Origin: Cytophagaceae bacterium
GTDB lineage: Bacteria; Bacteroidota; Bacteroidia; Cytophagales; Spirosomataceae
NCBI GenBank assembly: GCA_947460975.1
Contig: CANHGO010000001.1
Span: 186,001-250,000 of the forward strand
Direction: 5' to 3'
DNA: 64,000 nt
The notes under the pieces are model-generated. The model saw nothing but the letters and a program-made list of their open reading frames with translations. It was not told the origin of the DNA and did no database searches. Of the stretch, positions 1 through 64,000 are shown piece after piece (the stretch's first letter is position 1; every line of letters starts with the position of its first letter). Made by a program: the position numbers and the translations under genes.

Positions 1-534
1 CAATAAGGTTGATTTACCTGCATTTGGAAAACCTACTAGGCCTACATCAGCTAATACTTTCAGTTCCATGATGACCCAACGTTCTTGGCCAGGCTCGCCT
101 GGTTGCGCATGACGAGGCGACTGATTAGTGGAGGATTTAAAATGGAAATTACCTAATCCACCTCGGCCTCCGGGCAATAAAAGAACTTTTTGACCATCAT
201 CGGTCACTTCTGCCAAAAACTCTTCGGTCTCTCCATCCTTCACAATGGTACCTAAAGGCACTTGAATATAGACATCATCACCTTCTGATCCTGATCTACG
301 GGCACCTTCGCCCCCATTTCCATTATCGGCAATAATATGTTTTTGATATTTTAAATGAAGCAAAGTCCATTGTTGGGTGGTCCCCACTAAATATATATGA
401 CCTCCTCGACCACCATCTCCTCCGTCTGGACCACCTTTGGGAACGTGTTTTTCTCTTCTAAAATGTGAAGAGCCACTTCCACCATGTCCTGAACGAAGGT
501 TAATTTTAACGTAATCGATGAAATTTGAAGTCAT
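1..534 (-). CDS. obg: GTPase Obg (CgtA), N-terminal part, cut by window edge
   Basis: The minus-strand frame opens with ATG at 534 and runs off the window start, giving 178 residues. The first ~155 residues are the glycine-rich Obg fold (repeated GGxGG-type turns such as [12 protein letters not shown]), followed by the G1/P-loop [11 protein letters not shown] at the very edge. Obg proteins are ribosome-associated GTPases involved in late 50S assembly and stress control. The rest of the G domain lies outside the window. It follows adk on the same strand with an 88-bp gap that holds two hairpin repeat units. Identification is firm because the Obg fold plus P-loop is diagnostic. Confidence 0.95.
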
Positions 535-556
535 ATAATTCGATTGATGCTTTGTT

Positions 557-606
557 GAGGCACGATAATCGTGTCTGAAAACTGTAAAGACACGATGCTC
601 GCGCCT
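557..606. repeat. Two-unit copy of the 30-31 bp hairpin repeat
   Basis: Two units about 30 bp apart (from 557 and 587) each carry the core (A)GRCACGAT-n-TCGYGYCT, an imperfect hairpin followed by an A-run. They match the units at 38313-38456. They sit between adk and obg and do not look coding. Confidence 0.75.
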
Positions 607-622
607 AAAAAATTACCTTTGA

Positions 623-1192
623 TTATGACTCGATAATGGAAACAATCTGTTCGAAAATCTCCTCGATTTCCCCTACGCCATTAATCCCTTTAAACTTTCC
701 TTGGTCCGCATAATGTGATGCCACGGGAGCTGTTTTTTCGTTGTATTCCTGTACACGCTTACGAATCAAATCTTCATTTTGATCATCTGGGCGTCCAGAG
801 GATTTTCCACGGGATAATAAACGCTGGGTTAATTCCTCGTCTCCCACTTGCAAAGCAATCATTTGTGTGATAGACAAATGGTGGCCACCTAATAAAACAT
901 CTAGAGCATTTGCCTGGGCAACTGTCCGAGGAAAGCCATCGAAAATAAAGCCATTGGCCGACTTATTCTCGTTCAATTTATTTTCAATCATTCCGATCAC
1001 CACAGAATCTGGAACTAAAATGCCTTGATCCATTAATTTCTTAGCTTCTAAACCCAAAGGTGTATTCGCCTGTATCTCAGCACGCAGTAAATCGCCTGTT
1101 GACAAATGAATCAAACCATATTTTTCAATGATTTTAGCCGATTGAGTTCCTTTACCGGCACCTGGAGGGCCAAATAAAACAAGATTTAACAT
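623..1192 (-). CDS. adk: Adenylate kinase, short-lid form
   Basis: This cytosolic enzyme interconverts ATP + AMP and 2 ADP. The P-loop GPPGAGKGT is at residues 8-16, the AMP-site motif FDGFPRTVAQA is near residue 85, and RGKSSGRPDD begins the lid. At 189 residues it is the short type: the four-cysteine zinc lid of long bacterial forms is absent and the lid is only a few residues. ATG at 1192 places the P-loop in the usual position. It lies upstream of obg on the same strand, an order common in Bacteroidota. A TACCTTTG box sits about 30 bp upstream. Confidence 0.97.
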   Translation of the reverse strand: MLNLVLFGPPGAGKGTQSAKIIEKYGLIHLSTGDLLRAEIQANTPLGLEAKKLMDQGILVPDSVVIGMIENKLNENKSANGFIFDGFPRTVAQANALDVLLGGHHLSITQMIALQVGDEELTQRLLSRGKSSGRPDDQNEDLIRKRVQEYNEKTAPVASHYADQGKFKGINGVGEIEEIFEQIVSIIES

Positions 1193-1220
1193 AAAAATTT
1201 ATCTATTGATTTTAAAAAGA

Positions 1221-1228
1221 CAAAGGTA
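1221..1228 (-). promoter_or_regulatory. Putative -7 box of the adk promoter
   Basis: On the minus strand this reads TACCTTTG, matching the Bacteroidota -7 consensus TAnnTTTG, 28 bp before the adk ATG. I see no clear -33 TTTG at the expected spacing. Confidence 0.45.
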
Positions 1229-1429
1229 AACAAAGACCTTGAATAAACTACAGGTGTTCTAGGTACATTAAATTGTAAATAATGTTTAATGGACAAAACA
1301 TTAAAATTTCTTATAAATTCAAAAAAAATATAAAAATCATTTTTAAAATAAAAATATTTATCTTTTTTTGTAGTTCAATTTTCTTCAATGCGTCAAGCAA
1401 AGGAGATTTAAACCCTTAATTCATTATTT

Positions 1430-4400
1430 ATGAAAACAAAATTCTACGTAAGCAGAGTGGTCTTCATGATGGCAATAATGCTAACCCTTTCATGGGTTTC
1501 ATTTGGCCAGGACCGAAAAGTAGCGGGAAAAGTTCAGGACTCAGGTGGTCAGGGCATTCCAGGAGTTTCTATTGTAGTCAAAGGAAGTACTGTAGGTACA
1601 ACTTCTGATGGAAATGGAGCATTCTCTATTAATGTTAAAAGTTCTAATGCAGAACTAACATTCACATCTGTTGGGTATGTAAGCCAAACAGTTGCTGTAG
1701 GTGGCAAATCCACTTTAGCGATTACGCTAGCGGATGATGTAAGCCAATTAAGTGAAGTAGTCGTTACTGGTTACACATCTCAACGTAAAAAAGACATTAC
1801 GGGTGCCGTAGCGGTTGTAAGTGCGAAAGAACTTACTGCCGTACCAGCTGCATCGGTAACGCAAATGTTACAAGGTCGTGCATCAGGTGTGACGGTAGGT
1901 AATGACAACTCACCGGGTGGTGGTACGATGGTTCGTGTTCGTGGTTTTGGATCTACCAACAACAACTCGCCTCTTTATGTAATTGATGGCGTGCCTACAC
2001 AAGGTACACTAAACCAAATCAACCCAAATGATATCGAGTCAATGCAAGTATTGAAAGATGCCTCTGCCGCTTCTATCTATGGTGCGCGTGCTGCCAATGG
2101 GGTTGTAATCATCACAACTAAGCGTGGTGGTGAAGGTGAACCAAAAATCAGTTTTGACATGTACACAGGTACCCAGCAATTAGGTAAAACATTGAATTTG
2201 ATGAATACCAAAGAAATGGGTCAATATTTCTATGAGTCGCAAATTGGTGCAGGTAGACCAGCTGGAACTTCTCCATCTGCTCAATATCGATTTGCACCAG
2301 ATGGAACGCAAACGATTGCAGATTACATATATCCAAACGTATATGGTGCTTTACCAGCCAATTTCACATATACGAATGATATAACTGATCCAAGATTGGG
2401 TGTAACTGCATTTAACATCACGAAAGCCAACAAAGAAGGTACTGATTGGCAGCGTGAAATTTTTGGGCCAGCTAAAATCTCTAACTATCAGTTAGGTGCA
2501 ACTGGTGGTTCGAAAAATGGCAAGTATGCAATTTCTGCAAGTTATTTTGATCAAGAGGGTATCTTGAAATACACAGGATATAAGCGTTACTCCGTTCGTG
2601 CTAACACAGAATTCAAAAAAGGTGCTATTACTTTTGGAGAGAACGTAACGGTTTCAATCGATGAGCGTGTTGGTATCCCTGCTGGAAATAACAGTGAATC
2701 TAATCCAATCATGTTTGCGATTCGTATTCAGCCGATCATCCCTGTTTTTGATATCACAGGAGGTCCTGTAGCATTAGGTGGAACAAATACTTCATTTTTG
2801 AACGGTTTTGCAGGTCCTCGTGGTTCTAACCTTGGTAATGCACCTAACCCATTGGCTCGTCAATGGAGAGAGCGTGATAACCCTGTAAGATCTACACGTA
2901 TCTTCGGTAATGTATTTGCTGAAGTTGAAATCATCAAAGATTTAAAGGCGCGCACAAGCCTTGGTTTTGAATACAACAACTTTAACCAATCCGCTTATTT
3001 TAACCGTGATATTGAAGCAGCTGAAGCACGTAATGCAAACAGCTTAACGGTAGGAAATAACTTTGATCGTGCTATTACTTGGTACAATACATTAAATTAC
3101 TCCAAAAAAATAGGGGATCATGACTTCAACGTATTAGTTGGTACAGAATCAGTTTCAACCTTTGGTTTTGGTTTTTCAGCACAACGAAGCAATTTTGCCT
3201 TTGACGATTTATCATATCGTTATTTGAACAATGGTTCGGCTGCAGGTCTTACTAACGCAGGATCAGGAGCAACCATTACGGCTTTATTCTCGCAGTTTGG
3301 AAAAGCAAACTATTCATACAAAGATTTTTTATTAGCTGATTTTACCCTTCGTAGAGACGGTTCTTCTCGTTTCTCACCAGCATATCGTTATGGTGTATTC
3401 CCTGCATTCTCGGTAGGTGCTCGTCTTTCGGAATTAGCTTTCATGAAAGATTTAACTTTCCTAAGCGATTTAAAAGTTCGTGCGGGTTGGGGTAAAACAG
3501 GAAATCAGTTGATTCCAAACGTATATAATGCCTACACATTATTTACACCAGATCCGAATAACAATGCCTATGACATCGGTGGAGCAGGAAATGCTATCGC
3601 ATCAGGTTTTGATATTGCGCAATTTGGTAACTCAAGTGGTCGTTGGGAAACAAATACATCAACCAACATCGGTTTGGATGCAAGTTTGTTTAATAACAAA
3701 TTAGATATTGCTTTTGACTGGTATACTCGTACGACATCAGACATGTTAACTCAAGTGCCTATCCCAAGAACATCGGGAACAGGAAGTATTCCATTTGTGA
3801 ACATTGGCGAGGTAAATAATACGGGAATTGACTTAAACGTATCTTATAGAGATCAGATAGGCCAATTGCGTTATTCAATTTCTGGACAGATTAGCCAGTA
3901 CAAAAATAATGTAGTTAAGTTGAACGACGATCCGAATGCATCCATCTTTGGATTCGTAACACGTGTACCAGCTATCTCATTAACGAAAGCTGGCTTACCG
4001 ATTGCTAGTTTCTTCGGTTATGTAGTGGAAGGTGTCATTAAAGATGATGCAGAAGCTGCAGCAGCTGTACAAATTCCAGGATATACTCGTGCGGGTGTTT
4101 TCAAATTCAAGGATGTGAATGGAGACGGCAGAATCAATGCTTCTGATAGAACTGTGATTGGTAATCCACACCCAGACTTTACCTATGGTTTGAATGTTAA
4201 TTTAGGTTACAAGAATTGGGATTTGTCAGTATTTGCTCAAGGTGTTCAAGGTAATGAGATATTCAATTACTTGAAGTACTGGACAGACTTTAACACGTTC
4301 CAAGGAAACCGTTCGACAGATATGTTATACAAATCATGGAAGAAACAAGGTGATGTGGCTCAATTGCCACGTTTAAATGCAAATGACACGTTTAGCCAAC

Positions 4401-4684
4401 AAATTTCAACTTATTTTGTTGAAGATGGATCATACATGCGTATTAAGAATATCCAGTTAACTTACAATGTACCTACTAACGTGTTAAAGAAAATCAAGCT
4501 TAGTTCGATGCAAGTTTATGTGCAAGGACAAAACTTGTTGACTTTCACTAATTATAAAGGTTTAGATCCTGATATCAACATCAGAAACTCAGGAGCTGAT
4601 AATCAAGATATCCACATGGGTATTGATGAAGGTGCATTCCCAGTGGCTAAATCTTACAATGTAGGTTTAAGAGTAGGATTTTAA
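1430..4684 (+). CDS. SusC/RagA-type TonB-dependent outer-membrane transporter
   Basis: This is a TonB-dependent importer of the SusC family that works with the SusD lipoprotein encoded 32 bp downstream. The 1084 residues comprise a Sec signal peptide ending near residue 26 (VSFGQ), a carboxypeptidase-regulatory-like beta domain (about 28-105, KVQDSGGQGIPGVSIVVKGS type), a plug domain starting at VVVTGYTSQRKKDITGA (about 110-127), and a long beta-barrel ending in a C-terminal aromatic (VGLRVGF). The YVIDGVP and ASIYGARAANGVV motifs are classic for SusC. No sigma/anti-sigma pair or glycan hydrolase lies next to it, so the substrate is unknown. Confidence 0.96.
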   Translation: MKTKFYVSRVVFMMAIMLTLSWVSFGQDRKVAGKVQDSGGQGIPGVSIVVKGSTVGTTSDGNGAFSINVKSSNAELTFTSVGYVSQTVAVGGKSTLAITLADDVSQLSEVVVTGYTSQRKKDITGAVAVVSAKELTAVPAASVTQMLQGRASGVTVGNDNSPGGGTMVRVRGFGSTNNNSPLYVIDGVPTQGTLNQINPNDIESMQVLKDASAASIYGARAANGVVIITTKRGGEGEPKISFDMYTGTQQLGKTLNLMNTKEMGQYFYESQIGAGRPAGTSPSAQYRFAPDGTQTIADYIYPNVYGALPANFTYTNDITDPRLGVTAFNITKANKEGTDWQREIFGPAKISNYQLGATGGSKNGKYAISASYFDQEGILKYTGYKRYSVRANTEFKKGAITFGENVTVSIDERVGIPAGNNSESNPIMFAIRIQPIIPVFDITGGPVALGGTNTSFLNGFAGPRGSNLGNAPNPLARQWRERDNPVRSTRIFGNVFAEVEIIKDLKARTSLGFEYNNFNQSAYFNRDIEAAEARNANSLTVGNNFDRAITWYNTLNYSKKIGDHDFNVLVGTESVSTFGFGFSAQRSNFAFDDLSYRYLNNGSAAGLTNAGSGATITALFSQFGKANYSYKDFLLADFTLRRDGSSRFSPAYRYGVFPAFSVGARLSELAFMKDLTFLSDLKVRAGWGKTGNQLIPNVYNAYTLFTPDPNNNAYDIGGAGNAIASGFDIAQFGNSSGRWETNTSTNIGLDASLFNNKLDIAFDWYTRTTSDMLTQVPIPRTSGTGSIPFVNIGEVNNTGIDLNVSYRDQIGQLRYSISGQISQYKNNVVKLNDDPNASIFGFVTRVPAISLTKAGLPIASFFGYVVEGVIKDDAEAAAAVQIPGYTRAGVFKFKDVNGDGRINASDRTVIGNPHPDFTYGLNVNLGYKNWDLSVFAQGVQGNEIFNYLKYWTDFNTFQGNRSTDMLYKSWKKQGDVAQLPRLNANDTFSQQISTYFVEDGSYMRIKNIQLTYNVPTNVLKKIKLSSMQVYVQGQNLLTFTNYKGLDPDINIRNSGADNQDIHMGIDEGAFPVAKSYNVGLRVGF

Positions 4685-4716
4685 TTAATTATAATTTGAA
4701 ATAAATCAGATAAAAA

Positions 4717-6492
4717 ATGAAAAAGTTAATCATATTCGCATTATTTGCGACAGTTGGAATAAACTTTTCTTGTTCAGAGTCGTTCTTAGAGGTTCAACCT
4801 CAAGGAGCAGCGTCTCTAACGTCTCTGTCTAATAAAAGTGGAGTAAATGCCATCTTAGTTGGTGCATATTCTTTATTAGACGGTGTAGGTGCAGGAAATA
4901 CGGGACGGACATCTACCATCTCAAACTATGTGTTTGGTGGAATTACATCTGGTGATGCCGTAAAAGGTACGGATGCTGGTGACCAGCCAGAGCAAAGTTT
5001 TATTGAGCAATTCACTTGGTTCGCAGAAAATACCTATTTCTTAGGTAAGTGGCAACATACCTACGATGGTGTTGCGCGTGCAAATGAAGCTATCTTACTT
5101 GCTAAAAGCCCAGATGTTAAGGATATGACAGATGCAGAGAAAACGCAAGTAATTGCCGAAGCTCGTTTCTTACGTGGTCATTACCATTTCGAAGGAAAGA
5201 AAATGTGGAACATGATTCCTTACATTGACGAAAACACGTACAAGCGTGATGATCCAAATTCAACGAAAATAGCTAATGATAAAGACATTTGGCCAAATAT
5301 TGAAGAGGATTTCAAATTTGCTGCTGCAAACTTGCCAGCTACGCAATCTCAAAAGGGTAGAGCTACGAAATGGGCTGCGATGGCTTATTTAGCGAAAACC
5401 TATATTTTTCAAAAGAAATATAGCTTAGCTAAACCTTTATTGCTTGATATCTTACAGAACTCGGGAAGAAGACTAGTTGCTGATTACCATGACAACTACA
5501 GAAATACGACAAACAATAATATTGAGTCTATTTTTGAAGTACAATTCTCTGTAAACGATGGTTCAACAGGAAATAACGGAAATCAAGGTGACAACTTAAA
5601 CTGGCCATACAGTGCCAATTCTCCAGGTCGTGGATGTTGCGGATTTTATCAACCATCTCAAAATCTTGTGAATGCATTTAAAACGACAGCTGATGGTCTA
5701 CCAATGATCGGTAAAAATAAATCAGGTTTAGAGGATAACTACAATGAGGTTGATTTACCAAACGATCAAGGTATTGGAGCCTCAGCTAACTTTGTTTTAA
5801 ACGTTTCTCAGCCAGTGGATCCTCGTTTGGATTGGACGGTAGGTCGTCGCGGCGTAAACTTTCTAGATTGGGGTAAAATGCCAGGTGCACCATGGATTCG
5901 TGACCAAAATTATGCTGGTCCATACACAGGTAAAAAATGGATGTATTATTTAGCAGATGAGGGAAGTTCGACACACTCAACGAACCGTCGTTCAGTTAAC
6001 AACAACTACCGTTTACTCAAAATCTCAATGGTAATTTTGTGGTTAGCGGAAATTGAAGCTGAAGAGAATAACCTAACTAAAGCTGAGGAATATGTAAATA
6101 TGATTCGTAACCGTGCAAAAGCTAGTAGAGTTCAAGATGCATCTGTAAATAATGTCATTAATCCTTACCCAGCTGGAACATTTGCAGCTAACGGTAAAGA
6201 CTATGCATTAAATGCGATCTACATGGAAAACCGTTTGGAATTTGCGATGGAAGGACACCGTTTCTTCGACTTAGTACGTTGGGGAATTGCAAGTGACTTC
6301 TTAAACAAGATGTATATTCCAAAAGAAGGAGCTCCAGGTAGAGACATGGCAGGAAATACATATAACAAAAGAAGTTATATGATCGGTAAATCATTTACTG
6401 ACAAGAATAGATACTTCCCGCTACCAATTGATGAGATCTTAAATTCTCAGAAAGGCGGAAAACCTACCTTGAAACAAAATGATGGATATTAA
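4717..6492 (+). CDS. SusD/RagB family nutrient-binding outer-membrane lipoprotein
   Basis: This is the surface lipoprotein partner of the preceding SusC transporter, forming the lid that captures substrate. The lipobox is INFSC with Cys19. The protein has the TPR-rich SusD layout: an N-terminal helical part with RANEAI and EARFLRGHYHF (about residues 125-160), and a C-terminal part with AMEGHRFFDLVRWG and FPLPIDEI, both hallmarks of the family. Length (591) is normal. It ends at the strong terminator at 6509, so susC-susD looks like a two-gene transcript. Confidence 0.95.
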   Translation: MKKLIIFALFATVGINFSCSESFLEVQPQGAASLTSLSNKSGVNAILVGAYSLLDGVGAGNTGRTSTISNYVFGGITSGDAVKGTDAGDQPEQSFIEQFTWFAENTYFLGKWQHTYDGVARANEAILLAKSPDVKDMTDAEKTQVIAEARFLRGHYHFEGKKMWNMIPYIDENTYKRDDPNSTKIANDKDIWPNIEEDFKFAAANLPATQSQKGRATKWAAMAYLAKTYIFQKKYSLAKPLLLDILQNSGRRLVADYHDNYRNTTNNNIESIFEVQFSVNDGSTGNNGNQGDNLNWPYSANSPGRGCCGFYQPSQNLVNAFKTTADGLPMIGKNKSGLEDNYNEVDLPNDQGIGASANFVLNVSQPVDPRLDWTVGRRGVNFLDWGKMPGAPWIRDQNYAGPYTGKKWMYYLADEGSSTHSTNRRSVNNNYRLLKISMVILWLAEIEAEENNLTKAEEYVNMIRNRAKASRVQDASVNNVINPYPAGTFAANGKDYALNAIYMENRLEFAMEGHRFFDLVRWGIASDFLNKMYIPKEGAPGRDMAGNTYNKRSYMIGKSFTDKNRYFPLPIDEILNSQKGGKPTLKQNDGY

Positions 6493-6508
6493 TTTATCTT
6501 GAATTTTA

Positions 6509-6541
6509 TAAAAAAGCAGGACTTGTGTCCTGCTTTTTTTT
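6509..6541 (+). terminator. Rho-independent terminator after susD
   Basis: A 12-bp stem AAAAAGCAGGAC / GTCCTGCTTTTT with a 4-nt loop is followed by a T-run. It is 17 bp after the susD stop and separates susCD from the propeller gene. Confidence 0.9.
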
Positions 6542-6570
6542 TGATACATTCGTATGAAAATCTGAAACCT

Positions 6571-7497
6571 ATGAAAAAATTATTACTATTATTCATGATG
6601 TTAATTATCTTCGAAAACATCATAGCTCAAATTCCAGGAGGGAAAAAGGTGATCAGCGTCTTATATGTTTACTCAACAAAAACAGGGAAATCAGAATTAA
6701 TTTTAAAAGAACATAGGCATTTCGAGGCGCCCAACTGGTCCCGAGATGGAAAATTCTTATTGATCAATAGCCTTGGGAAATTAGAAAAAATTAGTCCTAC
6801 CGGAGAAAAATTAGGCATGCTAAATACAGGCACCATTCAAAAAGCCAACAATGACCACGGGTATTCTTTTAATGGAAAAACTTTATTTATCTCCAGTGGT
6901 AAACCCGATGTAAAAGGAGGATCTTATGTGTACAAAGTATCTAGTGAAGGAGGCGAACCCACGCTTTTAACTGAAAAAACACCTTCCTATTGGCACGGTG
7001 TGTCACCCGATGGTTCTAGATTTGTCTACTGCGCCTCTAGGAACGACAACTTTGATATTTATGCCATGGATTCCAGTGGTGGTCCAGAAATCCGTTTAAC
7101 CGATGCACCAGGCTTAGATGATGGCCCTGAATATTCACCGGACGGAAAATATATTTACATGAACTCATTTAGAATGGGTAAAATGCAAATTTGGAGAATG
7201 GCGGCCGACGGATCCAATCAGGAACAAATGACTTTTGACGACTATTCCAATTGGTTTGCTCATATAAGTCCTAATGGAAAAGTGGCAACGGTCATTAGTT
7301 ATGTAAAAGACCAAGCAGACAAACATCCCTTTGGGCATCAGGTTAAGTTGAGGTTACTCGATTTGAAAACCAAAAAACTAACAGACCTAACAGAAGAATT
7401 TTATGGGGGTCAAGGGACCATAAATGTGCCTTCTTGGTCTCCTGATGGCAAAAAATTCGCCTATGTTCGGTATGAATTAGAAGACATCACGCCCTGA
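6571..7497 (+). CDS. Secreted TolB-like (PD40) beta-propeller protein
   Basis: This is an exported protein of 308 residues with WD40-like/PD40 blades: WSRDGKF, VSPDGSR, YSPDGKYI, ISPNGK and WSPDGKKF recur every 40-45 residues. The signal peptide is MKKLLLLFMMLIIFENIIAQ. I start at ATG 6571; a longer frame opens with TTG at 6499 but would run through the terminator hairpin and hide the signal peptide. No peptidase domain follows the propeller, so it is not a prolyl oligopeptidase. Its role is unknown; binding a ligand or partner at the surface is the most one can infer. It may or may not serve the SusCD system upstream. Confidence 0.85.
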   Translation: MKKLLLLFMMLIIFENIIAQIPGGKKVISVLYVYSTKTGKSELILKEHRHFEAPNWSRDGKFLLINSLGKLEKISPTGEKLGMLNTGTIQKANNDHGYSFNGKTLFISSGKPDVKGGSYVYKVSSEGGEPTLLTEKTPSYWHGVSPDGSRFVYCASRNDNFDIYAMDSSGGPEIRLTDAPGLDDGPEYSPDGKYIYMNSFRMGKMQIWRMAADGSNQEQMTFDDYSNWFAHISPNGKVATVISYVKDQADKHPFGHQVKLRLLDLKTKKLTDLTEEFYGGQGTINVPSWSPDGKKFAYVRYELEDITP

Positions 7498-7514
7498 TTT
7501 TTCGAATTAATCCG

Positions 7515-7522
7515 TATCTTTG
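7515..7522 (+). promoter_or_regulatory. Putative -7 box before the nitroreductase gene
   Basis: TATCTTTG matches TAnnTTTG 18 bp before the ATG at 7541. No convincing -33 element is visible. Confidence 0.4.
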
Positions 7523-7540
7523 AGAAAATAATTCCCCTTT

Positions 7541-8266
7541 ATGCTCTCAGAAAATTTTGAAGAAATTGTTCAACGCCGAAGATCCAATCGTAGATTCGAT
7601 CCAGATTTTATAGTTGCGGATGAAATCATTGAAAAAAGTTTAAAGAGAGCAATTCTATCTCCCAATAGTAGCAACATGCAATTATGGGAATTTTATTGGA
7701 TTCAAAGTCCTGAAGAAAAAGAGAAATTTCACGCCTTATGTTTAGGCCAGTCAGCAGCCAAAAACCCAGGACATCTACTCGTTTTTGTTACCAGAAAAGA
7801 TTTATGGAAATCAAGAGCCCAATGGAACCTTAACCGAATTAAAGAATCTTTACAAGGCAAGGAACCCTCCAAAATGGAGAAAAGAGGTTTAGATTATTAT
7901 GGGAAATTAATGCCCCTTTTATACCGTCAAGATCCCTTTGGTATTTTCACTTTTGTGCGCAAATGTATTTGTATCTGGATGGGAATGAGAAAGCCTTTCA
8001 TGCGCTTTGGTGGAGAAGCAGACCAACGCGTTATGGCGCATAAATCATGTGCTTTAGCCGCACAAACATTTATGCTATCAATTGCAGCCGAAGGATTAGA
8101 ATCTTGTCCTATGGAAGGCTTCGATGCCGTAAGAGTAAAAAAAGCTTTAAATCTTCCTTCTGGAGCTGAAATAAACATGATCATAGCCGTAGGAAAAGGA
8201 ACCGAAGAAGGCATCTGGGGTCCACGATTTAGATTGCCCTACGAAGATGTAGTTTTCAAGAGGTAA
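7541..8266 (+). CDS. Nitroreductase-family FMN oxidoreductase
   Basis: This is a 241-residue flavoprotein of the NfsB/FRP superfamily, which reduces nitro-aromatics, quinones or similar acceptors with NAD(P)H. The N-terminal FMN-binding signature RRRSNRRFDPD is at about residues 12-22, followed by LSPNSSNMQLWEF. The C-terminal half has the AHKSCALAAQTFMLSIAAEGLESCPMEGF helix and GKGTEEG. The physiological substrate cannot be told. The gene ends exactly one base before the priA stop on the other strand, leaving no room for a conventional intergenic terminator. Confidence 0.9.
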   Translation: MLSENFEEIVQRRRSNRRFDPDFIVADEIIEKSLKRAILSPNSSNMQLWEFYWIQSPEEKEKFHALCLGQSAAKNPGHLLVFVTRKDLWKSRAQWNLNRIKESLQGKEPSKMEKRGLDYYGKLMPLLYRQDPFGIFTFVRKCICIWMGMRKPFMRFGGEADQRVMAHKSCALAAQTFMLSIAAEGLESCPMEGFDAVRVKKALNLPSGAEINMIIAVGKGTEEGIWGPRFRLPYEDVVFKR

Positions 8267-10768
8267 TTAGAGGCAATCCACATCTGGTATAATTTGAACT
8301 CCTTTGCATACCGGTGAAGTCTGTATATTGTCCAAAATCAAACGTAAGTTTTCTTTAAATTTGGCAAGAGAAATACCCTTCTCTAATTTAATTAATATCT
8401 CCATCGCATATTGATTTCGAATACGTTCGACCAAAGGTCTCTCCGGGCCTAAAATCCGGCCATGTCCAAAATTTTCTTTTAAAATACTCCCTAATTCAAA
8501 AGCAGCTTTTTCCACGGCCATCGAATCTAAATGCCTGAGCGTTAATTTAATTAATCGAGTAAATGGAGGATAATGATAACCCTCTCGTTCCACAATCTCC
8601 TCAGTATACAGTGACTCATAATCTCCATTTAAAATAAACTGAAATAGTCGATGCGTAGGCTGATTCGTCTGAATATATACTTGGCCTTGCTCTTCCCTCC
8701 GACCAGCCCGACCAGCCACCTGGGTGATTAATTGGAATCCCCGCTCATGGGCTCTAAAATCCGGAAAATTAATGATTCGATCTGCGTCAAAAATCGCCAC
8801 AGTAGATAAACCCTCAAAGTCCAAACCCTTCGCAACCATTTGAGTTCCTACCAAAATATCAATATTTCCCGATTGGATTTCGGCTAACAAGCTATTGAAT
8901 GCCGTTTTAGATCTTGTAGTATCCAAATCCATTCGGCCAATTCGAGCATCCGGAATATGTAGTTGGAGTTCCTCCTCCAATTTTTCAGTCCCGTAACCCA
9001 TGGTTTTAAGGTTTGTACTTCCACAGGCAGCACAACGGGTCAATAAGCCTTCCTTGTATCCACAATAATGGCAACGTAGTTCTTGGTCACGCGCGTGATA
9101 GGTTAAACTAACATCGCATTGGTTACAAGAAGCAATCCAATCACAATCTTGGCATTGAATATAAGGCGAATAACCCCTGCGGTTTTGGAATAATAAACTT
9201 TGCTTTCCCTGATCAAAATTTTCTTGCAAAACAGTGATTAAATCCAAAGAAAATCCACCCTTCATCTGCTTCATGCGGTTGGCATATTTGGTATCAATCA
9301 ACTCCATTTTAGGGAGTTGGGCCGTACCAAAACGTTCTTTAATAACCACCAAACCATATTTGTCTTGTTTGGCTTGATAATAAGATTCCAACGAAGGAGT
9401 CGCAGATCCCAAAAGGACTTTCGCACCTTGTTGGGCAGCGAGCACCATCGCCACATCCCTCGCATGATATCTAGGAGCGGGATCCACTTGTTTAAATGAA
9501 GACTCATGCTCTTCATCCACAATGATTAATCCTAAACGAGAAAAGGGTAAAAATACAGATGATCGAACGCCCACCACAAAAGGGTATTTACCCTCGACAA
9601 TCGACTTCCACACCTCCACACGTTCATTATCTGAAAACTTAGAATGATAGATACCTACTTGGTCCCCAAAAATCTTTTTGAGTCGGAAAACGATTTGGGT
9701 CGTCAGCGCAATTTCAGGTAACAGATATAGCACTTGGTCCCCATTAGACAAGGCTTCCTGAATCAATCGTATATAAATCTCTGTCTTTCCACTTCCCGTG
9801 ATGCCATGCAACAGAACCACATCCTTCTTTTGAAACTGTGTTAAAATCGACTGATACGCCTTTGTCTGAGCTTCATTTAAGTCAAATGAACTAGGGATAA
9901 AATCATCTTCATTGGTTCCAAAACGTGAGACAACGACCTCAAAAATCTCAAAATATCCATTTTTAATGAGTGTTTGAAGAGAGCTTTCTGAAAGTCCCGC
10001 TTGAGAAAAACTTGACTTTTCAAGCCCCTTATGATTTAATTCCGGATCTCGCAAAACCGGAATAAACTTTAAATAATGAAGTAGGACATGTATTTGTTTC
10101 GGTTTTTCCTCGACCAATTTAATGAGTTCGGTGATTTTATCTTGGCTCGTCCATTCAGCACACAATCTAATTTTACGAATGACTTTGGGCGTATACCGAT
10201 CTTTAAGTTCATCAAAAATCAATACGGCCGAATGGCCCACGAGTGATTTAATGATGTGATAAGGGCTTTTTACATCGGCTAGCCGAGCGACCTCATCGTA
10301 ACTGAGTGAGCCCTTTTCGACAACAGACTGATAAACCAATAATTCTTTTTCATTTAAACCTTCCAGGTTTGTAAATTCCGGATGTGCTTGGACTTTTGAT
10401 TGACTGGAAATTTTTAATCCAGCGGGAAGAGCGACTTGAAATACTTCCCCAGGGTAACACATGTAATAATCGGCCACCCATTTGAATAATTTAATTTGAG
10501 ATTCAGTCACTAAAGGCGACTCATCTAAAATTTCCAACATGTATTTTGCTTGGTATTGCTTGGGCGGTTGGTGATGCACGGAAACAATCACAGCCGTCAG
10601 CACTTTTGAACTCCCGAAGGGTACAACAATCCTTAGTCCTAATTGGACTACCTGCGCCCAAATCCTAGGTACTCGATAAGTGAAATACCTAGGGATTGGT
10701 AAAGGAAGAAGTGCGTCAACAAAAACAGTTGATTCTTCACTTTCAAAAAGAGGATTAATTTCACTCAT
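8267..10768 (-). CDS. priA: Primosomal protein N' (replication restart helicase PriA)
   Basis: This 3'-5' superfamily-2 DNA helicase recognises stalled forks and reloads the replicative helicase. The N-terminal fork-binding domain spans about residues 15-110. Walker A GITGSGKT is at 322-329, the DEEH box (VDEEH) at 418-421, and the zinc-binding cysteine block CxxC...CxxC...CxxC...CxxC at roughly 545-600, followed by helicase motifs including QMVAKGLDF and QVAGRAGR. At 833 residues it is full length and intact. It follows gldD by 49 bp on the same strand and may be the last gene of a pyk-acyltransferase-gldD-priA transcript. Confidence 0.97.
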   Translation of the reverse strand: MSEINPLFESEESTVFVDALLPLPIPRYFTYRVPRIWAQVVQLGLRIVVPFGSSKVLTAVIVSVHHQPPKQYQAKYMLEILDESPLVTESQIKLFKWVADYYMCYPGEVFQVALPAGLKISSQSKVQAHPEFTNLEGLNEKELLVYQSVVEKGSLSYDEVARLADVKSPYHIIKSLVGHSAVLIFDELKDRYTPKVIRKIRLCAEWTSQDKITELIKLVEEKPKQIHVLLHYLKFIPVLRDPELNHKGLEKSSFSQAGLSESSLQTLIKNGYFEIFEVVVSRFGTNEDDFIPSSFDLNEAQTKAYQSILTQFQKKDVVLLHGITGSGKTEIYIRLIQEALSNGDQVLYLLPEIALTTQIVFRLKKIFGDQVGIYHSKFSDNERVEVWKSIVEGKYPFVVGVRSSVFLPFSRLGLIIVDEEHESSFKQVDPAPRYHARDVAMVLAAQQGAKVLLGSATPSLESYYQAKQDKYGLVVIKERFGTAQLPKMELIDTKYANRMKQMKGGFSLDLITVLQENFDQGKQSLLFQNRRGYSPYIQCQDCDWIASCNQCDVSLTYHARDQELRCHYCGYKEGLLTRCAACGSTNLKTMGYGTEKLEEELQLHIPDARIGRMDLDTTRSKTAFNSLLAEIQSGNIDILVGTQMVAKGLDFEGLSTVAIFDADRIINFPDFRAHERGFQLITQVAGRAGRREEQGQVYIQTNQPTHRLFQFILNGDYESLYTEEIVEREGYHYPPFTRLIKLTLRHLDSMAVEKAAFELGSILKENFGHGRILGPERPLVERIRNQYAMEILIKLEKGISLAKFKENLRLILDNIQTSPVCKGVQIIPDVDCL

Positions 10769-10817
10769 GCACTACAAAGAAACGGAAAGAATGGGGGAAC
10801 AACAAGCCTAAAAAAGC

Positions 10818-11420
10818 CTATTTCCATTCAAGCGTTTGAATCAAATGAATGGCATCTTGTTTTAAAAAATGGATGATGGGCGCCAAGGAATCATTGGCCG
10901 TAGCCGTTTTCACATATACCGCCCCCCGTAAAAAATGCTTCGTGCTATCCGTGGTATAAAACTGAAATGACGTGGCCACTTCGCCATCCAACTCAATTAA
11001 ACCGGCTTTCCGACCAGACTTAGTCGTCATGACATAATCCTGAATTCCACTGGCCTTTCCTTGGTGTTTGGAGGCAAGCGTATATGCATCTTGAATCAAT
11101 GCTGCTAATTTCTTATTGTTTTGATTCAGCGGTTTGTAGGTCAGCTGGATAAAGGCATCCCAACGCGGATAATAAATATAGAGCCAATGTGGTTCAGCCC
11201 AAGAAACGGAATCCTTTAAAACCTTAGCGTAAGAAGAAACTTCAAAAGTAAATGGATGACCCTTTTCTAAAGCTACATAAGACGCATTGGGAATTTCAAT
11301 CCGATTAAAGCCTTTGGGCCTAGGTGCATCTGCGAATTTATTTTGTTCCTTTTCGTCGCTGCACGAAAGAAGAAATATCAATAAAAGGAACGTGTATTTA
11401 CTGAGGGGCGTCGATACCAT
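10818..11420 (-). CDS. gldD: Gliding-motility lipoprotein GldD
   Basis: GldD is a periplasmic lipoprotein needed for gliding and T9SS function in Flavobacterium. The lipobox LLSC has Cys20. Family features seen are PRPKGFNRIEIPN near the N-terminus, HPFTFEVSSYA, SKHQGKASGI, FQFYTTDSTKHFLRGAVY, and a C-terminal PIIHFLKQDAIHLIQTLEW. The 200-residue length is normal. The start overlaps the end of the acyltransferase gene by 23 bp, suggesting translational coupling. It lies about 2.4 kb from gldN with pyk in between, separated from gldKLMN by a terminator. Confidence 0.9.
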   Translation of the reverse strand: MVSTPLSKYTFLLLIFLLSCSDEKEQNKFADAPRPKGFNRIEIPNASYVALEKGHPFTFEVSSYAKVLKDSVSWAEPHWLYIYYPRWDAFIQLTYKPLNQNNKKLAALIQDAYTLASKHQGKASGIQDYVMTTKSGRKAGLIELDGEVATSFQFYTTDSTKHFLRGAVYVKTATANDSLAPIIHFLKQDAIHLIQTLEWK

Positions 11421-12168
11421 AATGAGCTAAAATAGGATTTTGTATCATCTCAAAAACACGCTCTCGCAGAACAGGTACATCTTCATTCGTCATACCCAAG
11501 GTTTCCACGGGTGGGTGAATTTCCACTTTAATGATTCCAGGTCTTAACAAAAAATTACGGTCGTTTAACAATAAATGATTGTTGAAAAAGCTGATGGGAA
11601 CCACCGGAACCTGTTGCTGTACAGCCATCACAAAAGCACCATCCATCAAAGGCCTGCCCATGATCGGAAATTCATTAGAGACAATTCCGCCTTCAGGGAA
11701 AATAATAATGCTTCTTTTCGCCTGTAAAGCTTTAATCGAGCGACCCAAGGAAGTAGCTCGGCTCATGCGATCCTTTCGATTAACTAAAATATTTAACCTC
11801 GCATACAGATACCCAAAAAGAGGTACTTTTTTGATTTCTGTTTTGCCAATAAATGAAAAGTAATTTTTAATGATCACCACCATTAAGGGAATGTCCAAAT
11901 ACGAGAAATGGTTGGCGCAAAAAACATACACCTTTTTACGATCTGGCTTATAATGATGTTTTACTTGAATTCGCATGCCTGCAAAAAGAAAAAACAACTG
12001 ACCCCAAAACCGGACTATTCGGTGAGTATATCTCCTCCAAGATAATTTTTGAAGAAAGATAAACATCAATGGGTATAAAAGTAAAAAAGTCGAAATGAAC
12101 CAAAATGCAGTCCAAAGGGAATAAATCACTAAAAGCGAATGTTTAAATAGTGATTCCTTTCTTTTCAT
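11398..12168 (-). CDS. 1-acyl-glycerol-3-phosphate acyltransferase (PlsC-like)
   Basis: This membrane enzyme most likely transfers the second acyl chain in phosphatidic acid synthesis. Motif I NHFSYLD (catalytic His87, Asp92) and motif III FPEGG near residue 155 are present, with hydrophobic segments at about 15-40 and 55-65. The 256-residue length fits the family. It might instead acylate another lipid, as several PlsC paralogs do. Starts 30 bp after pyk and overlaps gldD by 23 bp, so all three probably share a transcript. Confidence 0.88.
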   Translation of the reverse strand: MKRKESLFKHSLLVIYSLWTAFWFISTFLLLYPLMFIFLQKLSWRRYTHRIVRFWGQLFFLFAGMRIQVKHHYKPDRKKVYVFCANHFSYLDIPLMVVIIKNYFSFIGKTEIKKVPLFGYLYARLNILVNRKDRMSRATSLGRSIKALQAKRSIIIFPEGGIVSNEFPIMGRPLMDGAFVMAVQQQVPVVPISFFNNHLLLNDRNFLLRPGIIKVEIHPPVETLGMTNEDVPVLRERVFEMIQNPILAHYGIDAPQ

Positions 12169-12198
12169 ATCGAGTCAAATACTTGGATTAAACTCTTA

Positions 12199-13665
12199 TT
12201 ATTCAACAGTGCCTAATTGAACTGTATTGGTTTTTTTTCCTTGATGCGCTGGAATTGACAAAGTAGTGACAAATACATCTCCGGCAGATAATAGCTTCTT
12301 TCCTTTCAGCATATCCACCATAGCAGCAACTGTTTTCTCTACATTGTCTGCAGAAGGATCATAGAAAAACACCTTAACACCCCACAATAAACCCATGGTT
12401 GACATTAACTCTTTGTTCGATGTAAAGACAAACAAATCCGCCTTAGGTCTATGCGCGGAAAGCCTGTAAGCAGTATGCCCAGAATTTGTTATACACAAAA
12501 TAGCCTTTGCCTTAGAATCACGCGCTAATCGGCAAGCTCCGGCAATCAAACGATCCGTCAGGGCAACTTGTTGGCCTGCCAACGAGTGATTTTTGAAATA
12601 AATAGCTGCCTCATCACCTTTGATAATTTCCAATTCATTTTGTTGTTGCTCAACAATCTCATGAATATGCGCCATCGTTTCTACCGCTTTAATCGGATAA
12701 GAACCCGAGGCGGATTCCCCACTTAGCATAGTAGCTGAAGCGCCTTGTAAAACTGCATTCGCCACGTCTGAAGTTTCAGCACGTGTAGGCACAGGATTTG
12801 TAATCATCGATTCCAACATTTGCGTAGCGACAATGACTGGTTTTCCAGCAGCCGTACACTTTTCAACCATCACCTTTTGAAGGTAAGGGACAACAGCTCC
12901 ATCCATTTCCACCCCCAAATCACCACGAGCCACCATAATCGCATCCGTTGCCTCAATAATTTCATCTAAATTATCAATAGCCTCAGGCTTTTCGATTTTG
13001 GCAATAACACGCGTATTTTTTCCGTATGCCTTTATTTTATCTTTAATATCCCAAATATCTGCCGCTTTGCGAACAAATGAGAGGGCAATCCAATCAACGC
13101 CATGATCTAAACCAAAATACAAATCTGCTTCATCCTTGGGCGTCAAACAAGGCAATGAAACCTTGGTCCCAGGAAGATTAATTCCTTTTTTAGATTTTAA
13201 GATACCCCCATAAATTACTTCAGTAACTACCTCTTTTTTGATTGGATCGATTGATATTACTTTAACTTCAAGATTTCCATCATCCATTAATATGCGCTCA
13301 CCCACATTCACATCTAAATACATGGAAGTATAGGTAGTTCCTACTTTTTCAGAAGTTCCTAATAAATTTTCGTCCATGGCAAAAATCAATTGCTTGCCCG
13401 CTTCTAAAACTACACCATTGTTCTCAACTAATTGAGTCCTGATTTTTGGCCCTTGCAAATCTTGCAAAATACTAAGGTTTAAGTCTAGCTCCTCGCTGAT
13501 TTCACGGATCGTCTTTAACCTCTGTAAATGATCCTCATGAGTACCATGAGAAAAATTTAATCGAAATACATTGACACCCGCTTTAGCTAATTGGATTAAT
13601 GATTCTTTGGTTTCGGAGGCAGGACCTACTGTGGCAACAATTTTGGTTTTGCGTTGATACGACAT
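12199..13665 (-). CDS. pyk: Pyruvate kinase
   Basis: This enzyme catalyses the last step of glycolysis, phosphoenolpyruvate + ADP to pyruvate + ATP. The N-terminal TKIVATVGPAS signature, the active-site block IAKIEKPEAIDNLDEI with catalytic Lys (about residue 215), MVARGDLGVE, and KPVIVATQMLESM are all intact. A C-terminal domain follows (about 355-488). Length (488) is normal. It begins 164 bp after gldN, beyond a terminator, and is followed closely by the acyltransferase gene. Confidence 0.97.
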   Translation of the reverse strand: MSYQRKTKIVATVGPASETKESLIQLAKAGVNVFRLNFSHGTHEDHLQRLKTIREISEELDLNLSILQDLQGPKIRTQLVENNGVVLEAGKQLIFAMDENLLGTSEKVGTTYTSMYLDVNVGERILMDDGNLEVKVISIDPIKKEVVTEVIYGGILKSKKGINLPGTKVSLPCLTPKDEADLYFGLDHGVDWIALSFVRKAADIWDIKDKIKAYGKNTRVIAKIEKPEAIDNLDEIIEATDAIMVARGDLGVEMDGAVVPYLQKVMVEKCTAAGKPVIVATQMLESMITNPVPTRAETSDVANAVLQGASATMLSGESASGSYPIKAVETMAHIHEIVEQQQNELEIIKGDEAAIYFKNHSLAGQQVALTDRLIAGACRLARDSKAKAILCITNSGHTAYRLSAHRPKADLFVFTSNKELMSTMGLLWGVKVFFYDPSADNVEKTVAAMVDMLKGKKLLSAGDVFVTTLSIPAHQGKKTNTVQLGTVE

Positions 13666-13783
13666 ATATTTAATCTATACTTATTTGATGGCAATTTACA
13701 TTTAAGTCTTCAAAAAATGAATTTAAACAAGAATTAAACTTGAAATAATCCAAAAAATAATACTTTAACAAGTTTTGATGACA

Positions 13784-13809
13784 TAAAAAAAGGGATGCTG
13801 TGCATCCCC
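13784..13809 (-). terminator. Rho-independent terminator of the gldKLMN operon
   Basis: Read on the minus strand: GGGATGC-ACA-GCATCCC stem-loop followed by a run of T. It lies about 20 bp after the gldN stop and before pyk. Confidence 0.85.
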
Positions 13810-13829
13810 AAATTCAATTTAAATATTTT

Positions 13830-14765
13830 TTAATTTTCCCACATATCGTGTTCCAATTCTAGTAATTTATATTCGAGCAATTGGGACATTAACAAGCCCT
13901 CTTTCTCTCCTTCAAACATATCCGTCAAATATTTATTTTCAGCATTTCCCTTTTTAATGATACGAGCTTGAAACATACGTAAATCAAAAGCATCAGCCAT
14001 GTTTTTATGTTGGGTTTCATTCTCAGAATTGTACCATATACAATCTGGGTTGCTTCTGAATAATTTATAAACATCTTTGTAACGAAAAGATGCCACCGCC
14101 TTATCAAATCCTGCCTTTGTTTTTGACGCAGGAACAATTAACGTTAAGGCTTGAATGTCAAAATACAACCTTGATCTTTTGCGATCAATCACAGCATCTT
14201 CCTTAATTTCGATGATACTAAGTTCTTTTGGAAAATAATAGGCAACCGTTGAAATAGGAGCCTTCGCATCAAAATTGTCTTTAGTAGCTACTTCAGCGGT
14301 TCCTGCAGTTGCTTTTGCACCACCGGCACCCCAACCATCATCACTTCCAGCTCCTCCTTTAGTTTCAGGTTTTTTCGCATCTTTGGCTACTTCTCCTCCA
14401 AATCCAGCTGCACGTTCTGCCTCTGATAATTCTCCATCTCCTGTCGTTTCTTCCATCTTTAAATTTTCGACGAAATTCGCTGCTGATATTTTAACGGTTA
14501 GAGAGTCATTTTTATAAGGTACCAAAACACCGGCTTTCACCCACTCAACTAAATATTTCGATATTTCATTGTTGATAGAAAAAAACGGCTGGTTAATCTT
14601 TTCATTCAAATCCATCCGGCGCCATAAGCGAGCACGGTAATGAACATCTTCTTCATCGATCGGACGAATAGAATTAGGATTTTGAACGCGAGGCTTTTCT
14701 TGACCATAAAGATGCAAGGAACCTAACACAAACAAAACCATTAAAAATTTACCAAATAATTTCAT
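13830..14765 (-). CDS. gldN: Gliding-motility / T9SS periplasmic ring protein GldN (PorN)
   Basis: GldN (PorN) associates with GldK to form the periplasmic ring of the type IX secretion system. It has a signal peptide (about residues 1-21, ending YGQ) and the GldN family core: RPIDEEDVHYRARLWRRMDLNEKINQPFF near residue 35, and DCIWYNSENE, FDLRMFQARIIKKGN and YKLLELEHDMWEN towards the C-terminus. A low-complexity Gly/Ala/Lys-rich insert spans about 105-165. It starts 13 bp after gldM, the last gene of the operon. Confidence 0.93.
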   Translation of the reverse strand: MKLFGKFLMVLFVLGSLHLYGQEKPRVQNPNSIRPIDEEDVHYRARLWRRMDLNEKINQPFFSINNEISKYLVEWVKAGVLVPYKNDSLTVKISAANFVENLKMEETTGDGELSEAERAAGFGGEVAKDAKKPETKGGAGSDDGWGAGGAKATAGTAEVATKDNFDAKAPISTVAYYFPKELSIIEIKEDAVIDRKRSRLYFDIQALTLIVPASKTKAGFDKAVASFRYKDVYKLFRSNPDCIWYNSENETQHKNMADAFDLRMFQARIIKKGNAENKYLTDMFEGEKEGLLMSQLLEYKLLELEHDMWEN

Positions 14766-14778
14766 ACCTATTTCTTTT

Positions 14779-16368
14779 TTAGTTCAAGGGAATGTTTTTT
14801 GCCATAGAGAAAGGAATGGTTTCCACAGCTCCTTTGAAATTTTTCCTTTGTACCCCTTTAATTTCAATATAATAACGATCTCCTGCTTGCGCTTGAGAAG
14901 CTAATTTAGCGATTGAGCCTGAACCAGGCAAAGTCACATCGTCTATTTTCCGCTGTCCCCTCGCTAAAGCCACATAAAGCTCCGACACTCGAAAGTTGGC
15001 ATCCTCAGGGTTTGTCGACTTAAATGATTCGTCCGCAATGGCTCTTGCATCGATACTTCTTAATCCAGTAGCACTTGCTCCACGCTTCTCGTCAAGCTCA
15101 GCTCCATTTCCAAATACCTTCACATCAGGTCTAGGCACTCGGCGAACTCTAAAAGTTTCTTTCCCTAACAAGGTTCCGCTATTAGATACATTTAAAGTAA
15201 TATTTGCCGCCGAAGGAACAATCGTTACTTTACCTCTGTTTTGACCTGCAATTGCTTCGCCACCTTCCGCGCTAAATGAAGGATTCCACAATGCGCCTAA
15301 ACCAGCTGAAACTACACTTAATCGATTTGCACAACCTAAGTAAAGCGCAGGCAACGTAGCCGTTTCAATATTATACGTTGGCTTTAACACAAAATAATCT
15401 TTCGTGATGGATTCTGTTTTGGGTCCAGCTGGACTCATGTAAGAAACCGTAGCCGTATATTGTTTTTTAGACATTCCGTTTCCATCATATCCACCTCCAG
15501 AAGTCTTAAATTTAATTTGACCTCGGCCGTCGACCACCGGAATAGAAGAACCATTATAACTCATTCGAGGCGTAAATCCTGATGAGGTAGCACCGATAAA
15601 TACTTCGGCTTGATATTCCATACCGGCAACAACCGTATTTGCATTGGCAGAAACTTGAGCAAAAACTTTATCAAATTTAATTTCCTTCGCTCCTACTTTA
15701 GCGGCCAATTGGTTTAAGACATCACTTTCATAGCGACGAATTTCAGCTTGTTTTTGACTTAAAGAAGCCAATGCAGCCGGAACTGGTGTTTGAGCAAAAT
15801 TTAATTCAGCAAAATCCTTATTGGACTGATTGCCATCGCGATTGACCGTTGGATCATCTTTAGCATCCAATGCCAAAGCCGGAAACTTAGTCCCCGGATC
15901 GGCCAACTTAGTTAATTCTTGGATATACGAATTAAACAGTGGAACTAATTTATAGCCTTCTCCAGTCTTATTTCCACCCACCATCAATTCAAAAACTTTC
16001 TCTTCTTCTTTTGGATTTTTGATATTACCCGTTTCAGGGTCAATGCCTCCTCCAGCTTCTAATACTTTGCCTTTTAACCCATCTAAATGATTCACTAAAG
16101 CATCTGACAATCTCCTTACATCATTTGCTCTACGCAATACATCGGCATAAGCAGCTGGGTTAGGCAAATCTTTGATTCTTTCGTCGATTCCTTGAACAAC
16201 GCCTTTGTTTTTTGAACTTGCCGACTGGTTAGCAATTTCCAACGAACTATTCAAAAGGCTGAATTTTTGCAATAAAGCATCACTTACCTGTAAAGCTAAC
16301 AAGGCAGTTAATACTAAATACATCATCCCGATCATTTTCTGCCGGGGTGTTTCTTTTAAACTTGCCAT
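14779..16368 (-). CDS. gldM: T9SS motor protein GldM (PorM)
   Basis: GldM pairs with GldL to form the proton-driven motor that powers T9SS secretion and gliding. It has a single N-terminal membrane helix (MMYLVLTALLALQVSDALL, about residues 14-32) and a long periplasmic part of helical then beta-rich domains (D1-D4 in known structures). The 529-residue length is normal. It starts 4 bp after gldL and ends 13 bp before gldN, so the order and spacing match the conserved gldKLMN operon. Confidence 0.95.
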   Translation of the reverse strand: MASLKETPRQKMIGMMYLVLTALLALQVSDALLQKFSLLNSSLEIANQSASSKNKGVVQGIDERIKDLPNPAAYADVLRRANDVRRLSDALVNHLDGLKGKVLEAGGGIDPETGNIKNPKEEEKVFELMVGGNKTGEGYKLVPLFNSYIQELTKLADPGTKFPALALDAKDDPTVNRDGNQSNKDFAELNFAQTPVPAALASLSQKQAEIRRYESDVLNQLAAKVGAKEIKFDKVFAQVSANANTVVAGMEYQAEVFIGATSSGFTPRMSYNGSSIPVVDGRGQIKFKTSGGGYDGNGMSKKQYTATVSYMSPAGPKTESITKDYFVLKPTYNIETATLPALYLGCANRLSVVSAGLGALWNPSFSAEGGEAIAGQNRGKVTIVPSAANITLNVSNSGTLLGKETFRVRRVPRPDVKVFGNGAELDEKRGASATGLRSIDARAIADESFKSTNPEDANFRVSELYVALARGQRKIDDVTLPGSGSIAKLASQAQAGDRYYIEIKGVQRKNFKGAVETIPFSMAKNIPLN

Positions 16369-16372
16369 AAAT

Positions 16373-17131
16373 TTATCCTTTCATAGCGGTTAACATACTA
16401 CCATAAACTTGGTTTAATGATTGAATGTTAGCATTCAATTTAGCCAATTCTGACTTAAAGTTTTCAGCATCTTTTTGGGTAGAAGCCATTTGCTCAACGG
16501 TCGCATTTACATTGCCATAATACCCATTGATCGCTTTCAAATGCTTACTTGCTTCTTGGATTTCTGTTTCATAAACCGCGTTCAATGAAGCTAATTGGTC
16601 TCCCGCCTTCGCATATTGCTTCGCATAATTAGCCGCCTCCGTAGAAGAAATCGAGATAGAACTTAAAGAAGTAGTCGCATCCGCAACAGTCTTATTTAAG
16701 GCTCCCAATGATTGTGATGAGCTATTCAATGAATTAACAAAATCTTGAGTCGCTCCCGTTGCCTTAGAAATCTCTTGCAGGCTATTAGCCGTATCTGTTA
16801 ATCCTTTTAAGCTTTTTGTTAAATTCTCTACCACATCAGCCCCTAAGCCTTGTGAGTTGGCTAAAGCCGACAAGCCCGCTGAAGAAGAACTTTTAGCAGG
16901 AGCACCATCCGCTAATTCCGGATACACTTTCTCCCAATTATATTCTTTGTCCGGCTTAGCTTGCAAATACAATACACCAAATAAAATAAAAATAGCTGCC
17001 TCAGTAAACATACCCACCATTAACATCTCATTCGCACCTGTCCAGTGAACAATTTTAAATAAGGCTCCTACGATAACGACTGCAGCTCCAAAACTAGCCA
17101 CTACATTAATTGACTTTTCTAATCCTTTCAT
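16373..17131 (-). CDS. gldL: T9SS motor protein GldL (PorL)
   Basis: GldL is the inner-membrane stator partner of GldM. Two N-terminal membrane helices cover about residues 10-30 and 36-57. They carry the charged residues expected for proton flow: Lys26/His29 in KIVHWTGANEM and Glu44 in FTEAAIF. A cytoplasmic coiled-coil-rich tail (about 90-250) follows, rich in Ser/Asn/Gln. Length 252 is typical. The gene lies 37 bp after gldK and 4 bp before gldM. Confidence 0.95.
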   Translation of the reverse strand: MKGLEKSINVVASFGAAVVIVGALFKIVHWTGANEMLMVGMFTEAAIFILFGVLYLQAKPDKEYNWEKVYPELADGAPAKSSSSAGLSALANSQGLGADVVENLTKSLKGLTDTANSLQEISKATGATQDFVNSLNSSSQSLGALNKTVADATTSLSSISISSTEAANYAKQYAKAGDQLASLNAVYETEIQEASKHLKAINGYYGNVNATVEQMASTQKDAENFKSELAKLNANIQSLNQVYGSMLTAMKG

Positions 17132-17168
17132 TTGATCAATTTATTTTTTTGAGTTTTCAATCATTAAA

Positions 17169-18284
17169 TTATTTCATATTGGGACGTCCCAAATATCTCA
17201 TAGAACATCTAAATCCAATAAATGAACGTTTTCTTGTTTGCAATTCATACGCGCGAGTGCCTGTTTCCAAATAATACGCAATGTCTTTCCAAGATCCACC
17301 TCTCGTTACTTTTCTAGGCTCATCCGCATCTTTATTGACCGTATTCAAATCCCAAGTAATGGCAACCGAATTATCTGCATAAGCATCCTCACACCATTCA
17401 GCCACGTTTCCAGCCATATTATATAATCCAAAATCATTGGGATCATACGCATTTGCCGGTGCAGTATAGGAATACCCATCTGCATCGTAATTTCCTCTAT
17501 GCGGCTTGAAATTAGCCATCAAACATCCCTTCGCATTCGCAATATAAGGGTTCCCCCAAGGATATTTAACCGATGCTCTTCCTCCCCTAGCTGCCCATTC
17601 CCATTCTGACTCAGACGGAAGCTCGAACCTAGGAAGTATGTACATATTTTGTTTTTTACGATAATCATTCATCATTTTGGAACGCCATAAACAAAAATAT
17701 TTGGCTGCGTCCCAACTCACCCCTACAATCGGATATTGATCAAAGGCTGGGCTAGAAAAATAATATTCTGTCATTGGATCACCATTGTGGAATGTAAAAT
17801 CAGCATTCCAAACAGTAGTATCTGGATAATATGATGTCATAATTTTATCCTCTCCCAAGACTGAAACAGAATCTTTCAATAAGGAGTTGGTGAATTGACG
17901 GTACTCATGGTTCGTGATTTCCGTATCATCCATGTAAAATGCTGACACCGTCACACGCTTATTGAAATTTATTCCGGCACGTGATATTTCCTCATCTGCT
18001 TGACCCATCATATAACTACCCGATGGCACCAAAACCATTCCATAAGGAGTAGGCTGAGTCCAACCACGGCGATTAGACGCCACAATTTCACCATTGGCAA
18101 TTCCTGGAGCATCTTTAGAACCCTTGCCAAACTTCAACAAGCCTCCTTTCCCTGAACTTCCTTTTTTACTACTTAGTGTTTTAGATCCTCCTGAGTTTTT
18201 TGAGCCACAACTATTGATCAAGGCCACAACGACTAAAACGGATGAAATCAAAAACAAACGCTTTGCTAAAAATTGTAAATTCAT
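17169..18284 (-). CDS. gldK: T9SS lipoprotein GldK (PorK), FGE-sulfatase fold
   Basis: GldK is an outer-membrane lipoprotein forming the periplasmic ring with GldN. The lipobox is LINSC (Cys26), followed by a Ser/Gly/Lys-rich linker. From about residue 80 comes a formylglycine-generating-enzyme-like domain: MVLVPSGSYMMGQ, ELPSESEWEWAARGG, YPWGN, GNVAEWCEDAY, TRGGSW, and FIGFRC. In T9SS this fold is structural and should not be read as a sulfatase activator. First gene of the gldKLMN operon, preceded by 154 bp of AT-rich DNA after the PorP/SprF gene. Confidence 0.95.
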   Translation of the reverse strand: MNLQFLAKRLFLISSVLVVVALINSCGSKNSGGSKTLSSKKGSSGKGGLLKFGKGSKDAPGIANGEIVASNRRGWTQPTPYGMVLVPSGSYMMGQADEEISRAGINFNKRVTVSAFYMDDTEITNHEYRQFTNSLLKDSVSVLGEDKIMTSYYPDTTVWNADFTFHNGDPMTEYYFSSPAFDQYPIVGVSWDAAKYFCLWRSKMMNDYRKKQNMYILPRFELPSESEWEWAARGGRASVKYPWGNPYIANAKGCLMANFKPHRGNYDADGYSYTAPANAYDPNDFGLYNMAGNVAEWCEDAYADNSVAITWDLNTVNKDADEPRKVTRGGSWKDIAYYLETGTRAYELQTRKRSFIGFRCSMRYLGRPNMK

Positions 18285-18438
18285 ATAACCGAATTAAAAA
18301 TATCTTTTGTTGAACGAAATCTATTCTAAAAAATTGTGTTAATCACTATTAAAAGAATCCATAAAGATTCAAATTCCCCAAAATTAAAGAATTTTCTAAG
18401 AATAATTAAAGAATTAACTTTTTTTTCCAAGGTTTAAA

Positions 18439-19434
18439 TTAATTAATCTTAAAACGCGGAGTCTTTATTGGCACCGCCTGAACACCCATTTTAAACGTAG
18501 GCAGGTTAAACTTAACAAATACCTCATGGGTCAACAAGGACTTTGCATCTAAATTCACCAAGGTATAATCAATGGAATATCCAAGATTTAACCGATTATT
18601 CAGCAGAGACACCCCCATCATACCGATCGCAGCATCATTTAAACGAAAAGAACTGCCTACCCAAAACATATCTCGGTATTCAACTCGGGCACCCAATTCC
18701 GGCAGAATTTTTCCTGAATAATACCTTATTTGGCCAAATGGTAAAAAATCAAAAGAGGTATTAATCAAAATTTCCGCTCCCGCATGAGCTGTAAAAACCG
18801 TAGTCAAAGGCATCGCTGCTGCAGTCGAATTAAATGTATAGGTAGGACTCGTGAGGTGATCCATGGAAATTCCGGCATTCCAATTGTCCTTCGAGTAAAC
18901 CACTCCTAACCCAAAATCAGGCAAGGATTGACTCACTGTCTTACCAGAAAGCTCTAAGGCTAATGGGTCATTTGAATCTCGAACACGGAAAACACGGCCA
19001 TCAAAAGATTTAGCTTGCATGCCCATGCGAATTCCGGTAGAAATTAACCCTGAACCTATCGAATAATGATGCGCTAATTGCAATCGAACCGTTTGCATAC
19101 CCACTCCAGAAGGGGTATTGTCCGACATATATAAAAATCCAACCCCTGCATTCAATATACCCAAAGGCATGGAAGCGGTTAATATTTGGGTCCCTAAACT
19201 ACCTGAACCATCTTGTGTAGATGCATAGCCTGACCATTGATTTCGAACATGAAGCTGGACAGAAGTCTCATTTCGCCAACCAGCAAACGCGGGATTTAAA
19301 TTCGCATTGTTTAAAGAAAACATGCTTAATCCAGGATCCTGCTGGCCTAAAGTAGCAAAACTAATCAATCCCAAAGCAAGGAAAAGCCATTTTCTGAAGT
19401 CAAAAACCGAAATAAAGCTAATACTATGGCGCAT
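18439..19434 (-). CDS. PorP/SprF family outer-membrane protein
   Basis: This is a beta-barrel of the PorP/SprF family, linked to T9SS and in particular to secretion of type B-CTD adhesins such as SprB. A signal peptide ends near residue 30 (FATLGQQDP). The family start LSMFSLNNANLNPAFAGWR with a nearby RNQWSGY is clear. The barrel ends FVKFNLP with a short tail. Length 331 is normal. It sits directly upstream of gldK, a common arrangement in Cytophagales. No SprB-like adhesin is in the window, so the client is unknown. Confidence 0.9.
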   Translation of the reverse strand: MRHSISFISVFDFRKWLFLALGLISFATLGQQDPGLSMFSLNNANLNPAFAGWRNETSVQLHVRNQWSGYASTQDGSGSLGTQILTASMPLGILNAGVGFLYMSDNTPSGVGMQTVRLQLAHHYSIGSGLISTGIRMGMQAKSFDGRVFRVRDSNDPLALELSGKTVSQSLPDFGLGVVYSKDNWNAGISMDHLTSPTYTFNSTAAAMPLTTVFTAHAGAEILINTSFDFLPFGQIRYYSGKILPELGARVEYRDMFWVGSSFRLNDAAIGMMGVSLLNNRLNLGYSIDYTLVNLDAKSLLTHEVFVKFNLPTFKMGVQAVPIKTPRFKIN

Positions 19435-19501
19435 TGAATAAAGTCGAATTTTAATAGGCGAATAAAAATAAGCAATAATTTGCTTCGAGCAAGATTATTT
19501 C

Positions 19502-19527
19502 AAAAAAAAAGCTCCTTCAAAGGAGCT
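19502..19527 (-). terminator. Rho-independent terminator after hemD
   Basis: On the minus strand: AGCTCCTT-TG-AAGGAGCT stem-loop followed by nine T. It is 5 bp after the hemD stop. Confidence 0.9.
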
Positions 19528-19531
19528 AAAA

Positions 19532-20317
19532 TTAATTATTTGCTTGTTTGATGTATTGCTCTAAAGCACCCGTCATGGAAGGGGCATTCGGCATAGGAGC
19601 CTGAATATCCAAAATCAAATTGGCATCTTTTACCGCCTGAGCAGTCGTAGGGCCAAAAGCCGCAATTCGAGTGTTGTTTTGTTTGAATTCTGGAAAATTT
19701 TCTAACAATGAAGTAATCCCCGATGGACTATAGAAGGCAAGAACATCATAAAATACATTTTCCAAATCTGACAAGTCCGATGAAACCGTTTCATACATAA
19801 CCGCCTCTGTGATTTTAAAATCATTGGTACCCATGTAATCCGGAAGATCTTTTTGGCGCTTATTGGAACAAGGAAAAAGAAAATTCTCTGTCTTATGCTT
19901 TTTAATTACCTCCAATAAATCCAAAGCGGTCTTAGTTCCGGTAAATACTTTGCGCTTACGTATCACTATATACTTTTGAAGATAATTGGCCGTTTGCTCC
20001 GTGATACAAAAATATTTCATATCCGACGGAGTTTCAATTTTCGCCTCTTTACATATTCTAAAGAAGTGGTCTATCGCATTCCGACTGGTAAAAATTATAG
20101 CCGTATGCTCTAAAATATTAATCTTTTGCTTCCTGAATTCTTTATATGCAACTCCCTTCACCTCGATAAATGACCTGAAATCCACCTTGATATTGTATTT
20201 CTTTTCAATATCAAAATAAGGAGATTTGGCATCCGTAGGCGCAGCTTGGGTAACCAAAATACTTTTGATTTTTTTCAACCTTTTGGGATCTGGTTGTATC
20301 ACATTTAATTCACTCAT
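19532..20317 (-). CDS. hemD: Uroporphyrinogen-III synthase
   Basis: This is a heme-pathway enzyme that cyclises hydroxymethylbilane to uroporphyrinogen III. The two-lobed HemD layout is visible: IIFTSRNAIDHFF (about residue 73), FLFPCSNKRQKDLP (about 148), VLAFYSPSGITSLLENFP and RIAAFGPTTAQAVKDANL (about 190-235). Sequence conservation in this family is low, but these motifs are typical. Length 261. It follows the DUF4271 membrane-protein gene on the same strand after 93 bp with its own -7 box; a terminator lies just after it. Confidence 0.88.
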   Translation of the reverse strand: MSELNVIQPDPKRLKKIKSILVTQAAPTDAKSPYFDIEKKYNIKVDFRSFIEVKGVAYKEFRKQKINILEHTAIIFTSRNAIDHFFRICKEAKIETPSDMKYFCITEQTANYLQKYIVIRKRKVFTGTKTALDLLEVIKKHKTENFLFPCSNKRQKDLPDYMGTNDFKITEAVMYETVSSDLSDLENVFYDVLAFYSPSGITSLLENFPEFKQNNTRIAAFGPTTAQAVKDANLILDIQAPMPNAPSMTGALEQYIKQANN

Positions 20318-20370
20318 ACAATTTCAATCTATTGTTGGAATTCATTTTGAAGCAAAATTCAAAACGAATG

Positions 20371-20378
20371 CAAATATA
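20371..20378 (-). promoter_or_regulatory. Putative -7 box of the hemD promoter
   Basis: On the minus strand this reads TATATTTG, 53 bp before the hemD ATG. A palindrome (20393-20412) lies just upstream. The -33 element is weak. Confidence 0.4.
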
Positions 20379-20392
20379 CGATTAAATTTCTC

Positions 20393-20412
20393 AAATCACA
20401 TCCATGTGATTT
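20393..20412. promoter_or_regulatory. Palindrome AAATCACAT-CC-ATGTGATTT upstream of hemD
   Basis: Perfect 9-bp arms with a 2-bp centre, overlapping the last bases of the DUF4271 gene and 14 bp upstream of the hemD -7 box. It may be an operator; arms are in the reverse order of a CRP/FNR site. Confidence 0.35.
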
Positions 20413-21607
20413 ACATGAATTCTGGAAAAATCAATTCTCTTATACCAAATAATAATACTTGGCCTTCAATTATAGCTAAATATGCAATGAGAGATAACGG
20501 ATTGACTTTGAAATGCTTTTTAAAAATTATAAAAAAGTAAACGGCCCTGAATAGGAAGTAAACATCGACTGCCGTTCTAATCCAATTTAAATTATTAACA
20601 AATGCTGGCCCCATATAGACCGAGTAGATCAAGATTAAAAAAATGAGTAATGTGAAAAACTGGATGTTGGTTTGTATGGATTTAAAAAAATGAATACTGG
20701 CCAAATTATCCAACTTGAACAAAGAGCAAAACATTTGGTACATAAAAAAGCGCAAGCCAAATAATATGAATGCCACCATTGTCTTTGTGCCTATAAATAA
20801 AAAGGCCTCACTGAAAATCTCCGCCAAAGAACTGCCGATCGTAAAAGTTTGATTTAAGGTGTGTAATAAGCCATTAAAATAAGCTAAATATGCTGTAACC
20901 AAACTTAAGATGAAAATGACAAATAAATTGGGGAATGCGAAAGGCATTTTTGCGATGACGACATCCTTGATTTCCAAACTTAGCCAATCGGAATACCTGA
21001 AATACGAATGAAAATACTTAGGGAAAAAAGAATATAAAAAACCAAGAAGACTTAATAAACTCAACATAGCTAAGGCAAAGAAATTATTAATGCCTGAGCC
21101 CTCACGAATCTTCATTTCAAAGGTATTCAATAAGGACATCTTCCCCTTTTCTACATTCTGCTCAATAAAAACTTGCTGGGGAAGTCCATTTAATTCATCC
21201 CCGTAAAATGTTAAAACCATTCGGTCGGCTAAGGGCTGCTTTAAACCAAGGCTGTCCAAATTCATCCGAACCAAAGCCCCTTGTGTTATTTTTCGACTAA
21301 AAACTCCATTAATAAATAAGGTATAGTTCTCCGATGCGTCAATTTTCAAATGGCCCTTTGGGAAATCAGTGGGCTTGATCAGCAAAGATTTGGATTTGTA
21401 ATTAAAGTGCTTCGAGGAGATATAAGGAAGAAAAGCTTTCCAACTGGGTTGGAATACCAACCATTCCTTCTCAAACGAATGGATCGTTTTCCATTCAGCC
21501 TTGGAGGAAAATGAAAGCGTTGCAAAAAGAAAAAATAAAAAAAATCTGCTAAACAATTGCTTACATACCAACTGTCTAACAGATCTTTTTAGTAAAAAAG
21601 GAATCAT
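20411..21607 (-). CDS. DUF4271-type multi-pass membrane protein
   Basis: This is a 398-residue membrane protein. It has an N-terminal signal (about 18-38), a soluble extracytoplasmic part to about residue 180, then several hydrophobic segments (about 183-205, 225-245, 265-290, 320-340 and 350-390). It resembles the DUF4271 family, which I associate with genes adjacent to hemD in Bacteroidota; that is from memory and untested here. No catalytic motif is visible. It starts 13 bp after sucD on the same strand, so sucD, this gene and perhaps hemD may be co-transcribed. Function unknown. Confidence 0.7.
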   Translation of the reverse strand: MIPFLLKRSVRQLVCKQLFSRFFLFFLFATLSFSSKAEWKTIHSFEKEWLVFQPSWKAFLPYISSKHFNYKSKSLLIKPTDFPKGHLKIDASENYTLFINGVFSRKITQGALVRMNLDSLGLKQPLADRMVLTFYGDELNGLPQQVFIEQNVEKGKMSLLNTFEMKIREGSGINNFFALAMLSLLSLLGFLYSFFPKYFHSYFRYSDWLSLEIKDVVIAKMPFAFPNLFVIFILSLVTAYLAYFNGLLHTLNQTFTIGSSLAEIFSEAFLFIGTKTMVAFILFGLRFFMYQMFCSLFKLDNLASIHFFKSIQTNIQFFTLLIFLILIYSVYMGPAFVNNLNWIRTAVDVYFLFRAVYFFIIFKKHFKVNPLSLIAYLAIIEGQVLLFGIRELIFPEFM

Positions 21608-21620
21608 CCTTTACTGAAAT

Positions 21621-22499
21621 TTATTTCGCGGCAAGCGCCTTGATCATTGTTTCGCCAATATCAGCTGGAGAATACACCACATGAATTCCACATTCCGTCA
21701 TGATTTTCATCTTAGCTTCAGCCGTATCATCCGCACCGCCAATAATGGCACCTGCATGACCCATTCTACGACCTTTGGGAGCTGTTTGACCCGCAATAAA
21801 GCCAACAACCGGCTTGCGATTGCCATCTGCTTTAATCCATTTAGCTGCTTCCGCTTCCATGCCCCCGCCAATTTCTCCAATCATCACAATGCCTTCCGTT
21901 TCTGGATCGTTCATTAATAACTCAACCGCTTCTTTGGTCGTAGTTCCAATAATCGGATCTCCACCAATTCCAATGGCTGTTGTTTGGCCTAAACCCGCCT
22001 TTGTCAACTGATCTACCGCCTCATATGTTAATGTACCTGATTTAGATACGATACCAATCTTACCTTTTTGGAAAATAAAGGCAGGCATAATTCCTACTTT
22101 ACACTCTCCAGCCGTCATGACACCGGGACAATTTGGCCCAATCAAACGGCAATCTTTATGATTAATATACTCCTTAGCCACAATCATGTCTTTGGTCGGA
22201 ATACCTTCTGTAATACAAATAATCACTTTTATCCCGGCATCAGCCGCTTCCATAATTGCATCCGCAGCAAACGCAGGCGGAACAAAAATAATGGAAGTAT
22301 CAGCACCCGTTTGAGTAACTGCATCCGCAACTGTATTGAAAATAGGACGATCTAAGTGCGTCGCTCCCCCTTTTCCTGGAGTAACACCGCCAACAACCTG
22401 AGTGCCATAAGCAATCATTTGTTCTGCATGGAACGTACCCTCTGTACCCGTAAATCCTTGGACAATAATTTTTGAATTCTTATTAACTAAAACACTCAT
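21621..22499 (-). CDS. sucD: Succinate-CoA ligase, alpha subunit
   Basis: This is the TCA-cycle succinyl-CoA synthetase alpha subunit, which binds CoA and carries the phospho-histidine. The CoA-binding start ([21 protein letters not shown]), [17 protein letters not shown], and the active-site region [10 protein letters not shown] with catalytic His near residue 245 are all present. I start at ATG 22499 (MSVLVNK); the frame can be extended 14 codons upstream but that would overlap the promoter. The beta subunit gene (sucC) is not in the window, unlike in many bacteria where sucCD are adjacent. Confidence 0.96.
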
Positions 22500-22538
22500 G
22501 TTATGTGGGTTATATAAACTAAGGCGAAAAAATTTTCC

Positions 22539-22571
22539 CAAAGGTACAAATTATTGATAAAATTTATCAAA
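22539..22571 (-). promoter_or_regulatory. sucD promoter (-33 TTTG, 21-bp spacer, -7 TACCTTTG)
   Basis: On the minus strand TTTG (22571-22568) is followed after 21 bp by TACCTTTG (22546-22539), matching the Bacteroidota consensus TTTG-N19-21-TAnnTTTG. The predicted start leaves a leader of about 30 bp. The spacer contains the palindrome TTGATAAA-A-TTTATCAA (22554-22570), which could bind a regulator. Confidence 0.65.
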
Positions 22572-22607
22572 AACCTTTTGAATCAAAGGAAGAAAAATTT
22601 GATATAG

Positions 22608-22615
22608 TATATTTG
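22608..22615 (+). promoter_or_regulatory. Putative -7 box of the recN promoter
   Basis: TATATTTG, 27 bp before the recN ATG. It is divergent from the sucD promoter; the -33 element is not at the usual spacing. Confidence 0.4.
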
Positions 22616-22642
22616 TGTAAATTTAGTCTGATTTAAAAACGA

Positions 22643-24307
22643 ATGCTCAAACACCTCCACATTCAAAATTATGCACTCATTGACTCCTTAGATCTTGATC
22701 TTGGGAGCGGTCTTAGCGTAATTACAGGAGAAACGGGGGCTGGTAAATCCATTTTATTAGGGGCGATTAGTTTGTTACTAGGCCAAAGGGCCGACACAAA
22801 GACCTTATTTGATGCTGAAAAAAAATGTGTGATTGAAGGTACTTTTCACTTGGACTTACATCAACAACTAAAAGATATTTTCATCGAGGAAGAAATTGAT
22901 TTTGAGGATCCGTGTTTGATCCGCAGAGAAATAAACCCTCAGGGTAAATCCAGGTCTTTCATCAACGACACGCCGGTCAATTTAGAATCTCTTCGAAAAA
23001 TAGGTATTGAACTCGTTGACATACATTCCCAACAAGACCACGGCTGGATGTCCAATCCAGATTTCACCTTAGATATCATTGATAGTTTTGCCCAAAACCA
23101 ATCTTTAAAAAGTGTATTTAAAGTAGAGTTCGACAAGATGCAATTGGCCAAAATGGAATTCTTGATGCTCCAAAAACAAGCTTCTCAAGGATCACAAGGC
23201 TTAGATTTTTTAAAATTTCAATGGGAAGAATTAGATAAGGCCAATCTCCAATTAGGTGAATTTGATGCCCTAAAATCCGGTTTAGATAAACTAGAAAATG
23301 CGGAACAGATTCGAGAGAAATTAGCCAATTTGGGGAATTTGGTCAGTATTTCTGACTTGTCTACAATCCAGCAATTGCAATTAGCCTTACAGCAGGCACA
23401 ATCTTTGAGCAAGTATGGAGATGATTTTGAGGTTTGGAGAAAACGCCTAGAATCGATTTGGATTGAATTGAAAGATCTTGCCTCCGAAATTGAATACGAA
23501 GCAGAAAATTTTATTTCGGATCCGATAGCACTCATCGAAAAGCAGAAAAGATTAGATGTGTTAAATCGCTTGATGCAAAAGCACCACGTCAACAACATGG
23601 AAGATTTAATCCAAGTGAGAGATACTTTTGATGAGCAGATTTCATCTTTTGAAAACATAGATTTAGAATTAGAAAACGCAGAAAATCGATATAAGGAGCT
23701 ACAAGTAACCTGCCAAGCAGCAGCAGAAAAGGTGAGTCATTCCAGAATGGAAGTCTTGAGTTCCATCGCGGCCCAACTAATAAAATCATTGCAATCGCTG
23801 GGCATTCCGAATGCCAACCTAGATTGGGAAATAAACAAAAAAGAGGTGTATGCGCAGGGAATTGACAAAATACAATTGCTCTTTTCGGCCAATAAAGGTC
23901 TCGCACCCAAACCCTTTAAACAAATTGTATCGGGCGGCGAGATGAGCCGATTGATGTTATCCATCAAACATTTAATTGCTAAAAAAAGAGCGATGCCTAC
24001 CTTGATTTTGGATGAAATCGACACCGGTGTTTCTGGTGAAATTGCGATCCAAATGGGAGCTATGCTGACGCAAATGAGCCAAGGACATCAGATTATTGCC
24101 ATAACCCATCTTCCTCAAATAGCCGCAGCGGGTCAAAACCATTGGTTTGTGTATAAAAATCATAGCGGTGAAAAAACAATTTCTGCGTTAAAGAAGCTAG
24201 TTGGCGAAGAACGTGTGGAAGAAATCGCCAAAATGATTGGCGGACAAAAAGGTTACATGGATCTAAAAGAGAATGTCCGTAAGTTAATCGTAGAAAATCA
24301 AAAATAA
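22643..24307 (+). CDS. recN: DNA repair protein RecN
   Basis: RecN is an SMC-like ATPase that acts in double-strand-break repair. Walker A GETGAGKS is at residues 29-36, with a preceding LHIQNYALIDSLDLDL strand. Two coiled-coil arms lie at about 150-240 and 290-385, with VSGGEMSRLMLSIK (signature, about 430) and LILDEIDTGVSGE (Walker B, about 455) in the C-terminal half, then ITHLPQIAAAG. Length 554 is normal. It is the first of four closely packed plus-strand genes; the next starts 1 bp after its stop, although the others look functionally unrelated. Confidence 0.97.
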   Translation: MLKHLHIQNYALIDSLDLDLGSGLSVITGETGAGKSILLGAISLLLGQRADTKTLFDAEKKCVIEGTFHLDLHQQLKDIFIEEEIDFEDPCLIRREINPQGKSRSFINDTPVNLESLRKIGIELVDIHSQQDHGWMSNPDFTLDIIDSFAQNQSLKSVFKVEFDKMQLAKMEFLMLQKQASQGSQGLDFLKFQWEELDKANLQLGEFDALKSGLDKLENAEQIREKLANLGNLVSISDLSTIQQLQLALQQAQSLSKYGDDFEVWRKRLESIWIELKDLASEIEYEAENFISDPIALIEKQKRLDVLNRLMQKHHVNNMEDLIQVRDTFDEQISSFENIDLELENAENRYKELQVTCQAAAEKVSHSRMEVLSSIAAQLIKSLQSLGIPNANLDWEINKKEVYAQGIDKIQLLFSANKGLAPKPFKQIVSGGEMSRLMLSIKHLIAKKRAMPTLILDEIDTGVSGEIAIQMGAMLTQMSQGHQIIAITHLPQIAAAGQNHWFVYKNHSGEKTISALKKLVGEERVEEIAKMIGGQKGYMDLKENVRKLIVENQK

Positions 24308-24308
24308 T

Positions 24309-24704
24309 ATGGTACAAAAATTCATGAGTTTCTTGTTGATTATGCTAATCTTGAGCTCCTGCAATCAAGCGGAGCAAAAGTTAAGCCAAGAACTAAATGA
24401 TCAAGTGATGCAATTGCATGATCAATTAATGGGCAAAACAGAAGATGTTTTAAAACTAAAAAGGAGATTAGATAGTTTATCAACCGGCAAGGATTCCGTT
24501 AATGTCAATAAAATCATTGCTTCATTAAATAAATCCGATGAATCCATGATGGATTGGATGCATCACTTTTCCATTGATAGCTTAGAAAAAATGGATGTGA
24601 CAAATAAAATCAGCTATTTGAAAAATCAATTAGAAGCGCTTAAGAATTTAGAGAAATCAACTGACTCCAGTGTACATGCAGCAAATACGTATACCATTAA
24701 GTAA
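24309..24704 (+). CDS. Small helical lipoprotein, unknown function
   Basis: This 131-residue protein has a lipobox LSSC (Cys18) followed by an almost wholly helical, charged domain. The segment SDESMMDWMHHF near residue 77 resembles a family of Bacteroidota lipoproteins sometimes named viral A-type inclusion protein; the name is not informative. It starts 1 bp after recN and its 3' end overlaps the SCO gene by 29 bp, so translation is probably coupled. Its place beside a copper chaperone and a cytochrome suggests a periplasmic role, but nothing in the sequence proves that. Confidence 0.75.
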   Translation: MVQKFMSFLLIMLILSSCNQAEQKLSQELNDQVMQLHDQLMGKTEDVLKLKRRLDSLSTGKDSVNVNKIIASLNKSDESMMDWMHHFSIDSLEKMDVTNKISYLKNQLEALKNLEKSTDSSVHAANTYTIK

Positions 24705-25293
24705 AATTGTCTTTGTATTTTTAGTTGTTTTAGGGTGCCAACAGGAAAAAAAACTTCCTTTTTTAGGGCCTAAGGAGGTTGGGGAGCAGGGTGATACACT
24801 TTATCACAAAATCCCAGATTTTAAATTCCTAAATCAAGACTCTCTGTGGGTAAGCCAAAAAGATATGGCTGGAAAAATCTATGTGGCCGATTTCTTCTTT
24901 ACCACCTGCCCTACCATTTGCCCAAAAATGAAAACGCAATTGCTTCGTATCTATGATAAATTTGCGGAAGACGATCGGGTTAGAATTTTGTCGCACACGA
25001 TTGACCCCGAATATGATGGAGTACGAGTGCTGAAGGACTACGCTAAAAAACTGAACATCACGAGCCCTCGTTGGAATTTAGTCACAGGTAAAAAATCAGA
25101 TATTTACCGTTTAGGGAAAAAAAGCTACATGGTTACTGCTCAAGAAGATGCCAATGAAGAGGGCGGATTTGTTCACAGCGGAGCCTTCATTTTAGTGGAT
25201 CAAAACAGGCATGTTCGTGGGATTTATGATGGGACTAAAGAGGAGGATGTCAACCATTTAATTGAAGATATGACCTTGTTATTAAAAGAGTAA
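24676..25293 (+). CDS. SCO1/SenC-family copper-binding lipoprotein
   Basis: This thioredoxin-fold protein helps deliver copper to the CuA site of cytochrome oxidase or acts as a thiol reductase. Lipobox VVLGC (Cys21); the copper motif CPTIC has Cys78 and Cys82, and the third ligand His167 is in FVHSGAF. DFFFTTCP is the family signature. ATG 24676 gives the lipoprotein signal directly; a GTG two codons earlier is possible. It overlaps the previous gene by 29 bp and is followed 12 bp later by a cytochrome c, fitting respiratory assembly. No oxidase subunit genes are in the window. Confidence 0.93.
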   Translation: MQQIRIPLSKIVFVFLVVLGCQQEKKLPFLGPKEVGEQGDTLYHKIPDFKFLNQDSLWVSQKDMAGKIYVADFFFTTCPTICPKMKTQLLRIYDKFAEDDRVRILSHTIDPEYDGVRVLKDYAKKLNITSPRWNLVTGKKSDIYRLGKKSYMVTAQEDANEEGGFVHSGAFILVDQNRHVRGIYDGTKEEDVNHLIEDMTLLLKE

Positions 25294-25305
25294 AAGAAAA
25301 AAAAT

Positions 25306-25719
25306 ATGATCAACAAATTAGCCATTTTAGGCCTTATGATAATCGGAATTTCCTGCGAAAGTAGGGAGGAGATTACGCGCCAACAATACGTAGTAGAAGG
25401 CATGAATTTGTATCAAACAAATTGCGCTAATTGCCATCAAGTGGATGGTTCGGGATTAAAAGATTTATATCCCCCATTAGCTAGAACTGATTTATGGCAA
25501 CGCGTAAAAATGAGTGAATTAGCCTGCATTATTAAACATGGCCAAAAGGATTCAATACAGGTTAACGGAAAACCATATAATGCCTATATGCCAGCTAATC
25601 CTAAGCTTCAAGCCTTAGATATCGCTGAACTCATGACCTACATGAGGGAGAAATGGTCGCCCAATAAAACGATATTCAGTTTGGATAGCGCGCGGTATGC
25701 GTTAAAAAATTGTCCCTAA
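25306..25719 (+). CDS. Monoheme cytochrome c lipoprotein
   Basis: This is a 137-residue electron carrier anchored by a lipobox (GISC, Cys17). The heme site CANCH is at residues 40-44 and the likely axial Met95 lies in YNAYMPAN. Family features include GSGLKDLYPPLA after the heme site and a closing helix DIAELMTYMREKW. It is the last gene of the recN-lipoprotein-SCO-cytochrome run. It probably passes electrons to a periplasmic or membrane oxidase; the partner is not visible here. Confidence 0.92.
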   Translation: MINKLAILGLMIIGISCESREEITRQQYVVEGMNLYQTNCANCHQVDGSGLKDLYPPLARTDLWQRVKMSELACIIKHGQKDSIQVNGKPYNAYMPANPKLQALDIAELMTYMREKWSPNKTIFSLDSARYALKNCP

Positions 25720-25770
25720 ATTACTGTTGTTCTGTACTCAGCGTTCGACAAAAAGAGCTTGAATTGAAAT

Positions 25771-26313
25771 CTACTGAGTCGGAAGACCGTCAACGGTCAA
25801 AACGGAATTAGTGACTCTTCTTAACGAGTACGTGGAAAAATCTTGAGCGGCATCTAAGCCCACGCCATGAACAATTTCCTTTTTTGTATGGATGGAAACG
25901 GATTTCTCGGTAAAAACTCTTTTTTGGTCAGGTAGCCAAGTAAACTCTTCCGTTTTTAACGTTTCCCCTTTCTGAATATTAAAGATTTCGACATGGCCCA
26001 TTAATTTGTATGAGTTGGTTTGTCGGAAAAAATGAGCTGAGTCTCCTCTGATTTGCGAGGTAACATTTCCCAATTTATCATAAAACCAAAGCTTCATTTC
26101 TTTTGGATAAATTCGATCCTCTGCATCTGTGGTAATTTGTTTTTCTGATACCATGCGTAAAACTGAGCGCGCAGAGTCTGAATAAACCATGTCTATACCT
26201 GTCAGTTGGGATTTAGGTCCTTTGTAATTAGCGGAGCTTTTTTCTTCACGTTCATGGCAAGCCACCAGAATAAAAAACAGGAGCAGCAAAAAGAGGTTTC
26301 TCGAATTGCGCAT
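25771..26313 (-). CDS. lptC: LPS export protein LptC
   Basis: LptC is a periplasmic bridge component of the LptB2FGC complex that carries lipopolysaccharide away from the inner membrane. ATG 26313 opens a short signal (about residues 4-18) ending in LVAC (Cys19), so this copy may be a lipoprotein, as in other Bacteroidota. The LptC/OstA-type beta strands follow (DAEDRIYPKEMKLWFYD, IRGDSAHFFRQTNSYKLMGHVEI, GVGLDAAQDFSTYSLR). Length 180. It starts 8 bp after the outer-membrane protein gene. An in-frame start 12 codons earlier would overlap that gene. Confidence 0.88.
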   Translation of the reverse strand: MRNSRNLFLLLLFFILVACHEREEKSSANYKGPKSQLTGIDMVYSDSARSVLRMVSEKQITTDAEDRIYPKEMKLWFYDKLGNVTSQIRGDSAHFFRQTNSYKLMGHVEIFNIQKGETLKTEEFTWLPDQKRVFTEKSVSIHTKKEIVHGVGLDAAQDFSTYSLRRVTNSVLTVDGLPTQ

Positions 26314-26321
26314 GAGGGAAA

Positions 26322-27599
26322 TTAATTGATTTTTTGCTTCTGGAACCAAAGGTCACTCAAGGTTAGGCCGATGGTAATGCGATGATATTGTTCCTCCATG
26401 CCATTGTCAGCTAAAACTCCACGCTTGCCTACTTGGTAGGCTAGGTTGAAATACGACAAGTTTCTCAATGGAAATGCAATTCCAAAACTCAAATTTTTGT
26501 CGATGGCATAGTTGCCATTGGAAGAAAAATCGTAGGGGGTTTTTACATAAGCAAAACCTACCCGATAGGTCGTGCGCTTAAAATAATTGGACACAGATGT
26601 GAAATCAGGTGTATATTCTCCGCCAATCGACCATTTTGTACTAACAGGAAGTTGCTTCGTAGATCTTCCTAAATTATTATCCACTTTTGACCAATCGGTT
26701 TGAGAATAGTCAATACCTACCATCCAAGCAGCAATTTTCTCCAAACTTAGCCCAAAACGTGTAGTCACAGGCAGATTTTGAGTGAAATTATACGTATTTC
26801 TAAGTGTGTCTGCATTAATCATATTCATGCCAGACAAATCCATAATAGCGAATCTGTTTAGTTGGGTCGCACTCATTTCCGAAGTCAAATCCATCGTAGC
26901 CCCCACATTCACGAAAATATCATTTTTTAATGATTTGCGATAGGCCAATCCTGCCTTAAATGAAAAATCAGAATATGAATTCAAATTTTCCAATTGGATT
27001 TTATAAAATTGACCGTCCGACATATTTTGTGTGGAAACATTTCTGTTGACCGTTCCAAAAAGATAATTAGCCTCTAAACCTAGATAAAACTCCTTCCCTA
27101 TTCTAAAGCCATTGGCAAAACTTAATTTTGTAATACTGCCTTTGCCCTGATAACCATAAATCAAGCTATCCACACCCAATAAATTTAATCTGCGATATGA
27201 TTTGGTGGTATAATCCACTGCGGAATGAGGCCGAATTCCAATGGATGCAGTCCAGCGATTGCTGATCGGCAAGGTTAATTGCAATGACTCATAATTACCT
27301 CCAAAAACTTGTTGTTTCTGGCGATAATCCTGTAACGTTTTAAGTTCTGTGTTCACTCCTACTTCAAAAACCGTATAATGATTTCTCGCTAGGAGAGCTG
27401 GATTAATTGAATTTGCATAAATCCCGTTGGAATTGGAAACTCCGATTCCACCCATCATCAAATTGGTCGCAGGCTCTGCTGGATACAATTCCCCCATTCC
27501 AATATAGGATAAAGGTGAATTTAGAATGGATTGAGCATTTAAATTGGAGCACAAAAACAACAAACAAAAAGATACAACGATAAAAACCGCTCTATGCAT
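26322..27599 (-). CDS. Outer-membrane beta-barrel protein (porin-like), unknown ligand
   Basis: This is a 425-residue exported barrel. The signal peptide MHRAVFIVVSFCLLFLCSNLNAQ is followed by SYIGMGELYPAEPATNLMMGGIGVSNSNGIYANSINPA, an N-terminus seen in OmpP1/FadL-like or PorV-like barrels of Bacteroidota. Alternating hydrophobic strands follow to a closing ITIGLTLSDLW. I place the start at ATG 27599; an open frame extends 54 codons upstream with no signal character. Next to lptC with 8 bp between them. Lipid or hydrophobic compound transport is a guess. Confidence 0.75.
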   Translation of the reverse strand: MHRAVFIVVSFCLLFLCSNLNAQSILNSPLSYIGMGELYPAEPATNLMMGGIGVSNSNGIYANSINPALLARNHYTVFEVGVNTELKTLQDYRQKQQVFGGNYESLQLTLPISNRWTASIGIRPHSAVDYTTKSYRRLNLLGVDSLIYGYQGKGSITKLSFANGFRIGKEFYLGLEANYLFGTVNRNVSTQNMSDGQFYKIQLENLNSYSDFSFKAGLAYRKSLKNDIFVNVGATMDLTSEMSATQLNRFAIMDLSGMNMINADTLRNTYNFTQNLPVTTRFGLSLEKIAAWMVGIDYSQTDWSKVDNNLGRSTKQLPVSTKWSIGGEYTPDFTSVSNYFKRTTYRVGFAYVKTPYDFSSNGNYAIDKNLSFGIAFPLRNLSYFNLAYQVGKRGVLADNGMEEQYHRITIGLTLSDLWFQKQKIN

Positions 27600-27719
27600 T
27601 TTATTTATCAGGCAATTCGATGTTAATGGATTATAAATCATACAGTATTTATACGCTCTTTCAGTCAATTTAGTCTGCAAAGGTCGTAATTTTATTTCAT
27701 ATTCGATTAAGTATTTGGC

Positions 27720-27727
27720 TATATTTG
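27720..27727 (+). promoter_or_regulatory. Putative -7 box before the MscS gene
   Basis: TATATTTG 21 bp before the ATG at 27749. The -33 region is T-rich but lacks a clear TTTG. Confidence 0.4.
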
Positions 27728-27748
27728 AATTCAAAATAGAATAAGCAT

Positions 27749-28822
27749 ATGATGGACGCACTAGAAAATTGGTACCTATTAGAAAATTCAGCCTTTGATT
27801 TAATTTTATTTTTAGGGATAATACTTTTGGGAATAGCGCTCAAACGTTTTTTCTCTAATTCATTTTCTAAAATTGTTTTCCGATTCATACCGCAAGAGTC
27901 TATTTCCATTCAAGATTGTGTTCAGTTATTGAGGAAGCCATTTGAATTATTGATCTTTTGGATTTTTTTATACTTGGCCGCACAAAATTTAAAAGTTCCT
28001 TCTCAATGGAATTTCACGCCCATTCAGGATTTTGGAATTTTATTTCTAGTCAAAAAAGCATTTGAAATAGCCATTATTTATACGGTGACTTGGGTGATTG
28101 TGCGGTTGATGAAAGTGGTCATTTTGGTAGCACAAGAAAAATGGCAAGGAGTTGAGCAAAAATCAAAACAACAATTTATCCCATTCTTAAATGACCTTTC
28201 CATGGTCTTTATCATTACCGCATCAGGCTTTGTGATGTTAGGTCGGGTATTCCAAGTGGATGTAGTCGCATTAATCACAGGTTTGGGCCTAGGGGGTTTG
28301 GCTTTAGCATTAGCCGCAAGAGAAACCTTGGAAAATTTATTTGCCTCGTTTACGATATTTTTAGACTTACCCTTTGTAGTCGGCGATAACATCCAGGTAG
28401 GTGGGATTTCAGGCGATATCGAAAAAATTGGATTCAGAAGTACGCGGCTTCGTGGAGCAGATGGAAATTTGATTATGATTCCAAACCGACTATTAACCTC
28501 TCAGTCACTGGAGAACATGAGTGAGCGAGATTTTCGTAGAGCCAAATTTAATTTAACCTGTGATTTAAAAACGAAGCCTTCTCAAATCGAAAAGGCCATT
28601 GCAGCTATTGAGGCGCTTATTTTACAAGATGCTCATTGCAAGAAGAAAACACCAAAAATTGTTTTTGAGGGATTTGGGACTTATTCATTAGATATTTCCG
28701 TGACAATGTTTGTATCTAGTAAAGACTTCTCTAAATTTCAATTAGTCAAGCAGGAAATCAATTTAGGCATCCTGAAGATTTTAGAAAAGGAAGGAATCGA
28801 ATTAGCTAGCTCTGTAAAATAA
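27749..28822 (+). CDS. MscS-family mechanosensitive ion channel
   Basis: This inner-membrane tension-gated channel releases solutes on osmotic down-shock. Hydrophobic segments lie at about residues 15-35, 65-80, 100-125 and 150-170. The pore helix GLGLGGLALALAARETLENLFASF is at about 178-201, followed by the beta domain signature (FLDLPFVVGDNIQVGGISGDIEKIGFRSTRLR) and the cytoplasmic alpha/beta domain to residue 357. It has no large extra domains. It ends 12 bp from the leuA stop on the other strand. Confidence 0.93.
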   Translation: MMDALENWYLLENSAFDLILFLGIILLGIALKRFFSNSFSKIVFRFIPQESISIQDCVQLLRKPFELLIFWIFLYLAAQNLKVPSQWNFTPIQDFGILFLVKKAFEIAIIYTVTWVIVRLMKVVILVAQEKWQGVEQKSKQQFIPFLNDLSMVFIITASGFVMLGRVFQVDVVALITGLGLGGLALALAARETLENLFASFTIFLDLPFVVGDNIQVGGISGDIEKIGFRSTRLRGADGNLIMIPNRLLTSQSLENMSERDFRRAKFNLTCDLKTKPSQIEKAIAAIEALILQDAHCKKKTPKIVFEGFGTYSLDISVTMFVSSKDFSKFQLVKQEINLGILKILEKEGIELASSVK

Positions 28823-28834
28823 TACGCGTTGGCA

Positions 28835-29974
28835 TTAACCCACCAATTCTTTTAAATCGGCGTCGTGGATCATCTTTTTCTCGTCTGCCATGATTAAAAA
28901 ACGCGTATATAATTTGTCTAATTCTGGCTTTTCGAATTCAAAACCCAACAAACTTAAGCGATGTCTTAGTGCAGCTCTACCCGATCTCGAGGTCAATAAA
29001 ATAGCTGAAGAAGGCACTCCTACGTCCTCAGGATTCATGATTTCATAATTCTGAGCATGCTTTAAAAATCCATCTTGGTGAATTCCTGATGAATGGGCAA
29101 AAGCATTTGCGCCAACAATCGCCTTGTTCGCCTGTACGGGCATCCCCATTAAATTCGAAACTAAGCAACTAGTTGGATATAAATATTGGGGATTAATACC
29201 TGTAGTAAATCCTAAATCTTTGTGCACATTTAAGATCATGGCAACTTCCTCCAATGACGTATTTCCGGCGCGTTCCCCGATTCCGTTAATCGTCACTTCG
29301 ACTTGACGCGCACCCGCTTGGATTCCGGCAATGGTATTGGCCGTAGCTAATCCCAAATCATTGTGATTATGCATCGAAATTGTTGCTTGATGAATATTGT
29401 CGACATGCTCATATAAATATGAAATGCGTTGGTGTGTTTGATGTGGCAACAAATACCCCGTGGTATCAGGTAAATTAACGACTGTTGCCCCCGCTTTTAT
29501 CACCGCATGGGTAAGTTTTGCCAAAAATTCTAAATCAGCCCGACCCGCATCTTCGGCAAAAAACTCGACATCCTCAACAAAAGATTTAGCGTAATCAACA
29601 GCCCAAATGGCTTGTTCGATAATTTTCTCACGGGTTGAATTAAACTTATGAATGATATGGACATCGGAAGAACCGATGCCGGTATGAATTCTAGGCCTTT
29701 TTGCCGTTTTTAAAGCTTCAGCAGCAGCATCAATGTCCTCCTTTTTTGCACGGGATAAAGCACAAACGGTGGGCTCAGACACTGCATCACAAATAGCTTT
29801 AACCGAGGCAAAGTCACCTGGAGAAGAAATAGGAAATCCTGCTTCAATGATATCAACACCCAATTTTTCGAGTTCCTTTGCCACCTCCACTTTCTCTTCC
29901 CGGTTTAATTGACAACCCGGAACTTGCTCTCCATCACGTAAAGTAGTATCAAATATTTGAATGCGGTTACTCAT
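28835..29974 (-). CDS. leuA: 2-isopropylmalate synthase, short form without regulatory domain
   Basis: This enzyme joins acetyl-CoA and 2-ketoisovalerate, the first step of leucine synthesis. The N-terminal [13 protein letters not shown] with metal-binding Asp, [21 protein letters not shown], and HNHNDLG (metal-binding His pair) are intact. The protein is 379 residues. The roughly 130-residue C-terminal LeuA allosteric domain for leucine feedback is absent, and the frame simply stops (DADLKELVG), so this is a natural short form and not a frameshift. Homocitrate or citramalate synthase activity is an alternative; clustering with ilv genes favours leuA. ATG 29974 is chosen over an upstream TTG. 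Confidence 0.88.
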
Positions 29975-29996
29975 ATTTTTCAAAATTAATTAGCCA

Positions 29997-30027
29997 CAAA
30001 ACTACCTTTAATTATATTACGAAGCAA
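29997..30027 (-). promoter_or_regulatory. leuA promoter candidate (-33 TTG, 20-bp spacer, -7 TAGTTTTG)
   Basis: On the minus strand ATTG (TTG 30027-30025) is followed after 20 bp by TAGTTTTG (30004-29997), close to the Bacteroidota consensus. The leader before the leuA ATG would be about 15-20 bp. A second box, TAATTTTG, lies at 29988-29981 but would be too close to the start codon. Confidence 0.5.
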
Positions 30028-30062
30028 TTTTAAATAATATTAGCTAATACCTTATTTTAGAT

Positions 30063-30138
30063 TATAAATCTTAAATAAGCCAATAAATATATATTTTTAG
30101 ATTAATATATTTAAAATATTTATTATTTAAGATTTATA
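30063..30138. repeat. Inverted repeat upstream of leuA
   Basis: Perfect 16-bp arms TATAAATCTTAAATAA (30063-30078) and TTATTTAAGATTTATA (30123-30138) are separated by 44 bp of nearly pure A/T. They lie between ilvA and leuA, 36 bp upstream of the leuA -33 element. The rest of the 220-bp gap holds no gene. Confidence 0.6.
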
Positions 30139-30194
30139 CTCTTATTTAACGAAAACAGGTAGAATAAAAATTTTATGAAAAAAATGATAAAAAA

Positions 30195-31199
30195 TCAAGA
30201 AATTGAATGAGCAATTTTTGTGATTTCGGGAAATCTTTTGGGATCAAAGTTTCCTCCGGAAATAATGCATACGACCACTTTATTTTTAATTTGGTCCTGA
30301 ATCAGATCTAAACCAGCGATGCTTAAAGCACCGGCAGGCTCGACAATCATTCCTTTCATGGCATATAAATTGAGCATCGTTTGACATAAATGGTTTTTAT
30401 CGACGGTCAACATTTGATCGATGCCATCAAGGCATATCGAAAAATTATGAGCGCCGACCTGTTTAACAGAAGCGCCATCTACAAATTTATCAATATCATT
30501 GAGGTGTATTAATTCGCGGGCTTGGATACTTTGAGACATCGAAGGAGCACCTGTGGGCTCTAAACCAACCAAATGAGTGTCCGGTGAAAGCTCACGTAAA
30601 ACTAAACTGGCGCCTGCGGCTAAGCCTCCACCGCCAACGGGAACAAACATATAATCTAGCTTTTGCCCCAATTGCTCCATAATTTCCAATGTGACCGTTG
30701 CTTGGCCAGCAATAATATCAAAGTCATCAAAAGGGGGAACGTAAATCGCATTTTGGGCTGCGCAATATTTCCGAGAGGCATCAAATGCTTCATCATAAGT
30801 CTCTCCAACTAAATTAATTCGAATGTAATCTTGACCAAAAAATCGAACGGCTTCAAGCTTCTGAATGGGCGTAGATTTTGGCATAAAAATGTTGCCATGA
30901 ATTTTCATTTTTGCACAAGCGAAGGCGACTCCTTGCGCATGATTGCCAGCAGAAGCTGCCACAATTCCTTGAGGCCTTAGTGCATCCGGAATATTTGAAA
31001 TTTTGAAATAGGCCCCGCGGATTTTATAGGACTTTACGGTTTGCAAGTCCTCTCGTTTTAAAAAAATCTGTGCACCATAGCGATCAGAAAGTGGAACTGA
31101 GTACTCTAGTGGCGAGCGTTTGACTACGCCAACTAACAATTGGGCCACATTTTTTATATCTGATAGGCTAGGAACAGTACTAAGTTTGTTGAATTCCAT
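30195..31199 (-). CDS. ilvA: Threonine ammonia-lyase (threonine dehydratase), short form
   Basis: This PLP enzyme deaminates threonine to 2-oxobutanoate, feeding isoleucine synthesis. The PLP lysine is in EDLQTVKSYKIRGA (about residue 52), SAGNHAQGVA at about 81-90, and the phosphate-binding GGGGLAAG at about 187. The protein has 334 residues and lacks the C-terminal ACT-like regulatory domain of classic biosynthetic IlvA, so it resembles the catabolic/TdcB type in length; the ilv context argues for biosynthesis. I start at ATG 31199 (MEFNKLS); the frame can be extended upstream only by reading through the ilvC terminator. Confidence 0.9.
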   Translation of the reverse strand: MEFNKLSTVPSLSDIKNVAQLLVGVVKRSPLEYSVPLSDRYGAQIFLKREDLQTVKSYKIRGAYFKISNIPDALRPQGIVAASAGNHAQGVAFACAKMKIHGNIFMPKSTPIQKLEAVRFFGQDYIRINLVGETYDEAFDASRKYCAAQNAIYVPPFDDFDIIAGQATVTLEIMEQLGQKLDYMFVPVGGGGLAAGASLVLRELSPDTHLVGLEPTGAPSMSQSIQARELIHLNDIDKFVDGASVKQVGAHNFSICLDGIDQMLTVDKNHLCQTMLNLYAMKGMIVEPAGALSIAGLDLIQDQIKNKVVVCIISGGNFDPKRFPEITKIAHSIS

Positions 31200-31211
31200 G
31201 CCCCCAAATTT

Positions 31212-31246
31212 ACAAAAAAAAGGAGGTGCAAGTTGCACCTCCTTTA
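31212..31246 (-). terminator. Rho-independent terminator after ilvC
   Basis: On the minus strand: AAAGGAGGTGCA-ACT-TGCACCTCCTTT followed by further T. The 12-bp GC-rich stem is strong. It ends the ilvDBNC transcript before ilvA; a TAAATTTG box (31205-31212 on the minus strand) abuts it but is almost on top of the ilvA ATG. Confidence 0.93.
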
Positions 31247-31300
31247 AAATTCCTTTGAAAATGACCCGAAAATCACAAAAATGCAATGATCAGATTATTA

Positions 31301-32344
31301 TTAGTTGTTTTCAGGGCGTAAGCTACGAACAGCAGCTCCCGCTCTCCACATTTCTGATTCACGCAATTCTGTTAATTCCGCTTCTAACTTAACGCGATAA
31401 TCCGGCTGTGAATTCAAATCAATTGAACGAGCAGCCTCCGCTTGTGTCTTCACTGAATTATATAATTTTTCAAAAACGGGTTTAGTCGCATCACGGAATG
31501 GTCTCCACCAATCCAAAGCACCCCTTTGAGCCGTTGTTGAACAGTTGGCATACATCCAATCCATTCCATTTTCTGCCACTAAAGGCATCAATGATTGTGT
31601 CAATTCCTCTACAGTTTCATTGAATGCTTCTGAAGGAGAATGGCCATTAGCTCTTAATACTTCGTATTGAGCAGCAAAAATTCCTTGGATAGCACCCATC
31701 AAAGTACCACGCTCACCCGTTAAATCGGATGTTACTTCTTTGTAAAAATCTGTTTCAAACAAATAGCCTGAACCTACACCGATCGCCATGGCGATACATT
31801 TTTCACGTGCTTTTCCTGTCGCATCTTGGTAAATCGCAAAAGAAGAATTCAACCCTTTTCCTGCCACAAACATGCGACGAAGCGATGTACCTGAACCTTT
31901 GGGCGCAGCTAAAAACACATCCACATCTGCCGGAGGAACAATACCCGTTTTTTCTTTGTACGTAATTCCAAATCCATGAGAGAAATAAAGCGACTTACCA
32001 GCCGTCAAATATTTCTTCACGGTAGGCCATAATTCAATTTGAGCAGCATCTGATAATAAGTAACAAATAATGGTACCTTTTTCTAATGCCTCTTCAATTT
32101 CAAATAAGGATACGCCTGGAACCCAGCCATCAGCAACGGCCTTATCATAGGTTTTTCCTTTTCTTTGACCTACAATCACATTAAGGCCATTGTCCTTCAT
32201 GTTTAATGCTTGGCCCGGACCTTGTACCCCATAACCGATCACCGCAATGGTTTGATCTGATAATACTTGTCTAGCTTTCTCTAATGGAAACTCTTCTCTA
32301 GTAACTACGTCTTCTACAACACCTCCGAAATTAATCTTTGCCAT
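31301..32344 (-). CDS. ilvC: Ketol-acid reductoisomerase (class I)
   Basis: This enzyme isomerises and reduces acetolactate/acetohydroxybutyrate with NADPH in valine, leucine and isoleucine synthesis. The nucleotide-binding loop GYGVQGPGQALNMKDNG is at about 37-53, followed by VGQRKG. The KARI C-terminal knotted domain carries metal-binding acidic residues (VTSDLTGERGTLMG, VEELTQSL). Length 347 is the short class I type. It follows ilvN by 33 bp and is the last gene before a strong terminator. Confidence 0.96.
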   Translation of the reverse strand: MAKINFGGVVEDVVTREEFPLEKARQVLSDQTIAVIGYGVQGPGQALNMKDNGLNVIVGQRKGKTYDKAVADGWVPGVSLFEIEEALEKGTIICYLLSDAAQIELWPTVKKYLTAGKSLYFSHGFGITYKEKTGIVPPADVDVFLAAPKGSGTSLRRMFVAGKGLNSSFAIYQDATGKAREKCIAMAIGVGSGYLFETDFYKEVTSDLTGERGTLMGAIQGIFAAQYEVLRANGHSPSEAFNETVEELTQSLMPLVAENGMDWMYANCSTTAQRGALDWWRPFRDATKPVFEKLYNSVKTQAEAARSIDLNSQPDYRVKLEAELTELRESEMWRAGAAVRSLRPENN

Positions 32345-32377
32345 TTTTATTCTTGTTTAATTTATTATTCTTTCATT

Positions 32378-32914
32378 TTATACAATTTCCCAATTACCCT
32401 CTTCAGGTAAAAACTCCACTAAGCCTTTCTCTGTTTTTCCAACCGCCACTCTTCCTGACTTAACGTATTCCAAAATTTCCCAGTTTTTCATATAGGAATA
32501 AAACTCATGGATTTCTTCTTCAGTCCCATTTTTTTCGACCACCACATATTCCAAACCCCAATGAACCACTTTAGCATTCCAATCTAAATTGATCGTTTTA
32601 ACATCCAAAGGTTCACATCCCAAAGGTGTTGAAATCTTAAATAATGCAATCTCATTAAAAACTATTTCGTCATCCAAATACCCAAAAACGGCCAACACAT
32701 CCGTAATTTTTCGTATTTGCCTAACTAACTTTTCAACAAACTCTCGGCTTTCACTGCGAATAACGATCGTAAATCGAGATACCCCTTTTCGCTCCGTCTC
32801 AGAAACAGTTAAGCATTCAATATTGATACGTCGACGCGTAAATATAATCGTGATTCGGTTTAATAAACCAACCGTATTTGTCGTAAAAACAGAAATCGTA
32901 TAATTTGTCAACAT
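32378..32914 (-). CDS. ilvN: Acetolactate synthase, small regulatory subunit
   Basis: This subunit activates the IlvB catalytic subunit and gives valine feedback control. An N-terminal ACT domain (YTISVFTTNTVGLLNRITIIFTRRRINIECLTVS, about residues 4-37) is followed by a second ferredoxin-like half. Length 178. It starts 3 bp after ilvB, consistent with translation of an ilvB-ilvN pair. As leuA and ilvA here lack regulatory domains, IlvN is the only visible allosteric subunit in this amino-acid cluster. Confidence 0.95.
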   Translation of the reverse strand: MLTNYTISVFTTNTVGLLNRITIIFTRRRINIECLTVSETERKGVSRFTIVIRSESREFVEKLVRQIRKITDVLAVFGYLDDEIVFNEIALFKISTPLGCEPLDVKTINLDWNAKVVHWGLEYVVVEKNGTEEEIHEFYSYMKNWEILEYVKSGRVAVGKTEKGLVEFLPEEGNWEIV

Positions 32915-32917
32915 ATG

Positions 32918-34660
32918 TTACTCTAGCCTTATACTCGTTACACAACCTCCAGCAGGAACCATTGGAAATACATTTTCTTCTTTTTCACAAACAATTTCCA
33001 ATAAATAGGGCTTATGAGAGTTCAGCAATGTATCTAAAGATTCACTTAATAAACTTCGGTCACTTACTTTATGACCTTCAATCCCAAAACCTTTGGCAAT
33101 CGTAATAAAATCTGGGTTTTGTAATTCGACAAAAGAATAGCGATTGTCAAAAAACAATTGTTGCCACTGACGAACCATTCCCAAGAAATTATTATTTAAA
33201 ATGATAATCTTCACGGGAAGCCCACTTTGTGCAATCGTACCCAATTCCTGTAACGTCATTTGGAATCCACCATCCCCAATGACAGCCACAACTTCCCGAT
33301 GAGGAACCGCCACCTTAGCTCCAAATGCCGCCGGCAATGCAAACCCCATCGTTCCAGCACCTCCTGAGGTCACAATGGAATTTCGTTTTTTAAATCGATA
33401 ATAGCGATTCGTAATCATCTGATGCTGACCTACATCGGTCACAACCACAGCCTCTCCCTTCGTTTTATCGGATAACAAAGCCACAGCCTCTCCCATCTTG
33501 ATCTGATTTCCCTCATGGAACAAATCCTTCTTCGTTATCTTATCGTACTCTTCGTCATCGTATTTTTTAAATTCAGCGCGCCAAGCTGAATGGTCTGCCT
33601 TTTTAACTAAAGGCAATAATGCTTGTAATGCCGCTTTCGCATCCCCCACCACCGGTGCATCCGCTTTCACATTTTTATCCACCTCGCTTGGGTCTATTTC
33701 AATATGAATTACTTTGGCTTGCTTGGCGTAGGTCGACAAATCTCCCGTGATTCGATCATCAAATCGCATCCCAATGGCAATCAATAAATCACATGAATTA
33801 GTCAAAACATTCGCTCCATAATTTCCATGCATACCAGGCCAGCCGACAAAAAGTGGATGATCCGCATCCATCGCCGACATCCCTAAAAGCGTCGTAGCGA
33901 CTGGGATACCTGTTTTATCAACAAACTCATTTAATTCTTTTTCCGCACCCGAAATTAAAATTCCATGTCCCGCTAATATATAAGGACGTTTGGCTGAATT
34001 AATTAATTTAGCCGCAGCCTCCACATGTTCGGCTTTGGGTTCCACACGGGGTTTATATGAAATTAACGTTTTACACAATTTATACTGATATGGAATCGTC
34101 ATTAAATCAGTTTGTGCCGTACGTGTTATGTCAATCAAAACGGGGCCAGGACGACCCGTTTCCGCGATGTAAAATGCTTTAGCTATTATTTCAGGAATCT
34201 CGTTGGCATCAACTACCTGATAATTCCATTTAGTCACTGGCATCGACATCCCGATTACATCGCATTCTTGAAATGCATCTGTTCCCAACAAATTTGCTTT
34301 TACTTGGCCCACAATACATACCATAGGCGTGGAATCCAACATCGCATCTGCAATGGGCGTAATTAAATTAGTAGCCCCAGGACCTGAAGTCACTAAACAA
34401 ACCCCTGCCTTGTTCAACATTCTGGCATAGCCTTGAGCGGCATGACCAGCACCTTGTTCGTGGCGAACTAATATGTGTTTTAATCGATCTTGATAATCAA
34501 AAAGGGCATCATAAGTTGGCATAATCGCCCCACCCGGATATCCAAAAATGGTATCAACTCCCTGTTCAACCAAAGACTGCATGATGGCCTGAGCACCCGA
34601 CAAAAATTTCTTTTGTTCCGATTGGTTTGATTCAGCAGTTTTTGTTTGGGTTTGTCCCAT
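32918..34660 (-). CDS. ilvB: Acetolactate synthase, large catalytic subunit
   Basis: This thiamine-diphosphate/FAD enzyme makes acetolactate from pyruvate and acetohydroxybutyrate from pyruvate + 2-oxobutanoate. The N-terminal VDTIFGYPGGAIMP and RHEQGAGHAAQGYAR contain the catalytic Glu, and the ThDP-binding block GDGGFQMTLQELGT is near residue 450. Length 580 is normal. It lies 85 bp after ilvD on the same strand and 3 bp before ilvN. Confidence 0.97.
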   Translation of the reverse strand: MGQTQTKTAESNQSEQKKFLSGAQAIMQSLVEQGVDTIFGYPGGAIMPTYDALFDYQDRLKHILVRHEQGAGHAAQGYARMLNKAGVCLVTSGPGATNLITPIADAMLDSTPMVCIVGQVKANLLGTDAFQECDVIGMSMPVTKWNYQVVDANEIPEIIAKAFYIAETGRPGPVLIDITRTAQTDLMTIPYQYKLCKTLISYKPRVEPKAEHVEAAAKLINSAKRPYILAGHGILISGAEKELNEFVDKTGIPVATTLLGMSAMDADHPLFVGWPGMHGNYGANVLTNSCDLLIAIGMRFDDRITGDLSTYAKQAKVIHIEIDPSEVDKNVKADAPVVGDAKAALQALLPLVKKADHSAWRAEFKKYDDEEYDKITKKDLFHEGNQIKMGEAVALLSDKTKGEAVVVTDVGQHQMITNRYYRFKKRNSIVTSGGAGTMGFALPAAFGAKVAVPHREVVAVIGDGGFQMTLQELGTIAQSGLPVKIIILNNNFLGMVRQWQQLFFDNRYSFVELQNPDFITIAKGFGIEGHKVSDRSLLSESLDTLLNSHKPYLLEIVCEKEENVFPMVPAGGCVTSIRLE

Positions 34661-34745
34661 GGTTAATCAGAATTTTATTTCAAAATATAATCGAGTGGCT
34701 AATTTAAGTCTTCAAAATTTAGAAAAAAACCTAAATCGAAATTTT

Positions 34746-36422
34746 TTACAAATCAGTGACACATCCTAAGCTAGCAGAGGCTACATTTTTAATGTACTTA
34801 CGCAAAACTCCAGAAGTATGTGGGGAAACGATCGGTTTCCACAATTTACGTCTTTCAGCTAGCTCCTCATCCGAGACATGTAATATGATTTTATTTTCAA
34901 CAGCATCTATTGTGATTTTATCTCCGTCTTTCACTAACCCTATATTACCTCCATCAAACGCCTCGGGCGTCACGTGACCTACCACAAATCCATGAGTACC
35001 TCCTGAAAAACGTCCATCGGTAATCATCGCCACACTATTGCCCAAACCTGCACCCATCAAAGCTGATGTGGGCTTTAACATTTCTGGCATTCCTGGCCCG
35101 CCTTTAGGTCCCTCATTCCTGATCACAACAACATGTCCAGCTTTTATTTCCCCTTTTGACAAATACTCCATCACTTCTTCTTCCCGATCACATACTTTGG
35201 CTAAACCCTCAAAACGCTCTCCCTCTTTTCCTGTAATTTTAGCTACAGCACCTTCCGTGGCTAAATTACCATACAATATTTGAATATGACCCGTTGCTTT
35301 TAACGGCTGCTCAATAGGATATATAATTTTCTGTGTGTCAAAATTCAAATCGGGAGCTTCCGCTAAATTTTCAGCCATCGTTTTTCCTGTTACGGTCAAA
35401 CACTCCCCATGTAAAAATCCTTTTTGCCATAGATATTTTAAAATGGCAGGCATTCCACCGATCGCCAAGACATCCTCCATGTAATATTTTCCAGAAGGTT
35501 TTAAATCAGCAATCAGCGGCGTGCGATCTGAAATATCTTGAATATCCTTCATCGTAAATGATACTCCCGCTGAATGTGCAATAGCCAAATAATGCAAAAC
35601 CGCATTGGTTGAACCTCCTAAGGCCATCACCACCGTCATCGCATTTTCAAATGCATGTCGGCTCATGATATCTCTAGGACAAATATTTTTTTCCAATAAT
35701 ACTTTCATCGCCGCGCCGATCGCTAAACACTCTTCTTTTTTCCCTTCATGTGTGGCAGGATAGGAAGAAGAATTTGGCAATACTAAACCCATTGCTTCCA
35801 TAGAAGATGCCATAGTATTAGCTGTATACATTCCTCCGCAAGCTCCCGCACCTGGAATTGAATTTCGAATCACCCCCTCATAATCCTCATCCGAAATCGT
35901 TCCTGCATATTTCTTTCCTAAAGCCTCAAAAGCCGAGACAATATCTAATTTTTCTCCTTTGTACATTCCAGAACGAATTGTTCCTCCGTAAACCAACATC
36001 CCCGGGCGGTTCAATCTAGCCAAAGCCATCATAGCTCCCGGCATATTTTTATCACAACCCACCACGGCAATAACGCCATCGTACCATTGCGCGCCCACTA
36101 CATTTTCAATGGAATCAGCAATAATATCTCTCGAGGGAAGTGAATAACTCATTCCATCATTGCCATTCGTCATACCATCCGAAACGCCAATGGTATGAAA
36201 AATAAGTCCGACCATCCCATTTTCTTGAATACCTTTCTTCACATGAACTGAAAGACCATTCAAATGCATATTACAAGGATTACCTTCGTAACCAGTGCTT
36301 GCAATACCTATTTGCGCTTTATTCATGTCTTCAGGAGTCAAGCCAATGCCATAAAGCATTGCCTTTGCAGCTGGATTCGTAATTTCTTGTGTAAGTGTTC
36401 TGGAGAATTTATTTAATGACAT
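34746..36422 (-). CDS. ilvD: Dihydroxy-acid dehydratase
   Basis: This iron-sulfur enzyme dehydrates dihydroxyvalerate/dihydroxymethylvalerate to the keto acids that are transaminated to valine and isoleucine. Cluster and metal residues appear in [12 protein letters not shown] (about residue 121) and [20 protein letters not shown] (about 192). The C-terminal [19 protein letters not shown] is typical. Length 558. First gene of the ilvD-ilvB-ilvN-ilvC operon, with a TATATTTG box 30 bp upstream. Confidence 0.97.
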
Positions 36423-36451
36423 AAGGCAATTGATCGAATTTTTTCAAACTA

Positions 36452-36459
36452 CAAATATA
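36452..36459 (-). promoter_or_regulatory. Putative -7 box of the ilvD operon promoter
   Basis: On the minus strand TATATTTG, 30 bp before the ilvD ATG. No clear -33 TTTG at 19-21 bp. Confidence 0.45.
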
Positions 36460-36543
36460 GGTAAAGCAATTTGTTCTTCCCTAAATTTTACCAAATAAAC
36501 TATGGCTATTTAACGAACAACAGAATTAATTAGCATAAAATCC

Positions 36544-38304
36544 TTAAACAACGGCAGGTTTATTCTCTCCTACTTGTTGGCGCCACATGGCATAATACAA
36601 ACCCTTTACCTCGAGCAAACTTTCATGATTGCCCTGCTCTACGATCCGACCTTTTTCCAACACATAAATCCGAGTCGCGTGCATGATCGTTGACAAACGG
36701 TGGGCAATTAAAATCGTTAAATGCGCAGAGGCCTGAGATACGGAACGAATTGTTTCTGAAATTTCCTCTTCGGTCAACGAATCTAATGAGGAAGTGGCTT
36801 CGTCGAACACCAATAAATTAGGCTCCCTTAATAATGCCCTGGCGATACTTAAACGTTGTTTTTCACCTCCAGAAACTTTTACACCTCCCTCGCCAATCAT
36901 CGTATCTAGACCTTTATCGGCCCTAGCGAGCAAGCTTTGGCATGCGGCCTTATCCAGCACCAACATACATTGTTCGTCGGTCGCATCTGGATTTACAAAC
37001 AATAAATTTTCCCGAATAGACCCTGAGAATAGTTGGGTATCCTGTGTCACAAACCCGATCTTTTTTCTTAATTGATCGAAATCAATTGCATCGCCAGATT
37101 CTCCATTATAGAAAACTTGGCCTTGTTTGGGACGATATAAACCCACTAATAATTTAACCAAAGTAGATTTGCCGGCGCCAGATGGCCCGACAAAAGCAAT
37201 CGTTTCGCCACCCTTCACATCAAAACTAATCTCATTCAAAGCTGAAGTCGTCGCAGATTGATGTTGGAACGAAACTTTATCAAAAGCTAATCGGTCTATC
37301 TGCTTGATCAAAATTGGATTTTCAGGCTTACGCTCGGTTGGGATATTTAAAATTTGTTCAAAATTCTGCAAAGAAACCTCAGCTTCTCGATAGGTATTCA
37401 CCACATTCCCAATTTCTTGCAAAGGATTAAAAAGGAAGAAAGAATAAATATTTAAGGAATAAAATTGGCCTATGGTAATCTTACCTTGATAAATCAAATA
37501 AATCAACACGACCACCATCAACATCCGTAGCAAATTGACACATGTCCCTTGAACAAATGCCATCGAACGAACATAGCGCACCTTTTTTAATTCCAATTTT
37601 AAAATCTTATCCGTCGTAGCATTCAATTGGCTTATCTCCTGCTCAGCCAAACCTAATGACTTCACCAACTCAATATTTCTCAACGACTCGGTGGTAGAAC
37701 CCGCCAAACCCGTCGACTCTTTAACAATTTGAATCTGGATGACTTTGATTTTTTTACTTAAAACCGAAGACACATAACCGATCAATGGACCGGTCACTAA
37801 AAACAAAGGCATCACCATCCAATGCACCGAGAATGCATAGACCGAAATAAAAACCAAAGCAATCACCGACTGGAATAAAATGTTAATTCCCAGGGTAATC
37901 AATTTTTCTACGTCTGTACGTACTTTTTGAAGCTTACCCAAAGTTTCACCTGATCGTTGGTCTTCAAAAGTCTCATAAGGTAGCTCAAGTGAATGCCTAA
38001 TTCCATCCGAGTACAGATTAGCTCCTACCTTTTGAGTCACGGTATTAATCATGTAATCTTGGAAATTTTTAGCTACCCGACTGACAAAAGCCACCCCCAC
38101 GGATGCCAGGGCCAATGGCCAAATTGCCGCAATAAATTGGTCCGTGGTATGCGTATCCGAACGATATACAGCCGCTACATCGTCAATGATTCTCCTGAAA
38201 ATATAAGGATCCATCAAAGAGAAAATCTGATTGGTAGCCGCAAGTCCGAGTGCCGCCATGACGCGCCAACGGTAATGCTGTAAATAGGTAAATAATAATT
38301 TCAT
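36544..38304 (-). CDS. ABC exporter, fused membrane and ATPase domains
   Basis: This half-transporter has one membrane domain (hydrophobic helices from about residue 15 to 300) and one ATPase domain. Walker A GPSGAGKST is near residue 375, Q-loop VTQDTQLF, signature VSGGEKQRLSIARAL and Walker B LLVFDEATSS. It probably works as a homodimer exporting lipids, peptides or drugs (MsbA/MDR-like); the substrate cannot be told. I start at ATG 38304 (MKLLFTYLQHY); a 10-codon-longer frame beginning TTG/ATG would run into the hairpin repeat array. Length 586. Confidence 0.92.
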   Translation of the reverse strand: MKLLFTYLQHYRWRVMAALGLAATNQIFSLMDPYIFRRIIDDVAAVYRSDTHTTDQFIAAIWPLALASVGVAFVSRVAKNFQDYMINTVTQKVGANLYSDGIRHSLELPYETFEDQRSGETLGKLQKVRTDVEKLITLGINILFQSVIALVFISVYAFSVHWMVMPLFLVTGPLIGYVSSVLSKKIKVIQIQIVKESTGLAGSTTESLRNIELVKSLGLAEQEISQLNATTDKILKLELKKVRYVRSMAFVQGTCVNLLRMLMVVVLIYLIYQGKITIGQFYSLNIYSFFLFNPLQEIGNVVNTYREAEVSLQNFEQILNIPTERKPENPILIKQIDRLAFDKVSFQHQSATTSALNEISFDVKGGETIAFVGPSGAGKSTLVKLLVGLYRPKQGQVFYNGESGDAIDFDQLRKKIGFVTQDTQLFSGSIRENLLFVNPDATDEQCMLVLDKAACQSLLARADKGLDTMIGEGGVKVSGGEKQRLSIARALLREPNLLVFDEATSSLDSLTEEEISETIRSVSQASAHLTILIAHRLSTIMHATRIYVLEKGRIVEQGNHESLLEVKGLYYAMWRQQVGENKPAVV

Positions 38305-38312
38305 ATTTTGCG

Positions 38313-38456
38313 GAGACGCGATCACTCGCATCAAAAAAATGTAGAGACACGATACCTCGTGTCTAAAAAATATAGAAACGCGATACCTTGTTTCCGAAAA
38401 TGTAGAGACACGAAACCTCGTATCTGAAAATCATAGAGACACGATACCTCGTGTCT
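38313..38456. repeat. Five-unit tandem array of a 30-31 bp hairpin repeat
   Basis: Units begin at about 38313, 38344, 38375, 38405 and 38436. The best units read AGACACGA-TACC-TCGTGTCT, an 8-bp stem with a 4-nt loop, separated by about 10 bp of A-rich sequence. Units 1 and 3 vary (GAGACGCGAT..., GAAACGCGAT...) but mostly keep pairing ability. They lie between the ABC exporter start and the hydroxyglutarate oxidase stop. Two more units are at 557-606. The spacers are too short for a CRISPR. Confidence 0.9.
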
Positions 38457-38467
38457 ATTCCCGTCAA

Positions 38468-39676
38468 TTAAAACCTGGTCAATGCCATCTCGGCTACCGT
38501 TTTGCCAATGGACAACGAAGAAGTCGCCGCGGGGCTTGGTGCATTTAAAATATTGATCACTTTCGGATCTTCCACAATGGAGAAATCGTCCAATAAACCA
38601 CCATTTCGGTCACATGCCTGAGCACGCACACCCGCTCCACCTTCCACTAAATCGGTTATTTTAATCTCTGGAATTAATACTTGGAGTGCCTTTGTAAATG
38701 CTTCTTTTGAAAAACTACGATACATTTCGCCTAAGCCCATTTCCCAGTATTTAGTCGCCACCTTTTGAAAACCAGGCCATGTTAATGTATCCCAAAGCTC
38801 CTTAAAATCGATGCCTAACTTTTTATATCCTTCTTTTTTAAATGCCAAAACCGCATTAGGTCCAGCCTCCACGCCACCTTTCATCATGCGAGTAAAGTGA
38901 ACCCCTAAGAATGGGAAATTAGGATCCGGAACAGGATAAATTAAGTTTTTAACCAGGTATTCTTTGTCGGCCTTCAACTTAAAATACTCCCCTCTAAAAG
39001 GTACAATCCGAACATCCAAAGGCTCCTTCTGCGTCCATTGGGCCACTTTATCAGAATAAAGTCCGGCGCAATTAATGATTAATTTTGCTTCGTAGGTCGA
39101 CTTATTTGTTTCTACAATAGAATAGGTTATGCCCTTAGTTATATTGATAACCTGCTCGGCCAAATGCAATTCACAGCCTTTAATTTGTATTCCATTGGCT
39201 AATTTGACCGCCATCACTCGATAATCAACAATTCCTGTTTGAGGTACAAACATTCCCTCCAAACCTGTCACATGAGGTTCATGCTCCCTCATTTCACTCA
39301 AACTTAATTTCTTTAATCCCCCCAAACCATTTTGTATTCCCCTTTGATATAAATTCTCCAATGCACCACGCTCATGTTCAAAACTTGCGACAACAATCTT
39401 ACCTGTCAACTCAAAAGGTATATCTTCTTTTTGGCAATATTCAATCAGTTGGTGATATCCCTCGATACAGTTTTTGGCCTTCAAAGAACCGGGTTTATAA
39501 TACAAACCCGAGTGTATTACACCCGAATTGTTACCCGTTTGGTGCATAGACACCATATTTTCTTTTTCGAAAAGAGCGATTTTTAAATCAGGCTTAGATT
39601 CTAATAATCTATGCGCAGTCGCTAAACCTACAATACCTCCACCTACAATAATTACATCAAAAGCCATCGGAATCAT
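38468..39676 (-). CDS. lhgO: L-2-hydroxyglutarate oxidase
   Basis: This FAD enzyme of the DAO family oxidises L-2-hydroxyglutarate to 2-oxoglutarate, passing electrons to quinone or oxygen. The dinucleotide motif VIIVGGGIVGLATA is at about residues 5-18, followed by HQTGNNSGVIHSGLYY (FAD/substrate site) and the C-terminal FSIVEDPKVINILNAPSPAATSSLSIGK. Length 402 is normal. A second ATG three codons in (39667) is equally plausible. A TATATTTG box lies just upstream. It is divergent from anmK. Confidence 0.9.
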   Translation of the reverse strand: MIPMAFDVIIVGGGIVGLATAHRLLESKPDLKIALFEKENMVSMHQTGNNSGVIHSGLYYKPGSLKAKNCIEGYHQLIEYCQKEDIPFELTGKIVVASFEHERGALENLYQRGIQNGLGGLKKLSLSEMREHEPHVTGLEGMFVPQTGIVDYRVMAVKLANGIQIKGCELHLAEQVINITKGITYSIVETNKSTYEAKLIINCAGLYSDKVAQWTQKEPLDVRIVPFRGEYFKLKADKEYLVKNLIYPVPDPNFPFLGVHFTRMMKGGVEAGPNAVLAFKKEGYKKLGIDFKELWDTLTWPGFQKVATKYWEMGLGEMYRSFSKEAFTKALQVLIPEIKITDLVEGGAGVRAQACDRNGGLLDDFSIVEDPKVINILNAPSPAATSSLSIGKTVAEMALTRF

Positions 39677-39691
39677 TCATTTGTTGAGGGG

Positions 39692-39699
39692 CAAATATA
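39692..39699 (-). promoter_or_regulatory. Putative -7 box before the hydroxyglutarate oxidase gene
   Basis: On the minus strand TATATTTG, 16-25 bp before the candidate ATGs. This would give a very short leader. Confidence 0.35.
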
Positions 39700-39777
39700 C
39701 AAAATTCAGATGGGAGATTGGGTATAAAATTATCAAGAGACTGAATATTTTAGGTATATCAAAAGGTTAATTTTTTG

Positions 39778-39785
39778 TAGCTTTG
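39778..39785 (+). promoter_or_regulatory. Putative -7 box of the anmK promoter
   Basis: TAGCTTTG, a good TAnnTTTG match, 87 bp before the anmK ATG. The leader it would create carries the palindromes at 39803-39830. Confidence 0.45.
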
Positions 39786-39802
39786 CCACGCTCCTTATGG
39801 GT

Positions 39803-39830
39803 CTAGCTTAAGCTAGGAAAGCTGACAGCT
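39803..39830 (+). other. Palindromic leader element before anmK
   Basis: CTAGCTTAAGCTAG is a perfect 14-bp palindrome (39803-39816), followed by AGCTGACAGCT (39820-39830). Several alternative AGCT pairings are possible in the transcript. It lies within the presumed 5' leader of anmK; no known riboswitch is recognised. Confidence 0.35.
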
Positions 39831-39871
39831 AGGTTACATTCTGAAGATGCTGAAATAAAAAATTAAACTGA

Positions 39872-41059
39872 ATGAATCCGGGAATTGAAACCTTGTATAG
39901 GATTGCAAAAAAACCTAAAAAGCAAATTTTAGGGTTGATGTCGGGTACATCTTTGGATGGCTTAGATCTTGCCTTATGTGAATTTGAAGGAACGGGATTA
40001 AATACAAAATTTCAATTAAAACAGTTTGTTTCGCTGCCCTATTCTTCTGAATTCAAGGAGAGCATACAAGCTGTATTTTCGAAAGAACAAATACATTTTC
40101 CTAGTCTCAGTACGCTCAATGCTGAAATTGGAATTAAACATGCGGAACTCATTTTAAACGCGTTACAATCTTGGGGAATAAAACCAGGAGAAATTGATCT
40201 GATCGCTTCGCATGGACAGACGGTGATGCACCGACCGATGCGCCATGGAAATCAGCCAAATTCTACTTTGCAGATCGGCGATGGAGATCATATAGCTTTA
40301 AAAACGGGCATCATCACCCTTTCAGATTTTAGGCAAAAGCATGTTGCCGCTGGTGGAGAAGGTGCTCCATTAGCGATGTATGGTGATTACTTTTTGTTTT
40401 CAAAAAAAGGCGAAAATCGCATCCTATTGAATATCGGTGGGATTGGAAATTTTACTTTTCTGCCGGCGAATCAGGATCCTAATTTAATACTTGTGACGGA
40501 TACTGGCCCCGGAAACACCTTGATTGACGCCTGTGTACGCACCCATTTTCCGGGTTTTTTCTTCGACAAAGATGCCCGTTTAGGAATGCAGGGGGTATTG
40601 CATACCGGCCTGTTACAAGCATTAATGAACTTAGATTTTTTTAAAGAAGATTTCCCCAAAAGTACAGGGCCAGAATATTTCAATTTGGAAAAAGTCGAGC
40701 AATTGATTCAAGCGAACCAATATACGTTAACCCCCACGGATTTAATCAGAACGTTGACTGAATTTAGTGCGCAATCCATGGCTTTGGCGATTAAAAAATA
40801 TGTCCCTGTAACTCAAGCCAATCTTTATGTGAGTGGAGGGGGAAGTCAGAACCCGCTGCTGATGCAAAGAATTTCGGAATTATTACCTGAGATAAAAATG
40901 GGATTTAGCTCGGAAATCGGCATACCGACAGATGCCAAAGAGGCTGTTTTATTTGCTTTGTTGGCGAATGAAACCATCATGGATGCTGGGGCTACGAAGG
41001 TACGCCGGCTTGGGGATTCTCCATGGGTAACGATGGGGAAAATTTCATTGCCATTTTAA
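39872..41059 (+). CDS. anmK: Anhydro-N-acetylmuramic acid kinase
   Basis: This enzyme phosphorylates and opens 1,6-anhydro-N-acetylmuramic acid released during peptidoglycan turnover, giving MurNAc-6-phosphate. The ATP-binding start GLMSGTSLDGLDLALCEF is at about residues 22-39, followed by SHGQTVMH, LNIGGIGNFTFL, VTDTGPGNTLID and VSGGGSQNPLLM. Length 395. The rest of the recycling pathway is not visible here. The pseudouridine synthase gene starts 7 bp later, so the two may share a transcript. Confidence 0.95.
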   Translation: MNPGIETLYRIAKKPKKQILGLMSGTSLDGLDLALCEFEGTGLNTKFQLKQFVSLPYSSEFKESIQAVFSKEQIHFPSLSTLNAEIGIKHAELILNALQSWGIKPGEIDLIASHGQTVMHRPMRHGNQPNSTLQIGDGDHIALKTGIITLSDFRQKHVAAGGEGAPLAMYGDYFLFSKKGENRILLNIGGIGNFTFLPANQDPNLILVTDTGPGNTLIDACVRTHFPGFFFDKDARLGMQGVLHTGLLQALMNLDFFKEDFPKSTGPEYFNLEKVEQLIQANQYTLTPTDLIRTLTEFSAQSMALAIKKYVPVTQANLYVSGGGSQNPLLMQRISELLPEIKMGFSSEIGIPTDAKEAVLFALLANETIMDAGATKVRRLGDSPWVTMGKISLPF

Positions 41060-41066
41060 TACATGT

Positions 41067-41783
41067 ATGAAGCAAAAAATTGAGGATTATATTCTGTTTG
41101 AAAATGAGGATTTTATTGTCATCAATAAGCCATCGGGGATTGCGACCTTAGACGAACGGAAGGATGTTTTTGCCCCTGCTATTTTACGCATGGCCAAAGA
41201 ATATAGCTCAGATGCGCAGGTTGGCCATCGATTAGATAAGGAAACCACAGGCGCTTTAATCATTGCCAAAAACCCGGAGGCCTACCGCCATATTTCCATG
41301 CAATTTGAGCATCGGGAAACCGCGAAAAGATACCACGCCGTAGTGGAAGGAATGCACAACTGGGATGGAATGTTGGTCAATCTCCCTATCCTCCCTTTAA
41401 AAGATGGCAAGGTGATTATTGACCGCCACAAAGGAAAAGATGCAGAAACTTGGTTTCAAACGTTAAAGGTCTACAAAGGATTCACTTTAGTCGAATGCAT
41501 GCCCATCACTGGCCGCATGCATCAAATCAGGATTCATTTAACCTGTTTAAAAGCTCCTATTGTGGCTGATGAAATGTATGGCGGACCTGATGTTTATGTA
41601 TCGGACTTAAAACGAAATTATCATTTAAAAAAAGACTCGGAGGAATTGCCCATCATGCGCCGAGTGGCCTTACATGCATTTAGTTTGAGTTTCAAGTTGA
41701 TGGATGGAAGCCCGATGACCGTAGAAGCACCCTACCCAAAAGATTTTGGAGTACTGATCAAAACTTTGGAGAAGTATTCGTAA
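41067..41783 (+). CDS. RluA-family RNA pseudouridine synthase
   Basis: This enzyme isomerises uridine to pseudouridine in rRNA or tRNA. The catalytic motif HRLDKETTGALIIAKN (Asp near residue 57) is diagnostic, with the start NEDFIVINKPSGIAT. The closing motif GRMHQIRIHLTCLKAPIVADEMYGG is intact. At 238 residues there is no N-terminal S4 domain, so the target site is unclear (RluA/RluC/RluD-like). It follows anmK by 7 bp and ends 12 bp before tRNA-Arg. Confidence 0.93.
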   Translation: MKQKIEDYILFENEDFIVINKPSGIATLDERKDVFAPAILRMAKEYSSDAQVGHRLDKETTGALIIAKNPEAYRHISMQFEHRETAKRYHAVVEGMHNWDGMLVNLPILPLKDGKVIIDRHKGKDAETWFQTLKVYKGFTLVECMPITGRMHQIRIHLTCLKAPIVADEMYGGPDVYVSDLKRNYHLKKDSEELPIMRRVALHAFSLSFKLMDGSPMTVEAPYPKDFGVLIKTLEKYS

Positions 41784-41795
41784 TTTTACCGCCTC

Positions 41796-41867
41796 GGCTT
41801 CATAGTTCAATGGATAGAATGTAGGTTTCCGGTACCTAAGATGAAGGTTCGATTCCTTCTGAGGCTA
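41796..41867 (+). tRNA. tRNA-Arg (anticodon CCG)
   Basis: The cloverleaf can be drawn by hand. The acceptor GGCTTCA pairs with TGAGGCT (two wobbles) and is followed by discriminator A. The D arm is GTTC/GAAT, the anticodon stem TAGGT/ACCTA with loop TTCCGGT (anticodon CCG, codon CGG), and the T arm GAAGG-TTCGATT-CCTTC. CCA is not encoded (CAT follows). It lies 12 bp after the pseudouridine synthase gene. Confidence 0.92.
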
Positions 41868-41939
41868 CATGATTTAATTGCCCAACAAAGAAAAATTCTT
41901 TTAGTGAACTCGTTGGCAAAATCCGTTTCAAATTAAAAA

Positions 41940-43034
41940 ATGTCTACAAAAAAGAGAATTTTATTCTTTACCAAAGACCTCAATAGGACTGGAGCGGAAA
42001 TAATTTTATTCAACATCGTTGAAAGTTTAGACCGTTCGAAATTTGACATAGGGATTGTTTTGATGCAACAAGGAGGTGAATTAGTTCCTAATCTACCTGA
42101 AGATGTTAATTTATTTTACCTAGAAAACACCTTTACTCTTTTTGATAAAATCAGATTTCATCTGGGAGAAGATGTCATGCTAAATCGACTAAAAAAGATT
42201 GAGAACGAGTTTAAAAGTGACATTTGGTATATTAATACGATTACCAACGCAGGAGTACTAAAATATAGCAATCATTTTAGCGCTTACAAATTTTTACATA
42301 TTCATGAAAATCTTTTTGGAATAGGGCACCTGAGCTTAGCCGATACTGAAATTATTTTAAATAAGGTAGACCATTATATTGCATGTTCTGATATTATTTA
42401 CAATCAATTAAAATCCTTCACCCAAAAACCTTGTACAACGATAACTTCATGCATCGATAAAAATTATATTGATTCATGTTTAATTAATTTTACCCCACCC
42501 TCAAAAAACAAAATAAAAATTATTGGCTCAGGTACGATTTGCCAGGTAAAAGGTGTGGAAATATTTGTTGAAATAAGTAAGCACTTTGACCCGGCTACTT
42601 ATGAATTTGTTTGGATTGGAAAATGGTCAAAAACGGGATATTCAGAAGTTTTAAGAAGAAATATTGATTTAATTGAAAATCCTGCCATTGAAATAAAAAC
42701 TAATATTAGTCAAGAAAAATATATTCATGAAATTGTTTCCGCAGATTTGTTTTTATCTTGCTCCAGAGAAGAGAGTATGGGCTTAGTGATGATGGAAGCC
42801 ATTTATTGCGGTGTGCCTGTTCTTGCGACAGATTCTGGCGGATCCGCTTTGATCGTCAATGATCAAAATGGGAAAATCTGTTTTGATTCAAGACCTGAAG
42901 TTCTAGCAAATGAGGTTCGGACTTTAATCGAAAACCGTAATCAATTTGATCCATCAACCATGCGGAAATCTATTGCGAAATACGATGGCCCCTTGGAAAT
43001 TCAAAAACTCGAAATTATCCTGTCAAAGATTTAA
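41940..43034 (+). CDS. Glycosyltransferase family 4 (GT-B fold)
   Basis: This cytosolic glycosyltransferase of 364 residues was probably used for a surface polysaccharide or glycan. The N-terminal LFFTKDLNRTGAEIILFNIVESL is the acceptor-side Rossmann start. The C-terminal half has the nucleotide-sugar site with VSADLFLSCSREESMGLVMMEAIYCGVPVLATDSGG (the conserved E-x7-E region) near 285. Substrates are unknown. The coding sequence is visibly more A+T-rich than its neighbours, and it sits 72 bp after a tRNA and before a gene remnant, suggesting an exchanged or eroded patch. Confidence 0.88.
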   Translation: MSTKKRILFFTKDLNRTGAEIILFNIVESLDRSKFDIGIVLMQQGGELVPNLPEDVNLFYLENTFTLFDKIRFHLGEDVMLNRLKKIENEFKSDIWYINTITNAGVLKYSNHFSAYKFLHIHENLFGIGHLSLADTEIILNKVDHYIACSDIIYNQLKSFTQKPCTTITSCIDKNYIDSCLINFTPPSKNKIKIIGSGTICQVKGVEIFVEISKHFDPATYEFVWIGKWSKTGYSEVLRRNIDLIENPAIEIKTNISQEKYIHEIVSADLFLSCSREESMGLVMMEAIYCGVPVLATDSGGSALIVNDQNGKICFDSRPEVLANEVRTLIENRNQFDPSTMRKSIAKYDGPLEIQKLEIILSKI

Positions 43035-43252
43035 TTCACTAATCTTTTACTTGACAAACTCATAAAGCTAGCACACATGTTAGTACGAATATAATTTGCG
43101 TTAAACTACAAACTCAAATTCTTGAGTTCCCTCATAAAAATTTGGCTCAAACAATCTCCTAGGAAACCCCATTTATTAAAATAATACTATTATTATAAAT
43201 TATAAATACGTAATTTATTACATATTAATTTGCAAAATATAGCGTAAAATAA

Positions 43253-43912
43253 GATATCAGAAACTTCAGCAAGTTAGGTTCTGCATTTATACGTTGGAAA
43301 AATAACCCAAATTCCAACGATTTCTATAAAGCTAGCCTTTATGGCTTAACGATTGCCATGATGTTGGCTACCTTCCTAATATTAGGCAGAGTCAAATGGG
43401 GGCACCATTTTATCTTCGTTTGGATTCCCATTTTTGGCCTTTTATTCGACAACACATATAAATTTTATACCAGCATCTATTTGAAAATTTACTTCGTTTT
43501 TGCGCTTCTTATGGTTGGCATTAACTACAAAATTAGTGATTGGTTTTATTGGATCAGTGTTGACTATTCGACAATCCAAAAACATACCGGCTCCTCTGAA
43601 AAAAAGAAGGCTATTGTAAATTTCGACTCTTGGAGCTTTTATTATATTAGATCCATCGATGATCAAAATGATGATATTGTGACATGGGTAAGCCCTTTAG
43701 ACACCATTCAAATGACTAGACTATTGGATTTGTCGGACTCATTAAAAATCCCAATTATCAATGTCATGAATATTGATTATGTGGATACCCGAAACAAACA
43801 ATCATTTAATAAAAAATTGAATTCCTATTACAAATTAGGTAGGCCAATCAAAATGATTTACCCTTCTCAAAAAATGCCAATTTTTGAAATAGGATACTTA
43901 GATAAACAATAA
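43253..43912 (+). pseudogene. 5'-truncated membrane-protein remnant
   Basis: The open frame starts right after an in-frame stop at 43250-43252 with no start codon, reading DIRNFSKLGSAFIRWKNN before the first Met (43358). It holds two hydrophobic segments (about MMLATFLILG and FIFVWIPIFGLLF, then YLKIYFVFALLMVGINY) and a soluble tail ending at 43912. This looks like the C-terminal part of a larger multi-pass protein, perhaps a dolichyl-phosphate-mannose-type glycosyltransferase, whose 5' part was lost. An intact small gene from 43358 (184 residues) cannot be excluded. The 218 bp before it (43035-43252) hold no gene I can recognise, only A+T-rich sequence. Confidence 0.55.
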
Positions 43913-43916
43913 AAGC

Positions 43917-44270
43917 TTACACATCCTGCGCATCATACACTAATACCTTTTTCCAAAGGTGTGCGCAGTTTTTTACAAACTCCATGTGAATAGGATGATC
44001 CTGGTAGACTTTTTGGCCCGCCGCGTCGTTAAAAAACATAATTTCAGATACGTCCCAAGAAGTATCCACCACATCACGCTTTTCGGTGGAAGCTAAAATA
44101 CCCACATGCATTCTTTGAATCGTAGGGATCGCTCTTAAGGTATTTAAACCGGCAATTAATGCATTTTTGTCTGCCTCCGAATCTGGGTTGTTCAACCAGA
44201 AAAATACATGATGGATTAAGGCAATGGAGGGTTTTGCCATGGCTGGCGCTTCGTTGTGGGTCGTCGACAT
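43917..44270 (-). CDS. Dabb (stress-responsive alpha/beta barrel) domain protein
   Basis: This small protein of 117 residues has a dimeric ferredoxin-like fold. The family start IALIHHVFFWLNN is at about residues 16-28, with VGILASTEKRDVVDTSWDVSEIMFFND in the middle and YQDHPIHMEFVKN near the end. Some relatives are polyketide cyclases or heme-binding enzymes, but most are uncharacterised. There is no signal peptide. It ends 4 bp from the truncated remnant and is divergent from the Gfo/Idh gene. Similar small Dabb genes are often near sugar-metabolism clusters, but that is only suggestive here. Confidence 0.85.
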   Translation of the reverse strand: MSTTHNEAPAMAKPSIALIHHVFFWLNNPDSEADKNALIAGLNTLRAIPTIQRMHVGILASTEKRDVVDTSWDVSEIMFFNDAAGQKVYQDHPIHMEFVKNCAHLWKKVLVYDAQDV

Positions 44271-44393
44271 AAAATGATTTGTTCAAAATTTGGTGGGCAA
44301 TATCCAAAAAAAATCACAAATTCTTATCCCTAAAATCTTCAGTTTATTGAATTTTATTAAATATTAATTAATTTGAAGGCTTAAACATAAACT

Positions 44394-45833
44394 ATGAAAT
44401 CAAACGAAAAATCGCGTCGGTCTTTTTTGAAAAAATCGACCTTATTGACAGCCGCTTCTGCATTTCCTTCTATTTGGACTTCATCGACCAACCATTATTT
44501 ACCGGGACCGGCTAATTTACCGGCTAAAGACAAAGTAAATTTAGCTTGTATCGGTATTGGAAACCAAGGAGGATCTGATGTGATGTCCTTCGCCAAAACC
44601 GGATTAGCTAATTTTGTGGCCTTCTGCGATGTAGATATGGGAGCTCCTCAAACGAGGGCTGTCTTAGAAAAATTCCCGGATGTACCGCGTTTTCAAGATT
44701 TCAGAAAGATGTTTGACAAAATGGGAAGCCAAATAGAAGCGGTAGCCATAGGCGTTCCTGATCATTCACACTTCCCTATCACCATGATGGCTTTGGCCTT
44801 AGGCAAACACGTGTATGTGGAAAAACCGATGGCCAGGACATTTAATGAAGTAGAATTAATGATGGCGGCCGCCAAAAAACATAGTCATTTGGTCACCCAG
44901 ATGGGAAATCAAGGCCATTCAGAGGCCAATTATTTTCAGTTCAAAGCATGGCAAGAGGCGGGCATTATCAAGGATGTAACGTCCATGACGGCGCACATGA
45001 ACTCAGCGCGCAGGTGGCATGGCTGGGATACCAACATTAAGAAATTCCCTGCTGGGGAAGCTGTTCCAAGCACCTTGGATTGGGATATCTGGCAAGGAGT
45101 CGTGCAGCCACATGAATATCAGAAAGACTTTGTCAACGGCCAATGGCGTTGTTGGTTCGATTATGGATTAGGTGCGCTGGGTGACTGGGGTGCCCATATC
45201 ATGGATACGGCGCATGAATTTTTGAATTTGGGATTGCCTACGGAAATCAATATGCTTAGAGCGGATGGACATAATCCATTCTTTTATCCATTATCGACGA
45301 CTTTATTATTTAAGTTTCCTTCGCGTGGCAACATGCCCGCCCTGGATCTTACTTGGTATGATGGCATCAACAACCTACCTCAAGTACCTGAGGGATATGG
45401 CGTTTCTGCATTAGACCCGAACATTCCACCGGCAAGCAACGGAAAGATCCAACCGGCTAAACTGAATCCAGGCAAGATTATTTACTCGAAAGAATTAACC
45501 TTCAAAGGCGGATCCCATGGAAGTACCTTGTCGATCATTCCGGAGGATAAAGCGAAGGACATGGCGAATAAATTACCTGTGGTACCAGTGAGTCCGTCGA
45601 ATCACTATGCCAACTACCTGAAGGCCTGTATGGGATTGGAGAAAACAAGATCGCCCTTTGCGATTGCGGGTCCTTTAAGCCAAGTATTTACTTTGGGTGT
45701 GATGGCACAAAAATTAAATACCAAATTATTGTTTGACCGAAATACCAAGCAGATCACGAACAATAAATTGGCCAACCAATTGCTAGTGGGCGCACCTCCA
45801 AGGAAAGGATGGGAGCAATATTATAAGGTGTAA
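44394..45833 (+). CDS. Exported Gfo/Idh/MocA-family oxidoreductase (Tat signal)
   Basis: This 479-residue oxidoreductase has a Tat-type leader (SRRSFLKKS, residues 7-15, then a hydrophobic stretch), so it is probably exported folded with its NAD(P) bound. The Rossmann start is VNLACIGIGNQGGSDVMSF (about 48-66), and the family motif YVEKPMARTFNEVELMM is near residue 140. The C-terminal GFO/IDH domain has the GDWGAHIMDTAHEF segment. Family members oxidise or epimerise sugars and cyclitols; the substrate is unknown. It ends at the terminator at 45870. A second family member lies convergent downstream. Confidence 0.9.
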   Translation: MKSNEKSRRSFLKKSTLLTAASAFPSIWTSSTNHYLPGPANLPAKDKVNLACIGIGNQGGSDVMSFAKTGLANFVAFCDVDMGAPQTRAVLEKFPDVPRFQDFRKMFDKMGSQIEAVAIGVPDHSHFPITMMALALGKHVYVEKPMARTFNEVELMMAAAKKHSHLVTQMGNQGHSEANYFQFKAWQEAGIIKDVTSMTAHMNSARRWHGWDTNIKKFPAGEAVPSTLDWDIWQGVVQPHEYQKDFVNGQWRCWFDYGLGALGDWGAHIMDTAHEFLNLGLPTEINMLRADGHNPFFYPLSTTLLFKFPSRGNMPALDLTWYDGINNLPQVPEGYGVSALDPNIPPASNGKIQPAKLNPGKIIYSKELTFKGGSHGSTLSIIPEDKAKDMANKLPVVPVSPSNHYANYLKACMGLEKTRSPFAIAGPLSQVFTLGVMAQKLNTKLLFDRNTKQITNNKLANQLLVGAPPRKGWEQYYKV

Positions 45834-45869
45834 ACATCCTTTAGGGAATTTATTACCCCATGATTGAGG

Positions 45870-45907
45870 AACAATAGACGCAAGCGATTACGTCTATTGT
45901 TTTTTAT
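45870..45907 (+). terminator. Rho-independent terminator after the first Gfo/Idh gene
   Basis: A 10-bp stem ACAATAGACG / CGTCTATTGT with a 10-nt loop is followed by TTTTTATT. It is 37 bp after the stop. Confidence 0.8.
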
Positions 45908-46025
45908 TAGGATAAGAAAAAGTATGTATTTCCATAAAAAAGTAATCCTTTGGCCACCTACTTATGCTTATAATTTATCAAATTAGAAGGCAACAGAGTC
46001 AAAATCAGGTTTGAGTAAAACCTTT

Positions 46026-47159
46026 CTAAACCTTCACCTTTTTGCCCGTACGAACAGCCTCGTAAATCGCATCCACAATACGTAAATCCCTCAAACCTTC
46101 TTCCCCATCCATTGGAATGATCGGCTGCTTGCCATCCAATAAAATCTTAGCCATTTCATCCATTTGAACCGTTTGATGCGTCACATGTGGAAACTCAATC
46201 TCGCCTTTGTTCGTTCTCGCCATGATTGGACCATATCCCGTAGCGGGTTTCAACTCCGCAAATCCCTTCGTCCCATCCATAAAAAACCGATCCAAATTAT
46301 TTAAGGCATAGGTCGATAAACAAGAGGCGACCGCACCGCTAGGGAAACCCATTTGGAACTGAATCGTCTCATCAACCCCCTCCTTAAATTTCACAAAATC
46401 TGTCTTCGTTTCTTGTGCCGTCACCCAAATAGGCTCCTCACCTACCATATAGCGCGCGCCATTGATCGAGTAAATTCCAATATCCATCATGGAACCACCC
46501 CCGGCCAAGGCCTTATTTAATCTCCATTGTTTAGGATCGCCAATCACAAAACCAGAAAGCCCTTGGAAAAATAAAATCTTCCCAAATTCTCCCTCACGAC
46601 GCATGCGTACCACTTCCAAAGTCTTTGGTTCAAAGTGCATACGATACCCGACCAATAAATGTACCCCGGCCTTCTTGCAATAATCGATCATTTCTTTTCC
46701 CTCCTTGGCGTTCAAAGCCATTGGCTTCTCCACAATCACGTGCTTGCCTGCGCGAGCAATCTGAATCGCATTATCTTTATGCAAAGCATTGGGTGTGATG
46801 ATATACACGGCATCCACTTCCATGTTGTCTTTGATTTGATCGACAGTGGAGTAATTATACCGACTCGACTCCGGGACTTGATATTTCTCTCCCCAGGAGG
46901 CCAATTTAGCCGGCGTTCCACTCACTAAAGCCGTAATTTTCACTCGAGGACATGCCTGAATCGCTTTGGCAACCATATTGCAATATCCTCCCAAACCCAT
47001 CAATGCTACCCGTAAAACAGGTCCATCGGCCACCGTTGAGGGAGTGATTTTAGGGGCCGTAAAACCCGATTTTTCAAGTTCATTCGCTGCAGAAGCAGCA
47101 AAAGGCATGGCCATTAATGGCAATGAAAGTTTTTGTATAAAATCCCGACGAGTACTCAT
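46026..47159 (-). CDS. Second exported Gfo/Idh/MocA-family oxidoreductase
   Basis: This 377-residue oxidoreductase has a short Tat-like leader (STRRDFIQKL, residues 2-11, then LPLMAMPFAASAA). The Rossmann strand LRVALMGLGGYCNMVAKAI spans about 49-67. The HVIVEKPMALNAKEGKEM motif includes the family Lys-Pro, followed by SGFVIGDPKQWRLNKALAGGGSMMDIGIYSINGARYM. It shares the glucose-fructose oxidoreductase-like layout and probably acts on a sugar in the periplasm. It is downstream of the ThuA gene by 20 bp on the same strand, so the two are likely co-expressed. Confidence 0.9.
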   Translation of the reverse strand: MSTRRDFIQKLSLPLMAMPFAASAANELEKSGFTAPKITPSTVADGPVLRVALMGLGGYCNMVAKAIQACPRVKITALVSGTPAKLASWGEKYQVPESSRYNYSTVDQIKDNMEVDAVYIITPNALHKDNAIQIARAGKHVIVEKPMALNAKEGKEMIDYCKKAGVHLLVGYRMHFEPKTLEVVRMRREGEFGKILFFQGLSGFVIGDPKQWRLNKALAGGGSMMDIGIYSINGARYMVGEEPIWVTAQETKTDFVKFKEGVDETIQFQMGFPSGAVASCLSTYALNNLDRFFMDGTKGFAELKPATGYGPIMARTNKGEIEFPHVTHQTVQMDEMAKILLDGKQPIIPMDGEEGLRDLRIVDAIYEAVRTGKKVKV

Positions 47160-47179
47160 ATGTTCATTTTTTTTTGTGC

Positions 47180-48184
47180 TTAATCCTTAAATTCACGCTT
47201 GCTAACCACATCCGGTTTTGGAAAATCAGCAGGAATGGGGATATCTACCTTACCTGTAGCTGCCCATTGTGTTCCACGTAAAATGCTGGTAATAAATCCG
47301 ACGCAGCTCACTGAATAATCCGCATGGCCCATAGGTGTATGAAAAATTCTTCCTTTGCCATAATTAATCGTTAATAACATGGGTTCATGTCGGCCTGATC
47401 CCTTATTTTCAATGGATGAAAATGACGTTCCCAACACCTCCATATTTTCTGCCGGGCCTCTTAATCGATCATACATCTCATCTTGAGCGTGCATCCAAGT
47501 CAAAGGCATCCCTTTGGTAATCGGATGATTTGCATTACGAATCGTAATTTGATAATCTTTTTGTGGCCCATGTGAACCCGCCCGACCAGGAGCCATGTCG
47601 CGGACCAATTGGTTATTTAGGTCATAATACACATAGGGACCATCTTTTTCAGTACGATTTCCCCAACCCCCAATTCCAATCATTTGATTATACGCAGGCC
47701 ACTCCGGAAATGAATTATCCGCCGCGTGAATGATCACCAAACCACCACCTTTTTTTATGAATTTATCTAAATCCTCTTGGGTTTCTTTTGGCCAAGGCGC
47801 TGCATTCCAACCAAAATTACAAATCACGACATCGTACGCTGCGAAGTTGGGATGAAAACTGGAGTCCATCTTCGACTTAGGTAAATCGACCGTCGCCGCA
47901 AGCCCAGGAATCTTGTATTGATCAACAAAACCCTTTCCATTCCAGGTATATTTTGTTCTTTGGACATCCACTGAAAACTTTCCTGTTTCCTCCAAATAAC
48001 GCTTCATCATATATGTTACCTTGGCCCATTGGTCATGGTTATTTTGACCGTCGACGATCAAGGTCTTAATGATTTTAGCCTTTGCATTTTTCGGAGGATT
48101 TGCAAACCCGACAAAAGAGCTTGATGCTAAAAAGGCAATAAATAAAAGGGCGAAGATCGACCTCAGGGAAGAAATACTTTTCAT
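47180..48184 (-). CDS. Secreted ThuA-domain protein
   Basis: This 334-residue exported protein has a signal peptide (MKSISSLRSIFALLFIAFLASSSFVGFA) and a ThuA/glutamine-amidotransferase-like fold: IIKTLIVDGQNNHDQWAKVTYMMKRYLEETG, DVVICNFGWNAAPWP, IIHAADNSFPEWPAYNQMIG, GRIFHTPMGH. ThuA proteins are tied to catabolism of trehalose and other disaccharides through 3-keto intermediates; the exact reaction is unsettled. I start at ATG 48184; a longer frame begins 17 codons earlier. It lies 20 bp before the second Gfo/Idh gene, a common pairing. Confidence 0.9.
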   Translation of the reverse strand: MKSISSLRSIFALLFIAFLASSSFVGFANPPKNAKAKIIKTLIVDGQNNHDQWAKVTYMMKRYLEETGKFSVDVQRTKYTWNGKGFVDQYKIPGLAATVDLPKSKMDSSFHPNFAAYDVVICNFGWNAAPWPKETQEDLDKFIKKGGGLVIIHAADNSFPEWPAYNQMIGIGGWGNRTEKDGPYVYYDLNNQLVRDMAPGRAGSHGPQKDYQITIRNANHPITKGMPLTWMHAQDEMYDRLRGPAENMEVLGTSFSSIENKGSGRHEPMLLTINYGKGRIFHTPMGHADYSVSCVGFITSILRGTQWAATGKVDIPIPADFPKPDVVSKREFKD

Positions 48185-48263
48185 AGGTTTAGGTTTATTT
48201 TTTTTTGAATTTACCAAAAAAAATAGAATATCCATCTGAAAACAAAAATTAGAAAAAGAATCC

Positions 48264-49370
48264 CTATAATCTAGACGAATTCAATTCATCCAATAGATCG
48301 AACGCCCGTTCAATGATTTGATGCATGTCGTAATATTTATATTCGGCCAATCGACCCCCAAAATAAACATGAGTCTCCGCATCCGCCAAAGCCTTATAAT
48401 GACCAAAAATAGTATTATTTGCTTGGTCATTCACCGGATAATAGGGCTCAGTCACTTTGGCCACATACGGTTCAGGATATTCATACGTGATGCAAGTCGT
48501 ATCGGTTTGGCCAAACTCAAAGTGTTTGTACTCAATGATGCGTGTATATGGAACCTCAGCATCCGTGTAATTCATCACGGGAACGCCTTGATAATTATCC
48601 GTATCGGTTAATTTTTTATGCTCAAAACGAGTGGTTTTGTATTCCAAAGGACCAAATTGATAATCATAATACGCGTCAATGGGGCCGGTAAATATAATGT
48701 GTTGGGCTTTGGCATCCCAGGCCAACTTATCCGCCAGGTAATCCGTTTCTAATTGGACCTCTATCCCTTTAAGCAGCTGATCAAATATCTGAGTATAACC
48801 ACCGATGGGAATACCTTGGTATGGATCGTTAAAATAATTCGTATCGTATGTAAATCGAACAGGAAGTCGTTTTATAATCTCTTTGGGCAATTCATTGGGA
48901 GGTTTCATCCACTGTTTGGAAGTATACCCTTTGATCAGTTTTTCGTATACATCCCTGCCCACAAGTTTAATCGCCTGCTCCTCCAGGTTTTGCGGCTCCC
49001 CTATTTCCTTAGACTGCTCGCCAATAATCGCCTTCGCTTCATGTGGATGGGTCACTCCCCATAGTTGGTTGAAAGTCCACATATTAAAAGGCAAGGCAAA
49101 TAATTCGCCCTTGTAATTCGCTATAGGCCGATTGGTAAAATGATTAAACGTAGCAAATTGGTTGATCCACTTCCAAACACGCTCATTGGACGTATGAAAA
49201 ATGTGCGGTCCATAGGTGTGCATATTAATGCCGTCAATTTTTTCAGTATGGCAATTTCCGCCAATATGACTCCTCTTCTCCAAAACAAGGCATTTAAAAC
49301 CTTTATCTGTTAATTCTCTCGCACAAACGGAACCAAAAAAACCTGAGCCGACAATAATATAATCGTACAT
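48264..49370 (-). CDS. glf: UDP-galactopyranose mutase
   Basis: This FAD enzyme interconverts UDP-galactopyranose and UDP-galactofuranose, supplying Galf for surface polysaccharides. The FAD motif DYIIVGSGFFGSVCAREL is at about 3-20, with EKRSHIGGNCHTE and HTYGPHIFHTSNERVW (substrate/FAD residues) next, then YTSKQW and the C-terminal VYFGGRLAEYKYYDMHQ. Length 368 is normal. It stands apart from any obvious polysaccharide operon, 79 bp after the ThuA start codon on the same strand. Confidence 0.94.
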   Translation of the reverse strand: MYDYIIVGSGFFGSVCARELTDKGFKCLVLEKRSHIGGNCHTEKIDGINMHTYGPHIFHTSNERVWKWINQFATFNHFTNRPIANYKGELFALPFNMWTFNQLWGVTHPHEAKAIIGEQSKEIGEPQNLEEQAIKLVGRDVYEKLIKGYTSKQWMKPPNELPKEIIKRLPVRFTYDTNYFNDPYQGIPIGGYTQIFDQLLKGIEVQLETDYLADKLAWDAKAQHIIFTGPIDAYYDYQFGPLEYKTTRFEHKKLTDTDNYQGVPVMNYTDAEVPYTRIIEYKHFEFGQTDTTCITYEYPEPYVAKVTEPYYPVNDQANNTIFGHYKALADAETHVYFGGRLAEYKYYDMHQIIERAFDLLDELNSSRL

Positions 49371-49455
49371 TATTTGTAATTTTTGTTTTTCAATGAATAA
49401 ATTTCAATAAAAAAAACATGATTAAAAAATGATCTGAGTTTAATATATTATCCAT

Positions 49456-49544
49456 AAGCTGATAATCTAATTATCATAGAATCGAATAACCTGCAGCTTT
49501 ACTAAATTACGGACTTTTGAAATTTAGTAAAGTGGGTAAAGCTA
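49456..49544. repeat. Palindromic repeat family, copy 1
   Basis: A 12-bp stem CTTTACTAAATT / AATTTAGTAAAG (49497-49508, 49521-49532) ends with GTGGGTAAAGC. The 41 bp before the stem (AAGCTGATAATCTAATT...) are shared with copy 2. It lies 54 bp before the ATG of the exported UroD-like gene. Confidence 0.85.
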
Positions 49545-49598
49545 ATTTGAAAATTGAAAATTTAACATGAAAAAAAACGCTATTTAAAACACTAAACT

Positions 49599-50669
49599 AT
49601 GAAAAATTCCTCTAGAAGAAATTTCTTAAAATCCAGCTCATTAGGCACAATAGGACTAATGGGTGCTGCGAAAGAAAGAAATCAAACACAAACCTCCCCA
49701 TTAAAAAAACCATTGAATGCGAAGGCAAAATCCAAAAGGGATTTAATGGAAGACGTATTGCAAAAAGGATCCAAATCAGATTATATACCCGCAGGATTTT
49801 TCATGCATTTTAATAAAAAAGGAGACGAAGCGGTTAAAGCTCATATGAATTATTTCAAGGCGACTCAAATGGACTTTGTGAAAATTCAGTTTGACGGAAT
49901 GAGTCTTCCGCTCAATGAACAAATAAAGACTGCGAAAGATTGGTATAAGCAGCCGATTATGCCAGAGTCGTTTTTTGAGCCTATCCTGTATATCATTAAA
50001 AATCTAGTTAAAGAGGCGAAATCTGAGGCTATGATTATACAAACACTTTACTCGCCATACCAAATGGCCAAACAAGCTGTGCCCTGGGAGTTGCTTGTTA
50101 AACACGTCAAAGAGGATCCAGAGGCGGTATGTCGCGGCATGGAAAACGTGACTCTTTCCATTTTAAATTTCGTTCAAGCCGCTGCTAAATTAGGCGTAGA
50201 TGGATTTTATACCTGTGCACAAGGGGGTGAGACAAATCGCGTGGCCGACTACCAATTATTCAATCGGGCGATTAAGAGTTTTGATATGCTTCTTTACAAA
50301 GAAGTGTCCCAATTAGTTCCCTACAACATCCTTCATATATGTGATTACGATGGTGAATATGAGGGATTTACCCCTCGATTCCAAGATTATCCCGGACAAA
50401 TAGTCAACATCCCGCTGCAAGCGGATGGAAAAGTTTTAACCTTACAAAAAGCCTCTGAAATCTTTGATAGACCTGTCATGGGTGGATTGGATCGGCATGG
50501 TGTTATCTCAACGGGAACCGTGGACCAAGTTAAAAAAGCTACGTTGAACGTGTTGAAAAATGCCCCTAATCGAGTGATTTTAAGTGCCAATTGCACCGTT
50601 AGCAATACCACACCCATCGAAAATTTAAGGGCCGCCATTCAGACTGCGCATGAATTCAGAAAAGGATAA
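49599..50669 (+). CDS. Exported uroporphyrinogen-decarboxylase-superfamily protein
   Basis: This 356-residue protein has a Tat-type leader (SSRRNFLKSSSLGTIGLMGAA, residues 4-24). Its TIM-barrel body resembles the URO-D superfamily: FYTCAQGGE near residue 210, MGGLDRHGVI near 295, and the closing NRVILSANCTVSNTTPIENLRAAI near 325. Classic HemE is cytosolic and decarboxylates uroporphyrinogen, and I do not see its N-terminal RQAGRYLPEY-type motif, so a heme role is unlikely. Other superfamily members are corrinoid methyltransferases. Substrate unknown. It follows repeat copy 1. Confidence 0.8.
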   Translation: MKNSSRRNFLKSSSLGTIGLMGAAKERNQTQTSPLKKPLNAKAKSKRDLMEDVLQKGSKSDYIPAGFFMHFNKKGDEAVKAHMNYFKATQMDFVKIQFDGMSLPLNEQIKTAKDWYKQPIMPESFFEPILYIIKNLVKEAKSEAMIIQTLYSPYQMAKQAVPWELLVKHVKEDPEAVCRGMENVTLSILNFVQAAAKLGVDGFYTCAQGGETNRVADYQLFNRAIKSFDMLLYKEVSQLVPYNILHICDYDGEYEGFTPRFQDYPGQIVNIPLQADGKVLTLQKASEIFDRPVMGGLDRHGVISTGTVDQVKKATLNVLKNAPNRVILSANCTVSNTTPIENLRAAIQTAHEFRKG

Positions 50670-50761
50670 TTGGAGATCACAAAAAACTGAAAGATAAATT
50701 CCAGTCTAAAAAATCAACTGTTTTCGCTAACGATAAAACACGATTGCTAATCATTATCAAC

Positions 50762-50852
50762 AAGCTGATAATCTAATTCTACAGAATCGAATTAACCTGC
50801 AGCTTTACCCACTTTACTAACTTTTTAAAAGTTAGTAAAGTGGGTAAAGCTA
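50762..50852. repeat. Palindromic repeat family, copy 2 (perfect 25-bp arms)
   Basis: Arms 50801-50825 and 50827-50851 are exactly complementary (AGCTTTACCCACTTTACTAA... with a single-base centre), giving a 51-bp near-perfect palindrome. The preceding 40 bp match copy 1. It ends 56 bp before the sulfatase ATG. Confidence 0.92.
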
Positions 50853-50907
50853 AAGTGAAAAAGGTAAATAAAAGATTAAATAAAACCTCAAAAAGACCCA
50901 TTAACCG

Positions 50908-52299
50908 ATGATCAAAAAATCACTCTTTCTATTTTTATTCACCTTAGCAGCGTTCATGGTTTGGGGACAAAATTCCACTAAAAAACCCAACATACTTTTT
51001 ATCGTTGCCGATGATTGGTCGAAGCATGCTGGAATCTTTGGCGATCAAGTTGTTAGGACACCTAATATCGACCGCTTAGGAAAAAACGGTTTGATTTTTG
51101 ACCAGGCGTTTTGTTCGGCTGCCTCATGCAGTCCTTCCAGAGCCAGTATTTTAACAGGGAAGCATCCTCACCAAATCGCGGAAGGAGGAAATTTATGGGG
51201 AAGTCTTCCCGTAAGTATCCCAAATTTTGTCAGCCTCATTCAAGCATCAGGTGGGTTTGTGGGCAGTGAACAAAAAGGCTGGGGCCCAGGAAATTTTAAA
51301 ATAGGTGGATACCAAGACAATCCGGCAGGGAAAAATTTCAAAAATTTTGAAGAATTTTTAGGAGCAAAACCAAAAGATAAACCTTTCTTTTTTTGGTTTG
51401 GATCCATCGATCCCCACCGTGATTATGTCAAAGGTACCGGTGAACAAGCCGGCCTGGATCCCCAAAAAGTAAAAGTACCAGGGTTCTTGCCCGACACCGA
51501 TGTAGTCAGAAAAGACATCTTAGATTACTATTTTGAAGTAGAACGATTTGATAGCAATGTGGGCAAACTCATCGCCACGCTTGAATCAAAAGGCGAATTA
51601 GAAAATACGCTCATTGTCATCACAAGTGATAACGGAATGCCTTTCCCCAGGGCAAAAGCTACCTGCTATGATTCAGGGACCAATATACCTCTCATCATGT
51701 ATTGGAAAGGCAAAATCAAGTCGGCGCGTTCAAGTGAATTAGTGAGTTTAATTGATTTAGCCCCTACCATGTTGGACGTCATGGGCATCGAAAAACCCGC
51801 TGATCTTCCTTCAAAGAGTCTGATCAATTTGATCAATGGTCGGCCAATAGCCCATAGAAATGCTGTTTTTGTAGAAAGAGAAAGGCATGCCAATGTAAGA
51901 AAAGGTAATTTGGGCTATCCAGTTCGAGGCATCAGAACGAAGGAGTTTTTATACCTGCGCAATTTTGAACCCAATCGTTTTCCGGCCGGTGATCCACAAA
52001 AATGGGTCGCCGTGGGCCCTTATGGCGACATCGATGATTCCCCATCCAAACAATTAATCATGTCAGATAGCGCCAATTATGCCTTCTTTTTTGACCGAAC
52101 GTTGAAAAAAAGAGGTTCCGAAGAATTGTATGATTTGAAAAAGGACCCGAGCCAATTGCATAATTTGGTCAATGAAAAACGATTTGAGAAACAAAAAAAT
52201 AAATTGAAAATAGAGTTGGAAGCTTGGATGAAGCGAACGAATGATCCTCGGCTTATTAACCCTAATACAAACATTTGGGATAAATATCCGTACTATTGA
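50908..52299 (+). CDS. Secreted sulfatase (alkaline-phosphatase superfamily)
   Basis: This 463-residue enzyme removes sulfate esters or N-sulfate from glycans. The signal peptide is about residues 1-21 (MVWGQ). Metal-binding ADDW (about 34-37) is followed by the maturation motif CSPSR in AASCSPSRASILTGK (about 74-88), whose Cys becomes formylglycine; DPHRDY and SDNGMPF complete the active site. It resembles heparan-N-sulfatase-type S1 enzymes, but the substrate is not proven. The sialidase-like gene starts 2 bp after its stop, so the two are probably translated together. No maturase gene is nearby. Confidence 0.93.
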   Translation: MIKKSLFLFLFTLAAFMVWGQNSTKKPNILFIVADDWSKHAGIFGDQVVRTPNIDRLGKNGLIFDQAFCSAASCSPSRASILTGKHPHQIAEGGNLWGSLPVSIPNFVSLIQASGGFVGSEQKGWGPGNFKIGGYQDNPAGKNFKNFEEFLGAKPKDKPFFFWFGSIDPHRDYVKGTGEQAGLDPQKVKVPGFLPDTDVVRKDILDYYFEVERFDSNVGKLIATLESKGELENTLIVITSDNGMPFPRAKATCYDSGTNIPLIMYWKGKIKSARSSELVSLIDLAPTMLDVMGIEKPADLPSKSLINLINGRPIAHRNAVFVERERHANVRKGNLGYPVRGIRTKEFLYLRNFEPNRFPAGDPQKWVAVGPYGDIDDSPSKQLIMSDSANYAFFFDRTLKKRGSEELYDLKKDPSQLHNLVNEKRFEKQKNKLKIELEAWMKRTNDPRLINPNTNIWDKYPYY

Positions 52300-52301
52300 C
52301 C

Positions 52302-53471
52302 ATGAAAAAATCGATCAAAATTTTCTTGGCATTCCTATTTTTTTGCGGGCCTCTAATGACCTACTGCCAATCAAAAGTACCCGGAACGGTCATTGCCTAT
52401 AGCCCTGCGTCGAGTGGCTTGTACATAGGATCGCCGAGTATCGTCGTGCTGGCCAACGGACATTATTTAGCTTCGCATGATTTTTTTGGGCCTAAATCCA
52501 CGGAACATACCTCCGCAGTTTCACGCATTTATCGATCAAAAAACAAAGGTAAAACGTGGGAAATGATCAGTGAAATCAATGGCCAATTTTGGTCTAAATT
52601 ATTTGTTCATCAATCTCATCTATACCTGATGGGAACCCACAAACATCATGGAAATGCCATCATCAGGCAATCCATGGATGAAGGGAAAACATGGACCAAC
52701 CCCACGGATCCTGAAAATGGATTATTACTGGCCGGCGAATATCACTGCGCACCGATGCCCCTCATCATCCATGAGGGCCGATTATGGCGAGCGATGGAAG
52801 ATGCAATGGGGCCGATTAAAGTTTGGGGGAAGCGCTATGGAAGTTTTATGATGTCCATTCCCGTAGATAAAAATCCGATGCAGGCGGCCAATTGGACAAA
52901 ATCGAATGTGCTAGGATATGATTCTACTTTTTTTAATGGCGCATTTGGCGGTTGGATCGAAGGAAATGCAGTGGTCGGACCTGATGGAGGTGTGTGGAAT
53001 ATGTTGCGCGTCGACAATAAAAAAAGTCTACAAGAATATGCGGCGATGGTTAAAATTAGTGCCGATGGAACACAGGCCTTTTTCGATCGGTCCACGGGTT
53101 TTATCCCATTCCCTGGAGGATCAAAAAAGTTTAGCATTCGATTTGATCCAAAAACCAAGCTTTATTGGACACTAAGTAATATTATTCCCGATGATGTCAA
53201 AAATGCCAATCCTGGTAAAAACCCTGCATCCATCAGAAATACCTTGGCCTTGTGCTTTTCAAGCGACTTGAAAAATTGGCAATTAAAGAAGATCGTGTTC
53301 CAACATCCTGATGTAATCAAGCATGGCTTTCAGTATGTCGACTGGCTTTTTGACGGTAAAAATATTTTACTGGCTTGTCGGACTGCCTACGATGATGCCT
53401 TTGACGGGGCACATAATAATCATGATGCCAATTACCTCACATTTTTTCGAATCAAAAAATTTAGGAAATAA
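52302..53471 (+). CDS. Secreted sialidase-like (BNR-type) beta-propeller protein
   Basis: This 389-residue exported protein has a signal peptide (about 1-22, MTYCQ). It carries BNR/Asp-box-like segments: SKNKGKTWEM and SMDEGKTWTNP, plus FSSDLKNWQLKKI. It resembles exo-alpha-sialidase-like proteins of unknown specificity; a full set of sialidase catalytic residues (Arg triad, Tyr/Glu pair) cannot be confirmed by eye. ATG 52302 is chosen over a TTG two codons earlier. It starts 2 bp after the sulfatase stop and ends 1 bp from the DUF3500 gene on the other strand. Confidence 0.8.
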   Translation: MKKSIKIFLAFLFFCGPLMTYCQSKVPGTVIAYSPASSGLYIGSPSIVVLANGHYLASHDFFGPKSTEHTSAVSRIYRSKNKGKTWEMISEINGQFWSKLFVHQSHLYLMGTHKHHGNAIIRQSMDEGKTWTNPTDPENGLLLAGEYHCAPMPLIIHEGRLWRAMEDAMGPIKVWGKRYGSFMMSIPVDKNPMQAANWTKSNVLGYDSTFFNGAFGGWIEGNAVVGPDGGVWNMLRVDNKKSLQEYAAMVKISADGTQAFFDRSTGFIPFPGGSKKFSIRFDPKTKLYWTLSNIIPDDVKNANPGKNPASIRNTLALCFSSDLKNWQLKKIVFQHPDVIKHGFQYVDWLFDGKNILLACRTAYDDAFDGAHNNHDANYLTFFRIKKFRK

Positions 53472-53472
53472 A

Positions 53473-54483
53473 TTAGTGGGCCGTTTTATAATGCTCCAAT
53501 AACAAATCGCCACCAAAATCATTTTTCAAATCCCGGATCACCGAGTGCACATGGTTGGCATTATTTTGAGTATTATCGTATTCAATCAACATAGAAGGGC
53601 CTTGAACCCTATAATAAGTACCCTTTCCAATCACAGGTTCCGTATGTCCAGCCCATGCAAACCACAAGTTTTCAAGCCCCGCTTTTTGAATATCCTTCAA
53701 CATACTTTCGGCCAATAAATGTGAGTAGCGGAAAACATAGAGGCGAACAAGCGCAAGCATCATGGCTTTTTGCTCCTTATTTAAATCGCTATATTTAACC
53801 CCTTTGGGGTCGCCGATGAGCGCACTTCTTTTGTCAAAAGTCAAAATATCTGGGTAAGCAACTGAGTCAATCATCGCCTGTTTAAATTGGCTTTTATTCA
53901 AAGAATGCAACAAATCAAAACCTAAATCCGATTCCTCTTTTAAAATTTGGGTCCCCATCGCAGGCCCGCTAGGCACAATGGCAGGATTCGTTCCCAAGAA
54001 CCCTGGCGTCCCTGAAACCAATAGTTTCTGATCAAAAGAAAAGTTAAATGAAATATGATGTCCTTCAAATCGCCAACCCCAGATATTCTTTTCAGAAGGT
54101 ATTCCAAAAATTGTAAAATGGTAATTGCCCGGATCGCGGTATTTATCCTCCGGTTTTCTTTTTTCCAGCTCCTTAAGAATCGCTTCTAATTTGACGATAT
54201 CGTTGGTCTTTTTATACGTTTGATCACTTAAGCAAATCTTCAACAAACCTAAACCCACTTCTATTTGCTCAGCAGACATTTCATTAAAAGTGACCCCTTT
54301 ACGCTTAATAGGCACAAAATGAAAATTGTACCGTTCATTGTTATCAAATGGGAAAAGTGTTGAGAGCTTTTGCTCCTCCGTTAATAACTCGATAAAACGA
54401 TTGGCTTGTTTAACGGCATTTTGGGCTAAACTCGAAGGTACGATTGAGCCAAAAAGAAAAATGAATAGCAGTAATTTCTTCAT
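53473..54483 (-). CDS. Secreted DUF3500-family protein
   Basis: This 336-residue exported protein has a signal peptide (MKKLLLFIFLFGSIVPSSLAQ). The DUF3500 features I recognise are FNEMSAEQIEVGLGLLKICLS, YHFTIFGIPSEKNIWGWRFEGHHISFNFSF, FLGTNPA, and the closing YYRVQGPSMLIEYDNTQNNANHVHSVIRDLKNDFGGDLLLEHY. The HH in EGHHIS and the HVHSVIRD histidines look like a metal site; that is inference. Function of the family is unknown. It sits tail to tail with the sialidase-like gene, with a 1-bp gap. Confidence 0.85.
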   Translation of the reverse strand: MKKLLLFIFLFGSIVPSSLAQNAVKQANRFIELLTEEQKLSTLFPFDNNERYNFHFVPIKRKGVTFNEMSAEQIEVGLGLLKICLSDQTYKKTNDIVKLEAILKELEKRKPEDKYRDPGNYHFTIFGIPSEKNIWGWRFEGHHISFNFSFDQKLLVSGTPGFLGTNPAIVPSGPAMGTQILKEESDLGFDLLHSLNKSQFKQAMIDSVAYPDILTFDKRSALIGDPKGVKYSDLNKEQKAMMLALVRLYVFRYSHLLAESMLKDIQKAGLENLWFAWAGHTEPVIGKGTYYRVQGPSMLIEYDNTQNNANHVHSVIRDLKNDFGGDLLLEHYKTAH

Positions 54484-54677
54484 ATAGGTTTGTGTTACAG
54501 AAACAAGTTAGGATTATTTATTCTATTGCGCCAAAAATAATGGCTGATTTAACGGGATTTCGGGTCGAAATGGTAATTAGGGTGATTCAAAATTTACACA
54601 TGATCGGCAAATTAACCTTCAAGCATGGAAAGATTTTTTATGCGGAATGTGCTTAGCAAATGATGGCTACTATATTA

Positions 54678-56900
54678 TTAAAATCTTCTCATGGCTCTAA
54701 CCTGACCTAGTGAACCCTTTAAAAATGTTTGATATTCAAATGCAAAATTTCCGGCTTCAGCAAAAAATGTTACTCCCATACAATTGTCAGCATCGGCTTG
54801 AGTTGAAGATATATACACACTTCCAAAAGAAATATTGACTTGGTTTTTAACAAGTTTCACTTTTTTAAGTTCTTCAAAACTTGGTAAAAACCAATCCGAA
54901 TACCCCCCACCACGAAATTCAACACAAATTTTTGCTGCTCTCGGGTATAATCCTCCTTTACAAGTATTTAAAGCATTGACAGAATTTTCGCATCCTGAGA
55001 GCAAACTTGACCCTGTATTTACAGATATTCCTTGCCCAGGAAGATTGTTCGAGCAACCAAAAGTAAGGCCCCAAGAAGGTTGTGGAAAATCAGTAGTTGA
55101 AACAATTAAACCATGAAATTCTCCAGGAATATACCCTGGATCCCCTGGCTGTAAAATATAAGTAACGATACCTCCTTGGTAATAATCGCCTATTCTAATA
55201 TTCGAAGGTGCAGATGTTTTAGGGTAATTCACACAGCTAATAACAGGTACTTCGGTCGTCGGAGGAGTAGTTCCCCCCGTCCCCGGACTCGCAGGAGGTG
55301 TGACAACCACTACAGGCGGTGGCGGAGGAGGTGGAGTTACCGCAGTTTTAAAACTTCTTTCTTCCCCATAAAATATCCCTTTTTTGTTGATCGCATAAGC
55401 CCTAACATAGTACGTCGTTCCTTCCGATAAACCGGAGAAATTATACGAAAAACCGCCTAAACCAGAACCTAAATCTACTTTCCGATCAGTAATGCTTGGA
55501 TTTCGATTTTGCCCAAAACAGAATCCTCGTTCCGTTACAGGGGTGTTTCCCTCATCTGAAACTTGGCCATTGGCCTGAGCTGACCGAGTAGTCACCTGGC
55601 CCACATCCTGGGTAATAACATTCGGCGGAGTATAAGCCACCGTGGTGAACGAAACTTGGTTTCCATACTGCAAACCTTTCCTGTTTTTTGCAAAACTTCG
55701 CACATAATATAAAGTCCCAGGCTGCAACTCAGTCATCACCAATTTAAATACACCCAATTCCCCTGAGACAAGGTATTTGTTGTCTTGTACGGTAGGATTA
55801 GGTTGGGTACTAAAACAAAATCCCCGTTCCAAAATTGGAACCCCACCATCATATTTCACCTCAGCTTCATATTTGGCCGAAGTAAACAATATATTGGTAA
55901 CTGGCAGTGTAACAATCTCCGGAAATTTAATATCGAGCGTCGTAAAACTTTGGACATTCCCTAATGAATAGCCCTTTTCATTTTTAGCAAAAGACCGATA
56001 ATAATACGTGATATTTTCGATCAATTCAGTCACCACGGTTTTCATTGGCCCCACGACATTTTGGCTGGAAGCAAACTTCATATCAGAAAGCGAAGGATTT
56101 GGAGAAAGCCCCATTAAAAAACCTCGCTCAAAAATTTGCCCACCCCCATCGTCAAAAACCTCCCCATGTAACGTAGCTAAAAACATCCCAATATCTGATG
56201 CAGGATTGGTTTTTAATTTAACCAAGCGATAATCCAAAGTGGTGAAATTTAGTTCATTTCCATAGGCTATCCCGATGGAATTTACGGCAAAAGAACGAAC
56301 ATAGTAAAGCGTGTTTTCTTTTAATTGGCTTGCGACTATGGCAAATTTTCCTTCGCCATTGCCCACTGAAATCTTTACATCTTTGATGGTAGGCGCCTTA
56401 TTCAGACTAAAGCAAATTCCTCGATCAGTCACTACCTTTCCCCCATCATAGGTAATTTCACCCCCCATTAAGGCGTTGGTAATACCAATATTTTTAACCG
56501 TATCGGTGGATAAGGTTGCAACTCGGAATTCAAGCGTGCTAAAAGCTTTTACATTTCCTTGGCCATTATTGCGATCTGATATAGCATACGAAAAAAATGA
56601 ATAGGCTTTCTTGGCCTGCAAATTCTTTAACATATAAGTAAATTCGCCGCTTCCAGGACCTAAACTTATTTTGTTTTTTAAAACCGTAGCAGCGCTATCG
56701 TTCGCTGTCCAATAAAATCCGCGATCCGTAATTTCACCCGCATCAGGACTTTGGACATCTGCATGAAGTTTAACGGATGTGGCCTTTATTTCATTCGCCT
56801 CCCTCGTGTTGACATAAATGGGAGCACGATACGGTTCTTTTAGGCAAGAAAAGAAAATGAAACCAATAAATACCCAAAAGTGATTTAAAGTGAATTTCAT
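54678..56900 (-). CDS. Surface lipoprotein with five Fn3-like repeats and a C-terminal Lcl/DUF1566-like domain
   Basis: This 740-residue protein has a lipobox FFSC (Cys19). Five repeats of about 95 residues follow; each starts with a strand and an ERGF/DRGF-type motif (ITDRGFYW, VTDRGICF, IFERGFLM, ILERGFCF, VTERGFCF) and ends ...YYVRSFAKN..GxxYGN..SFTT. A proline-rich linker (PPPPPPPV, about 530-560) leads to a C-terminal Lcl/DUF1566-like domain: IRIGDYYQGGIVTYIL, AAKICVEFRGGGYSDWFLPSFEELKKV. Likely an adhesive or carbohydrate-binding surface protein. ATG 56900 is used; the preceding codon is TTG. Confidence 0.85.
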   Translation of the reverse strand: MKFTLNHFWVFIGFIFFSCLKEPYRAPIYVNTREANEIKATSVKLHADVQSPDAGEITDRGFYWTANDSAATVLKNKISLGPGSGEFTYMLKNLQAKKAYSFFSYAISDRNNGQGNVKAFSTLEFRVATLSTDTVKNIGITNALMGGEITYDGGKVVTDRGICFSLNKAPTIKDVKISVGNGEGKFAIVASQLKENTLYYVRSFAVNSIGIAYGNELNFTTLDYRLVKLKTNPASDIGMFLATLHGEVFDDGGGQIFERGFLMGLSPNPSLSDMKFASSQNVVGPMKTVVTELIENITYYYRSFAKNEKGYSLGNVQSFTTLDIKFPEIVTLPVTNILFTSAKYEAEVKYDGGVPILERGFCFSTQPNPTVQDNKYLVSGELGVFKLVMTELQPGTLYYVRSFAKNRKGLQYGNQVSFTTVAYTPPNVITQDVGQVTTRSAQANGQVSDEGNTPVTERGFCFGQNRNPSITDRKVDLGSGLGGFSYNFSGLSEGTTYYVRAYAINKKGIFYGEERSFKTAVTPPPPPPPVVVVTPPASPGTGGTTPPTTEVPVISCVNYPKTSAPSNIRIGDYYQGGIVTYILQPGDPGYIPGEFHGLIVSTTDFPQPSWGLTFGCSNNLPGQGISVNTGSSLLSGCENSVNALNTCKGGLYPRAAKICVEFRGGGYSDWFLPSFEELKKVKLVKNQVNISFGSVYISSTQADADNCMGVTFFAEAGNFAFEYQTFLKGSLGQVRAMRRF

Positions 56901-56987
56901 CAATTAGAACTAAGAAATATGAACCAAAATTACACGAAACACCATTTAAATTTTTAAAATCTTATTTAAAGGTCAATTCATTTGAGA

Positions 56988-57722
56988 TTAAAAATTCCAA
57001 CCCGAAGGGGATTTGTTGGCCTCCAACGAACCCTCTACATCATCCGAGAGGGAGGAGAAAAAATCTAAATTTGTCAACTTCTCAATTTCGTCTACCGAAA
57101 CAATAAAGTTTTTTAAAGGCAGGGAAGACCCCGAATTACTTAACAAAAATCCGATCATTTTGGGGTTCGAACCTTCCTTGAAAATGACTTTATAAAAGGA
57201 ACAAGGCACCGTGATGCCTCCGCCAATGGTTCCACAGGAGTTCGTTAAAACAGGTCCTGTGACCACATACACACCGCCTAAATTCAACGCGTTTTCGCGC
57301 ACTTTATCTTCTAAATTACTCCAAATTCCTCGATTGAACGATGGGGTCATCGGGGACATATTGGACATAAAAAAGGTTTCCGACATGGCGGTTAAATTCA
57401 ATTTGAAATCGGCCGCAGGGGCTAAATGTCCACGGTCAAATCCAGATCCTTGATAAGATGTACTCGTCACGGGATTCGATTTAACGGAGGGGTCTATACG
57501 AAAGTCATCCGTCCTTTCTTGCATGCCTTTGATCGAAGCAACGGACAAATAATAAAAAGCAAATTCCGCTTGTCGGTCAGACGGCGAATAGGATAATGTA
57601 TAATAGGTGTGTTGAATAACATAGCCTTTAGCTATTTTCGGAACATAATCTGCCGACGGATTTATTTCATCCTGGGCACAAGAAATGAATAGGAGAAAAA
57701 AAAGAACGGCAAATTTTGACAT
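56988..57722 (-). CDS. DNA/RNA non-specific endonuclease (lipoprotein)
   Basis: This 244-residue nuclease of the beta-beta-alpha-metal (NucA/EndA) family is anchored by a lipobox (LFISC, Cys15). The catalytic motif DRGHLAPAAD contains the general-base His (about residue 98), and the metal-binding Asn lies in FFMSNMSPMTPSFNRGIW. It cleaves DNA and RNA outside the cytoplasm, for nutrient supply or biofilm DNA. A C-terminal variable tail follows. It faces the same way as the five-repeat lipoprotein gene, 87 bp upstream of it. Confidence 0.93.
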   Translation of the reverse strand: MSKFAVLFFLLFISCAQDEINPSADYVPKIAKGYVIQHTYYTLSYSPSDRQAEFAFYYLSVASIKGMQERTDDFRIDPSVKSNPVTSTSYQGSGFDRGHLAPAADFKLNLTAMSETFFMSNMSPMTPSFNRGIWSNLEDKVRENALNLGGVYVVTGPVLTNSCGTIGGGITVPCSFYKVIFKEGSNPKMIGFLLSNSGSSLPLKNFIVSVDEIEKLTNLDFFSSLSDDVEGSLEANKSPSGWNF

Positions 57723-57962
57723 GTAATGAAAGAAGGTTGAATAAATATAAGGAATAATTGTTTGCCAAAAGGCAAAGCTTCATTGGCAAATTTTGACAAT
57801 TCTAAAAATTTGGATTTTTTCATTTAAATTTAACAACTCAGTCCAATGACTTGTTCGTGAGGACAATTAGGCAGAGGAGATGAAGAACGAGGCAACCCAT
57901 TGGCGGAAATTTGGTTGATCAAGAAATAGATAAAATGAATAAAGAGGAATCAAATCAAATGA
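57723..57962. other. Gene-free stretch between the nuclease and the TIM-barrel gene
   Basis: Together with repeat copy 3 this makes a 326-bp intergenic region. It holds a small hairpin TTTGCC-AAAA-GGCAAA (57761-57776) and otherwise no open frame or RNA I can support. The divergent promoters of the two flanking genes must lie here, but I see no clear TAnnTTTG box with good spacing. Confidence 0.5.
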
Positions 57963-58013
57963 AGCTTTACTAACTTTACTAACTTTTGAAAAGTTAGTAA
58001 AGTTGGGTAAAGC
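57963..58013. repeat. Palindromic repeat family, copy 3
   Basis: AGCTTTACTAACTTTACTAACTTTT - G - AAAAGTTAGTAAAGTTGGGTAAAGC: arms pair over about 24 bp with a one-base length difference. The core matches copies 2 and 4. It ends 35 bp before the ATG of the TIM-barrel gene. Confidence 0.9.
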
Positions 58014-58048
58014 GAAAATGTAATAAACCTATAAAACCTATAAAATCT

Positions 58049-58921
58049 ATGAAAAGAGAGCAATTTTTACAAAAAAGTGCTTTGGGAATATTTGCTGCTA
58101 TCACGCATACAAATGCTTTACATGCCGAAGATCAGCGCCAATTAAAGGATAAACAATTTTCCATCGGCGCGTGTGATTGGTCGATCTCCAATACCTCCAA
58201 TTTAGGGGCTATGGAAATGGCGAAAGAAATAGGATTAGATGGTGTCCAATTAAGCCTTGGCTTAAAGGCCAACAACATGCATTTACGCAGAAAAGATGTG
58301 CAAGAAGCCTATAAATCGTTAGCTAAAATCTTTAACGTTGGCTTTACAGGATTGGGCATCGGCGAGCTCAACAACTACCCATTTAAGTCGGACCCACAGA
58401 CAGACCAATGGGTAGCCGACAGCATTCAAGTGGCCAAAGAATTCAAAATCAAAGCCGTTTTAATTGCCTTTTTTAACCAAGGGGATTTGAAAAATGACCC
58501 AAAGGGACAAGATGCTGTCATTCAAAAATTTAAGGACATCATGCCCATTGCAGAAAAAGCTGGGGTTAACTTGGGCATCGAATCTTGGTTAAGCGCGGAG
58601 GAACACATGCGCATCATCGACGCGGTGGGTTCGACCCATTTAAAGGTCTATTATGATGTGGCTAACTCTGAAAAAATGGGTTACAACATCTACGAAGAAA
58701 TTAAATGGTTAGGTAAGAAAAATCAAATTTGCGAATTTCATTTTAAAGAGAATGACGCGCTTTTGGGGCAGGGAAAAGTGGACTTCCAACGCGTAAAAAA
58801 TTGTATCGATGAGATTGGATATTCCGGGGCCATTCAAATAGAAGGCGCCGTTCCTCCTGGAAAAACGATGCTGGAAAGCTATTTAAAAAACAATCGATTT
58901 GTCCGAGATTTAGTGTCCTAA
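58049..58921 (+). CDS. Exported xylose-isomerase-like TIM-barrel (sugar phosphate isomerase/epimerase family)
   Basis: This 290-residue TIM barrel has a leader resembling the Tat-dependent leaders of its relatives (MKREQFLQKSALGIFAAITHTNA) but with KRE instead of RR, so Sec export is also possible. The AP_endonuc_2 superfamily fold is clear: FSIGACDWSI, MAKEIGLDGVQLSLG, and metal-site acids in LGIESWL, YYDVANSEKMGYN, EFHFKEND, IQIEGA. Family members isomerise or epimerise sugars or keto-sugars. It is followed 36 bp later by the PVC-type dehydrogenase gene, so they are probably one unit. Confidence 0.88.
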   Translation: MKREQFLQKSALGIFAAITHTNALHAEDQRQLKDKQFSIGACDWSISNTSNLGAMEMAKEIGLDGVQLSLGLKANNMHLRRKDVQEAYKSLAKIFNVGFTGLGIGELNNYPFKSDPQTDQWVADSIQVAKEFKIKAVLIAFFNQGDLKNDPKGQDAVIQKFKDIMPIAEKAGVNLGIESWLSAEEHMRIIDAVGSTHLKVYYDVANSEKMGYNIYEEIKWLGKKNQICEFHFKENDALLGQGKVDFQRVKNCIDEIGYSGAIQIEGAVPPGKTMLESYLKNNRFVRDLVS

Positions 58922-58957
58922 AAAACAATTTAATTATTACTCCAAACATTGTTATTC

Positions 58958-61816
58958 ATGAAAATTATCAGCACCATTCTCCTGTTTTTATTTCCATTGT
59001 TTTTCACCAATGACGGAACTACGTTGTTTGTTCCGGAGGGTTTGGAGGTCGAGCTTTGGGCGGAATCACCGATGTTGTACAATCCGACCAACATGGACGT
59101 GGATGCCAGAGGACGTATTTGGGTGACTGAGGCCGTTGAATATCGAGATTTTAACAACAAGCCTGATACCCGGTTTAATTTCAAAAACCAAGGGGATCGA
59201 ATTATCATTTTAGAGGATACCGACCAAGATGGCAAAGCGGATAAGTCCACCGTCTTTGTACAGGACATGGATTTAAAAGCCCCTTTGGGAATTGCGGTCA
59301 TTGGCAATAAAATTTTTGTCAGCGCATCCCCGCACGTGATCGTGTATACAGATGAAAATCACGATGATAAACCTGATAAAAAAGAAGTCTTTTTAACGGG
59401 ATTTGGAGGCTTTGATCACGATCATTCTTTGCACTCATTTTTGGCCACGCCCTATGGAAAATTCCTATTTAATGTAGGAAATGCCGGCCCACATGTAGTG
59501 AAAGATAAATCGGGTTGGACCCTCCGTTCAGGCAGCCTGTATGCCGGTGGAACTCCCTATAATAAAAACAATGAGGGAAATCAAAAAAGCGATGATGGCC
59601 GTGTGTGGGTTGGGGGTTTGGCTTTAGAAATCGCTCCCGATGCAAGCCAATTAAAAGTAATGGCGCATAATTTTAGAAATAGTTATGAGGTGGCCATGGA
59701 TTCGTATGGCAATATGTGGCAAAATGACAACGATGACCAAGTCATTGCCTGCCGAACTTCTTGGCTCATGGAAGGAAGTAATGCCGGATATTTCTCCAAA
59801 GACGGAACTCGATATTGGCAAGGGGATCGAAGGTTAGACCAAGATATTTTTACAGCCCATTGGCACCAAGAGGACCCCGGTGTATTGAAAGTGGGCGACA
59901 AAACAGGTGCCGGTTCCCCCACCGGAGTGACCGTTTATGAAGGAGATGCCTTAGGAGAAAAATATAGGGGCATGCTGTTAAGTTGCGAAGCCGGAAGAAA
60001 TTTAGTGTTTGGCTATAAAACGAATCCGCAAGACGCGGGTTTCAACATGAAAAGATTTGACTTTTTAAGTTCATTTCCAGTCTCGGATGATTTTTACATT
60101 TGGAATGACAATTTCGAAGCCGATAAAAGAAAATGGTTTAGACCCAGCGACGCCGTCACAGGTACTGATGGCGCCATTTATGTGGCTGATTGGTACGATG
60201 CGGTCGTAGGTGGCCATGCGATGAACGATAAAAAAGGATATGGTAGAATTTATCGGATTACACCAAAAGGCAAAAATCTAAAAGCGCCCAGATTAGATTT
60301 TACGACCACCAAGGGACTTGTGGGCGTTTTAAAATCACCCGCCATTAATGTCAGAGCGGTAGCCTTTGAGAAATTAAAAAATATGGGGGAAAAAATAATC
60401 CCGGACATCGAACCCCTATTGGCAGATTCAAATCCTTATATTCAAGCGAGGGCTATTTGGTTATTAGCTGCTTTGGGTCCAAAAGGGTTAGAAAAAGTAG
60501 AAAACATCTTAATTAAAAATACATCAAAACCTGTAACAAAGGTCGGGACATCATCTGAAATTGTGGTGACTGCCTATCGTTCTTTGCGTAAATCAGGCAA
60601 AAATCTTCAAGAGATCAATCATAGGCTTTTGAGATATTCGTTACCTTCTGCTTTATTGAGGGAAATAGCGATAGGTCTCAGGGACCTAAACTATCAGGAT
60701 AGCAAAGAAAGTTTGTTGCATATAGCCCTTAAGGTTAGCTCAAAAGATCCCTATTTATTGACCGCATTGGGAATCGGTGTAGATGAAAAAAGGGAATTAT
60801 TTTATGCAGATTATGTTAAAAAATTACCTGCAAATCCGCTCAATTATTCAACAGCTCAAAGTTCCATTTTGTGGGAGTTGCACCCCAATGCCAGTATAAA
60901 TTTGATTAAAAAAAGAGCCCAATCGCCTACATTAACAGCCAATCAAAGAAAAGAAGCCATGACAACTATCGCATTTATGAGCACTCCTGAGGCTGCGCAC
61001 GCGATGCTTGATTTAACAAAATCGAAATTGGCCGACGTAGCCCGACAAGCAGATTATTGGGTTAGTTTCCGAAAAACAAATACATGGGAAAATGTGATTG
61101 CCTGGAAAGTGGAAGAGGAACAGCAATTAAGTCGGGAGCAAAAATGGATGATCCAATCCGAAAATTCATTATTAAATGACACCACATTAGTGGCTGAAAA
61201 AAAGCAAGAACTCGCTCAAAAATTAGCACTAGATACTTATGGCGCTAGATTATTGATGGTTGACGCAGCAAAAGGAAAAATCAAACCCAAGGTTAGGGAA
61301 TTGATTGAACTTCATATTTTCAATAATAAAGACATATCCATCCGAAGTTTGGCGGCTGATTATTTCAAACGCCCGGGAGGAAAATCACTGTCAATCGACT
61401 TGGCCATGAACATGCCATCAGATGCTAAAAAAGGCAAAACTATTTTTAAAACTAATTGCATTTCATGCCACAAAATTAGTGGAAAAGGAGCAGATGTTGG
61501 TCCTGATTTAACCTTAATCAAAAAGAAATTTGACAAAAAAAGTATGCTAGACGCCATCATTAACCCATCGGCTAGTTTAGCTTTTGGATATGAGCCCTGG
61601 ATGATTAGCACCCAGTCGGGCAGTTATTATGGATTTTTAATGGCTGATGCCAAACAAATTATCCTGAAAGATTTAACAGGAAAAAGAAATAATATCAAAG
61701 CTTCAGATGTGACCTCTAGGGTACAGCAAAAAAATAGTTTGATGCCAGAACCTACCTCGATGGGATTAAAAGAAAAAGATTTATCGGATTTAACAGGCTA
61801 TTTATTGAGCTTGTAA
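58958..61816 (+). CDS. PVC-type membrane-bound dehydrogenase with HEAT-like repeats and cytochrome c domain
   Basis: This 952-residue exported protein has a signal peptide (about 1-18). Residues ~25-440 form a beta-propeller dehydrogenase-like domain (LFVPEGLEVELWAESPMLYNPTNMDVDARGRIWV; HDHSLHSF; RNSYEVAMDSYGNMWQNDNDD; DWYDAVVGGHAM). A HEAT-like helical part spans about 450-810. A C-terminal cytochrome c has CISCH near residue 835, followed by GKGADVGPDLT and a late Met ligand. The architecture is the PVC-type heme-binding protein known from Planctomycetes and Verrucomicrobia and also found in Bacteroidota. A role in periplasmic sugar oxidation is inferred. ATG 58958 preferred over TTG 58949. 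Confidence 0.92.
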   Translation: MKIISTILLFLFPLFFTNDGTTLFVPEGLEVELWAESPMLYNPTNMDVDARGRIWVTEAVEYRDFNNKPDTRFNFKNQGDRIIILEDTDQDGKADKSTVFVQDMDLKAPLGIAVIGNKIFVSASPHVIVYTDENHDDKPDKKEVFLTGFGGFDHDHSLHSFLATPYGKFLFNVGNAGPHVVKDKSGWTLRSGSLYAGGTPYNKNNEGNQKSDDGRVWVGGLALEIAPDASQLKVMAHNFRNSYEVAMDSYGNMWQNDNDDQVIACRTSWLMEGSNAGYFSKDGTRYWQGDRRLDQDIFTAHWHQEDPGVLKVGDKTGAGSPTGVTVYEGDALGEKYRGMLLSCEAGRNLVFGYKTNPQDAGFNMKRFDFLSSFPVSDDFYIWNDNFEADKRKWFRPSDAVTGTDGAIYVADWYDAVVGGHAMNDKKGYGRIYRITPKGKNLKAPRLDFTTTKGLVGVLKSPAINVRAVAFEKLKNMGEKIIPDIEPLLADSNPYIQARAIWLLAALGPKGLEKVENILIKNTSKPVTKVGTSSEIVVTAYRSLRKSGKNLQEINHRLLRYSLPSALLREIAIGLRDLNYQDSKESLLHIALKVSSKDPYLLTALGIGVDEKRELFYADYVKKLPANPLNYSTAQSSILWELHPNASINLIKKRAQSPTLTANQRKEAMTTIAFMSTPEAAHAMLDLTKSKLADVARQADYWVSFRKTNTWENVIAWKVEEEQQLSREQKWMIQSENSLLNDTTLVAEKKQELAQKLALDTYGARLLMVDAAKGKIKPKVRELIELHIFNNKDISIRSLAADYFKRPGGKSLSIDLAMNMPSDAKKGKTIFKTNCISCHKISGKGADVGPDLTLIKKKFDKKSMLDAIINPSASLAFGYEPWMISTQSGSYYGFLMADAKQIILKDLTGKRNNIKASDVTSRVQQKNSLMPEPTSMGLKEKDLSDLTGYLLSL

Positions 61817-61880
61817 ACTAGCATAAAAGCACTTCCGAAAATCCAACCTGAAAGATATGAAGGTTGACAAAAATCATTTT

Positions 61881-61913
61881 TAGCCCCCCGCAAATTTTCT
61901 AATTTGCGGGCTA
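61881..61913 (+). promoter_or_regulatory. Hairpin enclosing the hemN start region
   Basis: TAGCCC(CCC)GCAAATT pairs with AATTTGCGGGCTA (61901-61913) around a TTCT loop: 13 bp with a 3-nt bulge. The A of the hemN ATG is the last base of the 3' arm, so the ribosome-binding region is inside the stem. No T-run follows on the plus strand, so it is not an ordinary terminator for the upstream gene. Confidence 0.7.
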
Positions 61914-63277
61914 TGCAGGAAATACCCCTCGATTTATTAACCAAATATAATGTGGCCATTCCGCGGTACACAAGTTATCCTACGGTACCCTTTTGGGAGG
62001 AAAAAATTGATTCTGATCATTGGAAATTATTATTCGCCAGAAGGTTTCAGGAATCAAATACCCAGGAAGGAATTAGTCTATACATTCATCTGCCCTATTG
62101 TGAAAGTCTATGTACATTTTGTGGCTGCAACAAACGCATTACAACCAATCATTCCGTTGAAAAAGAATACATAGATGCACTCATTCTAGAATGGAATTTG
62201 TACAAAATTTTGATGGGGCAAAAACCCGTGATTCGAGAATTTCATATTGGCGGCGGAACGCCCACTTTTTTCTCTCCTGAAAATTTGAATCGTTTATTGG
62301 CCGCCATATTTCAAGATTCCATCATTCCAGAAGCGCATGAATTTGGTTTTGAGGGACACCCAAATAATACGACTAAAGCGCATTTAAAAATGTTTAGGAA
62401 TTGGGGATTTAATCGAGTCAGTTTTGGAATGCAGGATAGTAATTTAGAAGTCCAACAAATCATCAACCGAATTCAGCCGCTAAAAAATGTAAAAAGAGTC
62501 GTTAAATGGGCTCGAGAGCTTGGATATGAATCCATTAATTTGGATTTAGTTTATGGATTACCTAGGCAAGATTTGCCAAAAATAACCAAGACCATTGAAG
62601 ATGCCTTGGCCATCAGACCAGATCGAATTGCCTTTTATAGCTATGCTCATGTGCCCTGGACGAGCCGAGCCCAACGCCTATTTGATGAACGCGATTTACC
62701 TAGTGCGAACCAAAAAATGGCACTTTACCAACAAGGTAAAAACATGTTTGGAGCAGCGGGGTATGTTGACATAGGCATGGATCACTTTGCCTTACCGAAT
62801 GACCCAATGGCATTGGCCCATTCGGAGGGAAATCTGCACCGTAATTTCATGGGATATACCATTCAAAAAACAGGATTGCTCATGGGATTAGGTGTCTCAA
62901 GCATCAGTGATATTTATTATGGCTTTGCCCAAAACAAAAAATCCATTAGCGAATATTTCGAGCAAATTGCCCATCAAGAATTAGCCATTTTTAAAGGGTA
63001 TTTTTTAACAAAGACTGACCAAAAAATGAGGCAGTATATCCTCGACATTGCATGCCAAGGACGAACCAATTTTAATGAAAATGATTTAGCCATTTTACAG
63101 GAATATACTTTTGGGGAATTAGAAGATTTGGCAAAAGATGGATTATTACACTTTGACCAACATGGAGTCGAACTCACTAAATTGGGAAAGCATTTTACAC
63201 GCAACGTTTGTAAAGCCTTTGACTTAAAACTACTAAGCTCTGAGGTTTTAGAAAAATCTTTCAGCCAGGCCATTTGA
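61913..63277 (+). CDS. hemN: Oxygen-independent coproporphyrinogen III oxidase
   Basis: This radical-SAM enzyme converts coproporphyrinogen III to protoporphyrinogen IX without oxygen. The N-terminal KYNVAIPRYTSYPT (about residues 11-24) and the 4Fe-4S motif CESLCTFCGC (about 58-67), then HIGGGTPTFF, are diagnostic for true HemN rather than HemW. Length 454 is normal. ATG 61913 fits the N-terminus; a TTG nine bases earlier is less likely. The start codon lies at the edge of a strong hairpin. Confidence 0.95.
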   Translation: MQEIPLDLLTKYNVAIPRYTSYPTVPFWEEKIDSDHWKLLFARRFQESNTQEGISLYIHLPYCESLCTFCGCNKRITTNHSVEKEYIDALILEWNLYKILMGQKPVIREFHIGGGTPTFFSPENLNRLLAAIFQDSIIPEAHEFGFEGHPNNTTKAHLKMFRNWGFNRVSFGMQDSNLEVQQIINRIQPLKNVKRVVKWARELGYESINLDLVYGLPRQDLPKITKTIEDALAIRPDRIAFYSYAHVPWTSRAQRLFDERDLPSANQKMALYQQGKNMFGAAGYVDIGMDHFALPNDPMALAHSEGNLHRNFMGYTIQKTGLLMGLGVSSISDIYYGFAQNKKSISEYFEQIAHQELAIFKGYFLTKTDQKMRQYILDIACQGRTNFNENDLAILQEYTFGELEDLAKDGLLHFDQHGVELTKLGKHFTRNVCKAFDLKLLSSEVLEKSFSQAI

Positions 63278-63364
63278 TTTTAAAAATTCAACCAATTGAT
63301 ATTAAATTTATTTTATCAGTTTACTTGTGCAAAAAAAGAAGGTATTTATTTGAATTTTAATAAC

Positions 63365-63412
63365 TTAGCTAAGCTTTACTAACTTTTGAAAAGTTAGTAA
63401 AGCTGGAGCTAA
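63365..63412. repeat. Palindromic repeat family, copy 4
   Basis: Inner arms AGCTTTACTAACTTTT (63372-63387) and its complement (63389-63404) are perfect, with an outer TTAGCT/AGCTAA pair. It lies between the convergent ends of hemN and the desaturase-like gene, unlike copies 1-3, which precede start codons. Confidence 0.88.
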
Positions 63413-63461
63413 GAGTCATGAATTGTTTTAGAAATGATCCGAAAAAATGTTAGCTATTCAG

Positions 63462-64000
63462 TTATTTTGCCGGGCTCGAAACGAAACTTGATCTGCAAAA
63501 AGAAAATACAAAAAAAGTAGTGAGGGCAAAATAAACGACTAATGCCGGGGCAATCCAATTGGATACTTGGCTTGAGCCAAACCAATCGCCCGATTGGACA
63601 ATCCATAAAACGCAAGCCACATTTTTGATCGTCTCAAGGATCCAAACTTTTGAATTCCCATCCATTAAATCGGTCAGTGCATAAATATGCACAAATATAA
63701 ACGCACCATAAATAAAAATATTAGGTGTGCCTATGCTTGCAATATGGCTGTACAAATAAGACACAATTAAAAGAAGGCTAAAGAGTTGGCCCCATAAATA
63801 GTACCTAAGCGAAGGCGAAGCCTCTTTTTTATAATGTTCAAAATCGTAAACATCTTCAATTTTATATATGGGATACTCCTTAATGACATTTTCGGGGCGC
63901 CAACCTAAAGGCATGAACCAGATTCGCAATTTGTCTTTCCAGGAATTTGCATGCCAAGCATCTTGAATTAATGACCAAAGGTGTAAAAAATTAATTTTGA
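63462..64000 (-). CDS. Sterol-desaturase-family protein, C-terminal part (cut by window edge)
   Basis: The minus-strand frame is open to the window end (first visible codons LHLWSLIQDAWHANSWKDKLRIWFMPLGWRPENV) and stops at 63462, so this is the C-terminal ~179 residues. The block AWHANSWKDKLRIWFMPLGWRPE followed by YPIYKIEDVYDFEHY and about four hydrophobic segments matches the C-terminal extension of Bacteroidota sterol-desaturase/fatty-acid-hydroxylase-like proteins. The catalytic His-rich domain would lie outside the window, so the assignment cannot be confirmed here. Confidence 0.65.
   Translation of the reverse strand, partial: KINFLHLWSLIQDAWHANSWKDKLRIWFMPLGWRPENVIKEYPIYKIEDVYDFEHYKKEASPSLRYYLWGQLFSLLLIVSYLYSHIASIGTPNIFIYGAFIFVHIYALTDLMDGNSKVWILETIKNVACVLWIVQSGDWFGSSQVSNWIAPALVVYFALTTFFVFSFCRSSFVSSPAK

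What the first reader, a model, noticed from the sequence alone, without database searches (positions are those of the whole stretch)
49456..63412. Four-copy family of large palindromes built on AAAGTTAGTAAAG
Copies at 49456-49544, 50762-50852, 57963-58013 and 63365-63412 share the core CTTTACTAACTTTT and its complement. Copy 2 is a perfect 25-bp inverted repeat with a 1-bp centre. Three copies lie 35-57 bp before the ATG of exported proteins (UroD-like, sulfatase, TIM-barrel) in the same orientation; the fourth is between convergent genes. They may be a mobile REP/MITE-like element or a shared regulator site for this accessory locus.
Basis: partly seen in the sequence, partly recalled or inferred. 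Interest (0 to 1): 0.7.

Follow-up and report, generated by a model that had tools for sequence, protein, structure and literature searches.

The report
Transposase-linked palindromes scattered between genes
The four hairpin-forming repeats belong to a small family of scattered DNA palindromes that goes with its own ancient single-copy transposase-like gene in a group of freshwater bacteria; it is a new member of a known kind (REP/RAYT-type repeats) rather than a switch for the genes beside it.

Summary
The palindromes are real and far beyond chance. They are four of about 14 copies in this partial genome of a 33-bp element, AGCTTTACTAACTTTTNAAAAGTTAGTAAAGCT (F1). Copy 1 is degenerate; copies 2 and 3 carry a nested 9-bp arm extension. 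F1 is found in 11 genomes of one freshwater Cytophagales genus; a scan of one genome per 84,980 species found the exact palindrome in 10 assemblies, all matching that genus. Its partner is a 197-aa Y1/HUH (RAYT-type) gene with an F1 palindrome on each side. I examined 30 such genes in the genus: all have flanking palindromes, and the palindrome sequence follows the RAYT clade, although the 24 F1/F2/F4 genes keep one chromosomal locus. Genomes in which the gene was not found hold fewer copies (4-6 against 8-22). Copies are mostly inherited in place (30 sites, 26 in two or more species) and favour convergent gene ends. The "shared regulator of this accessory locus" reading is not supported; the mobile-REP reading is, but without GTAG feet, so it fits the "TIRtron/atypical REPtron" variety. 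Unexplained: a site-specific outer stem of about 8 bp at 13 of 30 sites.

The parts
49495..49543 (.). Copy 1: degenerate F1 palindrome between divergent ORFs, 55 bp before the ATG at 49599
   Evidence: 30 of 49 bases self-complementary; 81% match to the copy 2 region
50801..50851 (.). Copy 2: perfect 51-bp palindrome; foot AGCTTTACCCA enclosing an F1 core (nested 9-bp module), 56 bp before the ATG at 50908
57963..58013 (.). Copy 3: nested F1 palindrome (CTTTACTAA repeated once in the left arm), 35 bp before the ATG at 58049
63372..63404 (.). Copy 4: plain 33-bp F1 palindrome between convergent ORFs
   Evidence: 32 of 33 bases self-complementary
63364..63412 (.). Outer stem of copy 4: CTTAGCT ... 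AGCTAAG, 7 bp, separated from the core by a 1-nt/2-nt internal loop; kept in 8 of 8 orthologous copies (7 with 7 bp, one with 6)
49447..49472 (+). Companion motif of copy 1 (ATTATCCATAAGCTGATAATCTAATT)
   Evidence: family D7, 92% alike to the copy 2 motif; motif of this type enriched near cores
50753..50778 (+). Companion motif of copy 2 (ATTATCAACAAGCTGATAATCTAATT)
   Evidence: family D7

Best explanation
The palindromes are the dispersed, non-autonomous repeats of a REPtron/TIRtron-type system. A single-copy Y1/HUH tyrosine transposase-like gene (RAYT type; not in the window, at G000:C9:21815-22405) is flanked on both sides by the same 33-bp palindrome. Most likely the RAYT protein recognises the palindrome as a single-stranded DNA hairpin and cuts and rejoins it, so that copies are now and then seeded into other intergenic spacers; copies that do little harm, many of them beyond gene ends, are then inherited in place. 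Repeat sequence and RAYT change together from clade to clade. Shown here: the anatomy, the match of palindrome type to RAYT clade, the fixed locus of the gene, inheritance of most sites within the F1 clade, mostly different sites in a sister clade, and lower copy number where the gene was not found. Inferred from published work on TnpA-REP of E. coli and Stenotrophomonas: hairpin binding, cleavage and strand transfer. Any effect on neighbouring mRNAs is untested.
For: Genome-wide copies (28 matches with up to 1 mismatch against 12 for the reversed control pattern; exact pattern 21 against 1). Genus restriction. The Y1 gene lies between two F1 palindromes 742 bp apart. 30 of 30 examined RAYT genes have flanking palindromes, 29 on both sides and one cut by a contig end. 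Palindrome type needs 4 changes on the RAYT tree, the minimum possible, shuffled mean 16.9. F1-type RAYT in 8 of 11 F1-palindrome genomes and in 0 of 27 others, Fisher p 3e-6. All 24 F1/F2/F4 genes start 159-367 bp after the same neighbour gene on the same strand. G014 and G017 lack gene and palindromes at that locus and have 5 and 6 copies. Best sequence relations of the protein: Y1_Tnp 24.4 bits over a 23-bit cut-off, REP transposase model E 2.6e-13, TnpA-REP 4er8 as the only PDB match of the profile, weak at E 0.099. Convergent spacers 11/30 against 11/130, p 3e-4.
Against: No clean insertion footprint was found: the one clear empty site looks more like a deletion, so movement is inferred from site differences. 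Most F1 sites are old and shared, so activity now is not shown. The RAYT scores 50 bits where the curated REP-transposase cut-off is 80, and single-sequence phmmer found no PDB relative. Copy numbers per genome come from incomplete assemblies and two search methods, and the genomes are related, so the p values lean high in confidence. Dispersed copies were counted for F1 and F2 only, not for F3, F4 and F5.
Confidence: 0.85

Rival explanations
1. A shared regulatory site: the palindrome is an operator or mRNA-leader hairpin that co-regulates the exported proteins of this accessory locus.
For: Three of four window copies lie 35-56 bp before ATGs. Orthologous copies are kept before the sulfatase-like and TIM-barrel ORFs in G010. 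Arms are unusually constant.
Against: 11 of 30 sites are between convergent ORFs and only 10 of 30 lie within 100 bp upstream of a called start. The sequence of the palindrome is set by the RAYT clade and flanks the RAYT gene itself.
Confidence: 0.05
2. Structural elements kept for their own sake: bidirectional terminators or 3'-end hairpins, with the RAYT association a by-product.
For: Very stable hairpins (z -6 to -10 for five of six folded copies), excess at convergent gene ends, outer stems kept in 75 of 75 copies of 13 sites.
Against: Does not explain why the same 33-bp sequence is used at all sites, why it switches as a set with the RAYT clade, or why copies stand before starts as well. 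No terminator scan was run.
Confidence: 0.07
3. A MITE of an ordinary DDE-type insertion sequence.
For: Dispersed short palindromes; one subfamily has longer shared flanks.
Against: The gene found bounded by this palindrome is the single-copy Y1 gene, and no target duplication was seen at the one clear empty site. I ran no search for other transposase families.
Confidence: 0.03

Closest known systems
TIRYT / TIRtron (Di Nocera et al. 2013, PMC3733652; abstract, passages and section 16 seen)
   Same: RAYT-like HUH/Y gene flanked by inverted repeats unrelated to GTAG REPs; some such repeats are self-complementary and form dispersed families.
   Different: Here a family of repeat types in one genus, each matched to a RAYT clade at a fixed locus; copies are singlets, 742 bp or more apart in the loci examined, whereas many TIRs are described as dimers or clusters.
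TnpA-Y1 subclass 2.6 (Bertels group 5) and subclass 2.1 (group 1) in Quentin et al. 2018 (PMC6006769; passages seen)
   Same: 2.6: mostly Bacteroidetes, flanked by 'atypical secondary structures' with copies elsewhere and no GT[AG]G. 2.1: motifs NH[YF]H, FQ, Y[IV]HLNP and an SS tail, close to ours.
   Different: HUH-Y spacing is 64 (F1), 68 (F2, F4) and 77 (F3, F5) residues here, against a median of 82 in 2.6 and 58-67 in most other subclasses; 2.1 was reported without REPs. Their profiles are not at hand, so the subclass is open.
REP orthogroups and 'orthoswitch' in Pseudomonas and Stenotrophomonas (Nunvar et al. 2013, PMC3686654; passages seen)
   Same: Orthologous RAYTs at one chromosomal place flanked by different REP classes; REP abundance depends on the cognate RAYT.
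   Different: Those REPs carry GT[AG]G and mostly occur as close inverted doublets; ours do neither.
REPIN/RAYT populations in E. coli (PMC8049555; passages seen)
   Same: Single-copy, vertically inherited RAYT; more repeats in genomes with the gene than without.
   Different: 8-22 copies here, against 69-235 REPINs per E. coli genome given there.

Membership tests
RAYT / Y1 tyrosine transposase | HUH motif and downstream catalytic tyrosine in a Y1 domain | tested here: met
   NHYH at 61 and YIHNNP at 129 of the F1 protein; N61, H62, H64, Y129 and N133-P134 are invariant in 21 aligned relatives; Pfam Y1_Tnp 24.4 bits, cut-off 23
RAYT / Y1 tyrosine transposase | Passes the curated NCBIfam model for REP-associated tyrosine transposase | tested here: not met
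   F1 protein 50.1 bits and F2 protein 50.8 bits against a cut-off of 80; best match of both, but below the threshold
RAYT / Y1 tyrosine transposase | The protein binds and cuts its own repeat as ssDNA | not testable with these tools
   needs biochemistry
Canonical REP / REPtron | GTAG or GTGG tetranucleotide at the 5' foot of the hairpin | tested here: not met
   GT[AG]G within 12 nt 5' of the core on either strand at 2 of 30 sites
Canonical REP / REPtron | Cognate repeats flank the RAYT gene | tested here: met
   30 of 30 genes examined, 29 on both sides; 3 further matches came without loci and were not examined
REPIN (inverted doublet) | Two repeats in close inverted orientation | tested here: not met
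   neighbouring copies in the loci examined are 742 bp or more apart
TIRYT / TIRtron | RAYT-like gene flanked by inverted repeats unrelated to GTAG REPs | tested here: met
TIRYT / TIRtron | Repeat has dispersed copies | tested here: met
   F1: 138 copies in 11 genomes; F2: 16 in G018. F3, F4 and F5 were not counted
TnpA-Y1 subclass 2.6 (Quentin 2018) | Long HUH-Y distance (median 82) with an insertion between helix C and strand 4 | tested here: inconclusive
   64, 68 or 77 residues between the second H of HUH and the Y; the published measure and profiles are not at hand

The most novel reading that the evidence does not exclude
The palindromes are installed at, or rewritten within, the tips of hairpins. 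At 13 of 30 sites the constant core sits on a site-specific outer stem of near-constant length (exactly 8 bp in 51 of 75 copies, range 6-9), most often behind a 1-nt/2-nt internal loop (53 of 75). The self-nested copies (window copies 2 and 3) have the same build with the element's own foot as outer stem. At the L366 site the hairpin centre differs among the genomes and is CTTTTTAAAAG in G000. If a Y1 enzyme swaps hairpin tips, or makes an inverted target duplication of fixed size, that would be a new target rule for this superfamily and a way to rewrite a dispersed repeat family in place.
Probability: 0.17. Interest if true: 0.7.

Novelty: new member of a known kind. Interest (0 to 1): 0.4.

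Why it matters
It carries the RAYT-repeat partnership (fixed gene locus, clade-matched switch of the repeat, fewer copies where the gene is missing) into a Cytophagales genus whose repeats lack the GTAG guide. That gives a compact natural set (30 genes, five repeat types, absences of the gene) for asking how such proteins recognise hairpins without the guide tetranucleotide and what keeps these systems so long. For annotation it explains the palindromes and removes a false regulon.

Tried and rejected
Regulon idea: rejected on site positions and on the RAYT pairing. Four-copy local family: rejected. Phage-borne family: the exact palindrome gave 0 stretches in the viral contig collection. Gradual decay of copies in genomes without the gene: not seen; the 15 copies found there with up to 3 mismatches (G014, G017, G027) have intact outer 12-nt arms and are fewer. 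Insertion footprint at the spacer: G014 and G017 lack about 64 bp between two TTTAGC repeats but keep other spacer sequence seen in the occupied genomes and not in the 22 non-F1 genomes, so a deletion is the simpler reading. Structure: AlphaFold on six near-identical rows failed (pLDDT 42.6), so no fold search was run. F1 and F2 sites as one ancestral set: of 16 F2 sites in G018, the palindrome upstream of the RAYT and one other spacer share both flanking genes with one of 30 F1 sites; the downstream RAYT palindrome shares the RAYT only, and three more share one gene but on its other side. The hairpin-tip reading has no outgroup support: at the one spacer compared, none of 22 non-F1 genomes shows the outer stem.

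Rows dropped: copy 1 of the window from the arm, stem and companion-motif rows; sites too close to a contig end; matches without loci. Copies 1 and 2 count as one site in the 30. One site (G033, L148) is not a plain palindrome copy but lies in a 222-bp relic of the RAYT 3' end.

Papers: PMC3733652 abstract, outline, passages and section 16; PMC6006769, PMC8266576, PMC8049555 and PMC3686654 passages only; PMC12306157 one passage. Bertels et al. 2017 (10.1093/gbe/evx146) is not held; its groups are quoted from PMC6006769. Searches that could have shown an earlier description; the listings and passages seen name no such palindromes in this genus, but the listed papers were not read beyond the passages stated. 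Names recalled and not from a call: MET8/siroheme synthase, pirin, DtxR, SNF2, HemN, Glf.
Full report
1. The observation. Four large palindromes lie at the stated places. CTTTACTAACTTT with up to two mismatches is found 15 times in the window against a shuffled mean of 2.86, maximum 8 in 100 shuffles. Copy 2 is perfect (25-bp arms, 1-nt centre). Copy 1 is degenerate. The shared unit is the 33-bp palindrome AGCTTTACTAACTTTTNAAAAGTTAGTAAAGCT, here called F1. Copies 2 and 3 carry an extra 9-bp module, so that a foot of the type AGCTTTACYNA encloses a second core.

2. Genome and genus. The window is G000:C1:186001-250000 of a 1.5-Mb assembly estimated at 62.6% complete. One search counted 14 copies there, including degenerate copy 1 and one variant core. 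The exact 14-mer is found in 13 of 59 genomes: 11 of 37 of the genus, and 2 of 22 of other genera of the order, each with one match on one strand only. A scan of one genome for each of 84,980 species for the exact palindrome gave 108 stretches. The viral contig collection gave none.

3. The partner gene. A search for Pfam Y1_Tnp in 38 genus genomes found, among others, a 197-aa gene in F1 genomes lying between two F1 palindromes 742 bp apart. A protein search found relatives in 25 of 38 genomes, 33 matches. I examined the 30 that came with loci. All 30 have flanking palindromes, 29 on both sides; the one in G033 is cut by the contig end. The types are F1 AGCTTTACTAACTTTTN.. (8 genes), F2 AGATTTGACAACTTTTN.. 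(6), F4 TACCTTTGCCAATCCT.. with variants (10), F3 AACGCTGTCAAGGTTTN.. (5) and F5 AACGCTGCCGGGGTC.. (1). On a tree of the 30 proteins the types need 4 changes, the minimum possible, against a shuffled mean of 16.9. The tool warns of long branches, and the root is a midpoint only.

4. Fixed locus, changing repeat. All 24 F1, F2 and F4 genes start 159-367 bp after, and on the same strand as, one neighbour gene (siroheme-synthase-like; the name is recalled). One orthologous gene has thus kept its place while the palindromes on both sides changed, in both arms at once. The same pattern is described in Pseudomonas and Stenotrophomonas as REP orthogroups and 'orthoswitch' (PMC3686654, passages).

5. 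Without the gene. G014 and G017 belong to the F1 clade; at this locus they have the neighbour gene followed directly by the gene that stands beyond the RAYT in G000, with no RAYT and no palindrome. G027 ends at a contig edge there, so its gene may be missing only from the assembly. These three hold 5, 6 and 4 copies with up to 3 mismatches (5, 5 and 4 by the pattern), against 8-22 in the eight genomes with the gene. Exact Mann-Whitney p is 0.012, also after scaling by completeness. Related species are not independent and the counts come from two search methods, so this is suggestive only. It agrees with reports for E. coli REPINs (PMC8049555, passages).

6. Sites. 138 copies fall into 30 orthologous sites, 26 of them in two or more species (window copies 1 and 2 fall in one cluster). 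Over 304 orthologous pairs the outer 12+12 arm bases are identical (7296 of 7296) while flanks are 87.7% identical. The sites were found by a core pattern, so this is partly circular. A search allowing 3 mismatches in four genomes found 35 copies, and all changes listed lie in the centre, outside the outer 12-nt arms. Strongly changed copies exist too: at the L366 site ten other genomes have different or shorter hairpins, and G033 has a decayed copy at the L356 site; related symmetric variants stand at further orthologous places. By mechanical ORF calls the 30 sites are convergent 11, tandem 13, divergent 5 and inside a called ORF 1; 130 palindrome-free spacers are convergent 11, tandem 74 and divergent 45. 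The convergent excess has p 3e-4; the deficit of divergent spacers, p 0.08, is not significant. 10 of 30 lie within 100 bp upstream of a called start (counted on the rows).

7. A sister clade. G018 has 16 F2 copies. The palindrome upstream of the RAYT and one other spacer (G000 L361, G018 L338) share both flanking genes with one of the 30 F1 sites; the other 14 do not. In that shared spacer the sequence around the palindrome is not alike by eye. So positions turn over on longer time scales, although I found no clean insertion junction.

8. Unexplained anatomy. At 13 of 30 sites the core sits on a site-specific outer stem of at least 6 bp; pairing flanks of different sites gives a mean of 1.08 and a maximum of 5 in 1000 shuffles. 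The stem is kept in 75 of 75 copies of these sites, is exactly 8 bp in 51 and has a 1-nt/2-nt internal loop in 53 (counted on the rows). Orthologous copies are not independent, three of the sites share nearly the same outer stem (TATGTCCT/TATATCCT) and two use the element's own foot. The other 17 sites have no such stem; several share longer flanks, with AACTGATAWTC 32 nt from the core in 22 of 126 copies. ACTGAT or its complement occurs 20 times in 4640 bases near cores and 4 times in 13,210 bases of other spacers. In the window alone, AACTGATAWTC is not above chance (5 matches, shuffled mean 3.48). ATCA-N-TGAT lies within 100 nt of the core at 10 of 30 F1 sites and 5 of 16 F2 sites, and in 337 of 6900 random paired windows, a control that includes coding sequence. 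Similar motifs stand upstream of the F1, F2 and F4 RAYT genes printed. The dispersed unit may therefore be larger than the palindrome.

9. Filing. The protein is RAYT-like by motifs and best matches, but below the curated REP-transposase threshold. The repeats are not canonical GTAG REPs and not REPIN doublets. The system fits TIRtrons (PMC3733652, section 16) and resembles the Bacteroidetes subclass 2.6 with 'atypical secondary structures'; spacing and motifs of the F1 protein lean to subclass 2.1, which was reported without REPs (PMC6006769, passages). I file it as a new member of the kind 'RAYT with atypical palindromes', with the outer-stem anatomy as the point that may prove new.

Noticed in passing
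window 49456-50900 and L351 (G010): In G010 a single palindrome stands between the genes that in G000 flank copy 1, the UroD-like gene and copy 2; the UroD-like gene is missing there. Copies 1 and 2 with their shared flanks may have acted as direct repeats for gain or loss of the gene.
   Followed up: partly
L148 (G033) around 4340-4560: A 222-bp stretch 81-83% alike to the RAYT 3' end, its downstream palindrome and sequence beyond lies at a second place inside a contig: a relic duplication of the RAYT locus end.
   Followed up: partly
L220, L221, L222 (G016, G034, G025): A further 178-aa Y1 gene, twice in G034. The G016 protein passes the REP-transposase cut-off (120.8 bits, cut-off 80), but no exact palindrome with arms of 10 bp or more was found in these stretches.
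   Followed up: no
L228-L232 (G016, G034, G021, G018, G025): Around an IS200-type gene (L228 protein 70.5 bits, cut-off 55) stand GCCATGGATTTAAATCCATGGC-type palindromes, in L229 eight at 92-94 bp steps, and one F3 palindrome in each stretch.
   Followed up: no
L143, L107, L164 and L161, L170: At two orthologous sites a symmetric variant of the palindrome (AGCTTTAAAACTTTT..) stands where other species have F1; both arms differ together.
   Followed up: partly
L097 (G033): At the site of L155:3091 the palindrome and neighbouring bases are missing in L097, apparently a deletion between short GCTTT repeats.
   Followed up: no
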